DNA from: Flavobacteriales bacterium
GTDB lineage: Bacteria > Bacteroidota > Bacteroidia > Flavobacteriales_F > PHOS-HE28
Direction of reading: 5' to 3'
DNA: 34,435 nucleotides
NCBI GenBank assembly: GCA_020437905.1
Contig: JAGQVN010000016.1
Coordinates: 1-34,435, forward strand
Position numbers and translations under genes: made by a program. Position 1 is the first letter of the stretch; every line of letters starts with the position of its first letter. A model generated the notes under the pieces. It was given only the letters and a program-made list of their open reading frames with translations. It searched no databases and had not been told where the DNA came from. Positions 1 to 34,435 of this stretch are shown piece after piece.

Positions 1-558
1 CCCGATGTTGCGTTCCTTCAGCTTGGCCACGATGCTTTGGATGTCCTCCACAGCGATCGGGTCCACACCGGCGAACGGTTCATCAAGCAGGATGAACTTG
101 GGTTCCGTGGCAAGGGCTCGAGCGATCTCGGTACGGCGTCGTTCTCCTCCGCTGAGCACGTCCCCCCGGTTGGTGCGGACATGACCGAGACCGAACTCTT
201 CGATGAGCTCTTCCAGCTTGGCAGCCCGCGATGCACGGTCCAGGTCGGTCATCTCCAGGATCGCGAGGATGTTCTCCTCGACACTGAGCTTCCGGAACAC
301 ACTGGCTTCCTGGGGCAGGTAGCCGATGCCACGCTTGGCCCGCTTGTACATCGGCAGGTCGGTGATCTCCTGGTCCTCCAACAGGATACGGCCCTCGTTC
401 GGTTTGATCAGGCCGACGATCATGTAAAAGGTGGTGGTCTTTCCAGCACCGTTGGGGCCAAGCAATCCGACGATCTCGCCCTGGTGCACCTCCACGCTCA
501 CGCCTCCCACCACGGTGCGCCGCTTGTATCGTTTCACCAGATCCTCTGCCCGTAACAT
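1..558 (-). CDS. lptB: LPS export ABC transporter ATP-binding protein LptB (3' end outside window)
   Basis: This is the cytoplasmic ATPase that powers LptFG extraction of lipopolysaccharide from the inner membrane for transport to the outer membrane. The visible 186 residues contain, in order, Walker A GPNGAGKT (34-41), the Q-loop glutamine Q83 in YLPQEASVF, the ABC signature LSGGERRR (135-142) and Walker [14 protein letters not shown] (155-167). The GGERRR signature and the PFAGVDP stretch are typical of LptB rather than of other ABC ATPases. Family members are about 240 residues, so roughly the last quarter lies beyond the window edge. The ATG at 558 follows the stop of the DUF5686 gene by one base, so the gene is the third of a tatC-DUF5686-lptB operon and is probably translated by coupling. 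Confidence 0.95.
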
Positions 559-559
559 C

Positions 560-3040
560 TCAGAAATCAAAGTGCAGCTTCAAACGTATGGCGAACAACG
601 CGATGTTGGGGTGATCGGTATATCGCAAGCGCCAAACGCCATCGATGCGAATGACGTTCAGGATGTTCTCCACTCCCGCCGATGCCTCGATAAAGGGCCC
701 GTCGTAGAGGCTGAACATGCCTGGCAGCAGTAAGAGTTCGCTGAGGTGTTTGCGGTCCAGGGACCCAATGACCGCCTTTGCGCCGAGGACCTCGCGCAAC
801 TTGGCCTTCCGTAACAAGGGGATACGGTTGAACAGGAACCCGTCCAAGTGTTGCTCCCAGAATGCCGCGACATAACGATCGCTGAGGAATTCGAAGAAGT
901 TCATCGTGTTGAAGGCGTCGTCGTAGTAATAGAAGGTCTCGTTCCCCGTGTGGAGGATGAGCAAGGGGTATGGAAGCGTTCCCCAAAGCCTGCCAGCCTC
1001 CAGGCGATAGCGCATCCAACCGAGCGCGCCCATCTGAACCCGCTGCTCGATCCTTCCAATGAGCTTGGTGTATGCATATTCACTTCCGAACACGCGGGGT
1101 ATACCCAGACCGAGATAGGCTTCCAGTACCGGAAATCGGGTACCCAGGCTCACACGTCGGAACTCCCCCGAAACGTACTTCTCGCGATATGCGAACCGCG
1201 TTCCGATCCCCAATTCAAAGGACGTGATGCTCTTGACCACTTCGACCAGCTGTTCCTGTTGGGGTTTGAGATAGAGCAAATCTCCGCGTGGGAACAGGTC
1301 GCGATGCAGGAGCAAGACCGTGTTGCTGAAGCCCGTGAACCATTCGCGCTCATACGTGCCTCGGACCTCGTTCACGAGCGTGAGCTTGTTCGCTGGATTG
1401 CGGCGGAACGTGGAGGAAAGGATGTTGTCCGAACGGAACGCGCTCTGGCTCTGCCCAAGTTGTTCGATGTCGTGCCTGAAATACAGTCCGGCAAGTTGTC
1501 GTGGTTCCTTGGTGATGAACGCCTGTCCGCCGATCATTCCCTTGAACTCGCGATCCAAGAAACCATAGCCCAGGTAGCCTTCAAGCTCGATCTGTCGGCT
1601 GAACGAATTGCTGGTCCGAAGACCCATTCGCAGACGGGTCCCTTCGACCGGGTTGAAACTGTAGAACGTGAAATACGGGCCATACTCAAGGTCTCCCCGT
1701 GTGTAATAGCCGGTCACCAGCATGTTCACGATATCCACGAACGTCCTGAACTGAGGCACCTGTTGCACGGAATCGACCATCTGATAGATGCCAGCCTCCT
1801 TCTCGGTCAGCGGGACATGCCGGTGCTCGTTCCAGTATGCCTCCGTTGTGCTGTTCGTGTCCCTGTTCACCACGACCCGTTCCGCCCCTTTGTAATACCG
1901 CTCATCCAGTTCCCGATCGATGATGAAGTCCCGGTATGTCGCGGTCCTTCGGCCATAGAACCCCTGGAAATTCTTCCGGGCCAGGCTCAGGTCCACCACC
2001 AGTTCATCGCGTGTGAGCATCCACACCTCGTGCTCCACCTGGTCGTACTCCTGGTCGACCCAGAACCCTTGGACATAATTGAGGTTCGCTCCCTTGGCGA
2101 TCCCCGCAGTGATATGTCGGACCGCATAGGACGTATCCGCGATCCACATGCTTCCGGTGAAAACGAGTTCCTGCTCACGCCTGGGTCGGAACTCCATGCG
2201 GTAGCACCACTTGTTACCGATCCATGTGCTGTCCGTCAGGTAATACTCGTAGAAATTCCTGCCACCATCGGCGATGGGGCTTACGAAGTTCTTTCCGAAG
2301 ATCACGAGGAAATTGTCGTAGATGTTCACGTTCTGGTACATGTCACCCAGAAGCTGTGAGATGCTCTCATTCTGGATGCCACTGACCTTGGTGCCGCGGA
2401 TGACCTCCTTGTAACTCCGTGGGTTTCGTCTGAAGTAGATGTCCGAAAGGGTCTCTGTGATGAAGATCGGCAGGGAGGGCTTGGCATCGGAGCTGTCGAT
2501 ATTGTCGAACACGAAATCGAACGCGCGGAACAGCTTTCTCTCCGTGAATTTCTTCGAGAGGTTGTTCAGGTCGAACTCCACTTTGTTATAGGCATCGTAC
2601 GCATAACTGGCCAACTTCTCCCGGTTGTTGGCGGGTTTGTTCGCGATCACCCTGTCCAGTATGATGAAGGCCGGGTTCCTTTCCTCCGGTGTGATGATGA
2701 CCTCCTGCAATTGGGAAACGCTCGGCTCCAATCCGATCGCAACGACCTGTTCCTTGTCCTTGATGATCTTGATCGTCGCAGGCAGGTAACCGATGAAGGA
2801 AGCGCGGATCGAATCGGTCGCGTAAAAGGTCTCCAACATGAACCGCCCATCGATGTCCGACGTGGTCCCGATACGACTGTTGACGAACGCAATGTTCACG
2901 AAGGGAAGCGGCTCTCCGCTCTTCGCATCGGAGACCGTGCCCGTGATTCTCGTGGTCTGTGCCATGGAACTGGCACACAGCACAAGCATCAGGAGGGTAT
3001 TGATGAAGGGGAGGGGACGTGTAAGGGGCAACACGATCAA
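560..3040 (-). CDS. DUF5686 / carboxypeptidase-regulatory-like outer-membrane protein
   Basis: The predicted 826-residue protein has a signal peptide ending ...CASSMA with Gln at +1, then a carboxypeptidase-regulatory-like (Ig-type) domain at about residues 30-115 ([29 protein letters not shown]). The rest is a long beta-rich DUF5686 region of the kind found in Bacteroidota outer-membrane barrels, and it ends in a phenylalanine (KLHFDF), as expected for a BAM-inserted barrel. Its function is not established; by family it is an integral outer-membrane protein. The start taken here is a TTG at 3040 that overlaps the tatC stop (TTGA). A GTG two codons later is possible, and an internal ATG 17 codons in would remove the charged n-region of the signal peptide. 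lptB follows after one base. Confidence 0.85.
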
Positions 3041-3891
3041 CGCCCTTGGATGCTGTCCGCACCATCCACTTCAGCAGAACGCTTCCTCTCCACTCGGGAA
3101 GCCAGGATAATGCTGGCTTCGTACAGCATGATGAGCGGCCCGGAGACCAACAGCTGGCTGGTGATGTCAGGAGGTGTGATGATGGCTGCGATGACCATGA
3201 TGCCCACGATCGCATGCCTTCGATATTCACGCAAGAGGGAAGCACCCAACAGCCCCAGGCGGGCCAACAGCACCACCACCAGGGGAAGCTGGAACATGAT
3301 CCCTGTCCAGAGGGGGATAGAGGTGACCGTGGAGATGTAGCTGTCCAGGGAGATGGAGTTCTGGACAGCATCGCTGACCCGGTACCCCCCCAGGAACTGG
3401 ATGCTCATGGGAGCCATGACGAAGTAGCCGAACGCGTTCCCCAGAAGAAAGAGCAACGACGCGAAGATGCCTCCCGTTCTTGCCGAGGAACGCTCCTTGT
3501 CCGTAAGTCCGGGGGCTACGAAGCGCCATAGTTCGTAGAACACATAAGGCGAGGCCAACAGGAGCCCGGCAAAGAAGGAGACCTTCAAATGCGTAAGGAA
3601 CTGACCGCTCATGGTGATGTTCTGAAGATCGAAACCAAGGTCCTTGAAACACAGGGAATCCCCCAATCCGAGCGCATCCGAGAGCCGGCAGAGGAGCACG
3701 TATGTAATGAAACCGGGGTCCCTTGGGGCCAGCACGATCCTGTCAAAGACGATGTCCTTGGCGATGAAGGCCAGGACCATTCCACCGACAATGGCCACGG
3801 AAGACCTGACCAAGGTCCATCGCAGTTCCTCGAGATGCTCCAGGAAGGTCAGCTCCTTGCCGCCACGGGATCGAGCCCCCTCATCACCCAT
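3037..3891 (-). CDS. tatC: Sec-independent protein translocase TatC
   Basis: TatC is the multi-spanning inner-membrane receptor that binds twin-arginine signal peptides and forms the core of the Tat export machine. The 284-residue product has the N-terminal FLEHLEELR motif (16-24), the loop motif SPYVFYELWRFVAPGLTDKER (114-134) and the C-terminal region RRHAIVGIMVIAAIITPPD (224-242), with hydrophobic segments between, matching the family along its length. The ATG at 3891 is chosen over an upstream in-frame start at 4011 because the family begins just before FLEHLEELR and because a Bacteroidota -7 box lies only 6 bases upstream. Where most TatC proteins have a Glu in the FELP motif of the fifth membrane segment (E. 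coli E170), this one has Gln (Q201, FQLP). It is the first gene of an operon with the DUF5686 gene (4-base overlap) and lptB. Confidence 0.95.
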   Translation of the reverse strand: MGDEGARSRGGKELTFLEHLEELRWTLVRSSVAIVGGMVLAFIAKDIVFDRIVLAPRDPGFITYVLLCRLSDALGLGDSLCFKDLGFDLQNITMSGQFLTHLKVSFFAGLLLASPYVFYELWRFVAPGLTDKERSSARTGGIFASLLFLLGNAFGYFVMAPMSIQFLGGYRVSDAVQNSISLDSYISTVTSIPLWTGIMFQLPLVVVLLARLGLLGASLLREYRRHAIVGIMVIAAIITPPDITSQLLVSGPLIMLYEASIILASRVERKRSAEVDGADSIQGR

Positions 3892-3897
3892 GGGTGC

Positions 3898-3905
3898 CAA
3901 AGATA
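3898..3905 (-). promoter_or_regulatory. Bacteroidota -7 promoter box upstream of tatC
   Basis: The minus strand reads TATCTTTG, an exact match to the Bacteroidota sigma-factor -7 consensus TAnnTTTG. The tatC ATG begins 6 bases after its last G, so a transcript would start at or next to the start codon and be leaderless or nearly so. I see no clear TTG -33 element at the expected spacing. Confidence 0.6.
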
Positions 3906-3963
3906 GATTGGGCCGCTCATCGGGGGCAGTGCTCCCGGGCCATGGCCTGGGTCCACCCGGTAT

Positions 3964-3981
3964 ACCGATCCCGGTATCGGT
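3964..3981. repeat. Short inverted repeat in the tatC-recQ divergent region
   Basis: ACCGAT, six bases, then ATCGGT form a perfect 6-bp inverted repeat. It overlaps a direct repeat of CCCGGTAT at 3956-3963 and 3970-3977 (14-base period, hence one face of the helix plus a little). It lies between divergent tatC and recQ, about 100 bases before the recQ start. It could be an operator, but elements this short also occur by chance. Confidence 0.3.
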
Positions 3982-4082
3982 GCGTTCACGATCATTGGCA
4001 TTCAAGGGCACGAGCGAACCATGAATTGCCCTACCTTAGGGAACGTATTGTCGTTCGAACGGATATCGCTCCATTTCCATAC

Positions 4083-6269
4083 ATGATAGCAGTAGATCAG
4101 ACGCCCAAACAGGCGCTAGAGCAGTTCTTCGGTTTCTCGGCCTTTAAAGGTGACCAGGAACCGATCGTCAAGAATGTCCTCGCTGGCAGGAACACGTTCG
4201 TGATCATGCCTACGGGAGGTGGCAAATCGCTGTGCTACCAGCTTCCGGCGCTGATGAGCGCGGGGACGGCCATTGTGGTCTCCCCCCTCATCGCATTGAT
4301 GAAGAACCAGGTGGATGCGCTGCGCAGCTTCAGCACCGAGGATGGGGTGGCGCATTTCCTGAACAGTTCCCTCACCCGGAACGAATCGCTGAAGGTGAAG
4401 CAGGACATCACCGAAGGGCGCACCAAGCTGCTCTACGTCGCACCGGAATCCTTGACGAAGAAGGAGAACATCGAATTCCTGGCGGACATCAATATCAGCT
4501 TCTTCGGCATCGATGAAGCCCATTGCATCAGCGAATGGGGCCACGACTTCCGACCGGAGTATCGTAGGCTGCGGACCATATTCGACGAGATCAAGCGGGT
4601 CCCCGTCATTGCGCTGACGGCCACGGCAACCCAGAAGGTCCAAGAGGATATCCTGAAGAACCTCGACATCCCGGATGCGGATGTGTTCAAGGCTTCGTTC
4701 AACCGGCCCAACCTGTATTACGAAGTGAGGCCGAAGAAGAACGTTGAGAGCGATATCATCCGTTTCGTCAAGCAGCACGAAGGCAAATCCGGGATCATCT
4801 ACTGCCTGAGCCGCAAGAAAGTGGAGGAGATCGCCGAGACCCTGGTGGTGAACGGCATCAAAGCCCTTCCTTATCATGCGGGAATGGATGCCGGCCAGCG
4901 GGCCGATCACCAGGACCAATTCCTGATGGAGAAGGTTGACGTCATCGTGGCGACCATTGCCTTTGGGATGGGGATCGACAAACCGGACGTCCGATTCGTG
5001 ATCCATCACGATATCCCGAAGAGCCTCGAAAGCTATTACCAGGAGACCGGACGCGCCGGACGGGATGATGGCGAAGGCAAGTGCATTGCTTTTTACAGCT
5101 ACAAGGACATTGAGAAGCTCGAGAAATTCCTACAGGGCAAACCCGTCGCCGAACAGGAGATAGGCAAGCAACTGCTCCAGGATACCATGGGCTACGCTGA
5201 GACGAGCATGTGCCGAAGGAAGTTCCTGCTCCACTACTTCGGCGAGGAGTACGACGACTCCAAGTGCACCAACATGTGCGACAACTGCCTGAACCCCAGG
5301 GAGAGCTATGATGGCACCAAGGACCTGAAGCTCGTGCTCACCGCTGTCAAGGAGAGCAAGGAGCGGCATCGGGCCAAGTTCATCTGCCAGTTGCTCGTGG
5401 GCAGCGAGGGCTCGGAGATGAAGACGTACAAGGGTAGCGCCATGAAATGTTACGGGAGCGGCAAGGAGGAGGATGAGCGCTACTGGCTGGCAGTGGTGCG
5501 CCAGACGATCGTGGCCGGCTTCCTGAAGAAGGACATCGAGACCTATGGGATCCTCGGTCTTACCGACCTGGGAAAGAAATTCCTGAAAAAACCATGGGAG
5601 GTCCGATTGGTGAAGGAGCGGGATCACGGGCAGGATGAACCCTCCGCGCTGAACGGTGCCGGTTCCCGTGGAGGTGCTGCAGATGAACAGCTGATGAAGA
5701 TGCTGAAGGAGCTCCGTCAGAAGGAGGCTTCCAAACACAAATTGGCGCCTTATGTGCTGTTCCAGGACCCCTCCCTGGAGGAGATGACCATCCGCTATCC
5801 GGTGGACCTGGAAGAATTGACCCAGATCACCGGTGTGGGAAGCGGAAAGGCCCAGAAGTATGGCAAACCGTTCATCGAGCTCATCGCCCGGTATGTGGAG
5901 GAGAACGACATTGAACGGTCGGAGGATGTGGTCGTCCGTTCAGTGGTGAACAAGAGCGGCCTGAAAGTGCACATCATCCAGAACATCGATCGCAAGCTGC
6001 CGTTGGACTCCATTGCACGCGCCAAGGGATTGACCGTGAACGACCTGCTCACGGAGATCGAGCGCATCGTCATGAGCGGCACTCGTGTGGACATCAGCTA
6101 TCACATCGACGGAGCGCTCGATCCGGAACTTCAAGATGAAGTGATGGACTTCCTGCGTGAAGCGGAGACGGATTCGTTGGATGACCTGGTGGAGGAGTTC
6201 GACGGTGACCTTTCCGAAGAGGATGCCCGCCTGATGCGTATACGCTTCCTGAGCGAAGTGGCCAACTAG
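4083..6269 (+). CDS. recQ: ATP-dependent DNA helicase RecQ
   Basis: This is a 3'-5' DNA helicase for recombination and replication-fork repair. The 728-residue product has Walker A MPTGGGKS (42-49), DEAH (144-147), ALTATAT (177-183), motif VI QETGRAGRD (320-328) and the RecQ zinc site with Cys377, Cys395, Cys399 and Cys402. A winged-helix RQC domain follows (about 413-510), then an HRDC domain (about 534-608, ITGVGSGKAQKYG). The last ~110 residues form an extra helical/HTH domain with an acidic tail, common in Bacteroidota RecQ and longer than in E. coli. The ATG at 4083 is chosen because homology begins with TPKQALEQFFGF; the upstream in-frame ATG at 3894 would add 63 residues unlike RecQ and would overlap the tatC start. 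It is transcribed alone, divergently from tatC. Confidence 0.96.
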   Translation: MIAVDQTPKQALEQFFGFSAFKGDQEPIVKNVLAGRNTFVIMPTGGGKSLCYQLPALMSAGTAIVVSPLIALMKNQVDALRSFSTEDGVAHFLNSSLTRNESLKVKQDITEGRTKLLYVAPESLTKKENIEFLADINISFFGIDEAHCISEWGHDFRPEYRRLRTIFDEIKRVPVIALTATATQKVQEDILKNLDIPDADVFKASFNRPNLYYEVRPKKNVESDIIRFVKQHEGKSGIIYCLSRKKVEEIAETLVVNGIKALPYHAGMDAGQRADHQDQFLMEKVDVIVATIAFGMGIDKPDVRFVIHHDIPKSLESYYQETGRAGRDDGEGKCIAFYSYKDIEKLEKFLQGKPVAEQEIGKQLLQDTMGYAETSMCRRKFLLHYFGEEYDDSKCTNMCDNCLNPRESYDGTKDLKLVLTAVKESKERHRAKFICQLLVGSEGSEMKTYKGSAMKCYGSGKEEDERYWLAVVRQTIVAGFLKKDIETYGILGLTDLGKKFLKKPWEVRLVKERDHGQDEPSALNGAGSRGGAADEQLMKMLKELRQKEASKHKLAPYVLFQDPSLEEMTIRYPVDLEELTQITGVGSGKAQKYGKPFIELIARYVEENDIERSEDVVVRSVVNKSGLKVHIIQNIDRKLPLDSIARAKGLTVNDLLTEIERIVMSGTRVDISYHIDGALDPELQDEVMDFLREAETDSLDDLVEEFDGDLSEEDARLMRIRFLSEVAN

Positions 6270-6293
6270 CCGCGAACAGGCCGTCGGTCCTGC

Positions 6294-7493
6294 CTAGCCG
6301 ATCGGAGCACGGTCCCTAGCAAGTTGGTCCAGGACCCAGGACGCCATCAACGCGCTCCCAATGGGCAAGGCATCCTCGTTCACATCAAATGTGGATGTGT
6401 GCAGACCGGATGATGGAACCCCATCGGCTCGGCCGGTGCCCAACCGAACGAGCAAGCCCGGCATGACCTGTGTGTATGCAGCAAAGTCCTCGGCACCCAT
6501 GCGTTGCGGAACATCGAGCACCTGTTCTGGACCGATCAACCGCTCGGCGATGGCACGGAACGAGCCGGTCAGGCTGGGATCGTTCACCAGGACCGGGTAA
6601 CCTTTCCGGATCTCGAACTCAAGCTCCGCACCCATCGACGCGACCAAGCCCTTGGCCATTTTCGGCATCAGCCGATGTAGTTCGTTGCGCCAGGTCTCGT
6701 CAAAGGCCCTCAGGGTCCCCTCGATCCGAACCTCCCCGGGTATGACGTTGGTGGCCCCATCGGCCACCACTTTTCCAAAGCTCAGCACGGTCGGTTCACC
6801 GGGCCTGGCGCGTCGCGAGACGACCTGCTGAAGCGCGACGATCAAATGAGCTGCGATCACCACCGGATCGATCAGGAGATGCGGCATCGCCGCGTGGCCT
6901 CCCCTCCCTTTAACGGTGAGGCACAGTTCATCCGCACTGGCCATGAACGGACCTGCATGGAGCCCGACCGTACCACATTCCAGTTCAGGCGTGGCATGCT
7001 GGGCCAGGATGGCCTTGGGTGCCGGGTCGGACAATGCTCCCTGCTCGATCAACAGGGAAGCTCCACCAGGGAGCTTCTCCTCTCCGGGCTGGAACACGAG
7101 CAATACCGAACCGGCGATCTGCTGCACCCGTTCCTTCAACAGCACGCCAGCCCCGAGCACCATGGCCATGTGTGCATCATGCCCACAGGCATGCATGACA
7201 CCCTTGTTGGTGCTGCCATATGGACGACCTTCCACCTCTTCGATGGGCAACGCATCCATGTCCGCCCTCAGTGCCACACGATCCCCGTCGCTCCCCCCTC
7301 GCATCAAGGCGATCACTCCGGTACCGGCAACCCCCGTGCGTACCTCCCATCCCTGTTCCCTGCAGATGGAGGCGATGAAAGCTGATGTGCCGTATTCCTC
7401 GAACGACAGCTCAGGATGCTGATGGAACCAGCGCCTCCAAGCTACAAGCTGCTCCCGAAGACCGCCCGCCTGACTTAACAGATCCTTGGTCAT
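6294..7493 (-). CDS. M20 family amidohydrolase / metallopeptidase
   Basis: The 399-residue protein belongs to the M20 aminoacylase/hippurate-hydrolase group, cytosolic di-metal enzymes that cleave N-acyl amino acids or related amides. Metal-binding motifs are visible: RADMDALPI (76-84), HACGHDAHM (101-109; Cys103 and His105 typical ligands), PGEE (136-139), and near the end MGAEDFA and a His in GLHTSTFDVNEDAL. Residues about 175-290 form the lid/dimerisation domain (KGRGGHAAMPH). The substrate cannot be told from the sequence. The ATG at 7493 overlaps the stop of the upstream TSUP gene (ATGA), so the two are probably translationally coupled; the longer frame upstream reads through the TSUP gene and has no family similarity. 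It converges on recQ with a 24-base gap and no clear terminator. Confidence 0.93.
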   Translation of the reverse strand: MTKDLLSQAGGLREQLVAWRRWFHQHPELSFEEYGTSAFIASICREQGWEVRTGVAGTGVIALMRGGSDGDRVALRADMDALPIEEVEGRPYGSTNKGVMHACGHDAHMAMVLGAGVLLKERVQQIAGSVLLVFQPGEEKLPGGASLLIEQGALSDPAPKAILAQHATPELECGTVGLHAGPFMASADELCLTVKGRGGHAAMPHLLIDPVVIAAHLIVALQQVVSRRARPGEPTVLSFGKVVADGATNVIPGEVRIEGTLRAFDETWRNELHRLMPKMAKGLVASMGAELEFEIRKGYPVLVNDPSLTGSFRAIAERLIGPEQVLDVPQRMGAEDFAAYTQVMPGLLVRLGTGRADGVPSSGLHTSTFDVNEDALPIGSALMASWVLDQLARDRAPIG

Positions 7494-7858
7494 TTGGATA
7501 GCATCAACTTGAGGGCGCCCAGCAGCATGATGGCCCCAAATACCCTGCGGACAGCCACCTCCGGCAGCTGCAGCGACCACTTGCTACCAAGGTAACCTCC
7601 AGCAACAAACGCGAGCGCGATGATGAGAGCAGCTTGCACATCGACATGGCCAGAGCGGTAGTAGTTCATGACCGCCAGGATGCCCACTGGAAGCAACAGG
7701 ACCACCAAGCTGGTTCCCTGGGCTTCATGCTGGCCGAGTCCCATGATGTAGACCAGGGCCGGTACGATGATGAGGCCCCCACCAACACCCACGAACCCGC
7801 TCAGGATTCCGGCAAGCAGTCCAATGGCCACCAAAAGGAAAACGGTCGTCACGGACAT
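7490..7858 (-). CDS. TSUP (TauE/SafE) family membrane protein, half-size
   Basis: The 122-residue product is hydrophobic, with about four membrane segments and the TSUP signature GFVGVGGGLIIVPAL near residue 21. A second conserved stretch, QGTSLVVLLLPVGILAVMNYY, starts near residue 47. TSUP proteins move sulfite, sulfonates or other small organic anions across the inner membrane. Most are about 250 residues with two homologous halves; this one is a single half. It is not a broken gene: it is bounded by the upstream stop 3 bases before its ATG and by the downstream ATG overlapping its stop. Half-size members are known and would work as dimers. The substrate is unknown; the M20 amidohydrolase partner might release or use it (inference). 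Confidence 0.85.
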   Translation of the reverse strand: MSVTTVFLLVAIGLLAGILSGFVGVGGGLIIVPALVYIMGLGQHEAQGTSLVVLLLPVGILAVMNYYRSGHVDVQAALIIALAFVAGGYLGSKWSLQLPEVAVRRVFGAIMLLGALKLMLSK

Positions 7859-7861
7859 GGG

Positions 7862-10800
7862 TCAAATATCCAAACTCAACGACAGGTGGAAGACCGGGTC
7901 CTGTATGACCCCATCATCGACTCCCCATGCCCAATCGGCACGCACATAGTACCCGAGCAGGCGGGTCCGTACCCCGAATCCATAATCGAAGAGAAGCGGT
8001 TCGCGTTGGTTCTTGATGGTGATCGTAAGGGGGTTCCTATCCACGACCTGGGTGTTGAACGAATTGTTCTCGGCGTAGGGATCCGATCCTGTCCATGCTA
8101 CGCCAGCATCACCGAAGGCGATGAGCTGAAAGCTTTGAAGGAAATCCGACCGTATCGGCCGGTCGAACAAGTAACGGAACAAGGGGAGCCGAAGCTCCGT
8201 GTTCCAGACCCCGAAGGAATTGCCGTTCCGCGCGTTGTAGAAGAATCCACGCATCGGGGTGGCACTGGCCTGATACACGTAGTTCTGGGAAAAGTCGATC
8301 GGGATCGAGTTATCCACCCTCGGAAAAAGCCAGTTGTCCACTCCTCCCAGGAAGTAGATCACCCTTCGGCTACCGAGCGAAGTGCTTCCCGCAAGTCGGT
8401 TGACAAGGACCATGTCCCGATGGATGCGAAGGGAATGCCGCAGGTCCAGGCCGAACACCTGCATGTCCGAGCTGGTCTCGTCAGGCTGCACGTAGTACTC
8501 TCCGAAGAACTTCACCTTCCAACCGGTATAGAGGTTGAGTCCAAGGGGAAGCGAACTGTCATAGACATACTCCAACTTGATCCCCGCCATCTGATCGGTG
8601 AAGTTGGAGGCCCGCAGGCTGAACAGGTCGGTGCTCTGCAGCACATACCTGTCATGTCGGTACATCAGCGTGCTACGCAAACTGGCCAATTCACTGAACG
8701 GCCAGCTGAATTGATAGGCTGCCGTGTGGGTATGGACCTTCAGGACCCCCAGTTGGGAAAGGCCCTGAAGGGACTGACGCATCACCGTGATCTTCTTGTC
8801 CATCCGCCTTTTCAGGTTGATGTAGGTAAGCATGTAATCGTTGTTGTTGAGGTTCAACGCGAGTCGAAATCCGCCCACGATCTTGTGGTCCTCGAACAGG
8901 TCGCTCACGCCCATCTGAATGAACCCGCTGAGCCCTGGGTTCAGGTTGGCTGCCCCGGTGAATGGTTGGTAGAACTGGAGATTATAGCTGTTGTCCACCT
9001 GGGTGAGCACCTCATCAATGGCGAAGTTCACATTGTAGTTCCGCTGCTCCGGGAACTTGAACTCCTGCTCCCCGACCGCTACGGTCTCTGCTCCAACCTG
9101 GCCGATGACCACCGGAGGTGTGGCCACGAGCTCCTTATCCTCTTTCCGGCCGTCCGCGACAGAAGGTTCCCCGACTTCGTCAAGGAACTGATAGTTGCGG
9201 ATGTCCACACGCTGCTCATCCTCGACCTCCGGCAGCCGGGGGTCTATCTTCACCACCGGACCGATCGGACCAAGGTCGTTGAAACCTTGATCGCCCTTGC
9301 CTTCCGCTCCCGGTTCGCTCCTCGGTCCATCGTCCATCCCGGCGCTCAATTCCGAGACCCGACCGACAAGGAACCGATAGCGCCCATTTTCATAGACCAG
9401 CTGGCCAATGCGACCGAACTCCGGCTGGACGTCCTGTTCGATGATCGAGCGTCGATAACGCGACAAGCGCTCGGTCTCAGCGAAATAGCGATAATGCACC
9501 GTGGTGTCGATATGGCTGACCACGCTGTCGTAGACCACGCGGAACCGCTGTTGCAGACCGGACCCGCCCAGGAAAGTGTAGCTGGCACTATCCAGACCAT
9601 ATGGCTGTCGTTCATCTGAACGGGGGCTATAGGTCAACCGCCGGAGCAACGAAGAGCGGCCCGCCAGATCATAGATGAAAATGTCGCGATCACCATTCAC
9701 CAGGTCGGCTGGCACATTGGGTCCTTCCGTTCGGAGCGTATCGTCCGAGCGATCGCTGGCGAATATGATCGCCTGGTCATCATCCACGAAACGTGGGTCG
9801 AGGTCATCGAACCGATCGAAGGTGAGCTGTTCCTGTCGATTGCCTAGCACATAGTACAGGTAGAGGTCCGTTCTCCCTTCACGAACGCCACTGAACACGA
9901 TGTTCCGTCCATCATTGGAATAGGCCATGCTCAACACCTTTTCCAACATGAACACGGGTTTGGTGGTGATCTTGCGATCGTTGAGCGTGTAGGTCTTCAT
10001 AAAAAGCTCCCCCTTCCGCTCAATGATGAACGACAATGCCTGGCTGCTGGGGTGCCAGGCTAGCACCGGGTACGTGCGATCAACGATCCTGTTGAGCTTC
10101 TTCTCCCCCTTGATGATCTTCCGTGTGCGCTGTTCTGCAATATCATGTACCCATACCTTGTACTGGCCCATCTCGTTGCTCACATACGCCGCAAAACGTC
10201 CATTGGGACTGATCCGGAATTGCTGATAGGCGCGTTTCCGCTTCGTTCGCACCGGCAGCTCGTTCAGGGTCATATCCTGGCCGGCACGTTCATCTGCTTC
10301 GTACTTCTCCTTGTAATGCAGCAGACATTCATTGCCAAGGTCCTTCAGTCGGACACCCAGTACGAACAGGAAGCCGCTCTCCACGTTGCGGCTCACGCGT
10401 GTCATGTACAGGATGTTCGGTATCACGCTCTCCCCGTACACATCGGCCACGTAGCTCCATACCGCGTGTCCAAAGCGAATGGCATCGCCGTCCCGAAGCC
10501 GGTTGAACTTCGCGAAACGATCGTTGAGCACACCATCCCGCCAAAGGCTTTCCTGCTCGGGGTCCATGGGACCTTCGATGTGTGCGACCAGACCCTTCGT
10601 GAACCATTCGGGAAGGTTCAAAAGGGTTGAATTCCGCAACACCTCACGCCAGTTGCCTCCGAACATCATCTGGTCCAACATGACCTGGGCCACCCCGGAA
10701 CGCACCTGACGGTCCAACGCCTGATGGTCGCCCTCGAAATACACGAAGACCTTCGTACCCACGATGCGCGTGACACCTCCGATATTGTACTGCTCCGCAC

Positions 10801-11134
10801 CGGAGATCCCGATGTTGCTTTGCCGGAAATCCGTGAGCGAGTTATAAACGATGAATTGAAGGCGTTCATCGATGGCGATATCCAGGTCCCGCTCAAGCTC
10901 CTTCAAGTGCTTGTGGGCTGAACGTGCCACGAACTGGGCAATATCCCTGCCCTCCTTGTAAAAATACGTTTCCAGCCGGTCGAAGCGGTAGTACTGCCAG
11001 AGGAAGTCCTGATACTGGACCCGGTTCTTGCCGTAATCCTGCTGCGCACCGTTGTAGAACTGGGCGTTGACCAGACCCGGGACCAGGAAGGCGAGTACAA
11101 GAAGGATGAGGCGGGAAGCGGTCTTCAACTGCAC
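7862..11134 (-). CDS. TolB-like beta-propeller and outer-membrane barrel protein with peptidase-like N-terminus
   Basis: This is a 1090-residue exported protein. A signal peptide ends near LVNA with Gln at +1. Residues about 25-310 resemble the helical metallopeptidase (peptidase MA/gluzincin-like) region found ahead of such propellers: PEWFTKGLVAHIEG matches the usual 'P.WF.EGL..Y' segment, but no HExxH is present. Residues about 320-585 are a TolB/PD40 propeller (SPNGRFAAYVSNEMGQYKVW, SNDGRNIVFSGVREGRTDLY). A polar linker (about 590-700) and a C-terminal ~375-residue beta-barrel domain follow. It is probably an outer-membrane protein with a periplasmic or surface propeller; its role is unknown. 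The start codon is a GTG at 11134 (a TTG two codons later also fits). It leads an operon with the TSUP and M20 genes (3-base gap). Confidence 0.8.
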   Translation of the reverse strand: MQLKTASRLILLVLAFLVPGLVNAQFYNGAQQDYGKNRVQYQDFLWQYYRFDRLETYFYKEGRDIAQFVARSAHKHLKELERDLDIAIDERLQFIVYNSLTDFRQSNIGISGAEQYNIGGVTRIVGTKVFVYFEGDHQALDRQVRSGVAQVMLDQMMFGGNWREVLRNSTLLNLPEWFTKGLVAHIEGPMDPEQESLWRDGVLNDRFAKFNRLRDGDAIRFGHAVWSYVADVYGESVIPNILYMTRVSRNVESGFLFVLGVRLKDLGNECLLHYKEKYEADERAGQDMTLNELPVRTKRKRAYQQFRISPNGRFAAYVSNEMGQYKVWVHDIAEQRTRKIIKGEKKLNRIVDRTYPVLAWHPSSQALSFIIERKGELFMKTYTLNDRKITTKPVFMLEKVLSMAYSNDGRNIVFSGVREGRTDLYLYYVLGNRQEQLTFDRFDDLDPRFVDDDQAIIFASDRSDDTLRTEGPNVPADLVNGDRDIFIYDLAGRSSLLRRLTYSPRSDERQPYGLDSASYTFLGGSGLQQRFRVVYDSVVSHIDTTVHYRYFAETERLSRYRRSIIEQDVQPEFGRIGQLVYENGRYRFLVGRVSELSAGMDDGPRSEPGAEGKGDQGFNDLGPIGPVVKIDPRLPEVEDEQRVDIRNYQFLDEVGEPSVADGRKEDKELVATPPVVIGQVGAETVAVGEQEFKFPEQRNYNVNFAIDEVLTQVDNSYNLQFYQPFTGAANLNPGLSGFIQMGVSDLFEDHKIVGGFRLALNLNNNDYMLTYINLKRRMDKKITVMRQSLQGLSQLGVLKVHTHTAAYQFSWPFSELASLRSTLMYRHDRYVLQSTDLFSLRASNFTDQMAGIKLEYVYDSSLPLGLNLYTGWKVKFFGEYYVQPDETSSDMQVFGLDLRHSLRIHRDMVLVNRLAGSTSLGSRRVIYFLGGVDNWLFPRVDNSIPIDFSQNYVYQASATPMRGFFYNARNGNSFGVWNTELRLPLFRYLFDRPIRSDFLQSFQLIAFGDAGVAWTGSDPYAENNSFNTQVVDRNPLTITIKNQREPLLFDYGFGVRTRLLGYYVRADWAWGVDDGVIQDPVFHLSLSLDI

Positions 11135-11209
11135 AGGTGGACGCTGAAGTTAACTACTTTGGCAGGGTGTTGTTCGCATTGCGTGCAGCGAATTTGGTGC
11201 TTTTCTGGC

Positions 11210-11845
11210 ATGCTTACCATCCAACGTTTCACCTTCAACCCATTTCAAGAGAACACGTACCTGGTCCATGACGACCGGCATGCCCTGCTCATCGACCCAG
11301 GTTGTTGGAACACGGCCGAAGAGGAAGAGTTGGCCCAATACCTAACGCAGCATGCACTGGAACCGATACACTGCATCAATACCCATGCCCACTTGGACCA
11401 CATTTTCGGCAATTCCTGGGCCATCGATCGGTTCGGCATACCGCTCCACTTGCACCCTGCCGATCTGGAGCTCCTGCGCGCAGCGCCGAGAATGGCAGAA
11501 GCGTACGGGCTGCGCATGGAACCTTCCCCGGAACCGACCGATCGGCTCATGGACGGAGGCTCGCTGAGCATCGGTCCGCACAAGTTGAAGGTCATCCACG
11601 CTCCCGGCCACTCTCCCGGACATGTGGTCCTGTATTGCCCCGAGCAGCGCTTTGTGATCGGTGGTGACGTGCTCTTCCAGGGCAGCATCGGTCGTACGGA
11701 CCTTCCTCTTGGTGATCACGAAGAATTGATCCGGAGCATCCGGGAAAGACTGCTCACCCTTCCCGATGATGTGATCGTGCACTGCGGCCATGGTCCTGCG
11801 ACGACGATCGGTCAAGAACGCAGGAGCAATCCGTTCCTGAACTAG
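11210..11845 (+). CDS. MBL-fold metallo-hydrolase (glyoxalase II-like, YcbL type)
   Basis: The 211-residue cytosolic protein has the full metallo-beta-lactamase-fold metal set: THAHLDH (His59, His61, Asp63, His64), His134 in APGHSPGH, Asp153 in GGDVLFQGSIGRTDLP, and His194 in HCGHGP. The order and the short length match the glyoxalase II-like YcbL group, which hydrolyses S-lactoylglutathione or related thioesters; many members are of unknown substrate. The ATG at 11210 is preferred because the family begins MLTIQRFTFNPFQENTYL; an in-frame upstream start at 11159 adds a Cys-rich 17 residues with no homology. The gene is divergent from the propeller-barrel operon (75-base gap) and converges on the next gene. 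Confidence 0.92.
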   Translation: MLTIQRFTFNPFQENTYLVHDDRHALLIDPGCWNTAEEEELAQYLTQHALEPIHCINTHAHLDHIFGNSWAIDRFGIPLHLHPADLELLRAAPRMAEAYGLRMEPSPEPTDRLMDGGSLSIGPHKLKVIHAPGHSPGHVVLYCPEQRFVIGGDVLFQGSIGRTDLPLGDHEELIRSIRERLLTLPDDVIVHCGHGPATTIGQERRSNPFLN

Positions 11846-11898
11846 GTCCGTGCCCAAGCACGCATCCGATCGATGCCTGGAGCCCCTGCACCAAAGGC

Positions 11899-12765
11899 TC
11901 AGGGATGATAGCCATCCGGTTTGTACTGCTTGCTCTTCTCGAAGGAGTTGTGCTTGATGGCCGGAGGGCAATCGAAGCCTTTCGGATAGCGCAGGAACAG
12001 GAAGCGCACGGACAGGATGATCGGCCGATACGTGCTGTTGAACCATTGCAACCTGCCAAAGCCCTGGTCCGATGGCACAGCACTGAATATCGGTGTCTCC
12101 AACGCCGGTATCAGGAGCAAACGCTGGTTCAACTTGAACCCGTATCCCACCTTCACATGGGCCTGTGCGATCAGGTTCGGCGGGACCGACTGGTCGGCCA
12201 GGACGAAGGCATCCCCGGCATAGGTCCTGCTCGATCCGATATCCAGGTCAGCGTTCAGGCCCAGGCTGAACTGCACGAACTGATAGTCCCCTGACTGAAC
12301 GAACTTGTTCGCATTGACATGCAGGGTGAGATACTGATCTCGGAAAGAACCTTCACCGCTGGTGGGTAGCACTGAGTCGGTCTCGTTGGGCCCGAAGCGG
12401 ACAAGGCCATTGTGTGCTTGAAGGCCATTGAGCTGTTTGTAGGCCAACCCGACATCCCAGTAGTCAAGTATCACCGGGTCGCGGGCGGCATGGAACCACC
12501 CGACTTCCAGGTACGCGCCGAAGCGACCGGTCGGATCGAAGGTCACGTTGTAAAGCGTATCACCAGCTCGGAACAGCTCCTCTTCCCGGTCATTGAACCG
12601 GGTCAAAGTGTAGGTGGCGCCCGGTGAGACATAGAGCCCTCCACGTCTCATTTTTCCGTCCGTGGGAATGATCTCCGGGCGCTTTCGTTCAAAGATCCGC
12701 TGCGCCTCGGTCGTGCCAAGATTGACAAGGAGAAGCAGAAGGGTGGCGATCCCTCGAGCGGTCAT
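11899..12765 (-). CDS. Predicted outer-membrane beta-barrel protein, unknown function
   Basis: The 288-residue product starts with a signal peptide (MTARG, hydrophobic run, TTEA with Gln at +1). It then shows alternating beta-strand segments typical of a small outer-membrane barrel (GLYVSPGATYTLTRF, GRFGAYLEVGWFH, VDMGLAYK-like stretch at the centre, YRPIILSVRFLFLRYP near the end). I do not recognise a named family; it resembles Bacteroidota 'hypothetical outer membrane protein' entries. The C-terminus continues about 30 polar residues past the last strand (ending PDGYHP), so the classic terminal aromatic of a BAM substrate is missing. It stands alone between the convergent MBL-fold gene and the divergent VCBS gene. 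Confidence 0.7.
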   Translation of the reverse strand: MTARGIATLLLLLVNLGTTEAQRIFERKRPEIIPTDGKMRRGGLYVSPGATYTLTRFNDREEELFRAGDTLYNVTFDPTGRFGAYLEVGWFHAARDPVILDYWDVGLAYKQLNGLQAHNGLVRFGPNETDSVLPTSGEGSFRDQYLTLHVNANKFVQSGDYQFVQFSLGLNADLDIGSSRTYAGDAFVLADQSVPPNLIAQAHVKVGYGFKLNQRLLLIPALETPIFSAVPSDQGFGRLQWFNSTYRPIILSVRFLFLRYPKGFDCPPAIKHNSFEKSKQYKPDGYHP

Positions 12766-12851
12766 GTTACGAAATTGGTCCGTCCTGTTGGTTCCAACGC
12801 GCTCCTGGATCGGAAAGTACGAACCGCGGATCGTGGGAGAGCGCTAGCGAT

Positions 12852-12882
12852 TTTGACCTGACCGCTGCCTTTTCTAACTTGG
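12852..12882 (+). promoter_or_regulatory. Bacteroidota-type promoter upstream of the VCBS/ASPIC gene
   Basis: A -33 element TTTG at 12852-12855 and a -7 element TAACTTGG at 12875-12882 (one mismatch to TAnnTTTG) are separated by 19 bases, the usual spacing for this phylum. The predicted transcript starts about 18 bases before the ATG at 12906. This argues against the in-frame TTG at 12879, which lies inside the -7 element. Confidence 0.5.
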
Positions 12883-12905
12883 TGAAGTTCCAAGATCCAG
12901 ACCCC

Positions 12906-15900
12906 ATGCCCTCAACCAGCCCACTCGGTGCTCCAGGGCTGTACGTGTTCGCACTCAAAGCGTTGGTGCTTGCGTCGTGCGGCTCCGCAGATGGAACGCG
13001 TACAAGCCCGTCCGCCGAGGATCCATCGCACGAAGCCCTGTTCGAGGTACTTGGCCCTGCGACCACGGGGATCGACTTTGTGAACGACCTGCGTGAATCG
13101 ACCGAATTCCACTATTTCACGCATCGGTACATGTACCTGAGCGGGGGTGTCGCGATCGGGGACATTGATGGTGATGAATTGCCGGATGTGTTCGTCACCT
13201 CGGTCCGCAATGGCAGCCGCCTCTTCAAGAATCTTGGTGACCTGAGGTTCGAGGACATCACCGGCACATCCGGCATCGACCTGGCGGAAAGCTGGGCAAC
13301 AGGCCCATCCATGTTCGACGCGAATGCTGATGGGCTGTTGGACATATACGTCTGTCTCGCCGGGCCATCCCGATCCTTCGAGGGCCTGGCGAATAAATTA
13401 TACATCAACCAGGGCAATGGTAAGTTTCTGGAAAGTGGGTCGGCTACCGGAACCGCATTGCCCTCTGTCTCCGAGCAGGCCTACCATTTTGACGCCGATG
13501 GTGACCACGACCTCGATCTTCTGGTCCTTGCTTATCGGACCGATTTTGAGAATGTGAGCCTGGTAGCGGACTACACGGTCCTGGAGAGCTCCAATCAATC
13601 CCATCGGCTTCTGATCAATGATGGGAACGGCGTATTCAGTGATCGCACCCCGGAGTCGGGGTTTCTCAGTCATGCGTGGGGCTTGAGCGCATCGATCGGG
13701 GACCTGGACAATGATCGACGCTCGGATGTGTATGTCGCCCATGACTTCGTGGAACCGGATCTGGTGATGATGAACGGCGGGGATGGCAGGTTCCATGACA
13801 AGGCCGGGGAGGTTTTCCGCCACATCTGTTTCTATAGCATGGGCAGCGACCTGGCCGACATCAACAACGACGGGCTCAATGACCTTTATGTGGCGGACAT
13901 GACCCCCCCTGACCACGGGCGAAGCAAGCAGAACATGGCCAGTATGCGCCCGAGCCAGTTCCACGACATGGTCAGGTACGGGATGCATCGCCAATACATG
14001 GTGAATGTGCTCCAACTGAACAACGGGAACGGGACCTTCAGCGATATCGCCCATTTGGCCGGTGTGGATCGTACGGATTGGAGTTGGGCTCCCTTGTTCG
14101 TTGACTTCGACCAGGATGGATGGAAGGACCTGTTCGTTTCGAACGGGATTTGGAAGGACGTGACGAACAATGACATGCTGAACGAATTGAAGCGGATCGA
14201 TCGGGAAAAGGAACGGCTCACGTTCGACCGCCTTGACCAACTGATGCCACAGAACTTTGTGGAGAACGTGATGTTCCGTAACAACGGCGACCTGTCCTTT
14301 GAGAAGATGAACGAAGACTGGGGCTATCATCACAAAAGCTCCAGTACAGGTGCGGCCTATGGGGATCTCGATGGCGATGGCGACATGGACCTGGTCATTT
14401 CGGACGTGGGAAGCACAGTGAAGGTCGTTCGGAACCTTGCCGTAGACCAGGGACGTGGCCATTGGCTGCAGTTGCGCTTGAAAGGGCTAGCTCCTAATAC
14501 ACTGGCCATCGGATCACGTGTGAACGTATATTCCAACGGCACGAACCGCATTTCCGACCTGTACACGGTCAGGGGTTTCCAAGGCTGCGTGGAGCCGCTC
14601 ATCCATGTCGGCCTTGGAAATGACGGCATCGACTCGGTGGCGATCGATTGGTATGATGGAACGCGTTCTGTCCTCAGCGGTATCCAGGTGGATCAGCGGA
14701 TCACAGTGGACAGGTCCTCCGTACCGACCAAGCCGCAGCCGCCTCGACCAATGGAGCGGTCCATGTGGGCTGAACAAGCCCGAACGATCGGCTTGGAACA
14801 TGTACATCGAGAAAGTGTGTTCAATGACTTCAAGGACGAGATCCTACTTCCTCATAGCCAAAGTGACCATGGACCCGCGCTCTGCACTGGCGACGTGAAC
14901 AGCGATGGCCGGGATGATCTCTTCATTGGAAGCGGTGCGGGTCAGGCTGCCGTGCTGTTCCTTTCCACGGCGGCTGGAGAGCTGCGGCAAGCGCCGGACC
15001 AACCTTGGGAGCAGATCAAGGATCAGGAGACCATCGGGGCTGAATTCTTTGACGCGGATGGGGACGGTGATCTGGACCTGTACACAGCTTCGGGCAGTAC
15101 GGAATTCGGTCAGGAAAGTGAACGCTATCAAGACCACCTGTACATCAATCAGGGACAGGGATCGTTCACACAAGCTCAGCAAGGATCCCTTCCGAGAATG
15201 TGGGTGCCAACGGATGCGGTGGCGTCCGCAGACATCGATCTTGATGGGGACTTGGACCTGTTCGTCGGCGGCAGGAACGTCCCTGGCGCTTATCCGGCGC
15301 CTCCCAGGAGCTTTGTCCTAGTGAATGACGGAACCGGGCGTTTTGAGGATGCCACGGAACGACTCGCGCCCGAGTTGGAGCGCATCGGGATGGTCACCGA
15401 TGCCATTTTCCATGATCTGAACAGAGATGGGACATCGGACCTGATCCTCTGCGGCGAATGGATGGGGATCGAGGTCTTCCAGAGCACAGGTGAAGGTTTT
15501 GTGCGGGCCAGTCAGCAATGGGTCCCTGAAGGTCTCGTCGGTTGGTGGAACGATCTGGAATTAGCGGACCTGGACAAGGATGGCGACCTGGACCTGGTCG
15601 CAGGGAACATCGGGCTGAACAACAAATTCCATCCCAGTCCGAAAAAGCCCCTGGAGATCTACATGGACGATCTCGATGGTTCAGGAACGAACGACATCGT
15701 GCTAGCCAAACATGGACCTGGTGATCAATGCGTTCCAGTGCGAGGCAAGGAATGCTCTAGCGAGCAGATGCCGTTCATCAACGACCGGTTCCCGACCTAC
15801 AAGTCGTTCGCGGAAGCCAGCTTGGAAGGGTTGTATGGAAAGGAACAGCTCGAGAAAGCCTTGCATTACAGCGCAACACATTTTGCCAACATGGTACTTC

Positions 15901-16268
15901 GTAATGATGGCGATCGTTTTACCTCTATGGAGCTTCCGAACCAGGCCCAGATCGCACCGATCAGAGGGTGCGTGGCACATGATGTCAATGGGGACGGGCA
16001 CGTTGATATCGTTGCCGTTGGCAACCGATGGGGCAGCGAGGTGGAGACCACGCGTTACGATGCGGGGAACGGCATCGTGCTGCTTGGGGACGGACAGCTC
16101 CGTTTCACGCCAATGACCGTCCAACAGAGCGGTCTGTTCGCTTCGCTCCACGCGAACGCAGCAGCCAAACTGATCCGAGGGAGCCAGGCATTCGTGGTGG
16201 TGACCAATATCGATGGTCCGGTCCAGGTGTTCGGGCCACCCCAGGAACAGAGCCTTGCGAAACGCTGA
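12906..16268 (+). CDS. VCBS/FG-GAP repeat lipoprotein with ASPIC/UnbV domain
   Basis: The 1120-residue protein has a predicted lipobox LASC with Cys25 as lipidation site, although the n-region before it lacks the usual early basic residue. Calcium-loop repeats of the DxDxDG...D type (FG-GAP/VCBS blades) fill the molecule. I count seven from about residue 86 (DIDGDELPD) to DLDGDGDMD. An ASPIC/UnbV domain follows at about 518-602 (GHWLQLRLKG...GSRVNVYS), then seven more from DVNSDGRDD to DVNGDGHVD near 1026. This implies two seven-bladed propellers flanking an ASPIC module. Such proteins are common in Bacteroidota as surface or periplasmic lipoproteins of unknown function, often beside SusCD-type systems; none is present here. 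It is transcribed alone and converges on kmo with a 7-base gap. Confidence 0.88.
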   Translation: MPSTSPLGAPGLYVFALKALVLASCGSADGTRTSPSAEDPSHEALFEVLGPATTGIDFVNDLRESTEFHYFTHRYMYLSGGVAIGDIDGDELPDVFVTSVRNGSRLFKNLGDLRFEDITGTSGIDLAESWATGPSMFDANADGLLDIYVCLAGPSRSFEGLANKLYINQGNGKFLESGSATGTALPSVSEQAYHFDADGDHDLDLLVLAYRTDFENVSLVADYTVLESSNQSHRLLINDGNGVFSDRTPESGFLSHAWGLSASIGDLDNDRRSDVYVAHDFVEPDLVMMNGGDGRFHDKAGEVFRHICFYSMGSDLADINNDGLNDLYVADMTPPDHGRSKQNMASMRPSQFHDMVRYGMHRQYMVNVLQLNNGNGTFSDIAHLAGVDRTDWSWAPLFVDFDQDGWKDLFVSNGIWKDVTNNDMLNELKRIDREKERLTFDRLDQLMPQNFVENVMFRNNGDLSFEKMNEDWGYHHKSSSTGAAYGDLDGDGDMDLVISDVGSTVKVVRNLAVDQGRGHWLQLRLKGLAPNTLAIGSRVNVYSNGTNRISDLYTVRGFQGCVEPLIHVGLGNDGIDSVAIDWYDGTRSVLSGIQVDQRITVDRSSVPTKPQPPRPMERSMWAEQARTIGLEHVHRESVFNDFKDEILLPHSQSDHGPALCTGDVNSDGRDDLFIGSGAGQAAVLFLSTAAGELRQAPDQPWEQIKDQETIGAEFFDADGDGDLDLYTASGSTEFGQESERYQDHLYINQGQGSFTQAQQGSLPRMWVPTDAVASADIDLDGDLDLFVGGRNVPGAYPAPPRSFVLVNDGTGRFEDATERLAPELERIGMVTDAIFHDLNRDGTSDLILCGEWMGIEVFQSTGEGFVRASQQWVPEGLVGWWNDLELADLDKDGDLDLVAGNIGLNNKFHPSPKKPLEIYMDDLDGSGTNDIVLAKHGPGDQCVPVRGKECSSEQMPFINDRFPTYKSFAEASLEGLYGKEQLEKALHYSATHFANMVLRNDGDRFTSMELPNQAQIAPIRGCVAHDVNGDGHVDIVAVGNRWGSEVETTRYDAGNGIVLLGDGQLRFTPMTVQQSGLFASLHANAAAKLIRGSQAFVVVTNIDGPVQVFGPPQEQSLAKR

Positions 16269-16275
16269 TCCGGAC

Positions 16276-17619
16276 CTACGCCCGATCGAGGAGGGTCAGA
16301 ACCATCTTTTCCACCGCCTCACCATCCCACTGTTCCTCAATGTTCGGCATGGCCAGCACCTCCTCCATGATCCGGTCGTGCCGGAGACCCTCATTCCATG
16401 CGTCCACGTACGGTATGTCCGTGAACTTCACCTGGCTGTATAGTGGCAGCCATTTGTCAGGATGCCTTCGCTGGATGTGACCTTCGATCTTCTTTCGCAG
16501 GATGAAGCTGGGATCGGCCACGAGGTCCCTCATTTCCACGAAGTTCCGAAGGCTGAGGTCCGCGATCGCGTTCCCATTGACCACCCGCGCTTCGTTGTAC
16601 GCGTCCAGCACCCGACCGACATCGCCTTCCCCCATCCGATCGAACAGGTCGTTGAGGACCCGGCAATCCTCAAATCCAGCGTTCATGCCTTCACCGTAAA
16701 AGGGCACGATGGCATGCGCGGAATCCCCGACCAGGGCCACCTTGTCCTTGTGGACCCAGGGATCGCATCGCACGATCACCAAGCTGCTCTGGTGATTCCT
16801 GAAATACTGCTCCTTCAAGTCAGGGAGCATGGGAATGGCATCAGCGAAATGGGCCTGAAAGAAGTCCATCAGGTCCCGTTCGTCCTTTATCCGCTCGAAT
16901 GAATGTTCGCCGGCATGGGGCATGAACAAGGTGCCCGTGAAGCCCCCATCCAAGTTGGCCAGTCCCATCATCATGAATTTCTGCCTCGGCCAGATGTGCA
17001 GGCACTGGGGATCCATGCGCGGGGATCCATCGGGGTTCGGGCCGAAGGCGATCTCCTTGTAGTCGTGTTCGATGTACTCCTGGCTGAAATTGAAGCGGCC
17101 CTTCATCATCTCCTGCCGCACCGCGCTGAACGCACCATCGGTCCCGAAGACCACATCCCCGTTCACGACCACCGATCCACCGGATCGATCATGGGTGAAC
17201 GTGCAGGTGGCCGTGTCCAGGTGCACATCCACACACCGGTGGTCGAAATGCAGGTGCACGTTCGGCCATTTCTCCGCTTCGGTCAGGAGACGGCAATTCA
17301 ACTCGCCCCGGCTCACGGAATGAATGGCCTTGTTGTCGATGCTGTAGGGTAGCCTTGTCGTGTGGCCTTCCCGATCATGCGTCATGCGAGCATGCACCGG
17401 TACGGTGATCTCCCGAACCGCCTGATCCACACCTGCCCCGCGAAGCGCGGTCCATCCGCGATGGCTGACGACCAGGTTGATGGATCGCCCTCCATAGACA
17501 TCGTTCTCTCGTGGGTCCGGTCGGCGCTCATAGACATTGACCACCATTCCCCGTCTGGCCATGTATACGGCAAGCAGACTGCCTACCAACCCTCCTCCGA
17601 CTATGGTGACATGCTTCAT
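16276..17619 (-). CDS. kmo: Kynurenine 3-monooxygenase (FAD-dependent)
   Basis: This flavoprotein hydroxylates L-kynurenine to 3-hydroxykynurenine using NADPH and oxygen. The 447-residue product opens with the FAD-binding Rossmann motif VGGGLVGS (7-14) and has the ERRPDPR stretch that binds the FAD ribose. In the second half it has the second FAD motif LVGDSAHAIVPFYGEGMNAGFEDC, whose PFYGEGMNAGFEDC part is diagnostic for KMO. It lacks the C-terminal membrane anchor of mitochondrial KMO, as is usual in bacteria. The ATG at 17619 directly precedes KHVTIVGGG; an in-frame frame extension to 17673 adds only a basic, unrelated leader. kynU ends 40 bases upstream on the same strand, so the two are likely co-transcribed. 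Confidence 0.95.
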   Translation of the reverse strand: MKHVTIVGGGLVGSLLAVYMARRGMVVNVYERRPDPRENDVYGGRSINLVVSHRGWTALRGAGVDQAVREITVPVHARMTHDREGHTTRLPYSIDNKAIHSVSRGELNCRLLTEAEKWPNVHLHFDHRCVDVHLDTATCTFTHDRSGGSVVVNGDVVFGTDGAFSAVRQEMMKGRFNFSQEYIEHDYKEIAFGPNPDGSPRMDPQCLHIWPRQKFMMMGLANLDGGFTGTLFMPHAGEHSFERIKDERDLMDFFQAHFADAIPMLPDLKEQYFRNHQSSLVIVRCDPWVHKDKVALVGDSAHAIVPFYGEGMNAGFEDCRVLNDLFDRMGEGDVGRVLDAYNEARVVNGNAIADLSLRNFVEMRDLVADPSFILRKKIEGHIQRRHPDKWLPLYSQVKFTDIPYVDAWNEGLRHDRIMEEVLAMPNIEEQWDGEAVEKMVLTLLDRA

Positions 17620-17659
17620 TGATCGTCTTCGTTCAATGGTGCTGATGGCGGTGCGTCCA

Positions 17660-18949
17660 TTACACCTTCGCAAGAATACCGTTCAACAGTTCGCCGAACC
17701 GCCAGATATCCTCGAAGCTGTTGTACAAAGGCACAGGCGCCAAGCGCAGGACGTTCGGTTCGCGCCAATCCAACACCACCCCTTCAGCCGCAAGCCTCTC
17801 ATGGACTTCCTTCCCACGTCCTTCAACAACGACGCTCAGCTGGCACCCGCGTTCCTCGGGAGCTGATGGCGTAATGATCTCCAGACCAACGCCGCTGCTC
17901 GCCGACACCGCTTCGAGCGTATGCCAGAGGAATGAGCTGAGCGAGCGGCCTTTGACGATCAACGCTTCCATGCCCGCCTGATCGAACAGGTCCAATGAAG
18001 CACGATGCGGGGCCATCAAAAGCACCGGGGCATTGCTGAGCTGCCAGGCCTCAGCCGAAGCCATCGGCTTGAATTCCGAGCCCATGGCGAACCGTTCCAC
18101 TTTGTCATGTCCCCACCAACCGGCGAATCGAGGGACCTCCGGACCGTGATGGCGTTCGTGTACGAAGGCGCCCGCCACGCCACCGGGCCCTGAGTTCAAA
18201 TACTTGTAACTGCACCAGCATGCCATATCCACGCCCCAATCGTGGAGCGCCAGGGGAACATTGCCCGCGGCGTGCGCCAGGTCGAACCCGGCCATGGCCC
18301 CTGCCCGATGCGCCGCTTCCGTGATGGCCTGCATGTTGAACAATTGCCCTGTATAGAAATTGACCCCACCGAAGAGCACCAAGGCAAGCTCATCGCGCAG
18401 GTCGGCGATCCGCGAAAGGATATCCGCCGTGCGCAGTGTGTGCTCGCCCGACCGTGGCCGCATCTCGACCAGGTCATGCTCCGGATCACCACCATGGAAG
18501 GCGATCTGCGAGGCGATGGCATACGTATCGCTGGGAAAGGGACGTTGCTCCGTCAGCACCTTGACCCGTCTTCCTTGAGGACGATAGAAGGAGACCATCA
18601 AGAGATGCAGGTTCACGGTAAGTCCGTTCATGGCCACCACTTCCGAGGGCTGCGCGCAAACGATCCGCGCCAGGCTCTCCGAAAAGCGTTCGTGATAGCT
18701 GTACCAGGGGTGCTTCGCCTTGAAGTGCCCTTCCACCCCGAATTGGGACCAATCACTGAGTTCCTGCTCCACCGCCGCCCTGACGCCCTTGGGTTGGAGG
18801 CCGAGCGAGTTCCCGGTGAAGTAGATCACCTTGCCGCCTTCCTTGCCAGGATGCACGGGAAAGTGGAATTGATCCCGGAAATGACGCAACGGATCCGCAG
18901 CATCCAATGCCAGGGCGTGATCTCGGGAACGAACGGCAAGGGGGTCCAT
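17660..18949 (-). CDS. kynU: Kynureninase
   Basis: This PLP enzyme splits 3-hydroxykynurenine (or kynurenine) to 3-hydroxyanthranilate (or anthranilate) and alanine. The 429-residue length fits the family. Visible landmarks are YFTGNSLGLQPK (43-54), the PLP-contacting Asp224 in GFDLAHAAGN, and the Schiff-base lysine Lys249 in CWCSYKYLNSGPGG. Together with kmo just downstream it gives two consecutive steps of the kynurenine route toward quinolinate and NAD. Tryptophan dioxygenase, formamidase and 3-hydroxyanthranilate dioxygenase are not in the window. The 45-base gap to the upstream UbiA-like gene holds a weak -7-like TACTTTTC on the minus strand (18980-18987). Confidence 0.96.
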   Translation of the reverse strand: MDPLAVRSRDHALALDAADPLRHFRDQFHFPVHPGKEGGKVIYFTGNSLGLQPKGVRAAVEQELSDWSQFGVEGHFKAKHPWYSYHERFSESLARIVCAQPSEVVAMNGLTVNLHLLMVSFYRPQGRRVKVLTEQRPFPSDTYAIASQIAFHGGDPEHDLVEMRPRSGEHTLRTADILSRIADLRDELALVLFGGVNFYTGQLFNMQAITEAAHRAGAMAGFDLAHAAGNVPLALHDWGVDMACWCSYKYLNSGPGGVAGAFVHERHHGPEVPRFAGWWGHDKVERFAMGSEFKPMASAEAWQLSNAPVLLMAPHRASLDLFDQAGMEALIVKGRSLSSFLWHTLEAVSASSGVGLEIITPSAPEERGCQLSVVVEGRGKEVHERLAAEGVVLDWREPNVLRLAPVPLYNSFEDIWRFGELLNGILAKV

Positions 18950-18994
18950 GGAAGATGAGCGAGGACGGTTGGCTTTGGCGAAAAGTACGCAGCT

Positions 18995-19834
18995 TCAGTT
19001 GTTCCCGAATGCGGTGGTGAGCAGAACGGAGATCAACGGCACAAAGACCAGGGTCCCGTCCAACCAGAAGGAATAGTACGGCCCCTGAGCACCCGCACGG
19101 GCCTTCGCGATCAGCCACGCGACCAGCATGTAGCCGGGCAGGAAGGACCACCAAAGAAAGCCCTCGTGGGACACCGCGAACAGGATGCTGAACGAAAGGG
19201 CCAGGGCGATGAGCGCGAATAGTTTCGTGGTGCAGATCCCGAAGTAACCCGGGAAAGTCCATTTCAAGGGTTCTGTCGGGAGGTCACGGATATCGAACGG
19301 TAACGTAATGGCCATAAGGAAGAAGAAGCGCTCTGCGACCAGGAGAACACCACCGGCCGGTACGGTGGAAGTCACGAACAGGATGGGCACGAGAACTACC
19401 ATCGCCGCCCATACAGCGGCAATGAGCACAACTTTGAACAGCGGAACACTGCGCAGTCCACCCCTGCCCTGGGTCCAGGGCGTCACGTAGAGCAGTACCG
19501 CTGGCACCAGGGCCGCCAGGAGAAGGAACAGGTCCGGTTCAGCTTCCCAAAGACACCAGGACGACAGAACCGCCGAGAGCCCGGTCAAGGTCCAAAGACC
19601 CGAACGGTGACGCCTGAGCCAATCCAGGTGATCGGCACCGGATACCGCATCCATGATGCGCATGCCTCGCATGAAACCATATGCCGAGACCGTGGCCAGG
19701 GCGACGAATAGCAACGCTCGCTTGGGCACTGGTCCCAGGTCCAACACCCACCAGGTGGACCAGGCTTGCATGGCAGCACCGGAACCAAGCCAGAAGTGAC
19801 CGAACACGAACGTTCGATAAAGGCCTCTCAACAT
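18995..19834 (-). CDS. UbiA-like polytopic membrane protein
   Basis: The 279-residue protein is very hydrophobic, with about eight membrane segments, and resembles a Bacteroidota branch of the UbiA prenyltransferase superfamily. The second Asp-rich motif is recognisable as LPFDIRDLPTE (Asp181, Asp184), and the loop GGLRSVPLFKVVLIAAVWA is typical of the family. The first Asp-rich motif (NDxxDxxxD in active UbiA enzymes) is not seen; its place is taken by YGFMRGMRIMD. It may therefore not be a standard prenyltransferase. Substrate and activity are unknown. The ATG at 19834 is used; a TTG directly before it could extend it by one residue. It lies upstream of kynU on the same strand, with no evident functional tie. 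Confidence 0.7.
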   Translation of the reverse strand: MLRGLYRTFVFGHFWLGSGAAMQAWSTWWVLDLGPVPKRALLFVALATVSAYGFMRGMRIMDAVSGADHLDWLRRHRSGLWTLTGLSAVLSSWCLWEAEPDLFLLLAALVPAVLLYVTPWTQGRGGLRSVPLFKVVLIAAVWAAMVVLVPILFVTSTVPAGGVLLVAERFFFLMAITLPFDIRDLPTEPLKWTFPGYFGICTTKLFALIALALSFSILFAVSHEGFLWWSFLPGYMLVAWLIAKARAGAQGPYYSFWLDGTLVFVPLISVLLTTAFGNN

Positions 19835-19850
19835 CAAGAGGGCCTGTACA

Positions 19851-20474
19851 TCATGGGTCGGGAAGGTTCGGATTGATGATCAGCTGTCTAACCCCCAGTC
19901 CGACCAGCACACCCGCCGCCGATGAGATCAGCGATCGCACCACACGTTTGGTTCGGCCGACCCGGGCATAGCCGGTCGCATAGTACTCGTCGCCTTCCAT
20001 CAACGGATCGCGTATGGACCCTTTGGTGACATGGACCCGTGGTAACGCCATGGTCCCGGCATAGACCGGCGGGATGAGGAGCGACATCACCTCCATATCG
20101 AAACCGATGGTGAGGCCGGCGCCCAAGGCAAATCCGCCGATCATCGGGATCAGGGGCTTGTAACCATCCCTGGCGTCCTGCTCGCCCTTGATGAACCAAC
20201 GCATCTGCTCCGGCTCCAGATCGTTGCCGAAGATGGTGTCATGGAAATACCATAGCCGCTCCTTACCTGTCCTGTCCGTGACGGAGAATACGCTCTCGGT
20301 CGGCTCCGATCGTTCGACGCGCTTCTTTCCTTTATCGGTCAGATACCGGATCTCCAACGTGCTTTGTCCGATCACTTCACCTTCGATCACCTGCCCGTTC
20401 ATCATCAGGATCTTGTCCTGCGCACGAGCGGCAAGGGCCGTGAACAGGATGAGCAGCGTGTGCGTTCGACGCAT
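19851..20474 (-). CDS. Small exported protein of unknown function
   Basis: The 207-residue product has a signal peptide (MRRTHTLLILFTALAARA, Gln at +1). A beta-rich N-terminal domain follows (about 20-80: DKILMMNGQVIEGEVIG, TLEIRYLTDKGKKRVERS) of a kind often found in Bacteroidota envelope proteins, then a polar FIKGEQDARDGYK segment. Two glycine-rich hydrophobic stretches come next: IPMIGGFALGAGLTIGF and, near the C-terminus, SLISSAAGVLVGLGVRQLII. I do not recognise a characterised family. The ATG at 20474 is selected because it opens directly on the basic n-region of the signal peptide and follows a -7 box by about 36 bases. The UbiA-like gene starts 16 bases downstream of its stop, suggesting one transcript. 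Confidence 0.75.
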   Translation of the reverse strand: MRRTHTLLILFTALAARAQDKILMMNGQVIEGEVIGQSTLEIRYLTDKGKKRVERSEPTESVFSVTDRTGKERLWYFHDTIFGNDLEPEQMRWFIKGEQDARDGYKPLIPMIGGFALGAGLTIGFDMEVMSLLIPPVYAGTMALPRVHVTKGSIRDPLMEGDEYYATGYARVGRTKRVVRSLISSAAGVLVGLGVRQLIINPNLPDP

Positions 20475-20510
20475 GATGAAGTGCAGTGATAAGGCCTTGT
20501 TGCAGGCGCT

Positions 20511-20518
20511 CAAAGATA
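20511..20518 (-). promoter_or_regulatory. Bacteroidota -7 box upstream of the small exported protein
   Basis: The minus strand reads TATCTTTG, exact to TAnnTTTG, 36 bases upstream of the ATG at 20474. It probably drives the exported-protein gene and perhaps the UbiA-like, kynU and kmo genes behind it. Confidence 0.55.
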
Positions 20519-20575
20519 GCCGCTGAGGTCCGCAGGGACCTGTTACCTCGGCTCAACCGAGCCCCTAACGCCATG

Positions 20576-20583
20576 TATATTCG
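20576..20583 (+). promoter_or_regulatory. Possible -7 box upstream of gcvP
   Basis: TATATTCG matches TAnnTTTG with one mismatch and lies 29 bases before the gcvP ATG. No clear -33 TTG is seen at the usual spacing. Confidence 0.35.
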
Positions 20584-20612
20584 CATCCCCTTCGAACCAA
20601 CCCCTCCCTTTC

Positions 20613-23486
20613 ATGGAATTCGTCACTTTTCGTGAACGCCATATCGGTCCGGATGAGCAGGCTACGGCTGTCATGTTGAAGACGATCGGTGTGACCACCC
20701 TGGACGAGTTGATCGACCGTACCGTTCCGAAAGGGATCCGGAACGGGGCCGGACTTGAACTGGAGAATGGGCTGACCGAGAGAGAGCTGATCGAGCACAT
20801 GGGCGTGGTCGGAGCACAGAACCAGGTCTACCGTTCGTACATCGGACTGGGATACCACGGAACAGTGGTCCCTTCGGTGATCCAGCGGAATGTGCTGGAG
20901 AACCCGGGTTGGTACACAGCCTATACCCCCTATCAGGCGGAGATCAGCCAAGGAAGATTGGAGGCCTTGCTGAATTTTCAAACCATGGCCGCCGACCTCA
21001 CCGGACTGCCCATTTCGAACGCAAGCCTCCTGGATGAGGCGACAGCATTGGCGGAAGCCATGCACATGCTTTTTGCCGCTCGCCCGAAGGAGAAAGCTGA
21101 TGCGAAGCGCTTCTTCGTGGATCGAGGTCTGTTCCCTCAGAACCTCGATGTGCTGAAGACCCGAAGCGCTCCCATGGGCATCGAACTGGTGGAGGGGGAT
21201 GCCTTGTCCTTCCAGCCGGATGGGTCCTATTTCGGCATCGCGCTGCAGTATCCCTCCATGGATGGCACGGTCGGGGACCTGAAGTCGGTGACCGCTCGAT
21301 GCAAGGCGAACGGCATCAGCGTGGCCGTGGCCTGTGACCTCCTTGCATTGGTCCTCCTGTCACCTCCGGGCGAATGGGGTGCGGATGTCTGCGTCGGCAA
21401 CAGCCAGCGGTTCGGTGTGCCCATGGGTTACGGAGGTCCGCATGCGGCCTTCTTCACGACCACCGAAGAGTTCAAGCGGGTCATCCCGGGACGCATCATC
21501 GGGGTCAGTCAGGACCGACGGGGTAGGCCTGCATTGCGCATGGCCCTGCAGACGCGTGAGCAGCACATTCGCAGGGACAAGGCCACGAGCAACATCTGCA
21601 CCGCCCAGGCCTTGCTCGCTGTGATGGCCGGCATGTATGCCGTCTACCACGGACCGAACGGTCTGCGAAGGATCGCCCGGCGGATCAGCGAGGCAACCGC
21701 CAGGCTGGCCGCTGCTGTTGCAGGGATCGGATACGAAGTAGTGAACCCCAGCTTTTTTGATACCATCACTCTGAAGCTGCCCGAAGGCATTGGACCCGAG
21801 AACGTGGTGAACGCCTGTGCCTCGCGAAGGATCAATCTGCGGCCGGTGAACGAGAAGCATGTGGCCGTGAGCCTGGATGAAACGGTCCGCGAGGATGACA
21901 TCACGGACATCCTGACCAGTCTGGCAGAGGCCTGTGGAAGGCCGGCTCCAGGGATCGGCCCGGCCGCGGAAACCTCCGGTATCCCTCGACAGCTGGAGCG
22001 GACCTCGCCTTTCCTGACCCATCCGGTGTTCAACACGCATCATTCCGAGACCGGTTTGATGCGCTACCTGAAACGCTTGGAGAACCGGGATTTCTCATTG
22101 ACCCACGGCATGATCCCGCTCGGTTCCTGCACCATGAAGTTGAACGCTGCTTCCACACTGCTGCCATTGACATGGGCCGAGTGGGCCAACCTGCACCCCT
22201 TCGCACCCGTGGAGCAGGCTGCAGGGTATCACCAGGTCTTCTCTGAACTGTCGAATGCCCTTGCCAAGGTGACCGGGTTCACAGGAGTGAGCCTTCAGCC
22301 CAACAGCGGAGCCCAGGGAGAATATGCAGGTCTCATGGTGATCCGCGCCTACCATGAGGCAACGAATGGGTCGGCCCGTAACATCGCGCTGATCCCCAGC
22401 AGTGCGCACGGCACCAATCCCGCAAGTGCGGTCATGGCCGGGATGAAGGTCGTGGTGGTGAAATGCGATGAAGAAGGGAATGTGGACATCGCCGATCTGC
22501 GCGCCAAAGCAGAGCAGCACCGTGACTCCCTGAGCTGTCTGATGGTCACCTATCCAAGCACCCACGGGGTGTATGAGTCGGGGATCAAGGAGATCACGAG
22601 CGTGGTGCATGAGTACGGAGGGCTTGTCTACATGGATGGGGCCAACATGAATGCACAGGTCGGCCTGACCAGCCCGGGTGAGATCGGAGCGGACGTATGC
22701 CACCTGAACCTGCACAAGACCTTCGCCATTCCGCATGGAGGTGGGGGGCCCGGAATGGGCCCGATATGCGTGAACGATAAACTGGAACCGTTCCTACCCG
22801 GGCATCCCCTGGTCCGTACAGGCGGTGAGCAGGCGATCGGTGCGATCAGCGCGGCTCCCTGGGGAAGTGCATTGATCCTCCTGATCAGTCATGCGTACAT
22901 CAAGATGCTGGGCGCCGACGGACTGACCAGTTCCACGCGCATGGCCATCTTGAACGCGAATTACATCAAGTCCCGCCTTGAGCCACATTACCCGGTGCTG
23001 TACACCGGTGCCACTGGTACCGTAGCCCATGAAATGATCCTGGACTGCCGTGGCTTCAAGCGCACGGCGGGCATCGAGGTGGAGGATATCGCCAAGCGCC
23101 TCATGGACTATGGATTCCACGCGCCGACCGTAAGCTTCCCGGTTGCAGGAACGCTCATGGTGGAGCCGACCGAGAGCGAGGACCTGAACGAGCTCGATCG
23201 ATTCTGTGAGGCCATGATCGGGATTCGGCAGGAGATCGCGGATATCGAGAACGGACGGCTCGACAAGCTGGACAACCCCCTGAAGATGGCCCCCCACACG
23301 GTCGTGGAAACCTGCGCCGAAGTCTGGTCCCATCCCTACTCCAGGGAGTTGGCAAGCTTTCCGACCCGCCACCAACAGGAGTGGAAGTATTGGCCCCATG
23401 TCAGCAGGGTCGATAGTGCCTATGGAGATCGCAACCTGGTCTGCACCTGCCCCCCAGTGGAGGAATACATGGAGGCGACCGTGTGA
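20613..23486 (+). CDS. gcvP: Glycine dehydrogenase (decarboxylating), glycine cleavage P-protein
   Basis: The P-protein decarboxylates glycine on PLP and passes the aminomethyl group to the lipoyl arm of the H-protein. The 957-residue product is full length for the fused homodimeric form. The N-terminal half begins FRERHIGPDEQ and contains YTPYQAEISQGRLEALLNFQ. The C-terminal half carries the PLP lysine Lys702 in LNLHKTFAIPHGGGGPGMGP and the GSCTMKLNA motif. The end, VCTCPPVEEY, is also typical. The ATG at 20613 coincides with the normal start of the family (MEFVTFRERHIG). gcvT and gcvH are not adjacent, as is common in Bacteroidota. The gene is divergent from the small exported protein and stands alone. 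Confidence 0.97.
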   Translation: MEFVTFRERHIGPDEQATAVMLKTIGVTTLDELIDRTVPKGIRNGAGLELENGLTERELIEHMGVVGAQNQVYRSYIGLGYHGTVVPSVIQRNVLENPGWYTAYTPYQAEISQGRLEALLNFQTMAADLTGLPISNASLLDEATALAEAMHMLFAARPKEKADAKRFFVDRGLFPQNLDVLKTRSAPMGIELVEGDALSFQPDGSYFGIALQYPSMDGTVGDLKSVTARCKANGISVAVACDLLALVLLSPPGEWGADVCVGNSQRFGVPMGYGGPHAAFFTTTEEFKRVIPGRIIGVSQDRRGRPALRMALQTREQHIRRDKATSNICTAQALLAVMAGMYAVYHGPNGLRRIARRISEATARLAAAVAGIGYEVVNPSFFDTITLKLPEGIGPENVVNACASRRINLRPVNEKHVAVSLDETVREDDITDILTSLAEACGRPAPGIGPAAETSGIPRQLERTSPFLTHPVFNTHHSETGLMRYLKRLENRDFSLTHGMIPLGSCTMKLNAASTLLPLTWAEWANLHPFAPVEQAAGYHQVFSELSNALAKVTGFTGVSLQPNSGAQGEYAGLMVIRAYHEATNGSARNIALIPSSAHGTNPASAVMAGMKVVVVKCDEEGNVDIADLRAKAEQHRDSLSCLMVTYPSTHGVYESGIKEITSVVHEYGGLVYMDGANMNAQVGLTSPGEIGADVCHLNLHKTFAIPHGGGGPGMGPICVNDKLEPFLPGHPLVRTGGEQAIGAISAAPWGSALILLISHAYIKMLGADGLTSSTRMAILNANYIKSRLEPHYPVLYTGATGTVAHEMILDCRGFKRTAGIEVEDIAKRLMDYGFHAPTVSFPVAGTLMVEPTESEDLNELDRFCEAMIGIRQEIADIENGRLDKLDNPLKMAPHTVVETCAEVWSHPYSRELASFPTRHQQEWKYWPHVSRVDSAYGDRNLVCTCPPVEEYMEATV

Positions 23487-23703
23487 CCCGTCCGTCATTT
23501 CAGGCACCGCTCCTCACAAGATCCTGAAGCCACCCCCTGGTAGGCATTAGTTTTCCTCTTTCAAGCCAGCCCCAACCGTTCGCCAATTCGCGATCGGTGC
23601 ATCACCATCCTCAGGGATCAAGGGGTTTGCGTCGTGTACGTTCGGGTCATCCTTGCATCCCAACTCGCATGCAGGGCATGAGGAATAACTAAACCGATGA
23701 CCC

Positions 23704-25554
23704 ATGTTCAAGTACACCGCCTTCACCTTGTTGGCTTGCCCCTTGTTCCTTCATGCGCAACCGCAGATCGCTCATCTTGCACAGCACCCCGGTAAGCACA
23801 CCTTCCAACCCGCCTCAGCGCTGGGCCCATCCGGTGAGCAAGCCATGGACCTTGCGCTGCGTTCGGCAGCAGCCACTGTCTGGAGCGAGGACTTTGAAAG
23901 CGGCTGGAACGGCTGGAGCGTGAACACGGTCAATGGCCCCGTGGACTGGCAACTGACAAGCACTGGGAACACCGGCGGCTTCACGCCAGGCCCACTGCAG
24001 TCCACGACCGGCTACCCTACGGGCACGTGGGCGGTCGCCGATTCCGATCTGCACGGTGTTCCGGGAGTGCAGGAAGACACCGAGCTGCGCTCTCCACCCA
24101 TCCTCGGTCTGGATACCCTGCCCTATCTCCTGCTTCGTTTCGAACAATGCTTCAGGCAATTGAACGGCGATGATACGGACGTGGAGGTCAGTGGGGATGG
24201 AGGTCAATCGTGGACCATTTTCCCCGTGAACCGGAGCATTCCGGGCAACCAGAGCACGGCCGGTGCTCCACAGTCCGAGACCGTTCTGCTGAACATAAGC
24301 AGTGCGCTCAACGGCGGAGCCTCTGACATCCGGATCCGTTTTCGGTGGAGGAGCATTCAAGGCTATGCCTACAGCTGGCAGGTGGATGATATCGCCCTGG
24401 TGGTCCCTGCGGACAATGATCTGCGCATCCTTTCAGCGACCTACGCAGAACGCGATCCCAACGATCCTCATTTCAAGGACCTGCCCTACTCCATTTACCC
24501 GATCAACGAAGTGCGTCCATTGACCATGAAGGTGGTTGTAATGAACAACGGAAGCCAGGACCAACATGATATCGGTCTTACCGTGGACATCGATGGGCCG
24601 GGTCCCAATGATGTGACCCTGAACAGTCCGGTGAACATCACCTCGCTCGCACCCGGCGCGATGGATAGCCTGATCATCAATGGATATGTACCCATTGCCG
24701 TGGAAGGGCCATATGCGCTGCAGTTCAGTGTTGGGCAGGTCGAATCGGAGGATGAACCGGATGACAACATCAGGTCCCTCGGCTTCGCGATCGATGAATT
24801 CATTTTCGCCCGTGATCGTGATTCCATGGATGGGGACTACGACAATGAAGGGGACCCGTACGAACTCGGGAACTGGTTCCATATCACGGACTACGACAAC
24901 GTATTGTACGGCATTGATGTGGCCCTGAGCTCACGCACGGACCCTGGAGCGGTGATCCGAGCCACCTTGTATGATGAGACCCGTACGTACGTCATGGAGA
25001 CCGTGGAACACACCGTGTCCGCAGCCGACCTGAATACGCTGGGACAATCCAAGTTCCTTCACTTGCCGTTGTTGACACCGGTTCCGCTCGATGACGACAC
25101 GGACTACCTTGTGACCGTCAGTCATTTTGGAGGGCCATTGGAGGTGTACACGGCGACGAGCGGCACCAGTGAACCGCAGTCCTCGCTCATCCTGGACGGA
25201 AGCAATTCCACCTGGTACTATGTGACCTCCACTCCCATGGTGCGCATGAACTTCGATGCGACCGTTGGGATGAACGAACAGGTGAAGGGCCTCGGACAGC
25301 TCATTGCCGCACCTTCGGTGTTCGATGAAAGCACGCTTATCACCATCGATCTGCCACAAGCCCAGGAGCTGAGCTGGAGCCTGACCGACATGCATGGCCG
25401 GGAGATCGCCCATGGCAGGCTCGGATACCGTTCCGAAGGGCGGCTACAGGTCCGGTTGGATGGTGCGGATATCGCCGACGGTGTTTACCTATTCACCGCG
25501 CACGGGACGATGGGCCGCTCGAGCCTGAGGATCGTAAAGGCCGGCAACAACTGA
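23704..25554 (+). CDS. Array gene 1: secreted beta-sandwich protein with divergent T9SS-type C-terminus
   Basis: The 616-residue product has a signal peptide (MFKYTAFTLLACPLFLHA, Gln at +1). An N-terminal jelly-roll/MAM-like domain follows (about 58-235) that opens VWSEDFESGWNGWSVNT and contains LRFEQCFRQ, VEVSGDGGQSW and a closing WQVDDIALVV. A CARDB-like module (about 240-360: LTMKVVVMNNGSQDQHDIGL) and a further beta domain come next. The last ~85 residues look like a T9SS type A sorting domain (SWSLTDMHGREIA...ADGVYLFTAHG...SLRIV), but the usual PNP motif is replaced by APSVFDES and five residues follow the final strand. The N-terminal domain is class II (no paired cysteines), like array genes 5 and 6. 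No clear promoter or terminator is seen. The function is unknown; the protein is probably secreted or surface-attached. Confidence 0.85.
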   Translation: MFKYTAFTLLACPLFLHAQPQIAHLAQHPGKHTFQPASALGPSGEQAMDLALRSAAATVWSEDFESGWNGWSVNTVNGPVDWQLTSTGNTGGFTPGPLQSTTGYPTGTWAVADSDLHGVPGVQEDTELRSPPILGLDTLPYLLLRFEQCFRQLNGDDTDVEVSGDGGQSWTIFPVNRSIPGNQSTAGAPQSETVLLNISSALNGGASDIRIRFRWRSIQGYAYSWQVDDIALVVPADNDLRILSATYAERDPNDPHFKDLPYSIYPINEVRPLTMKVVVMNNGSQDQHDIGLTVDIDGPGPNDVTLNSPVNITSLAPGAMDSLIINGYVPIAVEGPYALQFSVGQVESEDEPDDNIRSLGFAIDEFIFARDRDSMDGDYDNEGDPYELGNWFHITDYDNVLYGIDVALSSRTDPGAVIRATLYDETRTYVMETVEHTVSAADLNTLGQSKFLHLPLLTPVPLDDDTDYLVTVSHFGGPLEVYTATSGTSEPQSSLILDGSNSTWYYVTSTPMVRMNFDATVGMNEQVKGLGQLIAAPSVFDESTLITIDLPQAQELSWSLTDMHGREIAHGRLGYRSEGRLQVRLDGADIADGVYLFTAHGTMGRSSLRIVKAGNN

Positions 25555-25613
25555 TGCCACGGAGGTGACGCCCGGAACGCTGACCAAGCTTACAGGGGCC
25601 TGGGACCGGCACC

Positions 25614-25621
25614 TATCTTTG
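25614..25621 (+). promoter_or_regulatory. Bacteroidota -7 box upstream of array gene 2
   Basis: TATCTTTG, exact to the -7 consensus TAnnTTTG, ends 7 bases before the ATG at 25629. As with tatC, transcription would begin at or just before the start codon, giving a leaderless or near-leaderless message. Confidence 0.6.
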
Positions 25622-25628
25622 CGCGCTC

Positions 25629-27416
25629 ATGCGAACGAGGTGTCCATTCGGGATCTTGCTCCTGGCCTTGACCATATTGGCTTCGGCAGAAAAGCTCCGG
25701 GGACAGGACGACCGAAGTGTCTGCATATTCTCGGAAGACTTCAATGGACCGGGCATCCCCTCCGGCTGGGACATCGGGGTTCCGGTGGAACAGCTGGATG
25801 CGAACGGTAATGGCACCGGCAACTTCGTACCCCCATGGCGGATCGGTGATGCCGGTGAAGCGAATGCGAACGGATACTTCCCTGCACCTGGAACGGGCTT
25901 CGGGGACCTGTTCATCATGGCCAATGATGACGCGCCTCCATGCGACTGCGATCTGACCGAGATCTACCTGACCTCTCCGTCCTTGGACCTGGTCGGCAGC
26001 ACCGGCACCTTGCTGGAATTCCAGCTCTTTTTCGATGGCGCTTTCGGTGCGGACAGCGCCTGGCTCGATGGTTCCCCGGACGGATCGACCTGGACGAGGT
26101 TAAGGGAGCTTCCAGCTGACCCGAGCGCCTGGAGCACGGTCTACACGGACCTTTCCGCCTTGGATGGGAATGTCGGAGCTCGCTTTCGCATCGGATGGAC
26201 CGACAAGGGCAACTGGGTCGGAGGGATCGCCATCGATGATCTCTGCATCCGTTCCCGCAGCGCAAGGGACCTGGTCCTGGATGAAGGGTTCCTGGCCGAC
26301 GTTGGGAGGGACCCTTTCGATCAGACCGTTCGGAGCCTGGAATACACGGAGATCCCGGGAACCCAGTACGGGACCTTGGAAGTGGGTGGTGCTGTGCGCA
26401 ATCTGGGGACCCTTGCCCTGTTCCAAGTGTGGTTGGAGGCTGAGGTATTCCAGAATGGGGTCTCGCAGGGCATGTTCTTCAGCGATACTTTGGCCTTGCT
26501 TAGCGCCCTTGGAAGCGACACACTAGAGATCGAAACGGGATGGAGCGCTCCTTCCTCGGGTATCGTTACCGTTGACTATCGAGCACGGCACACCGGCACC
26601 GAGGATGCTCCGGGTGACGAGACCGCATCGCGAACGCATCGGGTGACGGGGCCCGGTGGACCATCAGAAGGGAATTCTGCGATGTCCCTTTATTCCGGCA
26701 CGACCGGCCCTTTGATCACTGGACCTGCCTCCGGGTTCTGGTCGGGCGTTCGATTGGAACCTGTTTCGGACGGCACCTTGCATCACGTCTCCTTTCAACT
26801 CGGACAAGGGACGCAGGAAGGAGCGACCGTGGTGGGGCTTCTTTTGAACAGCAGCCTGGATGTTATCGATAGTACGCAGGTGCTGGAACTTGATGCACAG
26901 GCGATCGATGCCGGGCTATGGGGGGACCGGACCTACCTGAACTTCGACCCACCTGTTCCGTTCCAGGCAGGTCAGGACCTGATCCTGGCTGTCGCTCAGG
27001 CGGCGGACAGTGGAGCTTTGGTTTTGACCAGTGCCGGAACCGGTCCGATCGGGCACGCGTTGTTCCGGGAGGCGGGCAATGGTCCATGGGAGTTCCCGTT
27101 ACACACCCCAGCGATCGCTGGCCATTTGGACCAGGTTCCGCTCAGCATGGAGGAGGGCTCCACGGAAGGCATTCGGCTCGGGCTTTTTCCGAACCCTGCC
27201 GCCGAGTGGGTCCTTATTAGTTCCCCAGATGAACTGCGGAACTTGGAATTCTATGATGGTCAGGGTCGTTTGGTCGAACGTGTTTCGTGGCCGGTAGGAA
27301 GCCGGTCACGAGGCGTGATCCATCTTTCAGTTTCTGACTGGCCCTCAGGTGTGTATACCCTTCGTGCGTGGAATGACGCAGGGGAAAGCTATGGTCAGCG
27401 ACTGATCATCGAGTAG
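25629..27416 (+). CDS. Array gene 2: T9SS type A cargo, cysteine-bearing class I
   Basis: The 595-residue product has a signal peptide that probably ends at KLRG with Gln at +1 (cleavage at ASA is also possible). The N-terminal domain (about 31-210) starts CIFSEDFNGPGIPSGWD. It has the class I block VEQLDANGNGTGNFVPPW, then NDDAPPCDCDL...TSPSLDL, and closes with IDDLCI. A CARDB-like module follows (EVFQNGVSQGMFFSDTLALL), then a third beta domain. The C-terminus is a classical type A sorting domain: LGLFPNPAAEW, LEFYDGQGRLV, PSGVYTLRAWN, QRLIIE. The middle region is more diverged than in genes 3-5. The function is unknown. Confidence 0.88.
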   Translation: MRTRCPFGILLLALTILASAEKLRGQDDRSVCIFSEDFNGPGIPSGWDIGVPVEQLDANGNGTGNFVPPWRIGDAGEANANGYFPAPGTGFGDLFIMANDDAPPCDCDLTEIYLTSPSLDLVGSTGTLLEFQLFFDGAFGADSAWLDGSPDGSTWTRLRELPADPSAWSTVYTDLSALDGNVGARFRIGWTDKGNWVGGIAIDDLCIRSRSARDLVLDEGFLADVGRDPFDQTVRSLEYTEIPGTQYGTLEVGGAVRNLGTLALFQVWLEAEVFQNGVSQGMFFSDTLALLSALGSDTLEIETGWSAPSSGIVTVDYRARHTGTEDAPGDETASRTHRVTGPGGPSEGNSAMSLYSGTTGPLITGPASGFWSGVRLEPVSDGTLHHVSFQLGQGTQEGATVVGLLLNSSLDVIDSTQVLELDAQAIDAGLWGDRTYLNFDPPVPFQAGQDLILAVAQAADSGALVLTSAGTGPIGHALFREAGNGPWEFPLHTPAIAGHLDQVPLSMEEGSTEGIRLGLFPNPAAEWVLISSPDELRNLEFYDGQGRLVERVSWPVGSRSRGVIHLSVSDWPSGVYTLRAWNDAGESYGQRLIIE

Positions 27417-27496
27417 CTGAAGTTCGCCCTCGCGACAAGGACCTGGCGTGCTGGTCGTCATGCCGCGCTGCAGAGCGTAGGTTAGTGCCGGATCGT

Positions 27497-27504
27497 TAAC
27501 TTTG
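27497..27504 (+). promoter_or_regulatory. Bacteroidota -7 box upstream of array gene 3
   Basis: TAACTTTG, exact to TAnnTTTG, ends 34 bases before the ATG at 27539. The leader it predicts is A-rich and has no Shine-Dalgarno sequence, as usual in this phylum. The aligned position in the leader of array gene 4 reads TAACGGGT. Confidence 0.55.
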
Positions 27505-27538
27505 TGATCAACCGTTAAATCAGACCAATCCTAAGACC

Positions 27539-29446
27539 ATGAAGAAAATCTACTTGTCCATGGGCCTGCTGGTGGTCGCCTCCGGATCCTACGCGCAAAG
27601 CCGCGTGATCTCTGGCACCGCTTTGCATCCGGTCCATGTGGACCTGACCGAGCCGAGTGTGCAACACCGTAGCGGTGGTACCTGTGTATTCTCCGAGGAT
27701 TTCCAAGGTGGCGTAATGCCAGCCGGTTGGACCATGAGCGCCGATGTCGAGCAGTTGGATGGTAATGGTAACCCGCTGGGGACCTTTGTCCCGCCATGGC
27801 AGGTCGGTGATTCCGCCCTGTGCAACAACGGCGGCTTCTTCAACGTGCCTGCAGGCATGGACCTTTTCGCCTTCTGCAATGACGATGGTCCTCCCTGTGA
27901 TTGCAGCATGAGCATGGTATGGCTCAGCACACCGTCCATCGACCTGAGCGGTTTCGCAGGTCTCGGACTTCAGTTCGAGTGCCTGAATGACGGCCTGTAC
28001 GCCACCACGGCCGCGGGCGTTGAGGCCAGCACGGACGGCGGCGCCACCTGGACCTCGATCTACACGATCGCAGAGGCTGGTGATGCGAACGACGCGGTAT
28101 TGCAGAATATCACCGTGCCACTAGGCACCTTGGCCGGTCAACCGGACGTGCGTCTGCGCTGGACCTGGGATGACGGAGGAGGCTGGGGTACCGGTCTTGC
28201 CATTGACAATGTCTGCATTGTTGAATTGGATCCTTATGACCTGGCATTGAACAAGCCTTTCCTCAGCGACGCCTCAGCCTTTTATGAGGACTACACGCTT
28301 GTCAATCAGGAGTACACGCACATGGCCTTGGAACAGGCCTATCCGATGATCGTAGGTGCCGAGGTCATCAACAACGGTGGGTCCGACCAGACCAACATCG
28401 TGGTGACCGCCGAGATCTTCGAAGGTGGCGTCAGTCAGGGGACCTTTACCAGCGCGCCCTATGCGCTGCTGGCGCCTGGTGCGCTCGACAGCATCTTCGT
28501 GACCACGAACTGGACCCCGACGATGACCGGAACAGTGACAGTGGAACTGAGCGTGGATGGTGATAATGCTGACATCGATCCCTCTGACAACACCGGCAGT
28601 GGCACGTTCACCGTTACAGGACCCTCCCAGGCTGATGGCTACAGCAACATGGGTCTTGACGACAATGCCTTGCAAGGTTTCTTTGAGATCAGTCAGGGCT
28701 CCACCTACAGCGGCATGGGTACGCGTACGGAGATCCAGAATGCCGGAAGCATGGCCTATGGCATCGGTGTTGCATTCGCAACCGGCACCACGGCCGGTGC
28801 TGCCGTACAAGTAACGCTCCTTCAGGACAACGCCAATGGTTTGGAGACCATGGCCGTTTCCGACCTCTTCGAGATCCAAGGCTGGCACATTGGCGGCACG
28901 GGCAACGACAACATCGTGTTCATTCCGTTCGACGCCATCCTGAGCGATCCGAACCCGGTGCCCGTGATGCTTGACCCGGCCAATGACTATATCTCCGTTG
29001 TGGAGAATCCGGGTACTGAGGTGGTCCGCATCGGTTCAAGCGGGAACCTGAACCCGGGTGGCCTGTTCTCTGTGGACCCGGCCGATGGAAGCCTGACCCA
29101 ATACATCGGGACGGGCAACCCTGCGGTGATGACGCGCCTGTTCCTGGCCGATGCACCGGTGGGTATCACCGACCTGACCAGCAATGGCCTGAGCCTGGGA
29201 CCGAACATGCCGAACCCCTTCACCGGTCTCACCACCATTCCTTACACCTTGCAGGAGGCAAGCGAAGTGACCTTCGAGGTGATCGATATGGCGGGTAAGT
29301 CGGTCATGATCAAGCAGCTGGGCAACCGTCCTGCAGGAAGCCACTTGATCGACCTGGATGGTGCCCCGCTGGCACCAGGGGCCTACCAATACGTGCTCAC
29401 CGCCGGCCAGGACCGCCTGGCCCGCCGGATGATCGTGACGCGCTAA
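27539..29446 (+). CDS. Array gene 3: T9SS type A cargo, twin of gene 4
   Basis: The 635-residue product has a signal peptide (MKKIYLSMGLLVVASGSYA, Gln at +1). The class I N-terminal domain (about 47-230) starts CVFSEDFQGGVMPAGW. It contains VEQLDGNGNPLGTFVPPW, NDDGPPCDCSM and STDGGATW, and closes with IDNVCIVE. A CARDB-like module follows (about 270-360: EIFEGGVSQGTFTSAPYALL...WTPTMTGTVTVELSV), then a third module with IFIPFDAILSDPNPVPV-type sequence near residue 460 (here beginning NIVFIPFD). The type A sorting domain (LGPNMPNPFTGLTTIPYTL...GAYQYVLTAGQDRLARRMIVTR) closes the protein. It is the same length as gene 4 and similar along its whole length. A strong terminator follows 18 bases after the stop. 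The function is unknown. Confidence 0.9.
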   Translation: MKKIYLSMGLLVVASGSYAQSRVISGTALHPVHVDLTEPSVQHRSGGTCVFSEDFQGGVMPAGWTMSADVEQLDGNGNPLGTFVPPWQVGDSALCNNGGFFNVPAGMDLFAFCNDDGPPCDCSMSMVWLSTPSIDLSGFAGLGLQFECLNDGLYATTAAGVEASTDGGATWTSIYTIAEAGDANDAVLQNITVPLGTLAGQPDVRLRWTWDDGGGWGTGLAIDNVCIVELDPYDLALNKPFLSDASAFYEDYTLVNQEYTHMALEQAYPMIVGAEVINNGGSDQTNIVVTAEIFEGGVSQGTFTSAPYALLAPGALDSIFVTTNWTPTMTGTVTVELSVDGDNADIDPSDNTGSGTFTVTGPSQADGYSNMGLDDNALQGFFEISQGSTYSGMGTRTEIQNAGSMAYGIGVAFATGTTAGAAVQVTLLQDNANGLETMAVSDLFEIQGWHIGGTGNDNIVFIPFDAILSDPNPVPVMLDPANDYISVVENPGTEVVRIGSSGNLNPGGLFSVDPADGSLTQYIGTGNPAVMTRLFLADAPVGITDLTSNGLSLGPNMPNPFTGLTTIPYTLQEASEVTFEVIDMAGKSVMIKQLGNRPAGSHLIDLDGAPLAPGAYQYVLTAGQDRLARRMIVTR

Positions 29447-29464
29447 GCGATAGCCGACCATTTG

Positions 29465-29500
29465 AAAAGACCCTCCGGGACACCGGGGGGTCTTTTTTTT
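29465..29500 (+). terminator. Rho-independent terminator after array gene 3
   Basis: A 14-bp stem (left arm 29465-29478, right arm 29483-29496, one T-G wobble) encloses the loop GACA and runs into a T tract ending at 29500. The inner stem, AAGACCCTCCGG with CCGGGGGGTCTT, is identical to that of the terminator after gene 4. Confidence 0.9.
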
Positions 29501-29681
29501 GTACCCTTCTTGAGATCCTTGCCCGACAACGCTTCATCACGCAATTCACCGTTCGCTGATCACGCCCGGAACGGTCCCGACGGGGGAATAATTTCACCGC
29601 GCACCCCTGGCCCAACGTTTCTTGATGAACGGTGGGCCGTTAACGGGTCGATCAAGGACGGAACGAAAAACTCTGAACAAC

Positions 29682-31589
29682 ATGAAGCAATTGTACCTGA
29701 CCCTGGGCCTGGTAATGGCCTCCACGTCCATGCTGGCGCAGTCGCGCGCCATCTCGAGCGCCCTGCGACACGCACCGCCCATTGACCTTGCCGGGCCCCG
29801 TGTGGAGCACCGCGGCGGCGGAACATGCGTATTCTCCGAGGACTTCGAAGGCGGCGTCCTACCCGCAGGCTGGAGCATCAGTGCCGATGTGGAGCAATTG
29901 GATGACATGGGCAACCCCTTGGGAACCTTCGTCCCGCCTTGGCAGGTAGGCGATTCAGCGGCCACCCAGACCGGCGACTTTTTCTTTGTTCCCGCAGGCA
30001 TGAGCACATTCGCCTATGCGAATGACGACGGCCCTCCCTGCGATTGCAGCATGAACATGGTCTGGATCTCCACGCCTTCCTTCGACCTGAGCGGCGTGAC
30101 CGGGGTCGGCCTTCAGTTCGAATGCTTGAACGATGGTCTCTATTGCACCACCGAAGCAGGTGTGGATGCGAGCACTGATGGTGGTTTGACCTGGACCAAC
30201 ATTTATACCATCCCTGAGGCTGGTGACCCGAACGATCCGGTGCTGCAGAGCATCACCGTTCCGCTTGCCGCCTACGCCGGCCAACCGGACGTTCGTTTGC
30301 GCTGGACATGGGACGATGGCGGCTGCTGGGGGACCGGCCTGGCGATCGATAACATCTGTATCGCGGAACTGGCCCCGGCGAATCTGACGTTGACGGAGTC
30401 CTTCCTATCGGATGCAGGTGCCTTCTACGATGACTATTCAGCAACCAGCCAGGAATACACACACCTCGCCTTCGAGCAGGCCTACCCCATGATCGTAGGG
30501 GCCGACGTAACCAATAATGGCGGTGCGGACCAGACCAACGTGATCGTGACCGCTGAGATCTTCGAAGGAGGTGTGAGCCAAGGGACCTTCAGCAGCATGC
30601 CTTATCCGCTGCTCGCAGCAGGCACACACGATTCGATCTATGTGATGACGAACTGGACACCGACCATGACCGGAGAGGTATCGGTCGAACTCAGTGTGGC
30701 TGCGGACGATCCTGATTCCGACCCTTCCGACAACAGCGGAAGCAAGAGCATGACAATAACCGGGCCTGCCGCCGCGGACGGATACAGCAATATGGGCCTC
30801 GACGCCAATTCATTGACGGGATACTATGTCATGAACCAAGGAGGAACGGACCCCGGCTTCGGTATCCGATCGGAGATCCAGAACACGGGAAGCGTGGCCT
30901 ACGGGATCGGACTGGCCTTCGCGACCGGAACAGTGGCTGGAGCCGGCGTACAGGCAACCCTGCTGCAACTGAATGACGATGGCCTCGAGACCATGGCCGT
31001 TTCAGACCTGTTCGAGATCGAAGGCTGGCACATCGGTGGAACGGGAAGCAACAACATCGTGTTCATTCCATTCGACCCGATCCTGAGCGACCCCAACCCA
31101 ACACCGGTCACACTTGACCCGGCCAACGACTACATCTCCGTGGTCGAGAACCCGGGTACCGAAGAGGTCCGGATCGGCGTCAGCGGAACCCTCAACCCGG
31201 GCGGGCTTTGGAGCGTGGATCCAGCCGATGGCAGCCTCATCTTCTACACAGCCCCGGATAACCCTGCCGTGATGATCCGCCTGTTCCTGGCCGACGCCCC
31301 GGTTGGCATCGCCGACCTGACCAGCAATGGCCTCAGCTTGGGACCGAACATGCCGAACCCGTTCACTGGGCTTACGACCATTCCATACACCTTGCAGGAG
31401 GCGCGGGAGGTGACTTTCGAGGTGATCGACATGGCCGGCAAGACCGTGATGGTCAAGCAGCTGGGGAACCGTCCCGCCGGCAGCCATCTGATCGACATGG
31501 ACGGTGCACCCTTGGCTCCAGGCGCATATCAGTATGCGCTCACCGCAGGTCAGGACCGCCTGGCGCGTCGCATGATCGTGACCCGCTGA
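29682..31589 (+). CDS. Array gene 4: T9SS type A cargo, twin of gene 3
   Basis: The 635-residue product has a signal peptide (MKQLYLTLGLVMASTSMLA, Gln at +1) and the same three modules and C-terminal sorting domain as gene 3. The class I cysteines are kept (CVFSEDF, PPCDC, IDNICI), with two extra ones (LYCTT and GGCWGTG). The ATG at 29682 is chosen because it starts the signal peptide and aligns with the start of gene 3; an in-frame upstream ATG at 29622 would add 20 polar residues. In the last 90 codons I count 5 amino-acid changes against 37 synonymous codon changes relative to gene 3. That indicates an old duplication under strong purifying selection. The leader aligns with that of gene 3, but the -7 box is not conserved. 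The function is unknown. Confidence 0.9.
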   Translation: MKQLYLTLGLVMASTSMLAQSRAISSALRHAPPIDLAGPRVEHRGGGTCVFSEDFEGGVLPAGWSISADVEQLDDMGNPLGTFVPPWQVGDSAATQTGDFFFVPAGMSTFAYANDDGPPCDCSMNMVWISTPSFDLSGVTGVGLQFECLNDGLYCTTEAGVDASTDGGLTWTNIYTIPEAGDPNDPVLQSITVPLAAYAGQPDVRLRWTWDDGGCWGTGLAIDNICIAELAPANLTLTESFLSDAGAFYDDYSATSQEYTHLAFEQAYPMIVGADVTNNGGADQTNVIVTAEIFEGGVSQGTFSSMPYPLLAAGTHDSIYVMTNWTPTMTGEVSVELSVAADDPDSDPSDNSGSKSMTITGPAAADGYSNMGLDANSLTGYYVMNQGGTDPGFGIRSEIQNTGSVAYGIGLAFATGTVAGAGVQATLLQLNDDGLETMAVSDLFEIEGWHIGGTGSNNIVFIPFDPILSDPNPTPVTLDPANDYISVVENPGTEEVRIGVSGTLNPGGLWSVDPADGSLIFYTAPDNPAVMIRLFLADAPVGIADLTSNGLSLGPNMPNPFTGLTTIPYTLQEAREVTFEVIDMAGKTVMVKQLGNRPAGSHLIDMDGAPLAPGAYQYALTAGQDRLARRMIVTR

Positions 31590-31610
31590 TCCAAAACGAA
31601 CCAACGGCTG

Positions 31611-31646
31611 AAGACCCTCCGGAACCCCGGGGGGTCTTTGGTTTTT
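31611..31646 (+). terminator. Rho-independent terminator after array gene 4
   Basis: A 12-bp stem (31611-31622 with 31627-31638, one T-G wobble) and loop AACC are followed by TGG and five T. The stem arms are identical to the inner 12 bp of the gene 3 terminator, while the loops differ. Confidence 0.85.
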
Positions 31647-31770
31647 CCGGCACCATGCTCTGCTTGGAAGCTCAACGTTCCATCCCGGATGTTGCCATTC
31701 AGGAATATATCGGCGCAGCGAAGTCTCTTTCACCTAAATTCACGGTCCATTCCCAAAGAGACCATAGACC

Positions 31771-33681
31771 ATGGAACGAAAACTACTTGCACTTTCCGCT
31801 TGCGTATTCCTGATCGCGGGCACTGCGACGGCCCAGTCCCCTGGCGTCGCTCCATTGCCTGATATGCCCGAGGCTCGGGTGGATAGTGAACCCGTCACAC
31901 CCTCGGCCGATTATCGTGCCGGGAACATCATCTGGTCCGAGGACTTCGGTGGAGGAGTCCCTGCTGGTTGGACCCTTCACGACACCTCGGGTCTCTGTCC
32001 CTGGAAATGGTCCCTGAACGGATCGGCCGGTTTCTTCGCTGGTGCAGGCGACCCGATCGCAAGCACCACCGGTACGAACGGTTTTTTGATAAGCGACCCG
32101 GACTCTGCCAACAACACGAATTTCGGCCAGCCCAGTGGCACCACTTATCAGTACCTGGATTCCTGGTTCACCACCTCGGCGATCGACCTGACGGGCCACC
32201 CTGCCGTAAAGCTGGAATTTGAACAGTATTTCCGATACAATAATTCTCCCGACTTCATTGTCCAGGTAAGCAATGATGGTACAACATGGACCAATTGGAC
32301 CGTTCAAGGCTCCACCGTGGCCAATACAGCCAGTGCGAACCCCGTGACCGTCGAATTGAATATTTCCTCCGTTGCTGGTGACGAGCCGACGGTGTACCTG
32401 CGTTTCGGTTGGAACGCCCGCGTGTACTTCTGGATGATCGATGACATCCGGATCGTGCCCCTCCCGCTGAATGATCTTTCGCTCGTCGAGGCGTACATGT
32501 CGCGCACGGACGTGATCTATGATGACTTCACTCAGCGTTCGTTGGAGTATTCCCTGTTGCCTTTGGAGCAGGCCACCGATGTGATCCTCGGGGCCAGCGT
32601 GAGGAACAGCGGTTCCAACATCATGTACAATGTGATCATCGATGCGGAGATCTCGCAGGACGGTGTGAGCCAGGGCACCTTCAGTAGCACGCCGCTCGCG
32701 CAGCTGGGCATTGATGTGCTGGATTCGGTCTATTTCAGTACCGGATGGGCGCCGACCACCCCTGGTCGCATCACGATCGACTACTTCGTGCGCTCGGATT
32801 CGGCGGATATCGACAGCACCGACAACTTCGGCATGCGCAACTTCCGTGTGACAAGTGCAGGCGAGGCGGATGGTTGGAATGTCATGGGTCATGACCTCGT
32901 GGCTTCCAGTGGCACGTTCTACAACATCAGTACAAGTCTGGACCTGAAGAGCATCGGGAACAAATACGAGATCGAGAACACCGGAAGCATCTGCTACGGA
33001 GTGAGCGTGGGTCTCCTGGACGGCACGGACGTGGGCGCTGCGATCACTGTGGAATTGTTCCGCGAGGATGACCTTGGGTTGGAACTGGTCGCCACCAGTG
33101 ACCTGTACGAGGTACAGGCCTCGGATCTGAACGCCACTGGTGACAGCACCATGATCTTCATTCCCTTTGACCCGATCCTGAGCGATCCGAACCCTGTGCC
33201 GGTGGATATGGACCCGAACTACGACTATATCGCCTTCGTAACGAACACCGGCACTGAAACGGTGCGCGTTGTGACGAGCGGCCCGATCCGTCGCGGGGGC
33301 CTGTGGGGCATCCAATCCGCAGACGATGGCCTGATCCAGTACATCGGCAACGGGAACCGGGCCACGCACGTACGTCCCTATCTGGACCAGGCTGCTTCCG
33401 TCCAGATCGTGAGCAACGCCGGTTTGACCTTGTTGGCGAACTACCCGAACCCGGTGAACACCTTGACGACCATTCCCTTCACGCTGGAGGAAAGCGATCG
33501 TCTTGACCTGATGGTCATGGATGCCTCCGGAAGGATCGTTTTCCAGCAGCACCTGGGCAGCCGCAATGCAGGGACACACACCATCAACTTCGATGCGAGC
33601 GCTCTGGCCTCAGGCATGTACACCTACACGCTGAGCGGGGAAAAGAGCCGCCTGAGCCGGACCATGTCCGTGGTACGCTGA
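31771..33681 (+). CDS. Array gene 5: T9SS type A cargo with mosaic domain makeup
   Basis: The 636-residue product has a signal peptide (MERKLLALSACVFLIAGTATA, Gln at +1). Its N-terminal domain (about 50-230) is class II: IWSEDFGGGVPAGW, LEFEQYFRYNN, VQVSNDGTTW, closing MIDDIRIVP, with none of the class I cysteines. From about residue 235 on it resembles genes 3 and 4: LEYSLLPLEQ, EISQDGVSQGTFSSTPLAQL, IFIPFDPILSDPNPVPV, DDGLIQYIGNGN. The type A sorting domain follows (YPNPVNTLTTIPFTL, GMYTYTLSGEKSRLSRTMSVVR). It is probably a recombinant of the two classes. A weak -7-like TAAATTCA lies at 31735-31742. A terminator follows. The function is unknown. Confidence 0.9.
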   Translation: MERKLLALSACVFLIAGTATAQSPGVAPLPDMPEARVDSEPVTPSADYRAGNIIWSEDFGGGVPAGWTLHDTSGLCPWKWSLNGSAGFFAGAGDPIASTTGTNGFLISDPDSANNTNFGQPSGTTYQYLDSWFTTSAIDLTGHPAVKLEFEQYFRYNNSPDFIVQVSNDGTTWTNWTVQGSTVANTASANPVTVELNISSVAGDEPTVYLRFGWNARVYFWMIDDIRIVPLPLNDLSLVEAYMSRTDVIYDDFTQRSLEYSLLPLEQATDVILGASVRNSGSNIMYNVIIDAEISQDGVSQGTFSSTPLAQLGIDVLDSVYFSTGWAPTTPGRITIDYFVRSDSADIDSTDNFGMRNFRVTSAGEADGWNVMGHDLVASSGTFYNISTSLDLKSIGNKYEIENTGSICYGVSVGLLDGTDVGAAITVELFREDDLGLELVATSDLYEVQASDLNATGDSTMIFIPFDPILSDPNPVPVDMDPNYDYIAFVTNTGTETVRVVTSGPIRRGGLWGIQSADDGLIQYIGNGNRATHVRPYLDQAASVQIVSNAGLTLLANYPNPVNTLTTIPFTLEESDRLDLMVMDASGRIVFQQHLGSRNAGTHTINFDASALASGMYTYTLSGEKSRLSRTMSVVR

Positions 33682-33699
33682 TCGAACCCTCCAACCGCG

Positions 33700-33731
33700 A
33701 TGCCCCGGTCCCGATCAAAGGACCGGGGCAT
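33700..33731 (+). terminator. Rho-independent terminator after array gene 5
   Basis: A perfect 12-bp stem (33700-33711 with 33720-33731), rich in G+C, with the 8-base loop CGATCAAA, is followed by TGTGTTTG. The T tract is imperfect. Its sequence is unrelated to the two terminators after genes 3 and 4. Confidence 0.75.
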
Positions 33732-33793
33732 TGTGTTTGACGGCGCGGTATTTTCGCTTACTGACACTATCTTGCCTCAAACCCCTTGTTGAC

Positions 33794-34435
33794 ATGAGAA
33801 CATTGTACGCACTGGGCGTTGCCTTGCTGGCGGCACCCACATATGGGCAGCTGATGCGACCCGCATTCGAAGCGCATCCGGAAGGCAAACACCACGGTGG
33901 CTATGCGGTCCCCGGCCACCAGCTTGGATCGGCCAAAGGCACGACCTATTTCAGCGAGCCCTTCGATGCCGGCCTGAACGGCTGGACCGTGAATACTCCT
34001 TCCGGGGTGGATTGGGCCTGGACCGATGTAGGACCTGGACCAACGACGTCCACTTATCCGGTCCCACCGCTCAATTCGAGCAGCCCCTCCGGATGGGTGA
34101 TCGTGGATGACGATTTCCTGGGACAGGGGCTCACCACAGAGACCTCACTGATCTCTCCGGTGATCGACCTGAGCATGGCGCCTCAATTCCTGAAACTGGA
34201 GTTCGAACAGTATTTCCAGGAATGGCAGGAGGACCACTGTTACGTGGGAGTTAGCACCGATGGAGGCGTGACCTGGGATGAGACCGAGATCGGGGAAGGA
34301 GTTGGTCGCGACGGAAGACCCAACCCGGAATTGGTCGACCTGGACATCTCAAGCTGGGTGGCCAACGATCCAGCCAACGTTCAACTCCGTTTTCGATATA
34401 CGTCCATCTGGGACTATGGATGGCAGATCGACAAC
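33794..34435 (+). CDS. Array gene 6: secreted beta-sandwich protein, class II (3' end outside window)
   Basis: The first 214 residues are visible. A signal peptide (MRTLYALGVALLAAPTYG, Gln at +1) is followed by a class II N-terminal domain: YFSEPFDAGLNGWTVNTPSG, then LISPVIDLSMAP, LEFEQYFQEW, VGVSTDGGVTWDE, LRFRYTSIWDYGWQIDN at the edge. The pattern matches gene 1 most closely (NGWxVNT at the start, WQ(V/I)D near the domain end) and then gene 5. A T9SS sorting domain is expected further on but cannot be seen. Candidate -7 boxes are imperfect (TATTTTCG at 33749-33756). The reading frame is open to the last base of the window. Confidence 0.85.
   Translation, partial: MRTLYALGVALLAAPTYGQLMRPAFEAHPEGKHHGGYAVPGHQLGSAKGTTYFSEPFDAGLNGWTVNTPSGVDWAWTDVGPGPTTSTYPVPPLNSSSPSGWVIVDDDFLGQGLTTETSLISPVIDLSMAPQFLKLEFEQYFQEWQEDHCYVGVSTDGGVTWDETEIGEGVGRDGRPNPELVDLDISSWVANDPANVQLRFRYTSIWDYGWQIDN

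Follow-up and report, generated by a model that had tools for sequence, protein, structure and literature searches.

Six paralogous genes at the end of the contig

The window analysed here is a whole contig of 34,435 nt from a Flavobacteriales bacterium, and its right end is occupied by six plus-strand genes in a row, g1-g6 (23704-34435), with no other gene interspersed (Table 1). In an all-against-all BLASTP comparison nearly all pairs among g1-g5 are linked over most of their length (E 1e-9 to 0), with 76% identity between g3 and g4 and 21-41% in the remaining pairs, and the g6 fragment is linked to g1 and g5 (E <1e-10). Gene calls and BLASTP thus agree with the original prediction of six consecutive paralogs on one strand. 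The ORF of g4 opens at a TTG at 29622, though translation more probably begins with the ATG at 29682. Open frames antisense to the array, for example one of 598 aa on the minus strand at 31783-33579, were taken as shadow frames driven by G+C content. The window has a G+C of 57-60%. The GTDB family PHOS-HE28 has been described as having 59-65% G+C and genomes of 3.2-4.5 Mb, and as occurring in wastewater and activated sludge (PMC7214798). The relatives compared are metagenome bins of Flavobacteriales or Bacteroidota, several of which carry activated-sludge names.

The array was expected to run off the window, and the contig (C92) does end inside g6, at position 222 of the family profile. Another contig of this genome (C336) begins at profile position 228, carries the matching tail and continues into mlaF and mlaE. 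Both halves of the split gene fall in the same orthology group, group C (head 55-71% identical, tail support 99). Since the two halves fit one gene and share an orthology group, the complete array, with what lies beyond the window, most likely comprises exactly six genes. No further full-length family member was found in the genome searched, where all other matches are confined to C-terminal portions of the profile.

Table 1. Features of the array and its surroundings, in window coordinates unless another contig is named
Feature	Position	Strand	Description
Conserved gene divergent from gcvP	19851-20513	-	Conserved as neighbour of gcvP across the genomes compared
gcvP (glycine dehydrogenase)	20613-23486	+	TIGR00461, 1396.7 bits; conserved left anchor of the slot
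g1	23704-25554	+	616 aa; full-length member; T9SS C-terminal domain degenerate
TATCTTTG, Bacteroidota -7-like box before g2	25614-25621	+	Tentative
g2	25629-27416	+	595 aa; head type N1, tail type T5
TAACTTTG, Bacteroidota -7-like box before g3	27497-27504	+	Tentative
g3	27539-29446	+	635 aa; modelled at pLDDT 89
g3 head (N-module)	27683-28231	+	Residues 49-231; MAM / gingipain cleaved-adhesin-like jelly roll
g3 CARDB-like Ig module	28235-28615	+	Residues 233-359; under the CARDB cut-off
g3 module 3	28622-29152	+	Residues 362-538; second jelly roll, lectin-like
g3 T9SS type A C-terminal sorting domain	29174-29437	+	TIGR04183
Terminator hairpin after g3	29463-29502	+	-26.8 kcal/mol, z -5.8
g4	29682-31589	+	635 aa; lineage-specific duplicate of g3
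Terminator hairpin after g4	31606-31650	+	-28.5 kcal/mol, z -4.1
g5	31771-33681	+	636 aa; mosaic: tail in the g3/g4 clade, head from another lineage
g5 head	31927-32457	+	About residues 53-229
Terminator hairpin after g5	33696-33742	+	-32.8 kcal/mol, z -7.3
g6	33794-34435	+	First 214 residues (putative signal peptide, head); truncated where the contig stops
g6 remainder	C336:2-1159 (L008)		Same genome; followed by convergent mlaF-mlaE

Modules and folds

Each protein follows the same plan, with a putative signal peptide, an N-terminal head, a CARDB-like Ig module, a second jelly roll (module 3) and a T9SS sorting domain. The N-termini of all six read as a basic-hydrophobic stretch with an A/G-Q type site at its end. 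The structure of g3 was modelled from a 72-sequence alignment, and module 3 modelled alone has a pLDDT of 91, against a mean of 89 for the g3 model. In structure searches with these models, where a family's absence from the match list was given no weight, the g3 head matches the MAM domain of meprin (Z 14.9, rmsd 2.9, 153 residues aligned), reelin (Z 14.2) and the gingipain domains K1 (4itc, Z 13.3), K3 (3m1h, Z 13.1) and K2 (3km5, Z 12.8), the last three over 149-154 residues. By sequence, the family profile finds reelin at E 3e-7 (hmmsearch) and gingipain K1 at E 0.0036. The head fold is also common to MAM and Eph ligand-binding domains and is therefore not specific to cleaved adhesins. In the window proteins no match was found to the cleaved adhesin family PF07675 at E<=1, nor to MAM (PF00629).

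The nearest structures to module 3 are the Cwp84 lectin-like domain (Z 14.6, rmsd 2.9, 146 residues aligned) and phage fibre or baseplate domains (Z about 13). For the middle module, the best score of the window proteins against CARDB (PF07705) is 16.6 bits and does not reach the cut-off of 22.7, and 7 of 41 family members match the model at E<=0.01 (best 6.6e-5). The choice-of-anchor J model NF038128 likewise scores 18-19 bits in the window proteins (best 19.1) against a cut-off of 30. The modular plan given in the original prediction is borne out by structure prediction and fold search, and the N-terminal folds are not unrelated.

The g3 head also matches carbohydrate-binding modules (2xom, 8jiy), and module 3 matches CBM22, CBM32 and CBM35 at Z 6-7. 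These matches would fit a role in polymer capture for feeding, in which the heads and module 3 would serve as carbohydrate- or protein-binding modules and hold substrates for other secreted enzymes. However, they are of the common-fold kind. Domain searches and the g3 model find no protease or other catalytic domain in the window copies, each of which has a single head per chain, and no enzyme gene was found in the slot among the genus genomes compared. Polymer capture is thus quite improbable.

T9SS sorting domains and export

The curated cut-off of PF18962 (27) is passed by g2 (28.1 bits) and g5, and that of TIGR04183 (23) by g3 (32.1 bits), g4 and g5. The tail of g6 on the second contig carries a sorting domain of 27.5 bits against a cut-off of 27. 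The C-terminus of g1 aligns with those of the other copies, yet passes neither PF18962 nor TIGR04183, so that the T9SS C-terminal domain ascribed to all five complete copies stands for g2-g5 and falls short for g1. Across the family, PF18962 is matched at E<=0.01 by 36 of 41 members.

The same genome encodes PorU (1217 bits, over cut-off) and SprA (two contig-edge pieces, over cut-off), and has 133 PF18962 matches. Sorting domains and paralogy together support a family of T9SS-exported surface proteins, and g1-g6 are probably all exported to the cell surface.

Expression signals

The terminators proposed after genes 3, 4 and 5 prove to be real hairpins (Table 1), each of them followed by a T-rich stretch, and nothing comparable lies downstream of g1 or g2. 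Boxes are also present before g2 and g3, as proposed. The TANNTTTG boxes at 25614 and 27497 are the only plus-strand matches in the array, with about 0.06 expected by chance in its roughly 940 intergenic bases. Their role as promoters is tentative, since the g2 box leaves almost no leader and neither box is accompanied by the TTTG -33 element of the Bacteroidota-type promoter pattern. A sigma-70 promoter scan gave sites no commoner than in shuffles. No promoter or hairpin was recognised before g1, and read-through from gcvP is therefore possible. The copies had been taken for separately expressed units; from these signals, separate expression appears plausible for some of them.

A conserved slot after gcvP

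The array lies in a fixed position. Almost every genus genome checked has the layout gcvP>[n]<mlaF-mlaE with n=0-6, and the order in the fetched genomes is the homolog of the gene at 19851, gcvP, the array, mlaF and mlaE. The family is found in 43 of 45 genus genomes. The slot holds no copy in four genomes (G004, G013, G019 and G022), where gcvP faces mlaF directly, one to five copies in the others and six in this genome. A second tandem locus lies elsewhere in G013, G017, G019, G040 and G044. Copies in sister genomes are thus neither dispersed nor non-paralogous, in keeping with what had been claimed for the array.

Beyond the genus, the surroundings of gcvP were taken from one genome per family in about 50 families of the class, and a slot occupant was defined as a gene on the strand of gcvP that encodes a T9SS-type C-terminal domain (CTD) and starts -200 to +500 bases from the gcvP stop. 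Such a gene is present in 23 of the 48 other families with enough sequence, a count to be read with the shared ancestry of the families in mind and with the CTD model partly trained on slot members; from the background density, about 1% per locus would be expected. The linkage of gcvP and cargo itself rests on neither family independence nor the training of the model. On the upstream side, used as a control, the neighbour of gcvP carries a T9SS-type CTD in 1 of 57 loci. The mlaF and mlaE genes also face the slot in about ten of these families.

Across the class the slot is occupied by three-module proteins, by shorter proteins of 290-460 aa and by larger ones that reach 1430 aa. All 25 shorter occupants that were checked independently match both PF18962 and TIGR04183 at E<=0.01, and five of them match the choice-of-anchor J model NF038128 (best E 2.7e-31). 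A literature search, incomplete in its coverage, found nothing on synteny of gcvP and T9SS genes. To judge from this gene order, the locus has kept its housekeeping neighbours since ancient times. A broader reading would make it a class-wide display locus of the Bacteroidia after gcvP, a source of surface diversity with exchangeable ligand-binding heads joined combinatorially to tails, the heads staying distinct and the tails becoming homogenised, and with a functional link to gcvP and mlaFE; this seems rather unlikely.

Conserved order and purifying selection

A tree of 99 members resolves position-specific orthology groups in conserved order. The first gene, g1, belongs to group B, which is always first after gcvP; relatives of g2 are first or second in the array; and g6 belongs to group C, which is always last, beside mlaF. 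Between closely related species, dN/dS ranges from 0.04 to 0.19 for the head and from 0.10 to 0.32 for the remainder of the protein. The duplicates g3 and g4 have a dN of 0.165, a dS of 1.52 and a dN/dS of 0.11 overall. The members are under purifying selection, and the heads most strongly.

Two other histories were considered and rejected. Recent gene conversion between g3 and g4 does not agree with their synonymous divergence, which is high throughout, and site-level diversifying selection is rejected for the close pairs, where dN/dS is 0.04-0.32.

An antigen-type array, diversifying fast because phages, predators or grazers exert positive selection on it, would explain why copy number varies from 0 to 6 between species and why heads are exchanged (see below). 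However, ortholog dN/dS is low and the head is the most constrained part, the g3/g4 pair is no exception, and ortholog order is kept across species. Such an array is improbable here.

Heads and tails have different histories

The evidence for mosaicism came first from module-wise identities, and then from separate trees of the N-modules and the tails with AU tests. The trees are of a quick type, with some long branches, and the discordant groups were chosen after the identities had been seen, so that the AU p-values given below are optimistic. The genus genomes include metagenome assemblies, in which tandem repeats can be misjoined; the pattern recurs in several genomes.

The second locus of G013 has three tandem copies. 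These are 83-90% identical in module 3 and 91-94% in the sorting domain, but only 24-33% identical in their heads, and the transition in similarity lies within the CARDB region and is visible at the DNA level. The tails form one clade (99.5), and the AU test rejects a single clade for the three heads (p-AU 1.8e-6). Two of the heads group with heads of other species (99) and the third with the G017/G019 head group (99). At this second locus the heads thus look distinct and shared between species, and the tails look homogenised within the genome.

The array in the window shows the same discordance. The tails of g3, g4 and g5 share a clade (99) with G005 m1, and a common head clade for them is rejected (p-AU 5.2e-7). 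The g5 head is 68% identical to that of G018 p4, and the other modules of this pair are only 23-28% identical; the two heads form a clade (99.8) and a pairing of the tails is rejected (p-AU 0.0032). Group C and G005 m1, with G015 p3, make up a head clade of 10 rows at 100. G005 m1 combines this group C head with a g5-like tail, and its membership in the group C tails is rejected (p-AU 1.75e-4). The eight head types require 16 changes on the tail tree against a minimum of 7. Heads and tails have different histories, and homologous recombination may well be the cause.

Rate heterogeneity could account for cases in which the heads are similar and the remainder has diverged. As the sole cause it fails for the G013 copies and for the conflicting clades rejected by the AU tests.

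The same observations bear on a neutral reading, in which the slot is the relic of an old insertion between housekeeping genes that merely persists, functionally unconnected with gcvP or mlaFE, and the discordance of the trees reflects rate differences and the noise of gene conversion. Nothing obvious in their biochemistry connects T9SS cargo, glycine cleavage and phospholipid transport, a slot occupant is missing from many families of the class, and some members of the genus have an empty slot. However, purifying selection on the proteins is strong, and rate differences cannot yield heads of 24-33% identity with tails of 83-94% in one genome. A neutral relic is distinctly unlikely.

Selection for variety, as the tandem family had first suggested, is not seen at the level of sites, given the low dN/dS and the fixed positions of the orthologs; variety does appear to arise through the exchange of whole heads between tails. 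It is also conceivable, and rather unlikely, that the proteins are structural parts of an extracellular matrix or surface layer whose heads contact other copies and not foreign ligands, in which case different heads would give different interactions within the matrix. Proteins of matrices and those associated with S-layers can likewise contain jelly-roll and Ig modules, as in the lectin-like domain of Cwp84 and reelin, and a single genome retains several of the ancient types, but the shuffling of heads on tails fits a variety of binding at least equally well.

Interpretation

The reading that we consider probable on balance is an old rack of surface-displayed T9SS binding proteins, diversified by duplication and by recombination between heads and tails. 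The rack would be held in the fixed slot between gcvP and mlaF-mlaE, and each protein would consist of a signal peptide, a head resembling MAM and cleaved-adhesin domains, an Ig spacer of CARDB-like type, a lectin-like jelly roll and a T9SS sorting domain. Tandem duplication and loss would give the 0-6 copies per genome, and recombination among paralogs would combine heads and tails from different lineages. The old head types would stay under purifying selection, which may reflect a specific binding job for each head. Binding of ligands by the heads is suggested because of their fold and their conservation, and the candidate ligands are probably a glycan or a protein in flocs or biofilm. Jelly-roll folds are common to binding domains, structural domains and enzyme accessories, which limits how far the fold speaks for binding. 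We infer a surface location, ligand binding and a role in adhesion or matrix.

By analogy, the nearest precedent appears to be the exchange of cleaved-adhesin domains in the gingipains of Porphyromonas gingivalis. There, domain rearrangement and allelic exchange vary the cleaved adhesin domains, and three variants of the fourth Kgp adhesin domain are known (PMC5266723). The gingipains and HagA (PF07675) share with the array both export by the T9SS and the fold of the head (Z 12.8-13.3). Unlike the array, which has one head per gene and no protease, the gingipains have a protease and several adhesin repeats per chain, and the array consists of many short tandem genes in a fixed chromosomal slot.

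Other known systems agree in part. Choice-of-anchor J proteins (NF038128) match in domain position and plan, but the window proteins score under the cut-off. MAM domains (meprin, receptor tyrosine phosphatases) and reelin repeats match the head fold, but they belong to animal proteins with other partners. In Flavobacterium psychrophilum, T9SS cargo with leucine-rich repeats has near-consecutive locus tags, THC0290_0171 to _0186 (PMC5682007). This resembles the array in that several TIGR04183 surface proteins of the same type have neighbouring locus tags; the F. psychrophilum proteins have leucine-rich repeats, whereas those of the array have jelly rolls.

T9SS cargo is numerous and mostly of unknown function, and a fixed address with ordered orthologs and exchangeable heads offers a tractable handle on it. 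Although such genes abound in this group, a conserved slot and a mosaicism of heads and tails had not been expected, and both can be tested. The same cargo could be followed, per head type, across many uncultured floc-forming bacteria. A neighbourhood of gcvP and then cargo, often with mlaFE, occurs in roughly one of every two families sampled from the class and lends itself to a test for a functional link. An exchange of adhesin domains like that of the oral P. gingivalis may thus also take place in environmental Bacteroidota.

Gene neighborhood and other proteins

The two genes immediately upstream of gcvP (table) belong to a conserved neighborhood; homologs of their products lie upstream of gcvP in many families of the class Bacteroidia and are often adjoined there by kynureninase. 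Other families of the class also have the kynU-gcvP neighborhood. The FG-GAP / UnbV_ASPIC protein is probably secreted. The frame antisense to g5, the fifth gene of the array, is probably a shadow frame, produced by the high G+C content of the coding strand.

Features other than the array genes (window coordinates)
Feature	Position	Strand	Size	Remark
PD40/TolB-like beta-propeller protein	7862-11134	-	1090 aa
Protein	11899-12765	-	288 aa	no family match
FG-GAP / UnbV_ASPIC repeat protein	12879-16268	+	1129 aa	nine FG-GAP_3 stretches
Kynurenine monooxygenase-like and kynureninase genes	16276-18949	-		near gcvP
Conserved gene upstream of gcvP	18995-19837	-		no Pfam match
Conserved gene upstream of gcvP	19851-20513	-		no Pfam match
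Open frame antisense to g5	31783-33579	-	598 aa

Related loci in other genomes

Some genomes of the genus have a second tandem locus elsewhere, such as L096 of genome G013 (5941-12097), where the tails are near-identical and the heads look unrelated, a pattern of concerted evolution. An in-frame TAG breaks array members in two relatives, G021 (L106, 1493-3415) and G054 (L089, 8667-9797); these copies may be decaying, or the stops may be sequencing errors. The gcvP-adjacent slot of other families, as in L177 of G036 and other outgroup loci, encodes shorter proteins in which other beta domains precede the sorting domain, as though different cargo heads could be taken up there.
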